Below, piece after piece: positions 1-64,000 of a DNA stretch of 64,000 bases. A program made the translations under genes and the position numbers. Below the pieces are notes generated by a model. It did not search any database and had not been told where the DNA came from. It saw only the letters and a list, made by a program, of their open reading frames with translations. The DNA lies in the NCBI GenBank assembly GCA_037447655.1, contig JBBHKE010003316.1, forward strand, positions 62,001 to 126,000. The letters are read 5' to 3'. The DNA is from Zygnema cylindricum (lineage: Eukaryota > Streptophyta > Zygnematophyceae > Zygnematales > Zygnemataceae). Within the stretch, counting starts at the first letter, position 1, and each line of letters opens with the position of its first letter.

Positions 1-54
1 AAAGACTTCACATTTACATTTATCTTTTTGGGCGCCGTACCGTAAATATCCGTA

Positions 55-905
55 CGAACACCTACAATATTCAGTTCCAAAATTTGCACCCCTTGTACTT
101 TTAGGTACGGAACACACAAGAACGTGCACCATTTACGAACATATAGTAGAAGATGGCAATTGAAAGCAAATTGGAAATTAAAGAAGGCGAGAAAAGCATA
201 GTTGTTCAAATCGCGCGATTTTTTCCTTTTTTGCGATTGAAACGTATAATTCGTGACTTTTGAAAAAATCGTAAAAAACGTGTATTGTAAACTGAAACTT
301 TACGGAAACCTGTTAACTAATTACTGTAACTGTACATTTTTTTACGGATATGTACGGAATAAAACGGGAAATACGCGTCGCACTTATTGGTACTTTTTGT
401 TCAGTGACCTGAACAGAAATACCACGGAAGTTGTACATTATATAATCGAAAACGTACGGACATTTTTGAAAAGAGACGTTGAACGTCACAATAATTTCGC
501 GCGTTCAGTTTGAAATTTGTACGGGCGTCTTCTTCTATTTTTTAGAAAGAAGACGCCATGGAATAGAGACGACATTACACAAATTGTTATCTTCGTGGCA
601 TTCGAACCCGCACGTCATGTGCGGAGAGTATCTTCAGGTGGCATTCGAACCCGCACGTCATGTGCGGAGAGTACCTTCATGTGAACGACAGGACTGCCAT
701 TTGGTAAAGAAATTCCGTTACTAACCAAGAATGTGATAAAATTTTTAAAAGTTTAATGTTTTACCGCTCATTTCACGGGAAAAACTTGCAAACTGCGTTA
801 TATGTAATAGTTTTTTGTTTTTTATGTACGGAATAGTACGGAAGGAAATTCATTAACGATTTTTTGCGATTTGATCAAAAGGTTCAATGCGTTTGTTACG
901 TAATT
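55..905 (+). repeat. Dispersed ~0.85-kb repeat D, copy 1
   Basis: This stretch aligns over most of its length with 11115-13045 in the same orientation. Shared blocks include a segment ending in TTTTAGGTACGGAACACACA, a block with ACGCGTCGCA, and a 3' block ending in GTTTGTTACGTA. The second copy is longer because a hAT-like element sits inside it. The sequence is rich in GTACG words. I see no conserved protein; the short open frames are not protein-like. Its class is unknown. Confidence 0.75.
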
Positions 906-1203
906 GAAAACGTTAGTTTGAGAGACTTGTGTAGGGACATAAACAAACAGTTTTCTAACATAAAAACATGTCAGAACCATTAGTCTTGCTGCAGAAAATG
1001 GGGAAAACGAATGAAAGTTTTAACACTGCCGAACATTTTTGCCAATAATTCTCCGTACCTGAATATTCTTCTAACAAATGCAGTGACTTTGCCTTTCATA
1101 TTCCAATCATACGACATCATAAACCTCGACCTGCTTTGTGAATCGAAACAAAAGATATCGTCTTTCAATCACAGATAAACATGCAATTTCCCTGTCATTA
1201 GGC

Positions 1204-1790
1204 ATTCATCGTACCTTCATAACTTCCTTTCAACTTGAAATTGACGTTCCATAATAACTAAATCCTTAATTCCCGACTTTTCCAAGACAAGTTGAAAAAG
1301 GAAATATGACCAGATTTTCCAACCACATATAAACATGCACTATTCCTACTCGAAATACATGTAACACAGACTTTTTTAAGAGAAGTTGCTTTCACAATTC
1401 CAATCTCGGTTTCCGCTTTCATAACTTCTTTCTTCTTGAAATTCGTTTTCCTCTGTACTGCATCAATTATCCCCGACTTTTGTGAAACAAGTTGAAACAA
1501 GAGATATGGTCACATTTCCAATCCGTACTTTCATCGCACTTCCAGAACTTCCTCAATACTTAGCATCCATGCTCCAATAACAACTATAATTGAAAATCGC
1601 CGTTTATTTTAAGATAAGTTGAAACAAGAGATATGTTCAAATTTCCAATCTTTTAAAAAATAAGTTTGAAACAACCACTATGTTCAAATTTCCAATCTAC
1701 ACTTTTATGACACTTTCATGAAGTCCTTACTACTTGACATCCATGTTTCAACAAAAACTATAACTGAAAATCGACGACTTTATGAGCTAT
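1204..1790. repeat. Degenerate tandem repeat downstream of SELENOT
   Basis: About four diverged units can be read, starting near 1216, 1417, 1541 and 1710. Each carries a block like TTTCATAACTTCC, then a block like GACAAGTTGAAACAAG and GATATGGTCA, then TTTCCAATC. Unit spacing varies from about 125 to 200 bases. It lies 3' of SELENOT on that gene's strand. No coding role is visible. Confidence 0.6.
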
Positions 1791-1791
1791 A

Positions 1792-1863
1792 GATCCGTAA
1801 CAGGTCAAGGCCCAACCTATGCAAAAGAGCATTTTGTGATGAGCTTGTCATATAGTCACGATC
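1792..1863 (-). promoter_or_regulatory. Candidate SECIS element of SELENOT
   Basis: It lies on the gene strand about 187 bases past the SELENOT stop codon. The arms start and end in GATC, and GTGAC pairs with GTTAC to form helix I. A 4/2 internal loop follows, then ATGA on the 5' side and TTGA on the 3' side, as in the SECIS non-Watson-Crick quartet. Twelve bases after ATGA comes AAAA, the expected apical adenines. Helix II (AAG-CTCA with TGGG-C-CTT) is short and has one bulge. I folded it by eye only; the geometry fits, but the helix II pairing is modest. Confidence 0.55.
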
Positions 1864-2049
1864 TGCGCTATTAAAAGTCAACTTAAAGCTTCATAACATG
1901 GATTCGTCAAGCAGTCAATACCATGGAAATGTCGCAAGGAGTATGGATTTGAATGTCGTTTCACTTCCTTTTATAGCAAGTCACGTCCCAATGACTTTTT
2001 CTTACGTCCTTTTGAGTCATTTTCTTGAGTCTTTTTCTGAAGTACTTTT

Positions 2050-4060
2050 TTACTCTCTGTTGTTGGAGTGTAATGCTTGTCGAATACCATCAATGATCTC
2101 ATCTGTACTTGGCATTCGATTTTCCGCCAGCTTTGAAAATATCTGAATCAAAAACAAAATTGAAAATCATAAATATCTGAATCAAAAACAAAATCGAAAA
2201 TCGAAATCAAGACTTTTTCGTGGTCGACAGATTGAATTCAGAGAAATTCTTATAACTCGCTTTGAGACATCTGCATCAACGAAGAATTTTCTCAATCAAC
2301 AAACCAAGCTCTCCATTCCAGTTCTTTTTTTTTGGTTTTCTTTAACAATTTCTTTCATAGAGGAAAATTCTTAAAACTCCCACGCCAATCACGTCTAACT
2401 CTCTGTCTCACAATAGTGAAAGCTTTTTGTTTTTTTTTTAAGTAGAGACATGGTGCTGGAAACTAATAATGGATCATTGAAAATTACACCGTGAATCGCT
2501 GTAGCGTTAATAACACTATTTTGGTGCCGATTTTTTTGGGCCCTTGTGTTAACAGTAGCATTAATAATACCAACTGTTTTTTCCTTAACACTAATTTGGT
2601 AAGCAGATGAACACCATCCATGTCGCTCAGACCTAAATGGGAATTAATAAGAATTGGTTAGTTTTTCTTTAACTAAAACAAACCCCACGCGTTTTTTTCT
2701 CAATGTTAATAGCGATTCACGTTGTATACAGCCCATCGCTATGGGAGTTAATCGTTTTAATTTGAGCGAGTGATTGTTTAACCCTTAATCATAGACTGGT
2801 GGATACTTATTTTGTCACAATTTCTTCTTGGCCGAAAATCATAAAATAATGTTAATAACACCATTTAAGGAAGTGGACTACAATCTGCCACGTCTCCTTA
2901 CACTAAATTGGTATTATACAAGAGTCTTAATTATAGTTTCCTTCAGTCGAGAAAGGAATATAACAGCACTAACGCATAGAAGGGAGGAATATAATTATGG
3001 TTTCTCCTTCAATCAAGAAAAAAAAACAAAAGCATAAAAACATGTAAGGGTGGACTCTTCTTTTCGGCTTACAGGCTGTTTATTGCAGGAGAATTCAAAA
3101 GCTCCAAAACTGAGAAGCATATTAGGAATCATTTTGCCTGCGATCCAAATACCAGCCGGGTCCTATCTTGTTTTGCTCGTTTCCAGTATACTACAAGGGA
3201 GTCAAAAAATATCCCAAACTGGAAGAAACACTAAAAAACCACTAAAAACCACTAAAAACACACAAAAAACACTAAAAAACTGTAAAAAGAGAGCCTATGT
3301 CCATATGCAAGAGGCTTACCGGCTGACCATTGCAAGAAACTTCAAAGGCTCCAGTACTGAGGAGCATATTATGCATCATGTTGCCAACAATCCAAATACC
3401 AGCCATAGCTCCAATCTTATTCTCTTGGATCCCAGTGTACCACGGGGGAGGTTGGGAATATCCCAAAACTGGAAAGATCGAATCGCCCGCAAAGGTGACG
3501 GCCAAACCAGCAACTTGTCCAGCTCCCACGATTCGAGAAAGGAAGATGTTGATTGGAGGAGGAGGGTGGTTTACAAGAGTAATAGGTACCTCGGGGAAGT
3601 GGGCTTGCAGAATTTGCCTCACCTGCATAGCCGCATTTCTGAAGAGAAGAAAGGAATCGTTATTAGGGTTTCACTTTCGATTGAGGAAATAAAATAGAAC
3701 AAAACTTTAAAGCAAAAACATGAAGCAAAAACATAAAACAAAAACATGAAGCAAAAACATAATGCAGAAACAACACACACCACTCATCGTTATTCGCATT
3801 AGCAACACTAATTCGGTCGAGACTTTTTTTGGCCAAAAACACAAAATAGTGTTAACAACACTATTTAAGGACGTGGACTACAATGTGCCACGTCTCCTTG
3901 CACTAAATTAGTATTATATATTCTAATTTTGAAATAACACTAACAAATCCTTAACGCTAATAGCGATAGGTGGTGTAGTGCAAGGAAGTTAGTTAGTGGA
4001 AATAGGAAAGGGGACAGTGGGGATATTGTAAATTTACTTTGTATATTTTTACCTTCTATA

Positions 4061-4094
<34 letters not shown>

Positions 4095-5558
4095 TTTTTT
4101 TGGGTAAGTCAGGAAAATTCCTATTTCTGGGGTAGAGAATTTTGCAGAAGAATTTCGAGGTATAAAATGGAAAGAATGGAAGTACAATGAGGGAGTTTCC
4201 TGGAAAGGGAGAGAGGGGGAGAGAGAGGGGGAGGGAGAGAGGGAGATAGGGAGAAGAGAGAGGGAGAGGGAGAGAGAGAAAGTGTTGTTACAGTAATTTT
4301 TGCCACGTTTATTCATGTTTTGTTTAGATATTTCTGAAGCGAGCATTGACTATCGAAATTGACATCTAAACATCATGGATTACCATTAAACAATTTCCCC
4401 CCCTCTCTCCTCCCCTTTCCCCCACCCTCTCCCCCCCCCCCCTCCCCCCTTCCCCCTCCTTCCCTCCACTTCCCTTCTCTCTAGACTCTCCCTAATTTCC
4501 TCTACATATTGTATATGCATCAGTTGAAATTTACGCAAAGAATGGATGAAGGACTTTATACACTATATGTATATATATATATATATAAAGTGTTTATTTA
4601 TGAAATTAGTTTAGAGCAAAGACATTAAAAGCGTATAGATTTGTGCTTAATAAAGTAGCAACCCCTAGAGCTATCACAAACAAAGACACTAACAATATTC
4701 GTGACACTAATAATAACATTCGTGTTGTTAATAATAATATTCGTGTCATTAAATATAAAAACTCGTGCTATTAATAATAATGACACACATCAAAAACACC
4801 AATATAACATTGTACTATCTCTGAACCAAGGGTTATAACATACATGAAAACATATGAAAACATATAAAACATATTGATTTGATAGGTCTTAATAAACCCC
4901 ATGAATTCCAAGTAAAAAAACAAGGTTTTCATAAAACAAATATAACATAGATGAATTTATAAATCTTTAATAAACTCCATAAATTCCCAGTGGAAAAACC
5001 AATCCACATCATACCAACTTGACTGTCAAAGGACAAAAAAAAAAATGGAAAAAACTTCGACTATTCCCATCAACAAGAAAACTATTTTTGAACAAAAAAA
5101 AAAGAACTATGCTTAAAGATGAAATAAACTATGTTTAAAAACAGACATTGCCAAGCTATTCACCAATCTTCCGTGTGACACATGTCACAAGTATTTCTAG
5201 GTTCTTGCGCATTTTCTGGCACAAGATCACAAACTCTTAGTCTCTAACCAAAAAATCTTACTCTCTATGCAAAAAATATAGTCTCTAAGAAGAAAATCCT
5301 ACAACCAATAGAAAAAAAGCTTCGTCTTACAAAAAAAAATCTTACTCCCTAAAAAAATAATCTTACTTCCTAAGAAAAAAATCTCTACAAAGAAAAAACT
5401 TACTTGAAGGATCATGACGTACAGAAGGAGATCACTACGCCCTCCGTATTCTGACTAGCCAATGATGAATCTGGATCCGCCTGCGCTGCAAGCGAAAAAA
5501 ATGCTGACGTCATCAAAAGCCCTACCGCCATTATCGCCTGGCGAGAGAGACCCGCCAT
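2050..5558 (-). CDS. SELENOT: Selenoprotein T (SelT, thioredoxin-like, ER)
   Basis: SelT is a thioredoxin-fold selenoprotein of the ER membrane involved in redox control. Three exons on the minus strand join in frame to about 188 residues, close to the usual ~195: 5558-5404, 3638-3320 and 2142-2050. Exon 1 begins MAGLSRQ, has a hydrophobic signal peptide, and ends in FCTSU, where U is a TGA at 5412-5414 (the CxxU redox motif). Exon 2 carries the family stretch QENKIGAM..WIVGNMM...LLSTGAFEV. Exon 3 encodes IFSKLAENRMPSTDEI and stops. Splice sites are GTAAGT/CAG and GTAAGC/CAG. An ORF finder that treats TGA as stop misses the junction. An in-frame ATG 20 codons upstream (5618) is possible, but the downstream start gives a cleaner signal peptide. 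Intron ends carry duplicated splice-site segments. Confidence 0.93.
2134..2203 (-). repeat. Tandem copy of the SELENOT exon 3 acceptor
   Basis: On the gene strand the acceptor segment TTTTTGATTCAG followed by ATATTT occurs twice in a row with a ~34-base period. The downstream copy is used as the exon 3 acceptor. The upstream copy, in the intron, keeps both the AG and the first exon bases. Both copies carry the AATTTTG/GATTTTG flank. Confidence 0.8.
2485..2726. mobile_element. Tc1/mariner-like MITE, family A
   Basis: The left end reads TACACCGTGAATCGCTGTAG and the right end is its near inverse, TAATAGCGATTCACGTTGTA. Like the other family A copies in this window, it is bounded by TA on both sides, as expected for a TA target duplication. 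It lies in SELENOT intron 2 and has no coding content. Confidence 0.75.
3064..3222 (-). pseudogene. Degenerate duplicate of SELENOT exon 2 3' part
   Basis: This intronic segment aligns with about 150 bases at the 3' end of SELENOT exon 2 plus the donor (real copy 3312-3475). Recognisable matches include the ENKIG region, ATTTGGAT, the AATATGCT region and CAATxxxCAGCC followed by a GTAAGC donor. In the exon's frame it has a TAG in place of the Trp codon, a frame-shifting deletion and further stops, so it cannot be used as an alternative exon. A local duplication that then decayed is the simplest reading. Confidence 0.85.
3776..3977. mobile_element. MITE, family A-prime
   Basis: The left end ACACCACTCATCGTTATTC is the near inverse of the right end AATAGCGATAGGTGGTGTA. 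The core contains a block seen elsewhere (near 2840, 14975 and 28320): AAAATAGTGTTAACAACACT, then a short stretch with GTGGACTACAAT. It lies between SELENOT exons 1 and 2. No protein is encoded. Confidence 0.6.
5195..5405 (-). repeat. Array of donor-like units at start of SELENOT intron 1
   Basis: On the gene strand the intron opens with GTAAGTTTTTTC. It then repeats a ~20-30 base unit of the form T-run, TAG, GGA, GTAAGATTTTT several times (donor-like GTAAG words around 5367, 5345 and 5327, with decayed units further in). Each unit places a TAG acceptor-like end a few bases before a GTAAG donor-like start. Confidence 0.7.
5412..5414 (-). other. Selenocysteine TGA codon of SELENOT
   Basis: The codon follows TGT-ACG-TCA (Cys-Thr-Ser), giving CTSU, the CxxU redox motif of SelT. 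Reading continues Ser-Phe and then splices in frame into exon 2, whose product is clearly SelT. The TGA is therefore read through and does not end the gene. Confidence 0.92.
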
Positions 5559-5704
5559 AGTGGAAGAATGGGAAAGACCAAACAGAAGAGAGTAAGGCTT
5601 TCCTGCTATTGTTTCCACAGATCAAGGAAAGATAAATTGTGCCTACTGAAAGTATTTTGAGAAAGATTACGATACGTTGGTCTTGAAGACATAGTATAGT
5701 ATGG

Positions 5705-6325
5705 TACACCGCGAATCGTAAGTAGAGTAGATTACTCTAATTCGATCGCTCGAAATTTCGAGTCTATCACATCAAATAGAGTAGTCGATTCTATTTTTTT
5801 CATTATTCTATTATAGGTGAGGTTTTATTAGTGTAAAAAATTATATAATAGGTTATTTTTAAATAGTGTGGATTACGGACGACGTCTGACCGTGCAAAAC
5901 TGTACTTTTATAAGTAAAAAGGTACAAATAATGATTTAATAGAATCGCGCTCGCACATGAAATCGCACTAAACAAAAAAATCAATCACATCGAAAAAAAT
6001 CCGTTCGCATAAAACTCGTCCGTCGACAGCATCGTCGTCAGTGTGAACATTAACTGACATTCAATGCGACAAATATTACTAGCGTCATAATGACGTCAAT
6101 ACTATACGGACTGACACATTTTGCACGTCTACGTAATTTAGTATTCATAATTATCACGCGAAAAATTATCGCCGGCATAACCTAATATAGAATGCTTAAA
6201 TAAATTAGAGTAAACTTCATAGTTGAAAAAGCTCTATCACATAAATTAGCGTTCATTACTCTAATTGTTTTTTTTTGTTTTTGTACTCTAATTTTTTCAT
6301 TACTCTAATTACGATTCGCGGTGTA
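5705..6325. mobile_element. Tc1/mariner-like MITE, family A, long copy
   Basis: The ends are TACACCGCGAATCGTAA and TTACGATTCGCGGTGTA, inverted and TA-bounded. The interior (~620 bp) is AT-rich and repeats ATTAGAGTA/TACTCTAAT words. It lies just upstream of the SELENOT start, between 5' flank and the next MITE. No protein is encoded. Confidence 0.75.
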
Positions 6326-6389
6326 CATCATACTGGTACAGAGAGTACGGTACAAAAAGTATCGCAATTACTGTTAATAATGTTTTCGC

Positions 6390-6601
6390 TACACCGTGAA
6401 TCGCTATTAGAGTCAATGACTCTAATTGCGGTACCCCGTTTTTTTACCCAAATTCTCAAATAGAATAAATAAAAACCCTTTATAAAACAAATTAGAGTAG
6501 ATGATTTCCTTCAAAACCCCCAAATTCTCAAATAGCGTTAATAACGCTATTTGTTTCATAACGCTATTTATTTCTAAACGCTAATAGCGATTCACGGTGT
6601 A
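6390..6601. mobile_element. Tc1/mariner-like MITE, family A
   Basis: The termini TACACCGTGAATCGCTATTA and TAATAGCGATTCACGGTGTA are perfect inverted repeats, with TA at each border. The 212-bp element is non-coding. It directly abuts a family B element on its right. Confidence 0.85.
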
Positions 6602-6606
6602 CTTTA

Positions 6607-6740
6607 AACATGTTTTCTCCGTACACATTTGTCGAATTTTCAGTTTGAGACCGCCAATCGGAAGCTGAGAATCCTACCTTTCAATCGCCACCGTCACATC
6701 CAGAATCCGGCAAGTGTGTACGGAGAAAAGATATGTATTT
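6607..6740. mobile_element. Small inverted-repeat element, family B
   Basis: The arms ACATGTTTTCTCCGTACACA and TGTGTACGGAGAAAAGATAT are inverted around a core containing CAGTTTGAGACCGCCAATCG. The same core and arms recur at about 48183-48316, nested inside a family A element. It is non-coding. Confidence 0.7.
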
Positions 6741-6760
6741 ATGTGGCGAAAATAACATTA

Positions 6761-7172
6761 AGGGTGAACTTCCATTGGAAGAAAAATGGGGTTGTTTACA
6801 AGAAGTCGTACGATTTCGTACAAATTCGTACCATTTTTTTTTTTCGTCAGACGAAACATGACGAAGCATGTTTTCAGGATGGCTTCAATATTATAGGCGT
6901 AAGTATCGACCGTTGGATGTCTTACTATTTTAGATTCACGAAGCAATCGCGCACATCGTCCAGTGTGAAGAAACTCTCCTCGCGAGGAGAGTTTCCTCAC
7001 ACTGGACGATGTGCGCGATTGCTTACATCCAACGGTCGAATCTTACGCCTATTTTATTGGAATCATCTTGTAAACATGTTTCATTTGACAAAAAAAAAAA
7101 ATTGGTACGAATTTGTACGAAATCGTACGGCTTCCAGTAAACAACCCCACTTTTCCTCTAATGGAGTAGAGG
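6761..7172. mobile_element. PIF/Harbinger-like foldback MITE, family C
   Basis: The element starts GGGTGAACTTCCATTGG after TAA and is a near-complete inverted repeat. The middle 84 bases (6941-7024) form an almost perfect palindrome centred on CTCTCCTCGCGAGGAGAG. The outer arms carry the inverted ACAACCCCA and GTACGATTTCGTACAAATT blocks. Frames open on both strands simply mirror each other. Terminal GGGTGAxxTTCCAT with TAA suggests a PIF/Harbinger-type MITE. Confidence 0.7.
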
Positions 7173-7176
7173 CCTA

Positions 7177-7915
7177 AGGGTGACGTTCCATTAGGCGGTC
7201 CCAGTAAATGTACGGACAAGTCTACTGGCAGCGTTTACTGGAAGTCTGCTCCATTGTGTCGGCCTAGTAACAAATTTTACTCAAGTATGATTGGCGCCAC
7301 GTAGGTTAGAGTCCAGATTCTAAAAATCTTGAAAAAAATCTACAAACGGAATATCTGTACGAAATTTCTGTACCACCGGAGGTAATTAATGATTCGTACA
7401 TAAAGTTTTTGGCTAGATTTTGATTTTGAAAATGGAAATCAAAATTTCGAAACGGAATGGCAAAAAGACGCGACAAACCTTGAAGGTCGCGGCAAACTTT
7501 GAATGTCGGTGGATGTCCGACGGAGCGTGCGAGGATATGTTCACCTGACCTGCATTCAACGTGGCAGGAGGCACATGGCATGTACGACGTGCATGCCTGT
7601 GATCGCTTGTACAACGTAGATATTTTTTTCTTTTTCACGTGTACCAATGGCAATCATCTAGTGGGCCCCAACTCTCCTCGACGAGGAGAGTTGAGGCCCA
7701 CTAGATGATATGCTCGATTGTTTCACGGATCTCAAAATGTGAAACATCCAACGGTCAGGAATTACGCCTACATCATTGGAGCTTCCCGACAACTTTCCAG
7801 TAATGATGTTTCGTCTGACAAAAAAAATAAAATGGTACGACTATGTACGGCACTGTACGAAAACGTACGGCGTCCAGTAACGAACCTCACTTTTCGTCTA
7901 ATGGAACGTCACCCT
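7177..7915. mobile_element. PIF/Harbinger-like MITE, family C
   Basis: Terminal repeats GGGTGACGTTCCATTAG and CTAATGGAACGTCACCC are exact inverses, each flanked by TAA (a 3-bp target duplication). A central palindrome lies at 7653-7709 around ACTCTCCTCGACGAGGAGAG. The right half shares its layout with the element at 6761-7172. It is non-coding. Confidence 0.75.
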
Positions 7916-8094
7916 AATACTAATAGCGATTCGCGGTGTACTGTAACCTCCAGCCAAAAATTGATGTGTGTTACCGATACATTGGTCGGGAAGTTATCGC
8001 GATCGAATACAAATAATCATCGACGATGACTCCGTACTGTGGAACTGAATGGACTGAATGGATTGTGATAAAATTCTCAAAAGCCCCCCACTAT

Positions 8095-8546
8095 CAGAGG
8101 TCGCAATCGGGTATCCGAATCCGTACCCGACCGTCACCCGAACGTGGGCGTCGGATCCGGAACGGATTCGGGTGACAAATTTTGGGGGCCGGCCGGATTA
8201 GGCCAGGTGATTCATATAAAAAAAACAAAATCGGGTACGGCCGGGTAAGCAAAAAACAAAAAAATGAAGGTTTTGTAGGTACGTTCCACTACAGTACAGT
8301 ACTGTACAGTACAGTATTGTCCATACTATACAACATTATTGTACTTTGTTCTCTTGGTATTGTGGAAGGTATGAGGGAGATGTACCATTAATTTTGTAAT
8401 TATTCGGGTACGGACGAGTACGGGTAGTCGCGAAAAATCGAGTTTCTGTTTTTTTTTTTGTAAACACGTATCGGGTACAAGGTAAGAATTTAGGAGGGTG
8501 ACATAACGCGGGAGGATTTCGTGTCGCAAAAGTCAAAATTTACGAT
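8095..8546. mobile_element. hAT-like MITE, family E, copy 1
   Basis: It starts CAGAGGTCGCAATCGGGTA and aligns with 36441-36905 and 42819-43300. Shared features are CCCGAATCCG near the left, GGAACGGATTCGGGT, a GTACGGxCGGGTAAGCAAA block, and a right end TTGCGAC-like. The right end of this copy is eroded (TGTCGCAAAAG), so no clean target duplication is seen. Confidence 0.65.
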
Positions 8547-11110
8547 ACCTGAAATAGAGTTTTTCTTTTTTTTCAAAATCTGAACACAAACAACGTTTTC
8601 AAAAGATTCGCACGGCTTCAAAAGACGAGGAAAAGTACACGATTTGTTTTGTTTTTTTTTGTTTCTTTACATCCAAATACAATAAGGAAAAATACACAAT
8701 TTGTTTTTTTTGTCTATTTAAGTCTAATGCAAGGTTTTTTTTTTTTTTAAGGGGTCTCAAGATCCCGATGCCATTTCACGGAAAGGTGATAAATTTGTGA
8801 GGGCGCCACTCCAACTCGCACTCTCTGCCTCGCTCACTTTGCCTCTCATGCACTCCTTCAAACTTTGTTATTTCTCATTCTTTCACAAGGTGGCTCAGAG
8901 CTGATCGTCAAGGAGTGACAAAAAATAGTCATAGTGATGGCAAAAGGTATTAAAGCACTCAAACATTCCGCCTTAAATAAATAAGATAACCCTCATTGTT
9001 ATTGGCACATTGTTTATCTCGGAAAAATACAACTAATAAGTAGACTTTTGGAGTTATTTTATCCAAAAATTGTACCTTGTTTATACACTCCTAACATTTC
9101 AAAAATAAGTTTAAATTGTTGTGCCTCAAATTAGGTCTATTATGTCACATTTAATCTACTGTGCAAATTGGTTATTTCATAACCAACTTTTCGTTTAAAA
9201 ACAACCTTATCACTGTAACTAGCATTGGAATATTATCTTGTAATTTTAAACCTTTATCATTAATTTTTCACTATTCGTGGATTTAATTTGTGTGGAAATT
9301 GCCAAAGAGGCGATTGAATTGGAGAGGCGAATGAAAAGGCATTTCTTCAACCATGCACAATGTATGGCTAGAAAGTCGGACGTCAACAATGTCACGCAAC
9401 GACATGCGACGTCACAAATAGTTTTGGATAATACCCACCAACAACAAAGGTTTTAGACGTTGACATCCATCACAACTATTGTCGACGTATACAATCGTCA
9501 CAGAGTAAATAACGATTTTTCTTTTTAGGCATTGGGTCCAAATCTTCCACCAAAGGATCAGGTCCACATTCATGATCTATGTGGTTGTGAACCTTAGCTT
9601 GTTTTGGGTATGTCCAAGTATTTTCTTCATGTAGGAGGTTTAACTTTGGTATGTTTGTTTTGATTAATTTTGTAGGCGGCCTTAGCTCTGGTATTGTTGT
9701 TTTGGTTTGTTGCTCTTTTTAGTATTGTTTTGTTTCATATCATTTTTTAGGCGTACCTTACTTTCTTGTGACTCTTGTCGTCCGATACAGTGAAACACCA
9801 TCGATAAATGTACGACCCTATTAAAGGTGGTTTCTAAAGGCTTTATTTGTTGATATTTGAGTATTTTCTAGGTCTGTATTAGGATAGAAAAAGAGCTGAG
9901 GCGGTCTACCTCTAACTCCCCTTTCCAAGCCCCCACACTTGTTGTAGTCACTGAAGGCTGGATAGGGAGCTAGAGCCATGGCTGCCTAAGCTCTCTAGAG
10001 TAAACAAGGGGTAAGTTAGGTACTCTTACCAAAAGTTAGCTGACGGTTCTAGGAATTGATCCTGGAACCTGTCGTCTGACAACCGTAACAGCCGGTAGCT
10101 TTTACCGTTTAGTCTAGCGTTAGTACTAGGACATATTAGGTTTGATACGTATTTATTTAGTTTCACGTAGACTTTATCATTTAACTATAAATGTATACGT
10201 AGTGCATAGATACAGTTATATAAAGTACGAAGTAGGATACGGTTACGAAATAAATACCGCGCATTTTGTTAAACATCAAAAAGAATACCGCGCAAGTATT
10301 TATGACGGCTACGATTGAAATCCGGATTTGATCGGACGGCCGCGAAAGATGCCGAGATCGCGGAATAGGATTTTGGCGGTTTGCGATCACCGCCACATCG
10401 AATGACACGTGGCAAAACCACATTGGATTGCGGCAACTCCGGAGATTACGGAAACGAATCCCGATATGACATGTGTCAACATTTTTGCCATGTCGTACGA
10501 TGGCCGTACATAAAGTACACCGGCACCTGTACTTTTATGTACGACACAGTATTTTAATTGGTGCCGTACTTCAGTAGATAGAGTTTTAGAGGGGGGGATA
10601 GGACTTAGAAAATTCTGGGTAAGTAGCTGCCTCTCCCAGAGAGCACCTTGTATAAATGGCAAACTTTGGCCAGCCATAACTATCAATTTACTTGACCATT
10701 TTCAGTGATTCTTTTTGCTGCGGACTCAGGGGAGTCCAGGCTACACAGGGGTGTAGTCGGTCAGAGTTTTTGTCTACCAGGGTGGCTGCATTTCTAAGGG
10801 AAAGTCAAAGTGGGTGAATGTGTCCAAATCTCATATTCTAACTTTGCATTTTGTGGTGGAACTGAGCACACAGAAAGTGTTATTTCACAGGGGTGAATCA
10901 ATATTGGGGTTTTGACTGTCAAGGGGTCAGTCACTTGGGTTTATATTAACTTGGAGTCGGCACTATCTAGATTAGCTTCTTTTGGATCTGCATACTCTGA
11001 GGGCCAATGGAGGTCTCAGAGTTTCATTATTCGAGTACAAACTCTATGAATTCTTAAAGATTTAGGTCCATTGGCAACGAGTTTGTCTTTTGGGGCCCAA
11101 TACTCTACAT
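8547..11110. other. No gene recognised
   Basis: About 2.5 kb of moderately AT-rich DNA with no conserved protein or RNA that I recognise. It has T-rich runs near 8650-8750. A stretch at 9530-9760 repeats AGG-ending T-rich units like those at 38700-38880 and 42250-42430. Open frames at 10181-10686 (minus) are unremarkable. Confidence 0.5.
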
Positions 11111-11114
11111 CTGC

Positions 11115-13045
11115 GTACGAACATCTACAATATTCGGCTCCAGAATTTGCGCCTCTTGTACTTTTAGGTACGGAACACACAATTAAAAAAACATGTCATA
11201 GAAGATGGTAGCTAAAAGCCAATTGGAAATTAAAGAAGGCGAAAAGCTACCACCAAATCATTGTTGTTCAAATCGCGCGATTTTTTCCTTTTTTCCGATA
11301 AAAACGTAAAATTCGTGACTATTGAATAAATCGGAAAAAAACTCGATGTACTTTCTGTCCGGTATATTGCAAGGAGAGTCTATGTAAAAGGTACAGATTT
11401 TACCGTAAATTGTACGGTTTTTTACGGTAATGTACGAAATTTAACGAAAACACGCGTCGCAGTTATTGGTATTTTATGTCCATTAAACTGAACAGAAAAT
11501 ACACGGAACATGTACGTTACTTTTTTGAAAATGTACGGACATTTTCGAAAAATAAACGTTGGATTTCACACATATACAGGTGTATGCTGTTTTAGAGATA
11601 GAGAGAAAAGACGGCCATGGTTGCCTATCGCACAAACGAAATTTGACAAAAACGTGGCATCACACTACATTCGAACGTGGGTCTACGCAATTTACCTGTA
11701 ACGTGCTCAAAAGCTGTTCGTTATCTCGGTTGAAAATACTAGTGTTGTGTATCGGTAAAAAACTTATCGCGATAACACCGATACCGATAGTTATCGGTTA
11801 TCGAACGGTCAGAGGTCCCGATATATCGGTCCGAGACCAACAAATTCCATATAGGCGATAACTTTATAAATATGTAGTACGCATTTTATAGTACCTTATT
11901 ATATATTGTATTATACTATTTACATTATATAGCGTGGCATACCACGCATACGAATCTGTTCCGTAACTATTTAACTGCGGATTTTTACGGGGAACACAAC
12001 AAGTTAACGTTGGCCAGTTAACTGAACAGTAAATTTACGGCGACGTACGGAATTGTACCGACAAACTAATGAACATGGAACATGAAAAGGACGACGGACA
12101 CAAAGAAAGTACTACGGACGCAAAATAACATTTTGCGCGCCGCCGGAATCGAACGGACGACTTGGATTGAAAGTATACGAACGGAGGGTTTGCGTGAGCG
12201 CCAACATCCTGGAATGGCTCTTTTGGCGGCTTATGCCAAAACACCCGACTGATTGACACGTGGCAGGTCTTCAATGGATCCCAAGGAAGAAAGGAACAAA
12301 GACATGGTGTCGGATGTGAAAGGTACATCGTTTTTTTAATCCGTACAGTTGAGTAAATAATGTATGGATCTTAACAAGCAGTCAAGATGTTGTCGTCATA
12401 TTAGAATGGACGTCAAAAAATTATGTAAAAAAATTTCAAGATTTTCCAAATCAGAATTGATTGTGAAGTTGAGGAAAAATGTTATCGTTCCACGTGTTAG
12501 GCACACATATGTCACATGAACGGAAATCGGACGGACCTGCTAATTTCTAGCGTGTTTTTCGCACGAAGAAAAAAAATTACAGGAGATACTGAAGCTGCCC
12601 GGTAATAATTTGAAAAAACTCATTGGCGGTCGATACAGTACCGTTGAGGAGCCTCACCGTATATTTATATGTACGTTCCGTACATATATCGCCGATAGTT
12701 ATCGATATCGGTGTTATCGCCGATAAATATCGATTAATTATCGGCGATAACACCGATAACAATATATCGTACCAATATATCGATCATCGGGTATCCGAAA
12801 AAAGGTCCATATCGGTTATCAGCAAATCCTTACCGATACACAACACTAGAAAATACACATGGAGTGTCGTACAAATTTAAACACATAAAATTTATTAGTC
12901 CTTATTTAACGGAAAACTTACAAACTGCGGTATATGTAAAACTCATTATTTTTTACATGTACGAAATTGTACGGAAGAAAATTCATTAACGATTTCTACG
13001 ATTTTTTCAAAAGGTTCAATTCGTTTGTTACGTATAATTCGTCGC
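11115..13045 (+). repeat. Dispersed repeat D, copy 2, split by a hAT-like element
   Basis: The sequence matches repeat D copy 1 (55-905) in blocks before 11740 and after 12848, in the same order. Removing 11740-12848 and one copy of GAAAATAC restores collinearity with copy 1. The insertion is therefore younger than the repeat. Confidence 0.8.
11740..12848. mobile_element. Non-autonomous hAT-like element F with 8-bp TSD
   Basis: The left end TAGTGTTGTGTATCGGTAA and right end TTACCGATACACAACACTA are exact inverted repeats. The flanks are a perfect 8-bp direct repeat, GAAAATAC (11732-11739 and 12849-12856), the hallmark of hAT insertions. The subterminal regions are rich in CCGATA/TATCGG words. 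The 1.1-kb interior has no transposase-like frame. Confidence 0.9.
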
Positions 13046-13356
13046 GATTAAATCGTTCGCACTAAACGCCGTGAGCAACTATGCACCAAATCTATACAAA
13101 ACTTTTAATACGGTATGCTAAATACTCGCACGATATTTTGACCTCCGCACTGAAATTCGGCAGATATCGGCTCGTATCGGATTAAAAAATGTGCACCGCA
13201 AATATGTATCGTTCCGCCCTATACTTGAGCTCTCTAACCCTAATTAGCCCAATCATCCTTCCTCCCTCTCCTTCCTTTCCTTCCTTTCTTTCCTTCCTCT
13301 CACCACCTTCCACCAGCCTTGTGTATACGGCTCCATAAAAAATATCCATATTCCCT

Positions 13357-13380
13357 ACTATTCTCTCTCTCTCTTTCTCT

Positions 13381-13438
<58 letters not shown>

Positions 13439-13570
13439 TCTCCTCTCTCTCTCTCTCCTCTCTCTCCCTCTCCCTCTCTCCCTCTCTCCCTCTCTCCCTC
13501 TCCCTCTCGCTCTTTCTATTTCTCTCCCTCTATCTCTCTCCATCCCTCCCTCCCTCCCTCTCTCTCACCT
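13357..13570 (+). repeat. CT microsatellite before the zinc-knuckle gene
   Basis: A pure (CT)n run grades into CTC/CCCT-rich sequence and ends 17 bases before the ATG at 13587. It could be the 5' leader or core promoter pyrimidine tract of that gene. Long serine/leucine frames here and their antisense are repeat artefacts. Confidence 0.85.
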
Positions 13571-13586
13571 TCCCTCTTCTGACAGA

Positions 13587-16500
13587 ATGACGAGTTACTT
13601 TCGGAGTAATGGCCCCTGTCATCGTTGTGGTCGAGCCGGACACTTGGCGCGTGACTGTAACCTCCAGACCTGTTTTCGTTGCAACGGGTATGTTATCTCC
13701 TTGTTTTATTTCTGTTTTTTGTTTGTTGCCGCTTTTATTTTTTTGTTTGTTTTTGGCTTTAGGCTAGCATAGACATTTGTTACTCCAATGTTTGTTTTTT
13801 AGGGCTGATTTTTGTACGCCTGGCTCTATTTGAATGCAAAAGGTATCATTATATCCGGTATACAGTTATGTACATTGTATACATTATATACATTTTATAC
13901 ATTATATGCATTATAATCCAGTTTTTTTCTGTCACTTCGTTTCGGTTTTATTTCAATTTTCCAGCTTTTGTTACTATTATAAAATTTTGTTAAAGATTTT
14001 TTTCAAGTAAATGTCGCTCTCATCCTCAATGATGAATATGCTGAAAGTGATCTTGTTATTCATTAAAGTTATCATTACGTTTGTTCTATCCATTGTTATC
14101 ACTCTTGCACATGGTTTGTTGCCAATTATCTCGTATGCAAGAGGCTGTGAGTTCTTATTATCAAAGTCACTTGAACATGTCAATGGCAAGTTTTCAATGA
14201 GGAAGGAAATGAAACTTACAGTTGATAATCGTGCTTCTTATGTGTAGAGTCAACGCCAATGATAAATTTCAGCTCTTTTTTTTAAACTGTGGGACTTAAT
14301 TATGATATGTTGGGTGTGGAGGGAACAGGAGAGGTCACATGGCTTGGGAATGTGCTGACGGTGTGACTTGTAGCAAGTGTGGAGAGAAGGGTCATCTCCA
14401 GCGGAATTGTCGAAATGTCGCCTGCCACAAGTAAGAATATGTAGCCATTGTACTGATTCTTTGTTTTGTTTAATTTGTTTCTAGTGAATTCATAGTCTAT
14501 AAAGTAAAAATATCCAGCCACTGTGTACTGAATTCATTGTATTGTTTTCTTACCAGAAAATCCAATAGTACGTAGAATATACAGCCATTGTGCACGAAAG
14601 TCTCTCTATTGCTAAAAATAGTAATAGTAATATTAAGTCGTTAGTAAGAATACCCAGCTATTGTGTACCTGAATTATTGTTTGTTTGTTACATTGCAGTA
14701 AATTCAGTAGTCAATAAATCATGCAGCCATTGTGTAGAAGTTTTTGTTCTTTGTTTTGTTTCTAGTAAATTTGAATATGCAGCCAATGTGTTACTGATCA
14801 GTGTTGATCGTGACCTAATGGGAAATATTGGACAAGAATTTCTTTAATGTCGATGACTGTGACTCAGATCGTTCCCATTACCTGCTTGTTTTAATTGGCT
14901 TAGACCACTCTACAGCGCCCACCGCCATTAGTGTTACTGACATTCATCCGGTGGCAGGTTATTCTGACAAAAAATCATAAGATTGTGTTAATAACACTAT
15001 TACAGGAGTGGATTCTAATATGTTCTGTCGCCATACCCTTAATTGCTGATACTAATTTTGGTCCTCTTGATTCCTCTACACCAATAGCGATGAGCTGTGT
15101 ATTTTTCTTGTTTCTCTGTTTTTTGAAGGCTCGGATTGGCCTCTTTGAGTTGTGGGCTGGTCGGGAAAGAGGGAGAGGTGAAGGTATCTAACAGGGGGAA
15201 TGGTTACTTAAGTTTTTTTACCTTTTTTTACTGGCTTGTTTATTTCTAAAGAGAAGCTTAGTTTATTGTTGATGGTCGGGAATCCACAGGTGTAAAAGAA
15301 AAGGACACATCTCTAAATTCTGCACAGATCCCTTTGCAAAGGTAAGATTTTGTTTCAAAACGATACTACATTGCCTTCTTACCCATTTTTAAAAGATGGC
15401 GAAGACAACTTTTGACTTCTGCCATTTTGCTGAATGTCATGGCTCTTTAGTTGCCCTGCAATCTTCTTTAATACGTGAATCCTTACAGGGAGTATAAAAA
15501 TCCTCACATTGCATGTGCTTGTCACAGCTCTTCCGACATTCTTTTTTTCAATTTTTGTTTCTATGTTCCCTCGTTTCCTGGTCCTCGTTTGGTTCTATTT
15601 CGTGAATGGTACACTGTGACTCGCTGTTAGTCGCTGTTAGCATTAATAATACTAATTCCGTGCCGTTTTTTTTGCCATCTGACCATTAAACAGCGTTAAT
15701 GACACTAAATGTTTTTTTCTTAGCGCTAATTCTCTAAATGGTTCATAGTCAGCCACGTCATTTGGAACTGAACTAGAATCAATAACACTAATATAGCCCC
15801 CGTAATGATTTCTTTACTCTGATAGTGATTCACGCTGTACTTTGGACTCAGGCTGCCGATATGAAAAAGACGGAGCAAACATAATTTAGTGCTGTCTCTT
15901 TTTATTTAATGCTAGTATTTCACTAACTTTAATATTGATGGGTAATGTATTTTGTGTTTGAATTCTTCAAAACAAACAAAAAATAGCATCAGACTTTCGA
16001 ATCCCTAATGGACATGTTCCAAACAAAGTCAAAACTCAAAACAAAAGGGTGAAAATGCTTGGACTCAGGCTGGCGTAGAAAAGATGGAGCAAACATAATT
16101 TAGTGTAGTCCATGTTAATACAGTGGTAATGCTAACAATTCAGCAATGGCCTGTGTTCTTAGTGGACCATAATGAGCTACGTGGCAAAACACAACTTAGT
16201 GTAGTTAATTTTATTAAAGTATTCACGCTAATAATTCACTATCTCTTTGGACTCAGGCTGCGGATATAGAGAAGATGGAGCGCCAACAGGCGGTACAAGC
16301 GGCTACTACTGCTCGAGCGAAAGTCTTACAGACCTTGGGTGGTATAATTCGACCGGAACTCGAGGAAAATTTCATTAGAGCGTTAGTTGCCACGGGGCCA
16401 TGGGGATCTTTAGGGAAAGGCTCTTGCGAAGGAGACGAAGTTTGCTCAGATAGTCTGACAGGAACCAAAATTGGTGTGGATGCGCCGAAAGGAAGGTGGG

Positions 16501-17414
16501 CAGGATTCGGAGAGACCATGAGCTCGAAAGGAAATGATTTGAAGGAAGGAAGTTCTTTACAAGTTTCGAGGCCTAATGAGACTTCTGCGACGGCAGTATT
16601 GGAGACTTGGGGGGGCAATGGAACGATGAAAAGCGATGGGCAACAGTCGGTTTTGGTGGGAAGGTTAAAAGTGGTAAAGACGAAGAGAAAGCCGGGTCAA
16701 ACAGAGGAACCGGCGTCGAGGTTACAGAGTAAAAAAACAAAAGAGGAGAGTGTTGTACACGAGGTTCCGTGGTTGGGCCTTGCTGGTTATGAATCTGAGG
16801 ATGAGGTAGAGGACGAGACCGAGAAGGAGAAGGAGGAGGAGGAGGATGAGGAGGAGGAAGAGGAGGAGGAGGAGAAGGAGGAGGAGGGAGAGGAGCAGGC
16901 ATTGCCCAAAAATAAACAACCAATCAACAATTGTAGAGTTGTGTCGAGAGAATGTTCTCCTCTTGAAAACAGGGGAGAAACTTGTATCGAGACATTTATG
17001 ACAGAAGTCAACGAACCAAACTTTGGAGATCATTTAAACTCGAATAAGGAAGGCAAAATTATTAAGGAAGACAAAGTTATTAAGGATATTATAAAACAGT
17101 TTGGTGTAGAAGTAACCGATCCTTTTTTAAATACTGATGTCGCTCATGTCGAAGGAGATAGAGGTGATGGATGTCGGTCTTTGGAGGAAGTTAATACGAC
17201 TAAAGGGAGTAAGGTGAGTGATATAGTCATCCCAAATTCAACTAGAGAACAGGTTAATGAAGGTAGGAGAATAGGGGAGGTTAGAAAGTTAGATAAAAAG
17301 GTAAAAAGTAATCAGTCAAAAAGTGAAAGTAGTGTGACAACACATAAGGCGAATTGGTGCGAATCCTTAAAAAAAAACAACAAGAGATCGAAAATAGAAT
17401 TGACGGTGACATGA
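13587..17414 (+). CDS. CCHC zinc-knuckle protein with acidic C-terminal region
   Basis: Four exons join in frame to about 470 residues: 13587-13687, 14329-14430, 15290-15341 and 16257-17414. Four CX2CX4HX4C knuckles are readable: CHRCGRAGHLARDC, CFRCNGRGHMAWEC (completed across intron 1), CSKCGEKGHLQRNC and CHKCKRKGHISKFC (completed across intron 2). The arrangement resembles CNBP/Gis2/Byr3-type single-stranded nucleic-acid-binding proteins, but the long C-terminal part is not typical of them. After exon 4 there is an Ala-rich helix, a low-complexity region, then a run of about 35 mostly Glu/Asp residues near codons 265-300, then a charged tail. Binding of RNA or ssDNA is inferred from the knuckles; partners are unknown. 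Intron ends contain duplicated splice-site segments. Confidence 0.82.
14431..14795 (+). repeat. Tandem units starting at the intron 2 donor of the zinc-knuckle gene
   Basis: The intron begins GTAAGAATATGTAGCCATTG. The same motif recurs at about 70-base spacing (near 14504, 14571, 14646, 14720 and 14773) as AATAT-CAGCCATTGTGTAC variants. Most units end in a T-rich stretch with an AG, such as TTTGTTTCTAG, followed by TAAATTC. Each unit thus resembles a tiny intron with donor- and acceptor-like ends. Confidence 0.75.
15610..15839. mobile_element. Tc1/mariner-like MITE, family A
   Basis: The ends TACACTGTGACTCGCTGTTAG and TGATAGTGATTCACGCTGTA are diverged inverted repeats with TA borders. It lies in intron 3 of the zinc-knuckle gene and ends directly before the first copy of the duplicated acceptor segment. 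Confidence 0.7.
15840..16290 (+). repeat. Triplicated exon 4 acceptor region of the zinc-knuckle gene
   Basis: TTTGGACTCAGGCTG followed by an exon-like GATATxGAxAAGAxGGAGC stretch appears near 15841, 16059 and 16246. Only the third copy opens into the long exon 4 frame. The first two are followed by AAACATAATTTAGTG and diverge. The copies contain the AG acceptor plus about 30 exon bases, so they are decoy acceptors inside intron 3. Confidence 0.85.
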
Positions 17415-18840
17415 ATTTTTTTGGTAGTTTAAAGGTCTATTGGTGAAACGTTTTGGTGAAACTTTTTGGCGAAACTTTTTGCTGGAATAGTTTTTCTTGT
17501 ATAGTCTTTGGAATCGGATAGGTCGAGTTAACTACCTTTTTAACTGTATGGGTCAAGGCTGGACTTTTAAGGTTTCACCTTATGAACTATTGAAACTAAT
17601 TTCAAATTTCACAGCAATTCTTTTGTAAACGAGGTTACGGCAAATGTGTATTTCATATTGTGTCTATGACACATCAAGAACATGTTTTTCATTTGAATGT
17701 AATGCTTTCCATATTCTGCTTCAAATTGGAACCTTCATACTTTTTCACCCTTTGTTGTATTTGATTGTACGCTGTATTTTATTATATGTTATATTGTCCA
17801 TATACACATTCAATAGACTTTCTTTGCTTTATTCCGGTAATTTTCTTGTTCTTGGGGTTAAAGTTTCGAGTGAGACATGAGTATGTGTGTTTGCTTTGTA
17901 GTTGTTTGGCTGATTCAATTGTCACATGTTTACCAGGAGGCTTGGGACGGATTTTATCGGAGCTTGTCGTAGGGAATCTCTGTAGTGTCAGGGGTTCTCA
18001 GATGGCATACTACCTATGGAGAATGCGTGGCAATTTCTGAATTAGCTTTGCCGGCCGTTTGTGGCTTGTGTTGAATATCCATATTGAAAGTTGGGGCCAT
18101 AAAATGATTGGAGTACAGGGTCAAATGAAAGGCAAAAAGGTGGTTCAAATGATGGTCAGCTATCGGAGACAGACCTAAACAAACTACTTAACAATTTTGC
18201 TGTGAACTTCAATTTCACAATTCAAATGGTTTGGACATTTGGGGTCGCAGCCTATTGCTATGTAGTGATTTTTTATTTATTTTTTGTCAACGGGCTTTTT
18301 GTTATACGATCGTTTCGCCCCCATAAGCCAGATTTGGCAATTGCTAACCAACCAAAAAAGAAAATGATGATGAAGACGATAAAAATAAACCATCAACCTT
18401 CATCCATACAAATTCATAGAAAAGGATTTGCGACACCTGTTTCTTTTGGGTCAGTCACTTCAATACAGCAATTTGTTGATATAAAAAGAAGACAAAGAAA
18501 AAGCACCATAGAAGGCACAACTATGAGGCACGAATAAATTTCCTTCCCAACAATTCGAAACGGGCAACAACAACAACAACAACAACAAAAAAAAAAAAAC
18601 AACAGAAAAAAAGACTCAAAACGACAGAAAAAACATACACAAAGAAGACGAAAACAACTTAGAGAGAAAACCTAGCGACAAAAAGCAAGTTGCCTTTTTC
18701 TTTCTGACAACGAAGACGATACAAAGACAGTTAAAAGCCAAAAATTAAAGAAAGTTGCCTTGAAGGTTAACCTCTATTCTTTTAAAACTACACATGAAAC
18801 CTCTCACTCTCTCTCCCTCTGCTTAAAAAAAAAAAGGAAA
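17415..18840. other. 3' flank of the zinc-knuckle gene; no gene recognised
   Basis: AT-rich sequence that probably includes the 3' UTR. A 111-codon frame at 18202-18537 (plus) starts with a hydrophobic segment and has a basic tail, but it matches nothing I know and its codon use is not convincing. CAA repeats follow near 18570. Confidence 0.4.
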
Positions 18841-18939
18841 GCCCCATATTGAACAAGTTGCGAGCATTTCCTCGCATTTTGCCTTCAAAAGGAGCTCAAA
18901 CTCCCATCTTTAAACAATTTCTCCAACTTAAATGGAGCG

Positions 18940-19310
18940 AAGCTACTCTCCCTCTTTCGCCCCCTCTCTCTCTCTCCTCGCTCCTCTCTCTCTCTCTCTA
19001 TATATCTGTCACTTCCTTAGTGATTTGGGGTGTGTATAGTTGGCCCGAAAAAAATAACTTCGCATGCAATTTCTCTGGTAATTTTCAATATCTTATAGCC
19101 GCCGCAGCCTCTCCCTCTCCCTCTCACTCTCGCTCCCTCTCTCCCTTTCCCCCCTCTCCCACCCGCTATCTCTCTCCCTCTCCCTCTCCCACTCCCTCTC
19201 TATCTCCCTTGCCCGCTCCTCTCTCACCATCTCCCTTGTCCCTCTCCCGTCCCTCCCTCCCTCTCTCTCTCCTTACCCTCACCCTCACCCTCACCCTCTC
19301 CCTCCTTCCC
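18940..19310. repeat. CT-rich low-complexity region 3' of STT3
   Basis: Two pyrimidine blocks (about 18945-19005 and 19110-19310), the second ending in a CCCTCA-type repeat. They lie just past the STT3 stop on its downstream side. Serine/proline and arginine/glutamate frames across them are not genes. Confidence 0.8.
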
Positions 19311-19434
19311 CCCCAATAGGAAGGCAACACAAACCGTCCATGGGAAGCTAATAAGGAAGATAGTCCCAAAAGCGTAAAACCGATTTTATTCCTCAATACG
19401 AGTCCCAAAACAGTAAAACCGGTTTTACTCCTCA

Positions 19435-22400
19435 CTACCACCGATTATCGCGCGGTTTTACTCGGTAAATCCGTACGATCCAATTGACTGTTGTAAAAGC
19501 CTCTTCCAGATACTCCAATTCAAAGTCCTTGTTTCCGATCTCGACCTGACGAGACCGATCCCACCTGGAAAAAGACAAAAGACAAAATTCAAAACCTAAT
19601 ATCCACAAACGCTTCATTTCCGATCTCTACCTGACTAGAACGATCCCATCTGAAAAAGTCAAAAAAACCAAGAAAAAGACAAAAAGACAAAAAGACAAAA
19701 AAGAAAAAGACAAAAAGACAAAAAGACAAAAAAGAAAAAGACAAAAAGACACAAAAAACGAAAAGACAACAGTCAAAACCTAATATTCACAAAAACTTCA
19801 TTTCCAAGAGCTACCTGACAAGAACGATCCCGGCTGAAACAAGACAAAAACAAACAAAAAGACAAACAAAAACAAACAAAAAGACAAAAACAAAAATGTA
19901 AAAAACAAAAAAGTAAATTCAAAACCTAAAATTTAAAGCGAAAACGCAAAAACCCAAAACTGTAAACCAGAGTAAACCGAAACAAAAAGCCAAAAAAGCA
20001 AAAAACCAGAAACACAAATATATTAAACCGTTGTAACAGCAAAAAATCCAAAACCCGAAAACCTGAAGCTTTAAAACCTAAACCTGAGTTAAGCGCTCAA
20101 AAAAAAAAAAAAAAAAAAAGTGGTCAAAAATCCAATTCCTTAAATCTCCTGAGTAAAACTTTCAGAAACCCGAAAACTAAACCCGAGTTAAACGTTCGAA
20201 AGGATAAAAAAAATAAGGACCCCAAACCACCCGAAGCCCTAAAACCTTAAAACTGAATAAAAACTTCACGGAACAAAATGTACAAGAATCAGGTGACTCT
20301 CAAAGAAAAGTTTACAGAGGAGATGAGGAGGGGAAGAGGGGGAGGCGAAGGAGGGGGGAGGGAGAGGGGGCGAGGGGGGAGGAAGAGGGTGAGGGAGGGA
20401 AGGAGGGAGGGAAGGAGGGAGGGAGGGAGGGGAGGAGGGAACCGTGCCTCACCAGGTTAATCGGAGTCAAATCGATAATAGCACAACTTGTACCTGAAAC
20501 CGAAACCCCATCCACGTATTCAGTTCTTAAGCCTTATTGGCATTTGCATAAAATGTTAATTTTGAACTTTGAACTTAGGCCTCTTGTCCATCAGCGTTGC
20601 CAGCAATCGTACGGAAACGTTTGGAAACGTTTATAATAATTCTTTTTATCAATATTCCATTAAGTCGTGCCAGTAAGGTACCTACCTCTCACCTACGTGC
20701 TTTATTCCGGTTGGTACCTCGTAGGCGTGTGTTTAGACATTGAAAATCGTCAAGCGCAAAATCTGAATGTAACCAATTTAAGATTTGTAGAAATGAATTA
20801 CACTGTAAGATCTTTACGTGCATACTATATCATTGTAAGAACTGCATTATAATGTTTTAAAACGCAAAGTCCTTTCCACAAAGGTCAATGGATGGCAGTT
20901 TCAATGGACTTGACACCACCCTGTACAAAGGCACATGGCCTTTGCCACTTGTAAGGTTCTCATTGCTCGTCCGTCGTTGATCGTATCTTACTTTTCCAAA
21001 TGTACCAATTGTACACATCCAGTTTGTGGCTTCAGGACATTACCCACAAACTGGACGGATTGCGCGATTGCGTCGCGGATGCCAAAAAGCAAAAAGTTGG
21101 ACGGTCAATGTTTACGCTTGGAAGCTTGGAGCTACATAGGTCTCCAGAAAACATGGTATACATGTGTATATATATAGTAATAATAATAATGATAATAATA
21201 ACAAAAAAAGTATGGATTTGTACGGAAACGACGGATTTGAACGCAAAAGTACGGAGTCGAGTAAACAACCTCACTTTTTCGCTGATGGAATATTACCCTT
21301 ATGTTTCACATTACATCAAGTTACAAAAAAGTTGAATTTCCACATTAAATATTGATTAAATACGCCTGATTACAGTTTGTTCTTCCTTGCTGCCTCTCTT
21401 GTCCTCCTTTTCCGAGTGAATAAAAGGAACAATTTCATCTTCCGTACGATTTTTTGCATTTTGACACACACGACTAAGATCCCTAAAAACTCGAAAAAAC
21501 ACTGGAAAATCTTGAAGTGTGACGTGACTGAATTACGAAAACAACAGAAATTGTCGGATTCGATGTCGTGCTTTCATAAAACATGAAGAGGTTGAATGTC
21601 CCATCCAGCCTCTCTCTCCCTCTCTCCCTCCCTCCCTCCCTCCCTCTTTTTCTCCCTCTCTCCCTCTCTCTCTCTTTCTCTCTCGCCTCCCCAACTCACA
21701 TAAGACAGTCCAGCATTCTTGGAGCTCCATCTTTATCCACTCGATAGTCTCCTTGTTCAAATACTCCTCCTCCTTTATCTCCGGAAATACTCCTCCGCCA
21801 ATCCTAACCATCCACAAAAACCTGTTCTCCCACAACATAGCTTAGCTTTCTGACTAGAAAAGTTACTATAAGAAAAATAGAGAAAAATATCTTCTCAGTC
21901 GTTCCAAAGGTTACCACTAAACGTTTAGTCTCACTATTCTCTCAATTCCATCTCCCTCCATCCAAAAACTAATAAAATGGGAGACTCCTCTGAGAGACTC
22001 GTTAAACCTCTCAGTTTCTGCAAGTTATGCGAGTTTTAAATCTATCAGTATCCTACAGTTTTTGAGTAATCATTTACAAAAAAACTGTAAGAAAGTGTAC
22101 AATCACTTGCGAACATGAATAAACCTAAACCAATCCTTATCAAAAACTCTAAAAAAAAAACCGGAAAAACCACCTACTTGTTGATGTCGTCCGAAGAGTA
22201 GCCCGTAACTCCCCCAAATACCACCAACACATAATCGACGTCCAAACTTTGCATAATCTCATAGGCATCCTCCTCGCTACTGGCCATGGCTCTCCCCACG
22301 GTGGCGATATGTGTGTTGTTCCATGTGTTGTTATCCACAATTACCGTTCTGTTTCCCATGGCCGTAATCTGGTATCCATAGTCCCACCATGACATCACCT

Positions 22401-25400
22401 GCAATCTCTCTCGCCCGGCCCACGTCTTCCCTCAGTCCTCTGTTCTCAGTCTTGGGTTTCTCAGTCCTCTCTCTCCCACTCTCCCTCTCTCTCCCTTTCT
22501 CTCTCAAACACAAAAACCAGCCAGTGTCGAGAAGATCTCAAGACACTCTCCCAACCTTTGCATCTGGAGCCGTGTTGTGGCTCAACCAGAAGTAAGCTTC
22601 GCGGAAGTCGTCGAAAATTATTCGATCTCCATTGCCTTGACGAGCCTGGAGAACGATGGAGGGAGAGGAGTAGGCCTCGGAAGTCACCCAGGTACAATGT
22701 ACGGCATAGTTCAAAAGACAGAAGAGACCACCGAGAAGTAGGAGATTGGCTCCCTCCTTCTGGAAAGGGAGGAGTTGCTCCGTGGCAGTCTGACAGAAGT
22801 CACCGACAACCGCGGGAAAATGTCAGTGAGAGTGCCGATGAAAAAGTCACCTAAAATGTCAGCGAAACAGGTCTTTGAAAATGTCAGTGAAAAACCAACG
22901 TATCAGTGAAAATGTCAGTGAAACATGTGAGCGAAAAACGCCAAAAATGTCAACGATAATTGGTCAGAGAATTGTTCAGTGAAAGCTTAGAGAAGAGGAG
23001 CGAAATTATATCAGATTATAAAAGAATGAGTGATACTACAAAACTACTTTAAAGTTTCAAACCATCATTCCATCAAATTGAGCTCAGAGAAAATGAATCA
23101 AACCTTAGCCTGGGCTCGAGCTGCACTCCCTCCCTTCACATTGACATTCTTTTCTGGAGCCTTCTCTCTCGCAAGAGATGCGAGACCCTTGAGAGTGCCC
23201 GAAGCAGCCACTCCCCCCATGAGACAGAGGGCAGGTGTCGCTACCAGAATAAGACGAACCATAATTCCCGCAAAGTACAAACTGGTGAGAGCGTAAATCA
23301 CAATAAAGACAGTCGCATCCGTAAGGCGTTTGAAGCAGAAGTACAGGCCTGTAAAATTTAGGTGGACATGAGGACATCGCCCATCACAATTAGAGTTAGT
23401 GAATTGTTAACATTAACACTTTATTAGAATGAACGACAGAAAATTGATGGGCAGTTGAATAAACAGTTCATCAACACTGATTCATGATTTCGGGTCAAAA
23501 AGACACTCACTCGAAGTAGAGTAATTAAGGATGAAGTTCCATCAGACGGAAAGTGAGAGGTTGTTTACAGAAATACGGACCTCTCCGTACTACGCTGTAC
23601 CACCTATTTTGATTTTATCCGCAAAACAACGTTATAGGGAATCTTGCCAATATTCTCCAAAGGTCCGGGAGGTAACAATGACCGTTGGATATCCATCCGC
23701 GAGGCATTTGTTTCAATTTTTTCCGTAATTGACAGAGGTGGGTTGTCAATTACAGAAATCGAAGAGTCGCGACACGTTGGATGATAAAGATACGTGTCAC
23801 GATGGACTACCACGGGAAATCTCAAAATTTGCACATAATATGTACCTTCGACCAAAGTGGACGCGAGTCCACCAAAATCCAACCGAAATCCAAAAGTTAT
23901 TTCGTAACGCTCTTTCGCCACGCTATTTCTGGCAGCGCTCTTTTGTCACGCAAAAAAACAGGAACCCTAAAAATTGAGCTGGTGTAGAAGACAAGCGCCT
24001 GCAAAGAATACAGGAGTCCTGTCGTACAATGACTCAGGTACGCATATACATGGTACGCAAATGAAGATTTTAAGTTAATTGGTCGGTGTGAAAAATCTAT
24101 GACGATCTTCAATTTCCGATCTTAACTTACGTGGTACCACTCAATTTAGAACACGGGGTGAACACGTGGTTTACGGGCTCTACGTGATGGAACATCGTCC
24201 AAAATATATGGAACATTGTCCAAAATATAACAGCCAGTAATGTTGGTCGTACAATTCCAGAATTTCCTGATGGAACTTCACCCTAGCTCTCATAGAGATG
24301 GGCAGTGTAGTGAATCACTGGAAACAGTGTGGATAGAGGTAGAGAAATTACTGAGATGTTATGGCAAGTGAATTCACACTGAAATTGGGCTACGTTTTTC
24401 AGATCAGATGCATTAGCATCATGTGCTCTCTCATGGTTTGCTGCAAATTATTCATAGTAAACTACCTTGAAAACACCATTTGCTACAGTTGGTTCAAAAA
24501 AGCCATGTACCACACCAATTGTCGAGACAGGAAAATCATTGTTCCAAAATGCAGAAGAGCCAAATTATACGGTTATGATTCAAATTTTAGTTGCGGAAAA
24601 GGGCGAAAAAGGATCAACATGCATAAAATACCCACAAACAACTTAATGGTACAAACACAGTCACGAACTGGAGACCAGACCGAGACATTAAACTGTTGAA
24701 ACAGATGAAACAGAGCAAAACAGATGAACAAATTAAACAGATGTTCATACTAGACATTAAACATTTCCAACGTTCATTAAACAGATGTCAAGAATGATTC
24801 CTGATAAGCCATCAGGAAAGATGAAGATTGGAAAGTGCAGACCTTTCTACGGCAATTAATGAAACCATAAGCCTTGGTTTCATCATCCCTAACTAACTCA
24901 GGGTTCCCCGCAGAATTAGGAAAAGGGGAACTATGGTTTTTACCTGCAGGGAAGAGAATGAGCAAAATGTGGAAATCAAAAAAGAATGAGCTCCATGTGG
25001 TGGGCTGATGCTCTGACACAGAAGCGATAATGGGAATATGGTCCTTAGCATAAGTAGGATCAAGAAGTGAATAAAAACGTCCCGTCCACGGCGAGATATA
25101 ACCTGCCACAAAACCAGGATTCAGGCTCTATCGTCAAAATACCAAAAAGATCAGAAAAAGGACTCCAGCTGAAACCCGGAAACACGGCAGAAACTAAGGA
25201 AACCTCCGAAAACTGGGAAAAGAACAAAATACAGGAAAAGACAGAGGAGAGAGAGGAGAACCTGTGGCCATGCCCACAACAAGGGCTAGGCCTCCCACTC
25301 CTGCGGCTGAGAAGACAGTGACTCGCAAAAAAGTGCGAAACATTTTAGGGTCCACCAATTTATGTTTCACCCAATCCACGAAGAAGAAAACCTGCAAAGT

Positions 25401-26809
25401 ACACCGCCAATCATTATTAGCATTAATAACTGTTATTCGGTGCAGTTTTTTTTTGCCCTCTGACCACAAAATAATGTCAGTAGTTATAAATGTTTTTGTT
25501 CTTAGCGTTAATAACAGTTATTCAGTGCAGTTCCTTTTTTTCTTTTGACCTCTGACCACAGAGAATAATGCCAATAATACTCGATGTTTTTTGTCTTAAT
25601 GCTAATTCTTTAAACCGTTCAAAAACAGCCACAGGGTTAATGACACCCACATAAACCCCGGGCTAATAATTTCTTTACTCTAATAACGATTCACGGTGGA
25701 TATACGACATCAATCCCCCCTGTCAGTATAGCATAGACTAACTAAGAAATTGTCCTCAAGAAGAGATAGTCGAATACTCTGTTTTATTCCTGTGTGTAAA
25801 GTTAAGTTGTAGAATTTTTTCTACTGCCGGCAAAGTTCTGAACCCTGAACCTGGAAAGAGTTTTTAGACTTTCGACTAAAAAGCCTTAAAAGACCCTAAG
25901 TCAGGAGAGAAAAACTGAGACTGAAAGGACGATAATGCTTCTCACCTGAATGAGAAGAAAGACCCCCAAAGCTCCCATGTGTTCTCCGGACTGGATATGT
26001 TGAAATCCGATAAAACGAATCTGCATGGCCATAAGCATTCCCAGAAGGTACAGCGTATTGTAGGCCACATAGAGCCGTCCCGTATAACGGCCTGTCAGAA
26101 GCAACACCAGCACATAAATAGGCACCAGATTGATGATAAAGATGTAACCTCCCCAGGACGACGCCATGTAAAAGTACGCGAAAGCCGATCCGACCGCCCA
26201 AGCCAATGATCCAGTATTCACTGCTTTAATGAAGAGGTAGAATGTGAGCAATAAGGCAAATATCGCCACTCCCTCGTAGTCATAGGATCCGGCGACAGAT
26301 CGAGAGATATACCCGGGACAAATGGCGATAAAGGCGGCAGCGAGAAGGCCGGTACCGGAATCGCGAATCTCCTTCCCAAAAAAGTACGCAACCAGTGTGG
26401 TATTGGAGGCGAAAAAACATGGAGTAAGCACGCAGACATCTCGAATATGAACCATGAGGGAGAAAGCGTGAAGAAGGAAGTATTCAGCAGCAGCCGTCAC
26501 CATGAGTCCAGGGTAAAGTGTACCACCAATGATACGGCCGAGAGGATACCAGCTTTCATGGTCGAACCAGTTCCAAAACTCGTAGAAACCTTTTTCAACA
26601 AGGTAGAGTGTGGTGCGGTAGTTGAAGTAAGGATCAAATTCATGGATGACGGATTCGTAACGTAGGACGGAGAAGAGACGAGTGACGAAGGCGAGGATGT
26701 AGATGAGGAGGAGAGTGGCTACTCGGATGAGGAGCTCCTGTTGTTTTGGGGTGAGCCTCAAGGCAGCCAAGGCCGCCTCTAGCGGTTTGGTGGCAGCCAA
26801 GGCGGCCAT
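19435..26809 (-). CDS. STT3: Oligosaccharyltransferase catalytic subunit STT3
   Basis: STT3 transfers the dolichol-linked glycan to Asn in the ER lumen. Nine coding exons (minus): 26809-25946, 25391-25262, 25102-24944, 23348-23104, 22789-22556, 22398-22178, 21821-21700, 20493-20453 and 19564-19435, about 715 residues. Seen: the N-terminal EFDPYFNYR loop, many membrane spans, the [10 protein letters not shown] motif, the lumenal WWDYGYQ catalytic signature, DNNTWNNTH, the DKDGAPRML region, and the C-terminal [18 protein letters not shown]. The wording is closest to plant STT3. Exons 1-6 are clean. In exon 7 the frame slips by 1 nt near 21753 between NK and DYRVDK. In exon 8 an in-frame TAA follows YYRF and the frame is again 1 nt short before exon 9. 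Both slips sit at G-runs and would be cured by one G. A 5'-UTR acceptor lies 5 bases before the ATG. Confidence 0.95.
19500..19855 (-). repeat. Three copies of the STT3 exon 9 5' edge
   Basis: The acceptor plus the first exon 9 codons (on the plus strand TTCCGATCTCGACCTGACG then GATCCCACCTGGAAAAAGAC) recur as decayed copies at about 19617-19660 and 19799-19850. Each is preceded by an AAAACCTAATATxCACAAA spacer. The two extra copies lie in intron 8 and keep a CAG-like end. AAAAAGAC simple repeats separate the copies. Confidence 0.85.
20577..21302. mobile_element. PIF/Harbinger-like MITE, family C
   Basis: The right end CGCTGATGGAATATTACCCTTA matches the family C terminus in inverse orientation. 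The left end near 20577 (CTTGTCCATCAGCG) is more diverged. The interior has an inverted pair, CATCCAGTTTGTGG and CCACAAACTGGACGGATTG, like the central palindromes of other copies. It lies in STT3 intron 7 and carries a TAA/TAG triplet microsatellite near 21177. Confidence 0.55.
22818..22985 (-). repeat. Repeated CACTGACATTTT motif in STT3 intron 4
   Basis: On the gene strand the motif TTTCACTGACATTTT and close variants occur about six times just upstream of the exon 5 acceptor (22790). The core CTGAC fits the branch-site consensus CTRAY. The intron therefore carries a small array of possible branch points. Confidence 0.65.
23530..24284. mobile_element. PIF/Harbinger-like MITE, family C
   Basis: The ends are GGATGAAGTTCCATCAG and CTGATGGAACTTCACCC, near-perfect inverse repeats. 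TAA precedes the left end and TAG follows the right. An internal inverted pair lies around GATGGxxATCCAACG. It lies wholly inside STT3 intron 3 and encodes nothing recognisable. Confidence 0.7.
25400..25700. mobile_element. Tc1/mariner-like MITE, family A, beside an STT3 acceptor
   Basis: The left end TACACCGCCAATCATTATTAG and right end TAATAACGATTCACGGTGGA are diverged inverted repeats. An internal partial duplication contains CAGTTATTCxGTGCAG twice. It lies in STT3 intron 1, and its left border is only about 8 bases from the AG of the exon 2 acceptor. Confidence 0.7.
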
Positions 26810-26813
26810 TCCG

Positions 26814-27108
26814 AACCTGAAACAGACAACAATGCGTTTTTTAGAATTGTTTGCTTCAACAATTTTTGGTGATATAAGTGTTGCAATGACTGCAGTTGGT
26901 ACGATTATATGATAGAACCTGGACGAGACAACAAAGCAGTTTTTTGAGGTTTTTATGTTGTTTGCGTTGACAATTTTTCATGGATAAGTGTTCCAATGAA
27001 TGTAGTTAGTACGGAAATCAAGATCACTGCCCTTGTCTAAAGACGAATTTGAAACAGACAGCATTGGACTTTTTAGGGTTGTTTGCATTGATAAGTGTTG
27101 CAGACAAT
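26814..27108 (-). repeat. Three tandem copies at the STT3 5'-UTR acceptor
   Basis: On the plus strand, units starting GAACCTGAAACAGACAAC, GAACCTGGACGAGACAAC and GAATTTGAAACAGACAGC begin near 26814, 26917 and 27048. Each continues with the GTTTGC-TTGACAATTTT and ATAAGTGTTGCA blocks. The first unit ends at the TTTCAG acceptor just before the STT3 ATG. The duplications start at an acceptor and extend into the 5'-UTR intron. Confidence 0.8.
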
Positions 27109-27329
27109 CACAATAACTGCTTATAAATGGTTGTTACAATTCCAGTTATTATTAACCGTCTTCATGACGGTCATTACAGTTTTGCCAACAGTACTTTTAT
27201 CCGTCATATTAATCATGCTCACATTGAATCATAACTTAAAGAGAGAAATGGGACAGGTAAGAGAAGCGATAGGGTCCGGAAGCATAAACAGAAAATAGTG
27301 GGCAGGAGAAATGATGAAAGATAACTGCA

Positions 27330-27535
27330 CAATAAATCCCTATTAACGTTAATAACACTAATTTCTTCCCGACATTTTTTTGCTCTCTAAACACAATAGC
27401 GTTATTAAAACAAACTGTGTTTTTTCTTCATTTTTGCGGTTCACAATCAGCAACGTCATTTGGACTGGAAATAGAATATTAACGCTAAACTGTCCTCGTA
27501 GTATTTCTTAATGCTAATAGCAATCAACAATGTAG
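27330..27535. mobile_element. Eroded family A MITE
   Basis: CTATTAACGTTAATAACACTA at the left and TTAATGCTAATAGCAATCAACAATGTA at the right are decayed family A ends. The interior has the family's TTTTTTTGCTCTCTAAACAC block. It is non-coding. Confidence 0.5.
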
Positions 27536-28264
27536 TTATTGGCACACAGGAAAAGGTTTGGGAAAGTTGTAAACCAACGAGCACTATATTTTAAGAAGCA
27601 TAGGCAGTTGATCCGTAGATACTGTGGACCAGACATGCTTTCTATACCTGGAAAAAGTGACCACAGTTTTCTCTAAGCTCAATTTATCCTTGCAGTCACA
27701 AACGGCCCCGTAAGCAAAAGAATAAACACACAGATCCCTTCTCAGCAGCAAACCAGGTCACAGTGCCTGTAACTAGCTTAAATAGGGCTAGCATGGAAAA
27801 ACCCAAGAACAATCACAGTTCTGAGTATGAGGCGATAAAAACGAAAACAATTGTGCATAAATTAAATCCGAGACCTTGAATCGTCCAGTTCAACTTTGGA
27901 CCTTTTGTACGGTTAAAAAAAATGTGAACGGTGTGGAAATCAGTAATTCATTGACAGCCAAAGTACATTTGGTACAGTCACAAAAATGAGAACAGCGTAT
28001 AATTAGGTGATTTAACTGACAACCGGAGTAAATTCTTACCCTGGACTTCACTTAGCTTCAGTCCAGCCACTCAAAGCTCAAACCTCAACTGGCCAACTAT
28101 TTCCCGCCCTCCCCCTCTCTTTCTCTCTCCCTCTCGCTCAATGGGAACCAAAGAGAACGAAAAAGAAATGATATGGAAATCAATGATTTCTGTAGGAAGG
28201 AAACGAAATTTGTGTTCTTTTGTTCAGGAACAATTCAAAAATGTGTTCTCAAGAGGAGTACGCT

Positions 28265-28462
28265 GCCCAACGATACTAGTGTTAATGACATTCAGTCAGT
28301 CGTGATTTTTCCTGGTCAAAGATCACAAAATAGTGTTTTTATCACTATGCGAGGGAGTGGACCAAAACCGATCATGTGTCCCTGTCCTAAATTAGTCTTA
28401 CAAATTACATTTTCGCTTTAAAACTCATAATTCCTTCACAATAATAGCGATGAGGAGTGCCC
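28265..28462. mobile_element. Eroded MITE, family A-prime
   Basis: It shares AAAATAGTGTTxxTxxCACTAT, GAGTGGACC and a right end AATAATAGCGATGAGGAGTG with the copies at 3776-3977 and about 14940-15101. The terminal repeats are decayed. Confidence 0.45.
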
Positions 28463-28639
28463 ATTACATGCATTTAAGGAGCAAATTAGGAAATCTGAAA
28501 AAAATAAAAAAAATTATAATAATAATGGCAAAAATACTCGAAAAGATGAATACATTGTTGACTTTAACTCCATACATATTCCTGAGCCAAAAAGACAAAT
28601 GTAAACCCTAATTTCACCAAAACAAGACAATTGCCCAAG

Positions 28640-29071
28640 CGATTAAGGCATGGGAGAGAACGAAAAGAGACTGACATATGGGAGAGTTAGAGAGGCAGGG
28701 GTTAGGGAATAGTGGGGAAAGAGGAGGGCGGGGGACAGAAATGGGGGATAGTAGGAGTAGAGGGAGAGAATGGACGGAATGGGGAAGGGAATAGGTTGAA
28801 AACTAGCAGAAAGGGAGAGAATGAAAGAGAAAAAGAGAAATGGGGATGCGAGTCATGACAGAGTGAAGAGATTTAGTGAAAGAGATATACAAGGGAGAGA
28901 AATGGAGAGGCAAGCATGTAAGAGAGAAAGGTGAGGAGGAGAGAGATACGCAAGAGAGGAAGTCAAGCACAGAATGAGCGAGGCAGGAGAGAGGTGAGAA
29001 TGTAGGGAAGAGAAGTGAGGGGGAGAGAGAGAGAGAGAGATAGATAGATAGAGAAAGAGAGAGAGAGAAAA

Positions 29072-29105
<34 letters not shown>

Positions 29106-29245
29106 GAGAGAAAGGATTGGCAACAAAAAATTGAGGGAGAGAGTGATTCAGCGAAAAGACGAGGGAGGAGGGAAGAGGGAGGAGGGAGGAGGGAGGAAGG
29201 AGAGGGGAGGAGGGCGGAGAGAGAAGAGAGGGAGAGGGGATCTAT
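28640..29245. repeat. GA-rich purine tract
   Basis: Six hundred bases of mostly A and G on the plus strand, with pure GAGA runs near 29020-29110 and GGAGGGA repeats near 29160-29215. Serine/leucine-rich frames on the minus strand are artefacts of the composition. Confidence 0.85.
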
Positions 29246-29269
29246 AAGGGGGCAAAGAGAAGAAAAAAC

Positions 29270-29670
29270 ATGGTTTTCTCACCTGAGCTAACGATCTGTA
29301 GAAAAGGTCTGCAGAAAAGGTTTGCGGCTCCACCCGTTGATAGGGGAGAGAGAGAGAGAGATATAAAAAAGAGAGAAAGATGGAGATAGAGATAAAGGGT
29401 AGAGAGGCTGCACCCCTTGATAGGGGAGAGAGAGAGAGATATAAAAGAGAGAGAAAGATGGAGATAGGGATAACGGGTAGAGAGGGGGGCAGTGAAAGTA
29501 ATAGACGTGCGAGAAAGGGCAAAAAAACAAAAATTGTTGTAAAAGAAACCACTTGTCCAATTCGAACTTTAAAAAGTTAGGGTTGCGAGTAGAATGAGAG
29601 AGTGACGCATGTGCCAGCGTAAAAACTTTTGTTATTGTTCGTTTTTTGTTTTTCGTTTTTTTTTTTTTTG
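29270..29670. repeat. Dispersed repeat G, copy 1
   Basis: It aligns with 40090-40385 over blocks ACGATCTxTAGAAAAGGTCTG, GATAGGGGAGAGAGAGAGA, AACTTGTCCAAT, AACTTTAAAAAGTTAGGGTT and AGAGTGACGCATGTGCCAGC. On the minus strand both copies read DLFYRSxAQ directly before a GT donor-like sequence. This could mark the first exon of a small dispersed gene-like unit. No product is recognised. Confidence 0.65.
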
Positions 29671-29766
29671 CCCTATATTAGTATATTATATTGTTGTTGT
29701 CGGACGATTACAGTACGGTAATGTAGTCAACGGGAAGAAAAAAATATTTTGTCATTTTTTTCAAAT

Positions 29767-30329
29767 TACACCGTGAATCGTTATTAGCGTTGAGAAATAA
29801 TTAGCGTTAGTAACACTAACTACGGTTTTCATTTTTTTTGAAAAAAATGTTTAATACTAATTGATCATTAATTATTATTTTTCGGTACGACAAATCTGCC
29901 ATCAGGATCGTCACAATAAAATAGGTAAAAGTACAAAATCTAACAAATCGTACACTGTCGCGTCCTTAGACTCTAATTTTTTCATAATTCTATTTTGGGT
30001 GTTCAAGCGAATAATTATTACTCCACAACAAATCTCTACACTAAAATAGGTACAATCTTATTATGTCTCTTATTCTGAGCGTAGTTTTACATGCGATCGC
30101 GATTATTTTAATCCATGTTTCGTACTGTTTTACTTAGCAAAGTACCATTTTGTACGGAGTGAAACGTCAGTACATCACATTATTCAATAATATCATAAAT
30201 TATAATTATGAACGCTAATTCTCTAGAACCGTAATTAACGTGAAGGAAAATATAATATTATCAAATTTCTATTTCGGATTTTGGAATCAAAATTTAGAGT
30301 TCGTAACGATAATAACGATTCGCGGTGTA
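29767..30329. mobile_element. Tc1/mariner-like MITE, family A, long copy
   Basis: The termini TACACCGTGAATCGTTATTAG and GATAATAACGATTCGCGGTGTA are inverted repeats with TA borders. The 560-bp AT-rich interior has internal partial repeats of GCGTTA words. It is non-coding. Confidence 0.75.
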
Positions 30330-30461
30330 GTTTAACGCCGCGTGACATATATAAATTAGTGTTATGTATCGGTAAATTTATAATTATCGCGCGAAGTGCG
30401 GAGAATAGAGTTTACGATGTCCTTACGTATTTATATTGAATTCCGTACTCTTCAATGTGTC

Positions 30462-31411
30462 CGTGAAATTTCGTGCGTTTTAATGTGAACCAACACTCTT
30501 TCAGTATGTATCGCAAATGATTACGCTTCAAATTGTTTTGTTTTGCAAACGTTAGTAAACATGGACGTACGTTAATCTATCTTGTACGTACACTTTAACG
30601 TTAGGTTTTGATTTACGTCTTAACATATCTGATTTTTAAACTTACGTCTAAATCTTACCGTTAACCCTAAATCTTACAGCCTAACCCTAAATCTTACAGC
30701 TTAACCTTAAACCTAAATCTTAGCGTTAACCCTAAATTTTACAGGTTAACCTTAAATCTTACAACTTACAACTTACAATTAATTTATTTTTGTTATAATA
30801 TTAATAATTCTATGGTTTTTTTTTTGTTTATTCATTACTATGGGTGTGGTCTCTAATTAGTCGATTTTATTTTGTTTTTATTCAATGTTCTTTTTATATT
30901 TTATTTTATATTTTAATTTCCTCTTTATCTTCTTTTTGTTCGTGAAATTTTGTGCGTTTTAATGTGAACCAACACTCTTTCAGTATGTATCGCAAATGAT
31001 TACACTTCAAATTGTTTTGTTTTGCAAACGTTAGTAAACATGGTCGTACGTTAATCTATCTTGTACGTACACTTTAACGTTAGGTTTTGATTTACGTCTT
31101 AACATATCTGATTTTTAAACTTACGTCTAAATCTTACCGTTAACCCTAAATCTTACAGCCTAACCCTAAATCTTACAGCTTAACCTTAAACCTAAATCTT
31201 AGCGTTAACCCTAAATCTTACAGGTTAACCTTAAATCTTACAACTTACAACTTACAATTAATTTATTTTTGTTATAATATTAATATTTCTATGGTTTTTT
31301 TTTTGTTTATTCATTACTATGGGTGTGGTCTCTAATTAGTCGATTTTATTTTGTTTTTATTCAATGTTCTTTTTATATTTTATTTTATATTTTAATTTCC
31401 TCTTTATCTTT
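30462..31411 (+). repeat. Nearly identical 479-bp tandem duplication with telomere-like words
   Basis: 30462-30940 and 30941-31411 match with only a handful of substitutions (for example GGACGTACG versus GGTCGTACG). Each copy holds a short array of TAACCCTAAATCTTACAG-type units near 30657-30770 and 31136-31250. The second copy runs into T-rich sequence where the first runs back into CGTGAAATT. Confidence 0.9.
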
Positions 31412-31559
31412 TTCTTTTTTCTTTTTTTTTTATCTCTTTTTATCTTTTAAATGTTTCCTTATCGTTTTGTATCCCCGTTCTTTTTTTTTTCTTTTTTTTC
31501 ATTTCATTTTTTATTTTTTTCCATAACTTTTTTTTTAGTTCCTTTCTTTTACATTTTGG

Positions 31560-32489
31560 TGATCTTCATAATTATTATTTTAAAAATTGGATGTATTTTT
31601 TTTATACTTCTGCAAAAATTTTTGAATGATATTGTTTTCTCTAAGGTTTTCACCCCCCCTCTTTTTATGGCTAATTGTGTTTTGAATGATTATTGTATAA
31701 CTATTATATTTGTTCTTTTTTAATAGTCCAATAAACTCATCAGGTGTAATATGTACATTCGGATGCGTTTGTCCACTCCAAAAAAAATCATCCTGATTTA
31801 AACCACATTGATAAATTAATGTTATGTTTGGGTTACGTTGTTTTAACGAATCTTTGATGATCCGTTCTCTATACGAATCATTATATAGTGAGTGGGTTTT
31901 ATTATTCTTTATCACATTAACTATATCATGGAGGAATTCTTATTTTACTCTATCACACTCACTATATGATGGAGGAATTATTATTTTATTCTTACATAGC
32001 CATCAACTTCCAAATAACAAAATTTAAGACAGATTGCAAATGCGAGCCCTCACACAATATAAGGTAAAATTTGCAAATTTCCCTTAAGTCAGTAAAACAT
32101 GGAAAAAAAATATGAATAATTAATATATATATACATATATATAATATTTTATATTTTCCATTTTCATATTTATGTATACTTTTTTGTTATATATATATAT
32201 ATTTAACCTTTATTTTTTCCTTTTCATATATTTGTATTTTTTTTAATGATTTTTGGCGTAAGGGAATTATCCAAATTTTACTTAATATTGTTTCAAGGCT
32301 TGCATTTGCAAATTGTCAAAAATGTATCATCATTTTCTAAATATGCAAACTTTTGACAGAATTTCGAGCCCTAAAACAATACAACGTAAAATTTGCGAAT
32401 TTCCCTTAAGCCAATAAAACATTGAAAAAACAAAAAAGTATCCATTTCTGTTATTTTCTATTTTTTTTTCAATATGTATATTTTTTCTC

Positions 32490-32527
<38 letters not shown>

Positions 32528-32893
32528 TTATATATGTATATAAATGTATATATACATGTATATATACATATATATAGACATGTATATATACATATGCATA
32601 CAGATATATAGACAAATATATAAACATACATATATATATACATATATATACATATATATATATGCATATATATACATATATATACATATTTATATACATA
32701 TATATACATATATATATACATACATATATACATACATATATACATACATATATACATACATATATACATACATATATACATACATATATATGCATATATA
32801 CATACATATATACATACATATATACATACATATATACATACATATATACATACATATATACATACATATATACATGCATATATACATACATAT

Positions 32894-32925
<32 letters not shown>

Positions 32926-33410
32926 TACTGTTTTTTTGGTGTTAGAGAATTTTCTAAATTTTACGTGGTATTGTCTAAAAGCTCGCAATTGCAAATTGTC
33001 AAGAATTTGCTTATTTATAAGATAATGATAGCAATGTACGAATAAATAAAAAATCCCCCAACTACATAACGAGTCAGATAGAGAATGGATCATCAAAGAT
33101 TCATTAAAACACTATAACTTAAAACAACATTTGTTTATCAATGTGGTTTGAATCGATATGTAAAATTTTAGAGTTGAAAAGAGCACCCAAATACAAATAT
33201 TGTACCTGATAAAGTTTTTGGATTAGTAGAGAATCACAAAGATAAGAGCTATACCATACTTATACAATAGGTGAAAAGACTCGAAAATGCATACAAAACA
33301 CATTTAGTCATAAATGAAAGAGGGAAAAAAACCTTAAAAAAAACAATATCATTCAAAAACTTTTACAAGGGTAAAAAAAAAACACATCAAATTTTATAAA
33401 GAATTATCAT
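31560..33410. repeat. Nested inverted repeats in an AT-rich island
   Basis: Outer arms: about 31560-31960 and 33060-33410 are inverted copies (shared AACAATATCATTCAAAAA and ATCAAAGATTC blocks). Inside are two smaller foldbacks. The first has arms near 32030-32100 and 32258-32320. The second has arms near 32355-32425 and 32937-33003. Both are built on AATTTGCAAATTTCCCTTA, GTAAAATTTG and TTGCAAATTGTC. The minus frame at 31580-31915 and its decayed partner at 33070-33200 may be remnants of a coding arm. Confidence 0.65.
32490..32930. repeat. TATACATACA microsatellite
   Basis: A long alternating purine-pyrimidine array of TA and TATACATACA units forms the loop of the second foldback. It could adopt cruciform or Z-like structure. 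The Tyr-Ile-Cys and Tyr-Ile-Tyr frames on both strands are pure repeat artefacts. Confidence 0.95.
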
Positions 33411-36400
33411 ATAAATCACTATAAAAGTATACGACAAACGCATTCTCTCAAAGATTACAAAGGATTTTCAACATTTTGCTTGGAGTTTGTCGAAAAAAAA
33501 CAGGAATACAAAATTGGGGATGGAACCATACACCATTATTTAAGTGTTGTATTTTATTTTTTGTCTCTTTATTGTTTTGTTTTTATTTTTTGTATGAGTT
33601 GACGATGATTCCAAATGTACTTAGTGGATGGTTTTCTCGTACGGTTTTATTTATCTTGGGGCGAACGAGGGTCGTGATTTGGCGATAGTTACAAAAAATG
33701 AGAAAACAATTACAAAAAATGAAAAAACTAATGTAATAATTAATATTTATTTATCTTTCGTCTAACAAAGGTCGTGTTTTTGCAATGGCTCCAAGAAATG
33801 AGAAAACTAATATAGTAAGTTATTTATAAAACTTGAGATTCAACGCAATTGTGTTTTATTTTTATATACACAACCAAAAAAAACTAATTTTGCAAAGTTT
33901 TTTTTATGTTATTTTTTATTTGCATAGATTGCTTTTTATTTTAATAATTCGTGCATAACAAAAAACAAATTATTTTTTTTTTTTTTTTTTTTTTTTCAAT
34001 CCGCAAACATATAAGCCATCGAAAATTTAACAGATGCGTGGATCACTTAGACTTTTTTATTTGTTTGTTAAGTGTTGTGGCCCAACAGTTTTTTAAAAGG
34101 TGAGAATGAAAAACATTTTGTTATCCCACAAAACGCATGTTGGACGTGGACAAAGAGTTAAGCTGTCGGCAAAAAAAGGGTAGGTTTTATTAAGCTCAAC
34201 ATTTAAACTTTATTATGAATCTATTTGAAATAATCAATTTTTGTTATCTATGTTTTATGTTATATTTTTCCAAACTTTGACTTTTTATGGTAAATATTAC
34301 AGTATTCATCAAGAAGCCATCAAAGTGATGGGATGTTGCACATGTGACTATTTTTCGTATATTTATATTATAGATTTGCCCACCGATATTTCACTTTAAG
34401 TTTATAATCACCACTTTTCTTTTTTTTTCCACTTTTTTTTTCTCTCTTTCCCTCTATCTCACTGACTTTTTCTATTTTTTTCTCTCTCTCACCTTTTTTA
34501 TTATTTATGTTCAATAAAATATTTATTGGTTTCTTTTTGCATAAAAATGTTTAAGGTTCCAAATCTGAACGAGATTTAAGCTCTCAAAATTTCATACAAA
34601 CTATGTTATGTCTTAAAATTGTGTTTTTACAAGACCATGTTTTTTTCCAATATTTATTTCTTAATCTTCCTATCTTTACGGACAAATTGTTCTATTCTCA
34701 TTTGTGGTCGTCGTTGAAATATGGGTAAAAATTACATGTCTGAAAACATTGAACATGTGAGCTTTTATTTCTGCATGTCGGAAAATCAATCGATTCATTA
34801 TTTATGTGGAGTTAAATATATGGACGCAAAATTGATTTTATGGGAGAAAAAAAATATGTTGTGTGAATCGAAAAGTTGTTGGAGCACAACTACACACGTT
34901 AAATTTGTGTGTAAAACATACCATGATGGTGTAGGTGGACTCCATTCTATTGTGGATTTGGAATTAGGTGTTTCTTGAACTAGTTGGAAAAATAAAATAT
35001 CAGAAAGTCATTTATGATTAAAGAGTCATTTGGGAAAAAGTTTATAGAATAGCAAAGGTGAATGTTGTAACATTAAGTACGACATTGAGTACGACATTGG
35101 ACATGTTGCACGATCGCAAATTGATAAGCAAATGGAGTTTGAGCGACTTATTAAAGGGATTAACGATTGAAACAAACAAAAGTAAAATTGTAACTTGTGG
35201 GACTTTTTTTGCACTTGTTATAAACGTGTTTTTTCTTAAATTTTTAAACTTGGGATAAACATTTAATATATGTTTAAGTAATTTTTTTTATAAATTTAAA
35301 CTCAGGTAATGAGTTTGCTTATTGTTTTATTCTTTTTGGCTTATTTTGTGTTATTGTTTTGTTTGTTTGTTTTTAACTTTATTTAGTAGGAACCCTAAAA
35401 TCGCATGCCTTGTTTTTTTTTTTTTTTTTTTAAACGCTCAACCTTTAATGTTGTCGAAATCAATGATTTTTGTAATCTAATCCACAAAATGTTCATTTTA
35501 ATTAGCATTGACAACTAAAATTATTTAATATTTGTCGCCTAATGTGATTTTATCATAAAGTTGGATGTCGTGTACACACACACACAAATTTTATATGTAT
35601 GTTGTTTTATTTCTATTTTGTTTATCGACAATTACGTTAGGTTAAAAAGTTTTAGTTAAAGTCTTAGGGTTGTAAAACAAAATATATCTTAACAAAAATC
35701 AAAGACAGTTTCTCTATCATGGTCGATAAAAAATGTAGCCGTTGTATTTGTCAAATTTAATATGTTTAAAACATTGTAAGATTGAGGAACGATAACATTG
35801 ATCGTGTGAGTAAAATTGGTTCCATTTTTGGTTTTGTGACATTTTAAATGAAAATAGAAGTAACAACTAACTATTTTAATCATTTTTTGGTTTTTTTTTA
35901 GTTAATGCCTTTTGTCGAATATTTAATTGGATATCTTGTTTGTTTTATCAACAACAATGTTAGATTAAAAATTTATAATTTAATGGTTTTTATTAATAAA
36001 TTAATATTTCGCTATTAAAACGATAAATTTATTTGAGCGACATTAAATATGTATTGACGATGGCGACCGAAAAATAGATCAATTGAAACAATGTCATGGC
36101 CGCTAAGGACCAACCAGCAGCAAATTCAATGATGAATTACTCTATTTTAAGTAGCGACGTCTCGATGAGATCGACGATATTAACGTGGCCGCAATGGTAG
36201 CATCTTTGTTTATATTTTGTGTAATTTGGGAAGTTTTCATGCATTTGTGTTTATTGTGTTTGTTTTAATTGCAATTTGACATCACCCGCCGCAAAAGCTT
36301 CTATTTATCCGTTTGCGTCCTCCCGCAAAACGTTGTATATCGCTCGCTAGGAAAGGTATAACTGGCCCGGTGGCGACTTAGAGGGCCAACTAGAAATGTG

Positions 36401-36440
36401 TCGAATCGGCCTCCGCGGGAGTCTCCGAAAGGATACCCTA
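33411..36440. other. AT-rich stretch, no gene recognised
   Basis: T- and A-run rich sequence, clearly poorer in GC than the flanks. Short frames at 33476-33688, 34721-34978 (85 codons) and 35058-35258 have no recognisable motifs. A (CA)n run is near 35573. Confidence 0.5.
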
Positions 36441-36905
36441 CGGAGGTCGCAAACGTTCGACCGAAACCATGATCGACTGTTAACCGACCGCCCGCGTCGG
36501 ATTCGGAACGAATTCGGTCGCCAAATTTCGGGGGGTCGGGCGGATTCGGGCAGTTAACTCACAGAAAAAAAAAAAATCGGTTACGGCCAGGTAAGCAAAA
36601 AAAACAAAATATTGAAAATTTTGTACGTGTCTATACAATTCAATATTATTATACTTTGTACTCTTGTTATCGTGGAAGGTATACGGGAGATGTACCACTA
36701 ATTTTGTACTTATTCGGGTACGGACGAATACGGGTAATCGCGAGAAATCGAGTTTCGGTTAATTTTTACTTTTGTAAATTCGTTTCATTTAACGGTTAAC
36801 AATTTTCGAGCGTGACATAACCCGGCCGAGCGTCGGGTACTCAAATTTTGGGGAAAAAAAGCTGTCAGGTTCGGTTATCCAAAATTTTGACTTTTACGAC
36901 CTTTG
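36441..36905. mobile_element. hAT-like MITE, family E, copy 2
   Basis: It begins CGGAGGTCGCAAACGTTCG and ends ACTTTTACGACCTTTG. The internal order matches copies 1 and 3 (GGAACGAATTCGG, GGTTACGGCCAGGTAAGC, GTGGAAGGTATxxGGGAGATG). It is more diverged than copy 3. Confidence 0.6.
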
Positions 36906-36984
36906 TCTTACGGTCGGCTTTACTCTCCTCAAGCCGCCACGATTCTCCTCATTTCGATTTGTACCGACCTCAAACTCTCCTCGC

Positions 36985-39162
36985 GAAGCTTGATACCGCG
37001 ACGGTTCCCACGATTGGTTATTGAAGGGTAAAAGGTCTAGATATATCGCTTCGAGTCGAGTAAAAATGTTATCATCATCTAGGTAAACCATAAATGTATA
37101 TACTATACATTAGTATTGTATATAATATTACTACCGTCTATAATATATAATATGAGTGTCACGTATCACAAACCACTCTACACGGGACTCTAGTAAGGAC
37201 TGAAGTACTTCCATTTTAATAAAGTTGTACTTCATAAAACAAAACATTTAAAACTCAAATTTAAGAAAAAGACTTACACTTCTTAATTTTATCAAACGTA
37301 AATCAACAAATGGTATGCATTCTAATATCGGCAGACTCTAAATCAATCAATAAAGCAAAAAAAAAATATAATACTTCATAATCCTTCAAATATTATATTT
37401 CAAACGCTATTATTTTCTTAGATGGGTAAGCGACTTACAAAAAAAATCACATATTCTTTTCTTCTTATGGAATTAAAGCATAAATATTAAGAATCTTAAG
37501 ATCATTATAATTTTTTTTTTAACTTATTGTCTCTTTGAAATTACAAGACTACCATGCGAAAACATGTAACAAAAAGACAATTTTGGGTTAAATACATTTT
37601 GTGGAAGGGGTATAAGGGGTATGGGGGCTTATAAGCATTTTGACAATAGTTATTGTCCACTCGAAATCATTTTCTATATCAAGCCCAAAATGAAATCCCT
37701 ACGTTCTCATCCCTCTCACTCACGGTCCAAAAGCATATCATTGATAATGTAGTTGCCGTCAAATTTAAGCACCTACTTCAGGCGCCCCCTTCGGGCGAAG
37801 CACGAGGTCGACTTGTTAGTGGTCATGGGTTGGAGCTTGGATTGTTGATACACCGATTTTTGGTTCACTCTGTTTTTCCCCCCCTCAATTTTCTCTGCGC
37901 TTCGCTTACGGTTCAATTGTCCACACCTTTCGCTTTTAGGCAAGCACCGTTGCATTTTAGTCAGGCTTTAGATGGGCAAGGCGTCCATTTGCTTCGTTGC
38001 TCGCACGGTTGGGAGCGATCAACAACACACAATTTGGTACGCGATGGATTCATTGTAGTGGGTAACGAAGCAGAATACATAATTAAACATGAAGTGTCAC
38101 ATATACTCACACCACATTCTCTATCAAAATATACATGTGGCCCTTGTGTGGAAATTCTATTTTGACACGGAGCGTTTAGAACAAACGTCTTTCTTACAAA
38201 ATGTAGAGGATCCCAAGTTTCCTCACTGTTACTACTACATATTAATGTTGCGGCTCAGGATGCAACTCTTAAAAAAAACGCGACTAGACGCATTGAGACC
38301 CAACTAGGATTTTTATACCATTTTATTTTATGAGATGAGACTTTTAACTCTTTCGTTAACAACTTTTTACGATTGTGCTCGACGATAGTTTGAACTAAGA
38401 GGACTTCATAACCTTTCTCCAACTCTCATGCCGACTTTTTGTGACCTACGTACCTATGTTGCCATTTAGATTTCTCAAGATTCGACCTTTGTTGAAGAAA
38501 ACCTAGTGGAGAACGATTGTCGAGGATTGAGTGACTTATCCTTGCGTTGCATTGAGCATATAAAGGACAATGTAGTTTTAAACTTTAGTAAGCCGTAACA
38601 TTGACATTTGGCCATGGACCCCATTTCTCTTTTGCAGTAAGTGTACAAGGTAGGTTTTTGGTGTTCGTAAGGTGTGGTTTTTATTTTGTTTTTCTGTTTT
38701 TTGCTTTTGGTGTACTTGCTTTCCCATTTAGGCTTATATGGTTGTTCAATCTTTTGTTTTGGTTGTAGTCTTTAAGGATTGGTAGGATATTAATGTTTGC
38801 ACGGTTTGGTTTTTAATTTTGTTTTTTTTTTTGTTTTTGGTGTACTCGCTTTCCCTTTTAGGCAGTGTGTGTTTCAAAGGCTTCTTGCCGACATTCAATA
38901 TTCAACTAATTTTAGGTACCTAATAATCGATATATTGTTACTATATATCAAGAAGCTAAATATATAAGCCGATATATCGACCAATAATTCGATATATTTA
39001 TACCGCGATATATCAAAGTTAAAGGTAGTTCAAAATATTTTCAAAAGCCCCCTCTCCCACCATACTATTTTCCATACCATATTGAGCTTTCTAATCATTT
39101 GATATTCGATTTATCGAATATCAAATTTATCGCAATAATTTTTTAACTGAGACACAACACTA
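36985..39162 (+). mobile_element. hAT F-related ~2.2-kb element, copy 1
   Basis: It aligns with 40528-42790 over most of its length. Shared parts are a 5' block with AGATATATCGCTTCG and ATAATATGxGTGTCACGTATC, a central degenerate reading frame, and a 3' block of tandem TTTTAGGCTTATAT units. The right end ACACAACACTA is the element F terminus. The left terminus is eroded. Confidence 0.55.
37653..38290 (+). pseudogene. Degenerate reverse-transcriptase-associated ORF, copy 1
   Basis: The frame 37653-38165 reads HLLRCSHGWERSTTHNLVRD, then IVVGNEAEYIIKHEVSHILTP, then after a frame break NVAAQDATLKK. The pattern C-x2-Gx-E-Rx3-H-x2-V-R-D resembles a domain I associate with retroelement-like reading frames of plants (a memory-based, low-certainty match). 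The same protein is encoded by the broken copy at 41250-41965. Stops and frame shifts exclude function. Confidence 0.5.
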
Positions 39163-39204
39163 CTTTTAGGCTTATATGTCCAACCTTTGTTGTTGTTTTA
39201 GTCC

Positions 39205-39700
39205 ATAGTTTAGAAGTAGGCGTTTTTATGGTAGGCCGTTGGTAGGCGCACAAAAAACTTGGCACAAAACTCGTGTAGAGTAGGCATACTGTATGTGTGT
39301 GCGTTTGTGCACACTCTTGTATGAACCTATGAATCTGACGTATGATCATAGTACAGCGCATGCCGTCGGACGAAATTTTTACACGGCGTAGGATGAGTTG
39401 TGTTATGGGCTTTTCATGTGATCTTCTTAGATCACAACTTTGATAAACGACCGTCCGATCGTTAAAATCTTACGGTTTAAATAAAAAACACCTAAAAACT
39501 CACAGATTTTTTTTTTTTTGTCTGAATGTTTTTCAAAATTTAGACTCGACGTTTAATTCTCTATCGATTGATGTGCAACTCAACCCTGTTACCTTTTTTT
39601 CATTTTGCGACCAATACATTATGGGTCTTAAGGTCATATTGTATGTTTTGCGTACAATAGGCATACTGTATGGGCCTACTTTCACCTACTTTTGAACTAT
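39205..39700. mobile_element. Mutator-like MITE with ~10-bp TSD
   Basis: The left end ATAGTTTAGAAGTAGG and right end CCTACTTTTGAACTAT are inverted repeats. The flanks are GTTTTAGTCC (39195-39204) and ATTTTAGTCC (39701-39710), matching 9 of 10. It shares inverted subterminal blocks GTAGGCC and TGTGATCTxxTTAGATCxC with the element at 59805-60069. It is non-coding. Confidence 0.75.
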
Positions 39701-40089
39701 ATTTTAGTCCTTATGTATGTTGGTCTTTTACCTTTAATGGTCATCTAACGATTTTTAGGTGCAAGCATGTTTTTTAACTTTGATGGTCTTACCGATAGCG
39801 TTTTTGGCTATAAAATGTTCTTCATAAATACCTTTGAAACCCTAAAGAAATCACTAGAAACTAAGGGTATGTCCCCATGTACTTGTAACTTAGCAAACTT
39901 ACTTTGTATTTTAACGCGGATCCGTCGGTCCCGGTTTTCAAATGTCCCGATGTCTCTAAGGACGAAAGTTTGTAAGGATGAAATCTTAACTTACGTTTGT
40001 GACGATTGTATACGTCGACGATACCTGTGACGATTGTCAACGTTTACAATATGTGGTCGCACGTTATTGGAGGGAGGAGGGAGGGAGAG

Positions 40090-40500
40090 GGAATGTAGAG
40101 GGAAGGCTTACCTGAGCTGACGATCTATAGAAAAGGTCTGCCTTTCCACCCTGTGACAGGGGAGAGAGAGAGAGAGATAGTAGAGAGAGAAAAAGATGGA
40201 GACAGATATATAGGGGTGGGGCAGTGAAAGGTAATGGATGTGCGAGAAAGGACAAAAAATAAAAATTGTCGTAAAAGAAACAACTTGTCCAATCCGAACT
40301 TTAAAAAGTTAGGGTTGCGAGTAGAATGAGAGAGTGACGCATGTGCCAGCGTAAAAACTTTTGCCTTTGTTTGTTTTTTGTTTTTCGTCCTTTTTTGTTT
40401 TTCGTCTTTTTTTGTTTTTTTTGGCCGTCGTCGGAATAGTACAGTACGGTTATGTAGTCAACGCAAAAAAAGTATATTTTGTCGTTTTCTTAAAATCACT
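40090..40500. repeat. Dispersed repeat G, copy 2
   Basis: It is collinear with 29270-29670 in the same orientation and differs mainly in the GA-rich spacer length. On the minus strand it reads GGKADLFYRSSAQ followed by GTAAGCC. Confidence 0.65.
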
Positions 40501-40527
40501 TCATCGGGGAGCTCGACAGATAGTTCG

Positions 40528-42790
40528 TAGTGTTGTGCATCGCTAAATTTTATATCGCGATGATTCCCGAAACCGGTTATCGAACGGTACAGATATATCG
40601 CTTCGGGACGAATAAGAATATTATCGCCAATATTTAGGTGAAACATATATATAATGTACATTAGTACTGTATACAATATTATTAGTTTATTACTTTATTA
40701 CCGACTACAATATATAATATGCGTGTCACGTATCACAAACCGGTCCGTACAAGACTCCAGTACGGACTGCGCGCACTTACATTCCCTAAAAGTCGTACTT
40801 TATTAAACCAAACATTTAGGACCCAAATTTAAGAAAGAAATAATAATTTCTAACTTTCTCAAGAGTAAACCAGCAAATTGTAAGCATTTTTAGATCAGCA
40901 GACTGTAATCCACTCGGTAAAGCAAAAAAAGTTACTATACTTCCTAGTCTTTTCAATTTTATGCTCCAAACCCTATTAATTTCCTAGATGGGGTAACTTC
41001 CAAAAAAATCACATATTCTTTTCTTCACATGTATTTTGAGAAAAAATATTAAAAATCTTGCAATCATTGGAAATCTTATTCGTAACTTTTTCTCTCTTTG
41101 CAATAACAAACCTATAATGCAAAAATATGAAACAAAAAAGCAGTTTTGGGTTAAAGACGTTTTGAGGAAGGGGTATGGAATTTATCGGGGCTTATTGACA
41201 TTTCGACAATAGGTATTGTCCACTCAATAACTTTTACTATATCAAGCTCATGAGGATTTCCCTGCGTTCTCGTCCCTTCCACTCACGAGTGCAAAAGCAT
41301 ATCATTGATAATGTAGTCGTCTCAAATTCAAGCACCCACTTGAGGCGCTCCCTACGGGTGAAGCACGAGGTTGATTTTGATCTTGTTCGTGGCCATGGGT
41401 TGGAGCTTGGCTTGTTGTTACACCAAATTTTGCCTCACTTTGTTTATCTTCCCCTACATTATCTTTGCGCTTCGCTTATGGGTTGGCTTGCCACAAATTT
41501 CGGCTTTAGACAAGCCCCATTTCATTTTGGCCAAGTTATATACGAGAAGGCGTCCATTTGATTAGATGCTCGAACGGTGGGGAGCGGTCAACAATACACA
41601 ACATGGTACGGGGTACAATCGTTGTAGTGGGTAATGAAGCAAGATACACAGTCAAACATGAAGTGTCACATATACTTACACCACATTCTCAATCTATATA
41701 TACATGTGGCCTTTGTGTGGATCATGTGCTTTACACGAAGTGGTGAGAACAAACGTATTCCTCATGAACCTTAAAGGATCCCATGTTTCCTCGCGATTCA
41801 CACTACATACGGATGTTGCGGCTCGTGATGCAGTAGCTAAAAAAAGCGCGACTAAACGCATCGAGACCCAACTGGCAGTTTCGTACCATTTTTTTCAAAG
41901 ATATGGGACCTTTAACTCTTCCTTTAACAAAGTTTTACGACTCCCCTTGACGACCTTTTTAGGTTAGAAGACTTCACAACTATTCTCTCACTCTCATATT
42001 CGCTTTTCGTTACCTACGTATCTATGTTGCCGTTTAGCTTTCCCAATATTCGACCCTTGTACAACAGAGCTTGGTGGAGAATAATGGTCTAGGATTGAGA
42101 GACCTAACCTCACACCACTCGGAACATATAGACGATATTTGTAGTTAAGAATTTTAGTCTGCCATAACACTAACATCGGGCAAACGACCCCCTTCCTCTT
42201 TAGTTGTAAGTGTATAAGCTAGGGTTTTAGTGTTTGTACGGTTTCGTTTTCACTTTTGTTTTTTGTTTGTTTTTGGTGTAACTGTTTTCCCATTTTAGGC
42301 TTATTTTATTTTTCAACCTTTGTTGTGGTTTTAGTCGATTGGAAAGTTTTCAATGTTTGTACGCTTTGGTTTTCATTTTTTTTTGTTTTCGGTGTAATTG
42401 TTTTCCCTTTTAGTCTTATATTGTTGTTTAACCTTTGTTGCGGTTTTAGTCTTTAAGGATATTGGTCTTTTACATTTGATGACCATCAACTATTTTTCGT
42501 TATAAGCATGCTTTTTAAACTTTGATGTTCTCACCAATTACGTTTTTGACGATCAAATCTTATTCATAAAGACCTTTGAAACCCCACGTAAATCAGTAGA
42601 AACTAAAGTCAATCACGACCATAATTTATATTGACATATCGGCCTAATATATCGTAAAAATATCGTAATGGTTTTCCTATCAATATTATCGATCCGTAGG
42701 TCAAAAACAGGTAGATAGTTACATATCGATTATCGGTAAGAGGCGTTTTGGTAGAAAGTTACATACAAATTATCGGTAAGAGGCTACAGT
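40528..42790 (+). mobile_element. hAT F-related ~2.2-kb element, copy 2
   Basis: It begins TAGTGTTGTGCATCGCTAAA, the same terminus as the 11740 element. A CGATGATTCCC, GGTTATCGAACGGT, AGATATATCG block follows, parallel to that element. The body carries the second copy of the degenerate frame and the TTTTAGGC tandem units. The 3' region ends in TATCGGTAAGAGGC repeats, and a clean terminal repeat is not seen. Confidence 0.5.
41250..41965 (+). pseudogene. Degenerate reverse-transcriptase-associated ORF, copy 2
   Basis: Three overlapping frames (41250, 41558 and 41704) carry the same protein as the 37653 copy: VQKHIIDNVV, GHGLELGLLLH, LIRCSNGGERSTIHNMVRG, KHEVSHILTPHS, then DVAARDAVAKKSATKRIETQ. 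Frame breaks near 41560 and 41740 interrupt it. Having two copies allows a partial consensus of the original protein. Confidence 0.5.
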
Positions 42791-42818
42791 ACTGATAAAT
42801 CTTCTCCATACTCACTGT

Positions 42819-43300
42819 CAAAGGTTGCAATTGGGTACCCGAATCCGTATCCGACCGTTACCCGACCGTTACCCGACCGCCCTCTTCGGATCCGGAACGG
42901 ATTCGGGTTCCAAATTTTGGAGGCCGATCGGATTCGGGCGGGTGATTCACAAATAAATAAAAAAAACCGGGTACGGTCGGGTAAGCAAAAAACGTTTTTT
43001 TTTTAAGGTTTTGTACTGTCCATACTATCCAACATAATTGTACTTTTTACTCTTGGTATCGTGGAAGGTATGAGAGAGATGCACTATACCATTAATTTTG
43101 TACATATTCGGGTATGGGCGGTTACGGGTATTCGCGAGAAATCGAGTTTCGGTTAACTTTTATTTTCGTAAACGCGTATCGGGTACCGGGTAACAATTTA
43201 GGAGCGTGACATAACCGGGTCGGGTATCGGGTGTTCAGATTTTGAACATAACAAATTTGTCGGTTTCGGGTATCTAGAATTTTAACTTTTGCGACCTCTG
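42819..43300. mobile_element. hAT-like MITE, family E, copy 3, with 8-bp TSD
   Basis: The left end CAAAGGTTGCAATTGGGTA and right end CTTTTGCGACCTCTG are inverse. The flanks are CTCACTGT (42811-42818) and CTCACTGG (43301-43308), matching 7 of 8. The right border is only about 84 bases before the ATG of the GH26 gene. Confidence 0.8.
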
Positions 43301-43391
43301 CTCACTGGGCGTATTTTGCGTATGTTTCACTGATGTATTACTTTCTGATTAATGAAAATATTGAGCTGGGAATATTTAGCATCGGCCAGTC

Positions 43392-46300
43392 ATGGCAACC
43401 ATGGCTGTGCTTATTGTTATCGTTCTCTCTTTGATCTTAAGTTCAACTGCATTAGGACACTCTGACGGTGTTGACTTCATTCTTCAAAATCCGTACAATC
43501 ATAAAATTCCGCATGGTCTATCAAACTTATTTGCTTCTTCTGATTCCGCAAAAGGAGTGAGACGAGCACTGCTGGAGCCCGTGGAGGGTGCATATGTCGG
43601 TGTGACCTATAACAACTCTGTGTCTCTGGAGAAGTATTCTGACTTTATCCAATTTAAGCCGACAACTATTGGAGCATTTTGCCATTTTCCTATGACGCTG
43701 GAAGACAAAAAGTCACTGCGACCTCTTCTGAAGCAGGCTAGTCTTCTTTCTATTTGTTTGTTTTATGGCAAGCATGGAGGAGCAGGAAAGTTTGTTGTTA
43801 ATGCCAGAGTAGAAAATAAATGTTTATAGGTTTGTTTTTTTGTTTTTTTTGTTTAGCAAGTTACTCATTCAATCTTGTGCAGTTGTCATCCCAGTGATGC
43901 ACAAGCAAAATTTTTGTGAGAGCAATTTTTTTTTTGTGTTGAAAACTCAATTTTCAAACTTGATTAGCAACTTTATCCGGATGCATTTTGTAGAATGGTC
44001 AAATATGATTGGGAACAAAAAACCATTTTTACCTGTGTTTGTGAATGATGGAGTATAAATGCTGTTGTCACATTGCACTTTTTCCAATGACAGAGAAGGA
44101 GTGCATTGAGCATTTTGTTTTTCGTATCTTGGATAGTATGCACCTCCTCAGCTGAATTCTAATTGTTTTCATTGGAAACTTTTGGAAGCAGGTTGCTAAT
44201 GTTAATGGAATGCTGGTGCTCACCTTGGAGCCTTACCTTGGCCTCAGTTTTGTAACAGAACGGGCATGTCGTGAATTGGTGGAATTCATCGCACCCTACG
44301 AAACTTTGGGCGTCTCATTTTTCCTGCGGTTCGGCCATGAGATGAATGGTGCCTGGTGAGCGCAATCAACTGAGTGACTAAAATTCCTGAAGGGTGCAGT
44401 CTGGTGATGTACTTACATATATGTAGATTATGAGGATTCCTTTTTGAAGATGTAGGGAGACATTGGAAGGCAGGAGATGGAAGCAGCGCCATGGATTGCA
44501 TTTAAATTTTTTCAGCCCAATTGTAAACCAGTCAACGGAGAGGCACGAGATGGAGACTGTTATGGATTGCATTTGTGAATTTTCAACCTTATTGTAGCCA
44601 TTTGTTGAAAAGAGCGTTTTTCCGTTTCATGATTTTTTTTAGTCTTGGGTGTTTTGCAGGTATCCATGGTGTCAAAAGCCAACTAAATACAAGGAGAAGT
44701 TCCGTATGGTGGCTCGGTTTGTACAGTCTTTTACGTGTCGAACAGCAATGTTATGGGCGCCCAACAATGGTGGAAGTTATCCGTTCGCCGGTTTTTATGT
44801 ATGCAGGAAATGGTTCTGCTCAGATTTCAACATCCTGGATACAAACAATGACGGGAAGTTGACAATGGAGGATGACATGTATACACCATACTATCCTGGA
44901 GACGACGTTGTGGATTGGGTGGGAATGACTATGTACCATTGGGGGCGTAAAGCACCGTGGGGCAAAAATGTGATTCCAGAGCCAAACGCTTTCTGGGATA
45001 GGGTATGTGCTCTGTCGACAATCCCTTCCACTAGACAGACAACATTGTTGTTATGATGTTTGATCTGTTGATATAGAGATTTTTGCCTATTTGCAAAGCT
45101 TTATGACAAAGCCCCTCACATGTGATTTTTTTTTTGACCAATGTCATTGATGGGAGTCACAATTCGTTGCATTTGCATATGGCATCTAATTGGACACGTT
45201 AAAAACTTTATTTTTATCGGTTTTCTTCTTCAGTTATATCTGCAGAGCATATGCATCAAACTTTGCTTGAAAGAAAGAAACTTTGCTTGTGCCATGGTTG
45301 CAGCTCACAGGCAATTATGACGGTGAAAATGGCAATGAAACGGCTGTGCCAGATTTTTATGCCATGTTCTGTAATGACTCTGTCCACATGAAACCACTTG
45401 CGGTTCCAGAGGTGTCTGCAATGTGGAATCCCAACAGTGATTGTTGTGACACAGAGTTGGCAGTAAAATCTGATTGGTGGACTCAGGTGAAAGCAACTTA
45501 AGCTTTTTCTTCTCTGGATTCATGACATGAATAGGATAGCATATCCCTGATTTTTTTCTCTGTTGTGCAGTGAATGTCGCTCAACTCATTAGCTGGCATT
45601 AACCTCACAGATTTCCCTGTACTGAACATTGTCCCAATGGGTACATTTGCTTTTGTGTAAGACAAGTTTATTTAGACAGCGGTGCCTTGTTCAATCATAG
45701 CAAGTTTGCAATGTTGTCTGAAAGCATCACATCAAAATAATTTTGTTGGAGGTTTTCTAAGAGCATTCTGTAGCTGATTTTGTGTTTACCTTTAGCCAGA
45801 AAGATAATTTATTTCGGAGTCTCTTATAATTTTTGGGAAAGACCAAAAATTGGGCAGGCTGACATATATCTGTTTATTCTGATGTTTCATGTGTCCTGCA
45901 TGCGTGTCTTTTGTGTATCACTGGGAGTTAAGCCATACATCCTTTTCTGACTGTAATCACCAATACTTGAAGGATCAAACCCTTTCATGGAATGACATCG
46001 GATGTCATGGTGCTGCAGCTGTTCAATGTAGGAGTTGACAAATCGGGCGCTCGTGATGTTTCAAAGTGGCTACCACGCCTTAAAATGGTATCATGGTTCG
46101 ATGAGCGCAAACACGAGGTGAAGACTTTACCGCCTATATCCCGGATTGTTGTAAAAAATCAATCTTGGGACCTTGCTTCTCTGGGTATTATCTCTTCCAT
46201 TAATGCTGGCATGTGATGAGTGGTAACATATATGGAACACGCCTTTATGGTTGAATGATAAGGGAAGTAAGTGTTGGCGGAACTTCAATAGTGTGACATA

Positions 46301-49300
46301 GTAAACAGCTTCTAATGTACAGGTACACCGTGAATCACCATAAGAGTTAAGAAATAATTAGTGTAAAGAAACAATTAGTGTTATTAACTTTATTTTGGGT
46401 TGAAGGGCCTAATGCCAACAAAAATTAACGCTAATTTATATACCTAACACTAATTTGGATACATATTCCCATATTGTAGCCGCGATAGTCTGTGTTCACA
46501 TATTCGATGCTTGAACATGTGAGAACAGTTTCTCGCGATTTCCCCTCGTCTTAATGACTGGGAATCAAATCTGAGTGCGCTTTTCCGTGGCGACCCTCTT
46601 AATTTCCCGTGTCGACGCCTTTTTCTGACACTGACACTTATTCTGTCACACACTTATTCTGACACACACTTATTCTGTATGTCTGTATGAAATAATGAGC
46701 AGTTTTAGTAAGGACTGACACATTTCGTACATTACACTATTTAAAAACAGTTGAATTTGGAGTAATTAACGCTAATTAAACAGAATCTATATTAACGAAA
46801 AAAAATTAGAGTTATTAATTCTATTTTAGGTTCGAGGGTCAAAATTTGAGGGCTCCGAATTAGCGTTATTAATGCTTATAGCGATTCACGGTGTAGTAGG
46901 AAAGTGGAGTATTGGGTCGTAACATGTTTAGTCATTAAAAAATATGAGTGGAAGTGCCTCCTTTCCAGCTGACTAGTGTGATGCATTCGAAAGGCTGAAT
47001 ATGTTAAAGGCTCTAATGGACCCCAGGTGAAGACAGGTGAATTACTGTGGCCTCTTATTAGCATAAAGGAGGCTCAACAGGGAGCTGGAGCAAAGATAGA
47101 AGTCCCGACGCTTTTAGATGGGCTTGCTCGTAGAGAGTGACTGTGACAGTCCAAGCTCTTGCTGTTGGCAGGAGGAGCAGGCGTGATGGACTGGACCTCT
47201 AACTCAAACCAAGGTCTCCAGGAGTTCACCAGGGATTTTCACGTAGGGCCTGAGCTGGGCAGTAACAGCACTACTTGGGACCGGGTCTGGCCTGTCAGGG
47301 CAAACTTACTGTGGATTGGACCTTCTCCAACAATCCGATCGTGAGACGCAAATTTCGACAAGATATGCTAAAGCAGGTGGGGACAAGAAATAGCTGTGGT
47401 TAGTGGCAGATGGCTATTTGATGGCCGTATTGTTCCTTTGAGGCATTTGGTTTGCAAGTTGCAATCTTGGGAAGTGAAGGGAATGGATTCATTAAACAGT
47501 GTGTTCAATGTACTATTCCTTAGTGACTAAATCCCTTTGCTGACATGGCAAAGACGCGCAGACCGAGTTTCTCCTTACCATGAGAGCTGTCCTGCCGTCC
47601 TAATGTGTCAGGTCCTTGAAAACGGGCATCGTTACTGGAAAGTGCTGAGTGGTTACCACAGAGATGAACGCCTGGTGGATGCAAGCATCGCATGTAAAAA
47701 TATCAAAATCATCAGTAGGTGACTGCCTCTAAACGGCTTCTTAATTCCAATATTGCATGTGAAATTGAGGTGATTAATTAAACACATTTCCTGGAGCTCC
47801 TTTCGCTGTTGTTTTGTGTATGATTGTTTTTTTTTTGTTCTGACATGCGAGCTCTGGCTTGAAAGTGGATGATAAAATTCGTTTGGTTGAAGAATGAGAT
47901 GATTTGTCTAATGTGAGACTAATGTGATTGTTTAGGTGATGCAGCTCTTCATAATCAGGAATGGGTTACAAATAGTTTGTTTTAAAATGGTACTCAATAT
48001 TTGCGTGTTGATTCTGTATTAGCTTACAAAAGATGGAAACCTGCATTTTATATTTTATATAACAAAACTAAGTTGTTCCTAGGATTACGGTGAAATAGCT
48101 CAAATTTTCAATGAAATGTCCATCAAGGAACAGCGAACTACACCGTGTATCGCTATTAGTGTTAATGATTTTTTCGCCACTTAAAACATCTTTTCTCTGT
48201 ACACACTTGTCCATTTTCAGTTTGAGACGGCCAATCAGAGGCTGAGAATCATACCTTTCGATCGCAACCGTCAGATCCACAATCCAACATGTGTGTACGG
48301 AGAAAAGATGTTTTTATGTTTAAAAAAAAACATTAACACTAATAGCGATTCACGGTGTAGTTTACTATTGCATCAAATTATACAAATTAAAAACAATCAT
48401 CAGCTAAGGAAGATCTTTACTAATCTATTAGTAAAAGGGGTATATACATGGTATATTTTGTTGATGTATAATGAAACTGACTTCTATTCCCACTGAGTTT
48501 GTTTTATCTCACTATTTGGTTATCTTAATAGTTGGAGAAGGTTGATTGTTCGGTACTTGTGTATTTCAAAACATATCACGTGTGTATGATGCAGCTAACC
48601 AGACGATCACACTCACTGTCGACGTCCCATCCCAAGGCCATGAAGCAGAAGTCGGAGTGGAAATATACAGGTGAGCAACTCTCCGTTGCTCCAGTAGGCA
48701 ACTCCATCTTTGCGGATAGGTGGAGTAGGGTGGAAAAGGATTTTTTTTGGTTGAAAAAGGATTTGAAGGTGATGATGCATTGGGTCTGAGGATTGCAGTG
48801 TAAACCAGGACGGCATTCCGGATATTCTGTTTGGCTCAGGTTCAACTATTGTCACGGGGAAAGAAAAATTGTTGGTAAATATTAGTATCACCTTCAAGGA
48901 GCCCCAGGATCCCAGCTGGCAGGAAGGCACTCTCTATTACAGTGCTTTTGTTCGGCCCCTTCAGAAGAATCCCTTCAATAGGTAAGGCTTGTCCATTCGA
49001 TGCCATTGATTTCATTGGCTTTGATATAAAGTCTATTTTGAAGGCAACGGAAACCCAATTTTATCCGATAAATTGGTGTTGCTCAGCTACTTTTAGAGCC
49101 CAAGCTTTTATTCTGTTTCCCATCGTGATTGGTCACCTGTTTGCGGCATCAGCAAATGTTGTTGTTGGTACACAACCACCGTCTGCTTTAAGTGATTCAC
49201 CTCCACTTTCCTTTGGAGTGCTTCTTGCAGGTCAAATATGTGTACGTCGCGGTCATCTCTTGTGGCAATTCAGGCAGCAAGGGATGGTCCCCGACCTCCT

Positions 49301-49471
49301 GCTCCATTGACACCCTCAAAATTGCGCCTCCGGGAGGGTGAGGTTACTCTTATTGTGGTCATTATCGCCCTCCTTGTCACGGCTCTCTATGTCACAACCC
49401 GCCGTCATTTACGGGCTTGGAAGCAGACGTGTAATACTGTCGGAGGAGCATTTCGCTTTGCAGCAGCCGAG
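43392..49471 (+). CDS. GH26 hydrolase with beta-domain and membrane span (N-terminal part)
   Basis: Ten exons: 43392-43736, 44192-44355, 44660-45002, 45304-45486, 46019-46117, 47299-47376, 47612-47693, 48595-48670, 48799-48981 and 49231-49471. Product: signal peptide (MATMAVLIVIVLSLILSSTA); GH26 domain with acid/base Glu about 165 in RFGHEMNGAW and nucleophile Glu about 320 in VPEVSAMW; an EF-hand-like DTNNDGKLTMED loop; WFDERKHE; then VDWTFSN. A beta-rich domain (SNQTITLTVDVP, VNQDGIPDILFGSG) precedes a membrane span (VTLIVVIIALLVTALYV) followed by RRHLRAWKQ, which suggests a cytosolic C-side. GH26 enzymes mostly cleave beta-1,4-mannan. Intron 1 appears to use a GC donor. All phases agree. 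The last exon ends phase 0 at GAG and the next bases, GTGTGA, are a donor that reads Val-stop if unspliced. The chain continues in frame into the ankyrin exons at 49702. Confidence 0.87.
46324..46895. mobile_element. Family A MITE with nested insert, in a GH26 intron
   Basis: The ends TACACCGTGAATCACCATAAG and CTTATAGCGATTCACGGTGTA are TA-bounded inverted repeats. The interior contains a second inverted structure (AGACTATCGCGG-like arms, TATTCTGACACACACTTATTC repeats) related to 60400-60760. It lies between exons 5 and 6. Confidence 0.7.
48139..48359. mobile_element. Family A MITE carrying a nested family B element
   Basis: Outer ends: TACACCGTGTATCGCTATTAG and CTAATAGCGATTCACGGTGTA, TA-bounded. 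Inside, 48183-48316 is a complete family B element (ACATCTTTTCTCTGTACACAC and GTGTGTACGGAGAAAAGATGT). It lies in the intron before exon 8. Confidence 0.8.
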
Positions 49472-49701
49472 GTGTGACTCTCATTCGACTCTCATTATAG
49501 CCGTAGGATTGTCATGTAACTCACAGATTGCAGTCAAATATTCTGAATGTAAATGTTCTTCAGTGAATCTTTTTGTCAATTGTATACTTTGAAGCGGAAA
49601 GAAAGCTTATGTTTGATGATTGCTTGGAAATGCGTAATCATAGTGGTTATGTCTAACATCCTAACGTGGATTTTGTGCTTGATAAACTGATTTGTGTGCA
49701 G

Positions 49702-52700
49702 GGAAATATATCTGTAATGGAGGAGATATCAAAAATGCAGGGTTTTGATGTCAATGTGGGACTTTTAGGTTTCACTGCTTTGCATTCTGCAGTAATTCAA
49801 GACCAGGTGTGTTTTGTTGTACTTTGGCCTTTTTGGCCGCGGAAACACCCAGGACTATAGACACATAAATTTCATCGAAGAATAACTCTCATTATTCTCA
49901 GACTACACCAGTGGAGAATATTCAGACTACACCAGTGAGTGTGTAGAATAATGAGAGTGCAGAATCAAGCATGTGTAGACATCCTGTCAAAGTTTCATAC
50001 AAAATGCTCAACTAAGTACTCAGACTACATCACTGTGTAGAATCCAGCATGTGAAGACAACTCTTAGAGTTTCATGCAAAATGCTCATCAAAGCTTCATC
50101 CGAAATGAAACTCTAAACAATCCGTAAACAATACTTAACATAAAAAGGAAGTATAACCAACATTTAACAATGACAGAACACTTTGTGTGTAACCTCACTG
50201 TCTCCCACTCAAGCACCTCACACACACTCGAAGCACCTCTCACACACTCGACAATTTTAAGGTAAAAAATCTTCGGTCCCTGCTTTTCACTTAATCTGGT
50301 TTACACAGCTTGTATGAATATATACACTTAGGAGCCACTACAACTAACGTACTGTACTTAGTTTACGTTACAGATCCTAAAACAGATCTTGGCGTCACCC
50401 GTCTTTAATTCCCTAGCTGAATTTTTTATCTGTACAGGCTATAAAGTAATTAATACACAAGGCGACAACATTCTGTTTTCAAGAAATACAGCGCTGACAT
50501 ATTTTTTTTACACGGCATAGGATAGCATGGCATAGGATAGCTGCATTAGCACTGTCCAAGTCACTTTTCAAATCTATGACGGATGTTAGATTAGATTCAT
50601 CAACGACCTTTGCCGTCCTTCGTACAGGATCAGGTTTCCCACATCTCTTTTAGGGGTTTTTAGGGTTTTTAGGATGCGTGGGGTACTCCGTTAGATCGAA
50701 CTTGTAATGTCACTGATCTTGCCATGTGTCAACTTAACCTACGTTCCGGTTCTAAGTACTTTTGGCGCTGTCGAGGGTCTCGGCGCCCCACCTGCGCTCA
50801 GCCCCCCACCGCCGCTTGGCGTCTGAAATCCGTTCGCGCAGGTTGTCACACTAATTCACTCCCATGTTAGAGTTTCTCTTTCTATAAACTTTCAAAGTCC
50901 TGAATTCCCCTCTCACAGCCTACTTGTGAGAGGACCAAAGCTTTTAAAACAATATGGTATCGGAGCATGGTACAAGTTAGTTTGCTGAATGATCCACTGT
51001 TTAATCACAGACGCTCCGTACTTTCAATTTCCTGTTCGAAGTTTAGACTGTCGTTCACACTTTTTTTCCCCTAACGTGTATCCATTTGAACCTTTATCAC
51101 TCTTTCTTTAATATAGTACGTGCACACGAAAAACATGCGCGCACGTAAACTTAATTTCAAATACAACATGTTTCACACACTCCATTGTATATGCCATGAT
51201 GACATGTTCTGAAATAGGTAAAAAATTCAGTGAGATGTGAACCATGTTCACAAGTGTTTTTGTGTGTGGGCGATGAGCTGGTTATTTTTGTTGATAGAAA
51301 TTCCTCCCCTTCTCCTTCTCCTTTTCCTTCTTTTTCTCTGTCTAATTTTTTCTTCTCCTCCTCCTCCGTCCCCTTCTCCTTCTTCTCCTTCTTGTTTATC
51401 TTTTCCTTCTACTCCTTTTCTTTCTCCTTCTTCTCTTTATCCTTTTTCTTTTTATCTTTTTCTCCTTCTGATCCTTCTTCTCCTCGTTCTCCTTCTTCTT
51501 TCCGTTCTGATATTTCTTCTCCTCTTCAAAAGTGTTTTGATAGCTTATCTTCCGGCGTTGCTTTCAGGTAACTGCAGTGGAATGGCTTTTGTCTCGTGGC
51601 GCCAATGTACATTGCAAAAAGGAGGAGAACTGGGAAGATACAGCACTACATTATGCGGCTGCCAATGGCTTTGCTGACGTGGCTCGTATTCTACTGCAAT
51701 TTGGCGCTAATCCATGCCTGAAAAACTTCCAGGTGCCCTACTTACCTCGGTTATAGGGTAATTTTACCTATGCTATTATTCTTAATACTGGCCAGTGATC
51801 ACCGTAGTCTTACAAAAAAAAAATAGTCTTTTGGAAAATCGTATCGATGTCTGTATGATCCTATGCACTGTTCCTGTGTTCTTTGTTCAGGGTGCTACAC
51901 CTGGTGACTTGGCCTGGCAAAACAACCACATAGAGCTGGCCTTGGCCTTGTACAAGGCAATCAGTTCATACGCTGGATTCGACAAACAAAATGAGGGAAA
52001 TCAGCTGGATGTACCTCTGGTCTTTCCTACACTCCCTCAGGGTGCTCCTCCTCCAAATGAACAAATTTCTTTTATGTACAACACGCCAGTATCTCTATCC
52101 GTACAAGACAGTCAAAGAGCTCCTCACCTGGTTAAGCACAGCTTGACTCCTGTATCTGTGCCGGACCAAGAAGAGTTTGATGGCTCAAATCTGGCCATTG
52201 AAGGGAGTGGGTTGATGACTCCACTGTTGGGCAAGATGCAAAACCCGAACGATGCAGTGCAGGATTTCATTGGGCGCGTAAATTACGGTTTAGGCACACA
52301 TGGAACTGTACTGAAGAAGGGTACATATTCCTGGCGTTCGCTTGCTGTCATTTGTCAGGTGGGTTGGAGGAGGGATCCTTGGAGCCGTTATGTTGTATGC
52401 AGCTGTTTGTTTAGTCACTGAAAGTGAATTGGATGATGTGAAGCAATAAGAATGCATTGTTGATCTTTTCAGATGAACAGAAGTGTAACAGGATTTGGTG
52501 GGTGCAGCCACAAGATTTATCTGATCTGATTTTTTTGATCTGCTGGATTCGCTACGTTTTCTGCTGATTGACATATAAATGATGTTGGTGTATCATCATT
52601 CATGTAAATAATGATGTGTGTATAAATGATGTTTAAATGACGTAAATGATGTGAATGATGTGGGTGTATCGCCGAACGGGTGCGCAGGTAGCAGGCATAG

Positions 52701-55700
52701 TTTACTTCATGTGGCGTGCACGGTACAGTATCAATCGTGAACACCTTGCCTTTAGTCTCCTCTTCTTCCTCGCCGAGCTTGCTATATTTATTCCATCCTT
52801 CATCTTTTGCATGGAGATATGGACACCTGTAGAGCGGGATCCCCGCTCTCTTCAGAGCATGTGTCTCTCACCCAATGACTTTCCCTCTGTGGATGTTTAT
52901 GTGGTCTGTTTTAATGAACCGGTTACCATCATTGAAGCAACGGTTTGTGCTGCATTAAACATGATGTGAGTACCTCGCCACCCACCTCCCCTCTGCTGCT
53001 TTATGTTTGTGCACTCCTATTGTGATATTGCATATGTGATTGTCACCGCTGCTGGCCAGTCAATAGTTGTACAGAAAAGTGTACGCTTAGTACATTGTTC
53101 TGTACAGTTACTGTGGTTACTGGCTAGTAATCCTGTGTGTGTAGTTACCCTATTAGGTCTCCTGTCAATAAAAACACTGGTGGTTATAAAATAGAAATGG
53201 TGGCTGAACAGCAAGCTTTTCTAAATGATAAAGTTATGAAGCGCCTAGCTTACAAAATGGAAAGTTTTATACCAAATAACATTGGAACCCAGTTATGATG
53301 ACCTGATGGATGCTCGAATGCAACAGCTTAAGACCTCTTAATGAAGCATTTGGAACTCTGGCTATCATTCACACCATTTTTTTTGGTCAAAGAAAGAATG
53401 GTGTGCCAATTTCCAAAGGCTGATTCTGTTCAACAGTTTACATGAACAGGTACCCACCGGCGAAGTTACAGGTGTGGGTTTTAGACGATGGAAAACGCAA
53501 GCAGGTGGAAGAAACTTGCACAAAATTGCAACAAGAAATGTGCTTGAAAAAGTCGGGACCTTATGGTCGGGGCTGGGCAAAACTTCAGTATTCGGCTAGG
53601 ATCAAGGTGAGGGATTTGCTCCCCTGTTGTGAAGCATGAAGAAACCAGGAGCTGCAGGTGAGTGTTACGAGGCACTATAGTGTAGACACACTTGACCAAA
53701 GAGCGGAATTGAGCAGCGGGTTGAGCACTTTATAATGCCCATAATTACATGGGGACCTTACAGAGTATGAATGGATGGGCTGGAGGTACTGTGTGATTCT
53801 TGTGCGGGTCATGATATAAGGCTCTGCAATTGTATTTGGGATTGCAGGTGGAAGGAGTACCACACCACGCTAAGGCTGGGAACATCAATAGTCAACTTTT
53901 GAAAGGCATGCGACAGGGGGGGAAGCAGGGGGCTTTTGTGGTGGTCTTTGACTGCGACATGATTCCACGACCAGACTTTTTGGATCGCGTCATGGGGCAC
54001 TTTTTTGAGAAAATTGAAGATGGGTGGGAGCTCCGGAGAAAGCTGGCCTTTGTACAGACTCCTCAGGTTTGGTTTTTTGTTTTGTTACCTACACGCAATT
54101 GTCAGACATGGGATAGGAAGCTGCTCAAGCTCTCTCAACAGTAGCGCGGAAAGAAATTGGCTGGCAGGAGAAAGGAAACTTGCTATGTTGGATCATAAGT
54201 CATTTCTAATCACTAACATCTTATAATTTGATTAGCAATCTGTAGCTATTTACAACCTGTAAACAGACAGGTTACGTTTGACATTGGCCAGTTCATTTGA
54301 TGAACATGGAAAATTAGTGAGATTAATTGAAGAGAAACTTGTTGCCCTTGCCTCTCTAACTTACACGGGAGGAAATGGGTTTGTCGCAGGATTTTTACAA
54401 TGTAGGCAGAGATGATCCTATGGGCCACCGAGCTGCCTTCTTCTATGGCCCTATGATGCAGGGCAGGGATGGTTTAGGAGCGTGTCCTTGTGTGGGAACT
54501 GGAGTGGTGTTCCGTCGTGATGCTCTCATTTCTATTGGCGGACAGGCGTTTGGCTCAATCACTGAGGACTACAATACGGCAATGACATTCATGGGGGCAG
54601 GTGAGGATTGTTGCTGTTACCTTAATGCGTTCTATTGTATTTACAATGTATACCAAATGTGATGTGCAACAAATCTTTACTGTGTCGGCTGGTTGGGCAG
54701 TACTGTGTTTTATCATCTTTATGAGAACTGCTTGGAAACAAAAAAGGACTGCTGCATTTTTTTCCCTTTCTTTACTGGGCTGTACAAATGAAGCCACGAC
54801 TAATCGTTTCAATCCTTTCCAGTTGTTTTGTTGGGCTGTATAGCTAAAAATTTTAATTATGAATGCAGAAAGCCCTTTTCTGATCCCAAGATAACATCGG
54901 TGAAAACAAAATTGATTCTCTTATCCATTTTTGTGCTGTGCAGGTTTCTCATCCATCTACTTAAATGAGCGCCTAATCTATGGTTTGGCTCCGGAAGACC
55001 TCAATGCCGTTTTCAAACAGCGGCTTCGTTGGGCAATGGGCTCATTGCAGGTGCTAATAGCCTTCTGCAACATGTTATTGTTTTTTTTTTTTTCATTTCT
55101 GTCGACCTCTTAATATTTCTGTCAGATGTCTATATCTGCTGATGTCACTGCAAGACGTCGGTGGCACACCCGATGCATCAGTATTTGTTTTGAAGATCTA
55201 CTTTGCATCAATCGCTTTCTTCCCCTCCGGTAATGTCACCTCCTGAAATGTCCGATTCTCTACTATTGACTTGTATGCTTTCTCCCACGCAAGCTTCCAC
55301 TTCCATTCCCAATCACACGATTTTCTCGCCTCGGTGTATGATCGAGGATTGCCGGCCAAATTCTCACACATTAATTGCTATAAAAGGAATTCCGTCTCCT
55401 TCGCATTGGAGACGTAATAATGAGAATTGGAATTATCTTCACCAATTTTTTCATAAGAAAGCCGATTTGGTTTCTTTCCTCTATTTTCTCGAGTACTTCT
55501 CCTAAGAACCGGAAATTGTTCTACATTTTGTTCCTCCTCATCCTCATTTGGCAAACTCGATTTTGAGCTCGAGATTTTAGAGTTTCCGCCGACATTTTAG
55601 AATTTCGGCTCACATTGCTTTGAACATCGATGTCAATGTCCAATTTCTCCAAACCCAAATCTGCTTTCAATTTCCCATTCTTGACATCGACAATGGATTG

Positions 55701-58700
55701 CGGCTCCTCAGTCGAATCCGAATCCTCGATGTCCAGGAAATTGGCGACATCGTCCTCCTTATAGAAATCAAGATTTTTCTTTAATGTGACCGATTTTTCG
55801 ATAACCGATTTTAAATCCTCATGAAAATTGGTATTGCGGGATTTTTCCACAATGCGACGAACCATATCAAATACACGGTAAAGATTTCCCTTCGAACTAA
55901 AGCCCACAAAAATTCTGGGCCAACTCCTCGCATCAAATTTCCCCTTTCTTTTCACTTGATCCACATATAGATTGTAGCTTGACATCCCCAAATTCAGAGA
56001 TGATGGAGCGTCGGTTTTCCCCTATTTAATAATTCAAATGGTGTTTTGTCACCGGAAACCGAAGAAAGCCTCCGATTGCAAATATATTTAGCCGTGAGGA
56101 TGGCTTTCCCCATAATAAGATATTGGCTGTGAATCTGGTATAACAGTTCCCCTTCTTTTTTTGGAAGGTACGGATGCTTATGGTTATGTTTTGCGCGGAA
56201 GGGTCGGTTGTGTGAGGGATGTCCACTTGCATGTGGTAAACTTCCAAGGAAGCGGGGATGTCCTAGTTGCTGAAATTTGAAACGCATTTGTGCCCAGATT
56301 TTGTGCCGTGACAACCCTCTCTTCAAACCGGAGCTGACCATCCCGCAATCTCTTCTTTTTTTTCAGTCGGCCTTCCAGTTTAGTTTTGGTAAAGCAATAA
56401 GAGATCATTGAAAAAGCTTCAGCTATGGTAACCATCTGATTGTGCATTCTCCTGATTGTGAAGGGAGGGAGGAGGGTTGGGGGATCCTCAGTACTGGCTG
56501 TCCCTTCCCACGTTCCTTGTGATTTTGGCGCCTATCATTTACATGTTCTTCGCAATGAGCCCCATCATGGCTCGTGTGAACGAGTTCTGTTTTTTCTTCA
56601 GCTTGTATTACAGCTGCAACCGTCTCATGATCTGGACAGCCCACAATGGGGTGCCTAATAAGGGCTTAGAGATGTGGAGAGGAACCCAGGCATGGGTATG
56701 GACGGTTCCCAACAATCTGGAAGCTTGCTGGAAGGTGGTCACTTCTGAACTGTGGATGTTCAAGATTCTGGGCGCCTCAGAGGTATGGATAGATATTCCA
56801 TGCGGAGAGATTTTCTTCTAATTTTTGGCGAAAAGTAAGCCGGAAATACTGCTGTCTTTTATCAAACAAAATGACAAGACTTGCTCCGTGCATTTTCTGG
56901 GCCCTAGTTTCCATCAATAGTGGTGGCCACTGTTTTCTGAAACACAGCATAGTTCTAATGTGCGAAAAGGAATGAAACAGTATATGTAGTTTCCTTGTAC
57001 TAAAAGCACATTGAACCGATAAATAAGCATGTATGGGATTTCTAGATATATGGTTTCCATACATTTGCAAACATAAATACTAAGAAATATTTGCCGTTAA
57101 TTAGGTGTATATGCTGGGATGTTTATAGAGCAATGTTTCAACCATGTTGCAGCTATTTGACAGTTATGCAGAACAGGATTCAGTAATTTGTATTATCAGG
57201 CACTGAGTCTTTGGTACTGTATTTTCCTGGCTAGCAAGATATCTAACTTTGTGCAAGGTTGTGTAGGTTAATCAGCTTGTAATACTCAGTCATATGCGAG
57301 TCCAGTCATGTTCTCTTCCTTTTAGTTAACATGAACTGGAAAGATGGGCAACAGATTGGCTTCACGGTGACAAAAAAGGACGCCGAACGAAACATTTGGC
57401 AAGGGCTTTGCACTACCTGGGTTTATTTTCTCTACTACGCCATTATGACTTTGGGAGTCATCATTAATCTTTTGCGATTCAGTTTCGGTTACTACTCCGT
57501 TGACTACGTAGTTGGGCAGGTGATGTCCGTTACGCCCAATTTCAACTGTCGAAAATCGATGAGTTTATCTTTTCATTTCTGTCCAACCGAGGACTCCAAA
57601 AGTGACAATTTTTTTTCTCATGTGGGTGGTATGGAGGGTCAGGTTGTGGCTTTTGCTTGGGGCGCTCTCATCTGCGCGTATCTTTGGCCCCCGGTTTTAA
57701 TGATCCTAAAATGGTATGAGCCGGCAGTTGTGGGAAAGGTGGAGTGGGATGAGACTCCGGCAGAGCTCGCAGACGCTTTCCATCCTAACACCGGTATTTT
57801 TTCTTTATCTCTGACCTTCCCTTGGGTCATCTTTCATTTTCCCTCTTTTTCCCCTTCCCATCCCCTGTATATTTAAGGGTAGAGTGTGCTCTTTGAGCTC
57901 CCCTTTGGTCATCATATTGCCCATCACTTTCCTTCACTTTCAACTTCCCTTCTCCTTCTTTGAAGAGAATTTATATGTTTTGTTCGTGACCACGGTATAA
58001 TTTTTATTTTCTTATTCCCCCTTTGGTCTTCTTATTGAGATGTCACAACATTTTTGAACTCCTTTGGGACGGATGTACACGGTGTTTTTTCCAGAGGTAT
58101 GGAAACCGTCTTTTTTGCTTTTATTTGCTGTTCTAAGCTGAAGTCTGGCGGGAGGACAGGCCCTGCGGCTGAAGTGGAGAAACAGATCCACCCTGAGGCC
58201 GATGTGCATATGCAAAAGGCGATATGGAGGAAGATATTGAAGAACTGGTCGACATTGCTTCAAAGGTGGTTTGGGTAAGTCTTTCTGCGGTACACCTTTC
58301 AATAAGAAGTACACAATTTCCAGTGCTCCTACCTTGCAATCGAGCTTGTAGATAGAGGAAAGTGGACTCTCAAATCTGGCCGTTAAAAAAAATCATTCTT
58401 GCATCTAACAAAAAATCCATCTGTGCACTTCATGAAATTTTATTCAGACTCGCAAAATCGAAGTTTTTGAAGGCTGATTTGCCTACGGCTGTAAGATTGA
58501 TTGTATGTTGTATTTTTTGGCCTTCAAATGACCTTGAAGATATGGTGTTATCGCAGATCACCTCAAGATGGCCGTATCGACCGTTCAATTCGCAACTTGA
58601 GTGGAAGTGTGAGCCTTCTCTCTCGTCCAGAATTCACCTTAATGCGTCGCGATCGTGACAGTGTCACCTTTCCTCTGGTAAACTCCATCACTCTCATATC

Positions 58701-58788
58701 ATTGGTGGTTGTCGGTGTCCTATACTCGTTGTACCGTACGGAACCTGTGCAAGCTTTCATCCGTTTCCAACTAGTCCCGGTAATCTGA
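49702..58788 (+). CDS. Ankyrin-repeat GT2 synthase, CesA/BcsA type (C-terminal part)
   Basis: Exons: 49702-49806, 51568-51732, 51891-52358, 52688-52965, 53450-53606, 53848-54066, 54390-54600, 54944-55050, 56492-56782, 57355-57519, 57643-57793, 58097-58274 and 58557-58788. Two to three ankyrin repeats (GFTALHSAVIQDQ, DTALHYAAANGFADVARILL) and a Pro/Ser-rich linker precede two membrane spans. The GT2 core follows: VCFNEP, VLDDG, FDCDMIPRPDF, SITEDYNTA and QRLRW, the D,D,D,QxxRW set of processive beta-glycan synthases. C-terminal membrane spans follow. UDP- or GDP-sugar polymerisation to a beta-1,4-glycan is inferred; the polymer is not certain. Phases match across every junction, and together with the GH26 exons the chain is 1,506 codons plus stop. 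The starts of exons 57355 and 58097 are the least sure. A ~26-residue BcsA segment after QRLRW is missing where a Copia fragment lies. A separate start at 49666 (MDFVLDK) is possible. Confidence 0.9.
50955..50966 (+). other. Possible LTR-retrotransposon primer-binding site
   Basis: TGGTATCGGAGC resembles the initiator-tRNA-Met complementary site TGGTATCAGAGC that follows the 5' LTR in many Copia and Gypsy elements. It lies in the long intron 49807-51567. I cannot delimit an LTR pair, so it may be a truncated relic. Confidence 0.35.
55140..56400 (-). mobile_element. Ty1/Copia pol fragment (integrase end to RT start)
   Basis: On the minus strand the order is integrase C-terminal part (KYICNRRLSS, DKTPFELLNRGKPTLHHL, then RKGKFDARSWPRIFVGFSSKG), a linker with acidic residues, then the start of the reverse transcriptase (VTLPEGKKAID, IFKTNTDASGVP). 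Several frame breaks and stops make it dead. It is antisense in the intron between the QRLRW exon and the next membrane-span exon of the GT2 gene. Neither LTR was found nearby. Confidence 0.85.
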
Positions 58789-59159
58789 GAGTTCAAAGAT
58801 TTTTTGTTGCATTAAGAAGTTGGAGTTCCACCTAACTGTTGAAAACAGTTGCAGTTGGAACAGTAATTTTGGTTGTATTTTAGGATGTAGAGATGTTTGT
58901 TTTTTGTCTGTTTACAAGACAAAAAATGCCCATTACACGGGCAAGGTTCGTGTTGTGTGTGTTTAACTGTTTATGCATTGATAGAGTTTTTACTTTTTAG
59001 CCTATGTAATTGTTTGAGCCCTGCAATACTGTAGTTGTCCAATTCGTAGGTATTTGGATATTTTTCCGATTTTTACATAGTATTCGCGACTTTTATACTT
59101 CGTAAAAATCCTTTAGTTTTCGCTGTACTTACATGTGTGAAAACGTAGGGAAAGTGTAA

Positions 59160-59645
59160 TCATAAAAAATCCTCAAAAAATCTTAAAATGTACGAAAATT
59201 AACATAAATGTACGGCAATATACGAAAAGTGTACCCTACAAAACCCAATGGTACGGCAAATCTTTGGCAGGCGTACTCAAATCTAAAGGAATGTACGACA
59301 ATGTACCCTAAAAACCCCAAAACCCCCCTTTAATTACCCTAATATGTACAAAATGTACGACCACTGTACATAACTGTACGAAAAGTGTAGCGCAGCTGAA
59401 CTGAAATGTACGCAAATGTACAAAAATGTACCCTACAAACCTTATAATATATAATCCTAAAAGGTACGAAAACTACAGACGATGTACGTACATGTATAAA
59501 AAGTGTGGGGCAGTTATACTCCAACATACGGAATGTAAAGAAATGTACTCTAAAGCTCCAGAATCCGTTAAATAACCCTAAAAGGTGCGAAAATGTATGG
59601 ACATTGTCAAGAAATTTACGCAAATGTACAGCTACACAGTCACGT
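59160..59645. repeat. GTAC-rich tandem repeat
   Basis: About three to four diverged ~150-base units, each with AATGTACGAAAA, GTACGAAAAGTGT, AAATGTACCCTA and CCCTAAAAGGTxCGAAAA blocks. The antisense 155-codon frame through it is not protein-like. Confidence 0.6.
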
Positions 59646-59804
59646 GCGCATTTTATAACACTTTTCTCATCGTTAAATGCGTATTGTGCATAGTATTCGC
59701 GTGTTTGTTTCGTGCGTAATATGCGCACGGGACATCTATGGTTTGAGCTTGTCGCAATTTGCACGCTATGCGCCACTTTTGGAGGACCGCACTTACTTTT
59801 AACC

Positions 59805-60069
59805 ATAGTTCAAAAGTAGGTGAAAGTAGGCCCATACAATATGCCTATTGTATGCAAAACATACAATATGACTTTAAGACCCATATTGTATTCAGACCTA
59901 TTCGGGCCAATTAAAACATTCTGACCAAAAAAAAATATTTACACCGTCAAATTCGGATGATCGGACGGTCGCTGATCAAAGTAGTGATCTAAGAAGATCG
60001 CATGAAAAGCCCATAACACAACTTGCGCCTACCAAAGGCCTACCATAAAAACGCCTACTTTTGAACTAT
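59805..60069. mobile_element. Mutator-like MITE with perfect 10-bp TSD
   Basis: The left end ATAGTTCAAAAGTAGG and right end CCTACTTTTGAACTAT are exact inverted repeats. The flanks are ACTTTTAACC at 59795-59804 and 60070-60079, identical. The interior shares GATCTAAGAAGATC, GACGGTCGxTGATCAAAG and CATACAATATG words with 39205-39700. It is non-coding. Confidence 0.88.
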
Positions 60070-60079
60070 ACTTTTAACC

Positions 60080-60950
60080 ATAGATGTACCAACCGTTTTA
60101 AATGCACCCATGAAACATCGAAAAAATAATGTTATATGCGCAGGAACAAATGCAAAAAAATTAAAATGCGTTGACCGACTTTAACTTCATAATAAAATAT
60201 ATAAAATAAACAACATTTATTCCAAAGTACTACTACAACTTAGGGTATGGGCTCATGTATAAAAGTATCGGGTTTATTATTATATCTTCCATGAAAGATT
60301 TTCTCCCGGCTTCCGCTGGCCTTGCATCGCATATTGTTTGATAGTGAAATGTACAAAATGTGTCAGTTGGTACTTAAACTGCGCATTATTTCACAAAGGC
60401 GTACAGAATAAGTGTCAGAATGTCGGGTAATGGCGTCAACAGCGAAAATTAAGTGCGTCGCACGGAAAATCGTACTCAGATATTGGTACTGTTTAGATCG
60501 CGTTAGTTACTAATTTGAATGCTTTTAAATATTGTTGCGTACAAAATGTTAGTCCGTACAAAAGCTTGTTATTATTTTGTACTGACGTATAGAATAAGTG
60601 TCAGATGAGGACATCGACAGTGGAAATTGAGCGCGTCGCACGAAAAATCGTACGCAGATTTGATTTAAAGTCATAAAGACGAAAAAAAATAGCCCTAACC
60701 TGTTTGCACATATTCAGGCGTCGAATATGTGAACACAGACTTTCACGGCTACCCTAAAAACATGCGAATGTGTGTCGATTTCTTATTTCAACCTTTTTCT
60801 GATTTTCGTACATTTTGTCCGTACTTATTTTCGTGCACGAAAAGTATACAATTTTAACGAAAATTTCAAAACCTTTAAAAAAAAAACCGCATTTTCGTAA
60901 AAAAATGAAAATCCGTACGTTTGGTACCCTTATGCTTTAACGACACTTTA
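60080..60950. other. Repeat-derived sequence, no gene recognised
   Basis: It contains two related segments near 60380-60500 and 60570-60680 (GCGTACAGAATAAGTGTCAGA, then GTCGCACGxAAAATCGTACxCAGAT). These also resemble the interior of the MITE at 46324-46895. No coding signal is visible. Confidence 0.45.
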
Positions 60951-61004
60951 TTAGGGGCCGGTAGGGCCGGTAGTCTGTAGTGGGGACTGTTTTCAACTTT
61001 AGAT

Positions 61005-61360
61005 TGTGCCAGCAGTACGGCAGTCTGTACCGTGATACACGGCAACGATATATTGTGCCACCCGTACGGATCTTTGTACCGAGACGCACGACAACTTTAG
61101 ATTGTGCTAGCAGTACGGCACTCTGTACCGCGACGCACGGCAACGCTACATTGTGCCAGCCGTACGGTGGTCTGTACTGCAACGCACGGCAACGCTACAT
61201 TGTGCCACCCATACGGCGGTCTGTACCGCGACGCACGGCAACACTACATTGTGCCATCCGTACGGCGGTCTGTACCGCGACGCACGGCAACACTACATTG
61301 TGTCATCCGTACGACGGTCTTTATCGCGACACACGGCAACGCTAGCGCTACGGCCGTCCG
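61005..61360 (+). repeat. 49-bp GC-rich minisatellite
   Basis: About seven units of roughly 49 bases, each with TACGGCxGTCTGTACCGCGA, then CGCACGGCAACGCTACATTG and TGCCA. Open frames in all plus frames (Cys/Thr/Arg rich) arise from the repeat. A related but diverged array is at 63560-63975. Confidence 0.9.
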
Positions 61361-62629
61361 TACTGCGTGTGACAAAAAAAAATCGAGACAGACACAGCGC
61401 CTATATAAGGGTTTCCCCAAAAGCGAACAACGTTCCCTTATTTATATACTGACTAGTAAATTAATGCCCGTTACACGGGCGAAGTTCGTGTTGTGTGTAT
61501 TTAAGGTTTTATAGAGTTTTTGTACTCTATATGTTTGGGAACAACTTCAGGTGGGTTTTTTTATGACCTATACAAATATAAATCATATGTGGGAATAACA
61601 ACCATAGGGTGTTTTGATTTACAACACAAATATAGACAATTTTAAACCGAGAGAATGTCCCATGTAAGATGTCATTCTGTGCAAACAAACATGTTTTGAA
61701 GTTCATAATCATATTTAGTCTACTTTACAACAGGAATATTGTAGTTGAGATTAAATGGGTTAATTGATGACTGAGTGTCACCTTTGAAATAACGTTCAAT
61801 GGTGTGTGGCTCTAGCAATTTCAACTGACTAACTATACTTAACTAACCATTCTCCGCCTATATCTACGTGTAACTGTCAGAAATCAAATGTTTTATTTTT
61901 AGAATCAAATGTTTTATTTTTAGCTACAGATCTCATGTTGGTGTGTTTTGTTACACAATGTTTTTGTTCACATAAGTCAATCAATGCCCGTTACACGGAC
62001 ATGATTCGTGTCGTGTTTTGTTATGCTTGTTATATGGGCATGTATCGTGTGTTGTTTTATCACGCTTTCTTGAGCCTTACCAAAGTATTATACAAATATA
62101 CGTTCATGTGTTCAATAAGCAATTGTACGACAAGAGTCTCTCTGCAACTTTTATTGGAACAACAACCATAGAGTGATGGTATAAGCATAGAAAGCATACA
62201 CACTTCCGAACAGCAAGAATATTCCATGGAAGAAATAGTAGTGTTAGAACATAAGTGTGTCGAAGTATGTATACCTATGCAGCTTACTTTAAAAAGTTAA
62301 CAACCCAATTAGGATTAAACATAATTTTTGATATTAACTTTTTATAGCTCTAACAATGCTAACGGATAAGTTTCTTTCGAAACTTCTTTATTTCATTATT
62401 GTAAAAGATATGTCAATTTTCACATTGTATTACCTGCTCTTGTTTATGGAAACATCTAAATACACCATGGATTGCTATTAGTGTTAGACACACTGATTCA
62501 ACGCCCCTTTCTTTTTCCTATCTCGCTTGTTTTTTCTCCCCCGTCCCTCTCTCTTGTTGTCTCTCCCCTCTCCCTCTCTCTCTCCCACTTCGTCATCTAT
62601 CTCTCCTCTCTCCCTCTTTCTTGTTGTCC
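61361..62629. other. No gene recognised
   Basis: AT-rich sequence with two copies of ATGCCCGTTACACGG (near 61463 and 61986, related to 58930). A decayed family A MITE end (ACACCATGGATTGCTATTAG) lies near 62463. CT-rich from about 62510 to 62630. No conserved protein is visible. Confidence 0.45.
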
Positions 62630-62875
62630 GTTCATATATTGTTGGTTCACATATTGTTGGTTCATATATGTCCGGTGCATATATTGTCGGTTCGTACTTT
62701 GGCGATTCATATCTGTTCATATATTGTTGGTTCACATATTGTCGGTTTATATATTCTCTTCATACATTGTTGGTTCGTACATTTGCAGTTCATATCTTGT
62801 AGGTTTATATATTGTAAGTTCACATATTGTCAGTTCGTACATTGTTGGATCACATATTGTGAGTTCTTGTTCAGC
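62630..62875 (+). repeat. 15-bp TTCATATATTGTTGG minisatellite
   Basis: About sixteen units of the form TTCATATATTGTTGG, with TTCACATATTGTCGG and TTCGTACATTTGC variants, run through this stretch. Because 15 is divisible by three, long frames open in several registers; they are repeat products, not genes. Confidence 0.9.
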
Positions 62876-63559
62876 TCAAATATGCGTACTCATGTTTACA
62901 CACTTTGCAACAACAACCATAGGGTGTTTGCGGTAGGGTCACATACGCATCATAAACTCTTTCAAACTGCAATAGTGAAGTAATGTACGCTACTGACATC
63001 TACACATTTTGTGTCGCTTTCATAAATCAACCCCAATTTAAAACAGAAAAAATGCAATGATATATTATTACTGCTTGTATATTTCACGACTTAGCAACGT
63101 ACTTGCATGTAATGTGAATTGTAAATCAACAATAATAATAATATATCCCTCTATTAATAACCGTTTCTTACGAATTACAATATTTCGTAATCTTTCATTT
63201 GATATGTATTTTTAGGCATCAATTGAGCCGGGATGGCACACGCGTACCTTTTCCTTTTTTGCTCTTGCGATGTATGTTGAGGCATCAATTTTGCACCGAC
63301 GGCACATGGGAACATGAGTCGTGGTCGTAAGGGACATCTCGTTTTGGGTCGCGCGGACGTACAGACACCGCCGCGCGCGCACACAGATATCGCCTATTTA
63401 AGGTTTTCAACACGGCAGCCAAAGTTATATAATTTTTAATCGAAAAAACCGATTTTTAATTTTGTATTTTTTCGCTTGACAGTAGTAATACACTCTTCAT
63501 GGGAACAAAACCATAGGGTGATATGATCAGCTTAAAGTGTTTTTTTTACGATACTGCCG

Positions 63560-63975
63560 GTGGTCGTTCGTAGATACTGGCGGGCGGCAACGTTGCATTA
63601 CGCCATCGGTATGGCGGTCCGTATTGCGGATGGTCGCACGACAACGTTACATTGTGCCAGGTACGGCAGTATGTACTGTTGACGGGCGGCGACGTAGAAT
63701 TACGCCAGCGGGGGGCAGTGTAGATTAACGCCAGCTGGCGGCAACGTAGAATTACGTCACCGAGCGGCAGCGTAGAATTACCCCACCGAGCGGCAGCGTA
63801 GAATCACGCCAGCCGGCGGCAACGCAGAATTATGCCGGTCGGCAGCAGCGTAGAATTACGCCAGCAGACGACGGGCGGCAGCGTAAAATTACGTCAACGG
63901 GCGGGCGGCAGCGCAAAATTGTGCCACTGTATGGCGGTCTGTACCGCGACGGGCGGCAGCGCTACATCGTGCCCG
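63560..63975 (+). repeat. GC-rich minisatellite related to the 61-kb array
   Basis: Units of about 30-50 bases alternate GGCGGCAACGTxGAATTACG and CCAGCGxGCGGCAGCG. Near 63600 and 63930 the units match the 61005-61360 array more closely (TATGGCGGTCxGTAxxGCG). It reaches almost to the window end. Confidence 0.8.
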
Positions 63976-64000
63976 CGGTACGGCCATGTGACAGAAAAAA

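Follow-up and report, generated by a model that had tools for sequence, protein, structure and literature searches.

Gene structure and domain order

The window analysed here is a 64,000-nucleotide stretch of the Zygnema cylindricum genome, part of contig C2488. Its forward strand carries an open chain of 23 exons that extends from the ATG at 43392 to the TGA at 58788, with all phases matching and a predicted product of 1,514 residues plus stop. From the N-terminus, the chain encodes a signal peptide, a GH26 domain, a domain without a Pfam match, one membrane span, ankyrin repeats, a linker and a BcsA-like GT2 module. At the level of sequence, this GH26-span-ankyrin-GT2 fusion is real.

The GH26 domain occupies the first six exons. 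Exon 1 (43392–43736) encodes the signal peptide, hydrophobic at residues 4–22, and the start of GH26; it ends on a GC donor, which makes intron 1, backed by the alignment to bacterial GH26, the GC-AG exception among the 22 introns. The motif HEMNGAW, with the proposed acid/base Glu165, lies at 44336–44660, where intron 2 splits it between exon 2 (44192–44355) and exon 3 (44660–45002), and the latter also encodes an inserted loop, DTNNDGKLTMEDD (44838–44876), that resembles a Ca-binding loop. PEVSA (45406–45420), with the proposed nucleophile Glu320, falls in exon 4 (45304–45486). Exon 5 (46019–46117) continues the domain, which ends in exon 6 (47612–47714), where the bacterial GH26 alignment is loose. 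Exons 7 (48595–48670) and 8 (48799–48981) encode the putatively extracellular domain without a Pfam match. Exon 9 (49231–49471) supplies the membrane span (residues 537–555; 49343–49399), the basic stretch RRHLRAWK and the peptide GAFRFAAAE (49445–49471), which opens the first ankyrin repeat. Beyond intron 9 (49472–49701), exon 10 (49702–49806) holds the remainder of that repeat and the beginning of the next, and exon 11 (51568–51732) encodes further repeats.

Exon 12 (51891–52358) covers the ankyrin end, the linker and the beginning of the GT2 module's first hydrophobic segment, which crosses the exon 12/13 join, and exon 13 (52688–52965) the second such segment and the start of the catalytic domain. 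The GT2 motifs DDG, DCD, TED and QxxRW named in the preliminary description are present as LDDG (53481–53492, exon 14, 53450–53606), FDCD (53947–53958, exon 15, 53848–54066, which also carries HHAKAGN at 53863–53883), SITED (54555–54569, exon 16, 54390–54600) and QRLRW (55018–55032, exon 17, 54944–55050). Exon 18 (56298–56378) contains an NPLFKPE segment that aligns with BcsA; exon 19 (56492–56782) encodes a membrane span (residues 1184–1202), exon 20 (57355–57519) the gating-loop-like FTVTKK (57361–57378) and a further span, and exon 21 (57643–57793) another span of the GT2 module. The C-terminal region is encoded by exons 22 (58097–58274) and 23 (58557–58788), the last of which contains the final hydrophobic segment (residues 1478–1496) and the stop codon TGA.

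The gene model was corrected against two further copies in the genome, C1155 and C767. An initial 22-exon model was dropped for its wrong exon 18, a phase clash at exon 20 and wrong starts of exons 19 and 20. Its exon 18 (55126–55229) contains a one-base deletion in C1155, and microexons proposed for the exon 19/20 clash proved needless, as C767 shows a common acceptor (CAACAG/ATTGG and AAACAG/ATTGG, the slash marking the splice boundary here and below). After correction, the 23 exons with matching phases that had been described beforehand were borne out; the total of 1,507 codons was not reproduced. Among the splice sites, the exceptions are the GC donor of intron 1 and a TT donor after exon 18.

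Hydropathy analysis indicates a signal peptide, one span at residues 537–555 with RRHLRAWK behind it, two segments ahead of the GT2 core (819–834, detected with a 16-residue window only, and 845–867) and spans after the core. This profile is compatible with GH26 outside and the ankyrin repeats and GT2 core inside the cell. Together with the in-phase exons and the other copies, it upholds the preliminary description of one open chain (secreted GH26, span, ankyrin repeats, GT2) with a coherent topology.

Copies of the array in the same genome

The genome search covered 352.8 Mb in 2,689 contigs and scored 51 candidates. A protein query with the GH half placed copies on at least eight contigs (the window's own, C1155, C767, C893, C147, C441, C1333 and C2131), whereas the Pfam GH26 profile gave no match in the same genome. 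Homologous fusions do exist within this genome: the near-copy C1155 and the diverged full copy C767 both carry the whole array in the same order and strand, and C893 keeps the order up to its contig end at approximately residue 1043. At C147, C441, C1333 and C2131, no ankyrin-GT2 part was found within the 20 kb fetched. A GT2 place at C1420 (54–85% identical by segment) also lies at a contig end, with its 5' side out of view.

The diverged sister copy shows that, in sequence terms, the fusion is real and maintained. After removal of stretches with low local identity, a filter that lowers dN, dN/dS relative to C767 (1,268 of 1,514 codons used) was 0.146 for GH26, 0.202 for exons 7–8, 0.507 for exon 9 (56 codons), 0.095 for ankyrin exons 10–11, 0.100 for the linker and 0.108 for GT2. 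The corresponding values relative to C893 (850 codons) were 0.148, 0.210, 0.366, 0.092, 0.125 and 0.082. C1155 has diverged too little to give a firm ratio (GH26: 1.2 on dS 0.011; GT2: 0.36 on dS 0.069). By the C767 values, purifying selection acts on both halves. HEMNG, the Glu of PEV, LDDG, FDCD, SITED, QRLRW and VTKK are all kept in C767; HEMNGAW and the Glu of PEVSA are kept in C893 too, where motifs beyond the contig end are out of view. Conservation in C767 is poor over the N-terminal part of exon 1, so the signal peptide is not confirmed in that copy.

The donor after exon 18 reads CAG/TTTAGT in the window, compared with CAG/GTTAGT in C1155 and CAG/GTAAGC in C767, which leaves one junction without the usual donor in the window copy. 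The TT dinucleotide represents either an assembly error, an allele that is spliced differently or a damaged allele. It is conceivable, if doubtful, that the family fusion is real but that the window copy is itself damaged or allelic, with an abnormally spliced GT2 half; apart from the TT donor, this would fit C1155, which is 87–100% identical to the window by block and could be the other haplotype. Yet the remaining exons are all open, all motifs are present, and the lone difference could be a sequencing error or be overcome by the cell using a nearby GT. The missing GT leaves the junction between exons 9 and 10 untouched.

One gene or two at the exon 9/10 junction

The link from GAG at 49471 to GGA at 49702, on which the continuity of the chain depends, holds as originally described. 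It splits a single ankyrin repeat, whose first residues (GAFRFAAAE) close exon 9 and whose next ones (GNISVMEEISKMQGFDVN) open exon 10, and the solved ankyrin-1/ankyrin-2 construct 4rlv aligns straight across it. The tandem repeats score well above the Pfam threshold (Ank_2: 54.9 bits, cut-off 27.3). The Ank_2 score was 63.6 with the halves joined, 61.5 when read back into the intron and 59.1 from the first Met, and because this gain from joining is small we relied on the alignments and the other copies instead.

The donor GAG/GT and the peptide GAFRFAAAE are identical in all four copies that have exon 9. Over the whole exon, the window and C767 share 41 of 80 residues, and the last nine are identical (9/9), the sole such stretch among 72. 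Shuffling reached 9/9 at the exon end in 30 of 20,000 trials for C767 and 23 of 20,000 for C893, two copies that are hardly independent because they are closely alike. Intron 9 is 230 bases long. Scored with a matrix built on 17 of the 21 introns in the first model, including one acceptor that later proved wrong, its donor falls within the best 1.5% of the window's GT sites and its acceptor within the best 0.4% of the AG sites.

We considered whether the locus could instead hold a pair of adjacent genes, the first for a membrane-anchored GH26 that stops at TGA 49475–49477 and the second for ankyrin-GT2, starting from an ATG in exon 10. An in-frame stop does follow exon 9 after one codon in both the window and C1155, retention of intron 9 would yield exactly an anchored GH26 protein, and TGTAA occurs twice in the intron, at 49515 and 49548. 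Against this, the frames of C767 and C893 run without a stop for the 39 and 40 codons read past exon 9, the end of exon 9 codes for part of an ankyrin repeat and is its best-kept stretch, and the 230-base intron has highly ranked splice sites and contains no AATAAA. We therefore regard two genes as highly improbable. The reading as one gene is secured, at the level of the DNA, by three lines: 1) the split ankyrin repeat, 2) the same array in other copies, and 3) a conserved donor and peptide without a following stop in the diverged copies.

The GH26 half

The GH26 domain passes the Pfam threshold marginally (Glyco_hydro_26: 20.3 bits, cut-off 20.2); a bacterial relative that is 40–42% identical scores 33.6 with the same profile. 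Alignment to bacterial GH26 gives 42% identity over residues 63–378, a stretch that crosses every join from exon 1 to exon 5, and both HEMNGAW (HExNG) and the second catalytic Glu, in PEVSA, align with the Blastococcus GH26. The roles of acid/base and nucleophile are those that we presume for the two residues.

By sequence, the nearest solved GH26 is the CtLic26A lichenase. For a model of the Blastococcus relative, Foldseek ranks a lichenase first, and VIA, whose lists rank folds only and leave families missing from them possible, ties beta-1,3-xylanase, AlXyn26A and lichenase. The domain thus appears nearer to lichenase and to mixed-linkage or beta-1,3-xylanases than to mannanases, by a small margin, and the label of mannanase given to it in the preliminary description is not favoured by these comparisons. 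CtLic26A (PDB 2bv9 and others) reads HEANGDWYPW where this domain reads HEMNGAWYPW; it differs in its low identity to the modelled Blastococcus relative (18–23%) and in that both the present GH26 and the Blastococcus GH26 carry an extra DT..DG loop. A mannan system, in which GH26 would be a true beta-mannanase and GT2 a mannan or glucomannan synthase, is improbable given these nearest neighbours and a GT2 that is closest to BcsA, similarities that do not amount to a substrate test.

The GT2 half

The corrected GT2 module matches BcsA with E = 8.5e-47, compared with 8.1e-36 for the first model, and the new exon 18 aligns to the BcsA stretch MLLLKNPLFRRGLGIAQRL. It has the features of a BcsA-like processive GT2, namely D, DxD, TED, QxxRW, spans around the core and a gating-loop-like segment, VTKK, which we take to be the gating loop. 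TIGR03030 (UDP-forming CelA/BcsA equivalog) scored 212.6 bits against a threshold of 699.1, for the first-model GT2 with its wrong exon 18. A profile search of the chain for PilZ at E 0.1 gave no match.

Plant CesA is a more distant match (E = 3.1e-18), so this GT2 is not closest to plant CesA. The same genome encodes plant-type CesA separately: C880 and C2417 match Pfam Cellulose_synt over almost its full length, and a 200-residue segment of C880 matches a plant cellulose synthase structure with E = 3.1e-105. The GT2 had been called CesA-type; bacterial BcsA is the better comparison, and given the separate plant-type genes the module need not make bulk cellulose. Considering both halves and the modelled relative, the product would most likely be a 1,4-linked beta-glucan, perhaps of mixed 1,3;1,4 type.

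Bacterial GT2-GH26 gene pairs

A pattern-based scan with the GH26 domain, covering one genome each for 84,980 prokaryote species and missing distant relatives, returned 22 stretches, 11 of which encode a GH26 relative. The best of these, from Blastococcus aurantiacus, is 42% identical and has the DT..DG loop in common. Scans of viral contigs for relatives found none. By tblastn, nine of the 11 loci (L002–L004, L006–L011) also carry a GT2 related to that of the window; this is a raw count of loci that are not independent, as six share one GT2 kind, two are from Dactylosporangium and one is from S. diastatochromogenes. The shared kind (L004, L006, L007, L009–L011) is the weaker match (E = 2e-4 to 1e-5), whereas the Dactylosporangium and S. 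diastatochromogenes loci have a BcsA-like GT2 (E = 6e-20 to 6e-25), and the GT2s of L002, L003 and L008 are 25–27% identical to the window's. L001 (Blastococcus, with the closest GH26) and L005 had no related GT2 by tblastn.

In all nine loci the GT2 gene lies directly upstream of the GH26 gene on the same strand. With start codons taken as the first in frame, except in L002 and L008, where the ATG/GTG at the GT2 stop was used, the two genes overlap by 4 bases in three loci and by 8 bases in five, and lie 11 bases apart in one. These actinobacterial pairs resemble the algal chain in joining a membrane GT2 to a GH26 of the HEMNG(A/V)WYPW type, with overlapping genes in 8/9; they differ in consisting of two proteins, and no ankyrin part was matched in the regions compared. 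We conclude from gene order that GH26 and GT2 are repeatedly partnered where each has a gene of its own and that the pairs are the unfused counterpart of the fusion. The idea of a synthase paired with a hydrolase, already raised in the preliminary description, is thus backed both by one chain here and by gene pairs in bacteria.

Proposed function and relation to known synthases

We propose that the product of this one gene is a glycan synthase that is anchored in the membrane and edits its own output, in which a beta-glucan synthase carries a tethered editing or releasing hydrolase, and we give this reading a probability of roughly 0.55. The signal peptide would place GH26 outside the cell, and the span followed by RRHLRAWK would bring the chain back to the cytosol, where the ankyrin repeats may bind a partner or subunit for regulation or docking. 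Two more spans would lead to the GT2 core, which would polymerise a UDP-sugar and extrude the chain through its own membrane channel, and the tethered GH26 could cut the emerging chain for trimming, length-setting or release. Such tethered editing or release of the synthase product is plausible, and GH26 is its putative agent.

GH26 might alternatively be a binding or wall-loosening module for other wall polymers, so that the fusion would only co-locate two wall activities. GH26-alone places do exist in the genome, but the catalytic residues are present, the domain is under purifying selection, and the recurrent bacterial GT2-GH26 pairs suggest a common polymer; we consider this alternative unlikely. 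For the self-editing synthase, a narrower version may be offered tentatively: a streptophyte synthase of mixed-linkage or related beta-glucan with its own tethered lichenase-type hydrolase and ankyrin arm, derived from a fused bacterial-type GT2-GH26 pair, in which one molecule would fix chain length or release while it builds the polymer.

The need of cell-wall synthases for a partner hydrolase has long been a puzzle, mostly studied with separate genes. The tunicate cellulose synthase carries a C-terminal GH6 domain, without ankyrin repeats, and is similar in uniting synthase and glycanase in one protein; here the hydrolase is an N-terminal GH26 with both proposed catalytic Glu residues, and ankyrin repeats are added. 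BcsZ, a GH8 enzyme, is the operon partner of BcsA. That system shares with ours the GT2 core motifs, the gating-loop-like VTKK and a hydrolase partner outside the cytosol, and differs in that the hydrolase here is of another family and fused, and that PilZ gave no match at the cut-off used. Fungal Tft1 is a predicted glycosyltransferase needed for mixed-linkage glucan (PMC4344333). The likeness, one of described function, lies in its tie to beta-1,3;1,4-glucan; its abstract mentions no hydrolase domain (PMC4344333).

At the DNA level, the chain unites a GT2 synthase and a glycanase, and so belongs to the synthase-hydrolase fusion type. As far as the literature searched extends, its order has not been described: the available portions of that literature (including PMC8778642, PMC11096116, PMC11468063, PMC7027972 and PMC4344333) yielded no description of a GH26-ankyrin-GT2 fusion. 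A natural protein in which a single chain holds the hydrolase where the polymer leaves the synthase would offer a direct way to ask what the cut does, and the bacterial gene pairs a second, easier system. If the proposed reading is true, a genome of the plant lineage uses a BcsA-like synthase in addition to its own CesA.

Relatives of the fused domains

Sequences related to the GH26 domain were found elsewhere in the same Zygnema cylindricum genome, on contigs C147 (51333-52346), C441 (197970-199517), C1333 (323561-325684) and C2131 (90109-93228), with identities of about 33-68% depending on the segment. The ankyrin-GT2 part was not found beside these places in the 20 kb fetched, and they are possibly stand-alone GH26 genes. 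Outside the four fusion copies, relatives of the GT2 domain lie at C1420:152993-155138, where the contig end cuts the 5' side, and at C1341:17262-18622. The cellulose synthase genes on C2417, C880 and C2198 are of plant type and distinct from the fused GT2.

GT2-GH26 gene pairs occur in Actinobacteria (bacterial loci L002-L004 and L006-L011), both genes overlapping in eight of the nine. Extra GH26 genes lie close to the pair in L004, L006, L007, L009 and L010. Alignment shows that an insertion in the fused GH26 domain, the DT..DG loop (window 44838-44876), is common to the Blastococcus aurantiacus enzyme (L001) and missing from the eight other bacterial GH26 sequences compared. This loop looks like a calcium site.

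Introns and surrounding sequence

The donor after exon 18 (window 56379-56380) reads TT in the window copy, whereas the near-copy on C1155 and the diverged full copy on C767 have GT; the TT could reflect a sequencing error, an allele or damage. Inverted-repeat elements in intron 5 (46324-46895) and intron 6 (48129-48369) have similar ends (TACACCGTG...) and resemble small terminal-inverted-repeat transposons, and intron 17 contains a minus-strand retrotransposon polyprotein fragment (55521-56021; Pfam SH3_retrovirus).

Elsewhere in the window, a portion of an oligosaccharyltransferase STT3 gene occupies 25901-26977 on the minus strand (Pfam STT3, E 2.7e-81). The stretch at 30000-36000 is AT-rich (GC 23-28%) and contains simple repeats, from which spurious ORFs arise at 32494-33111.
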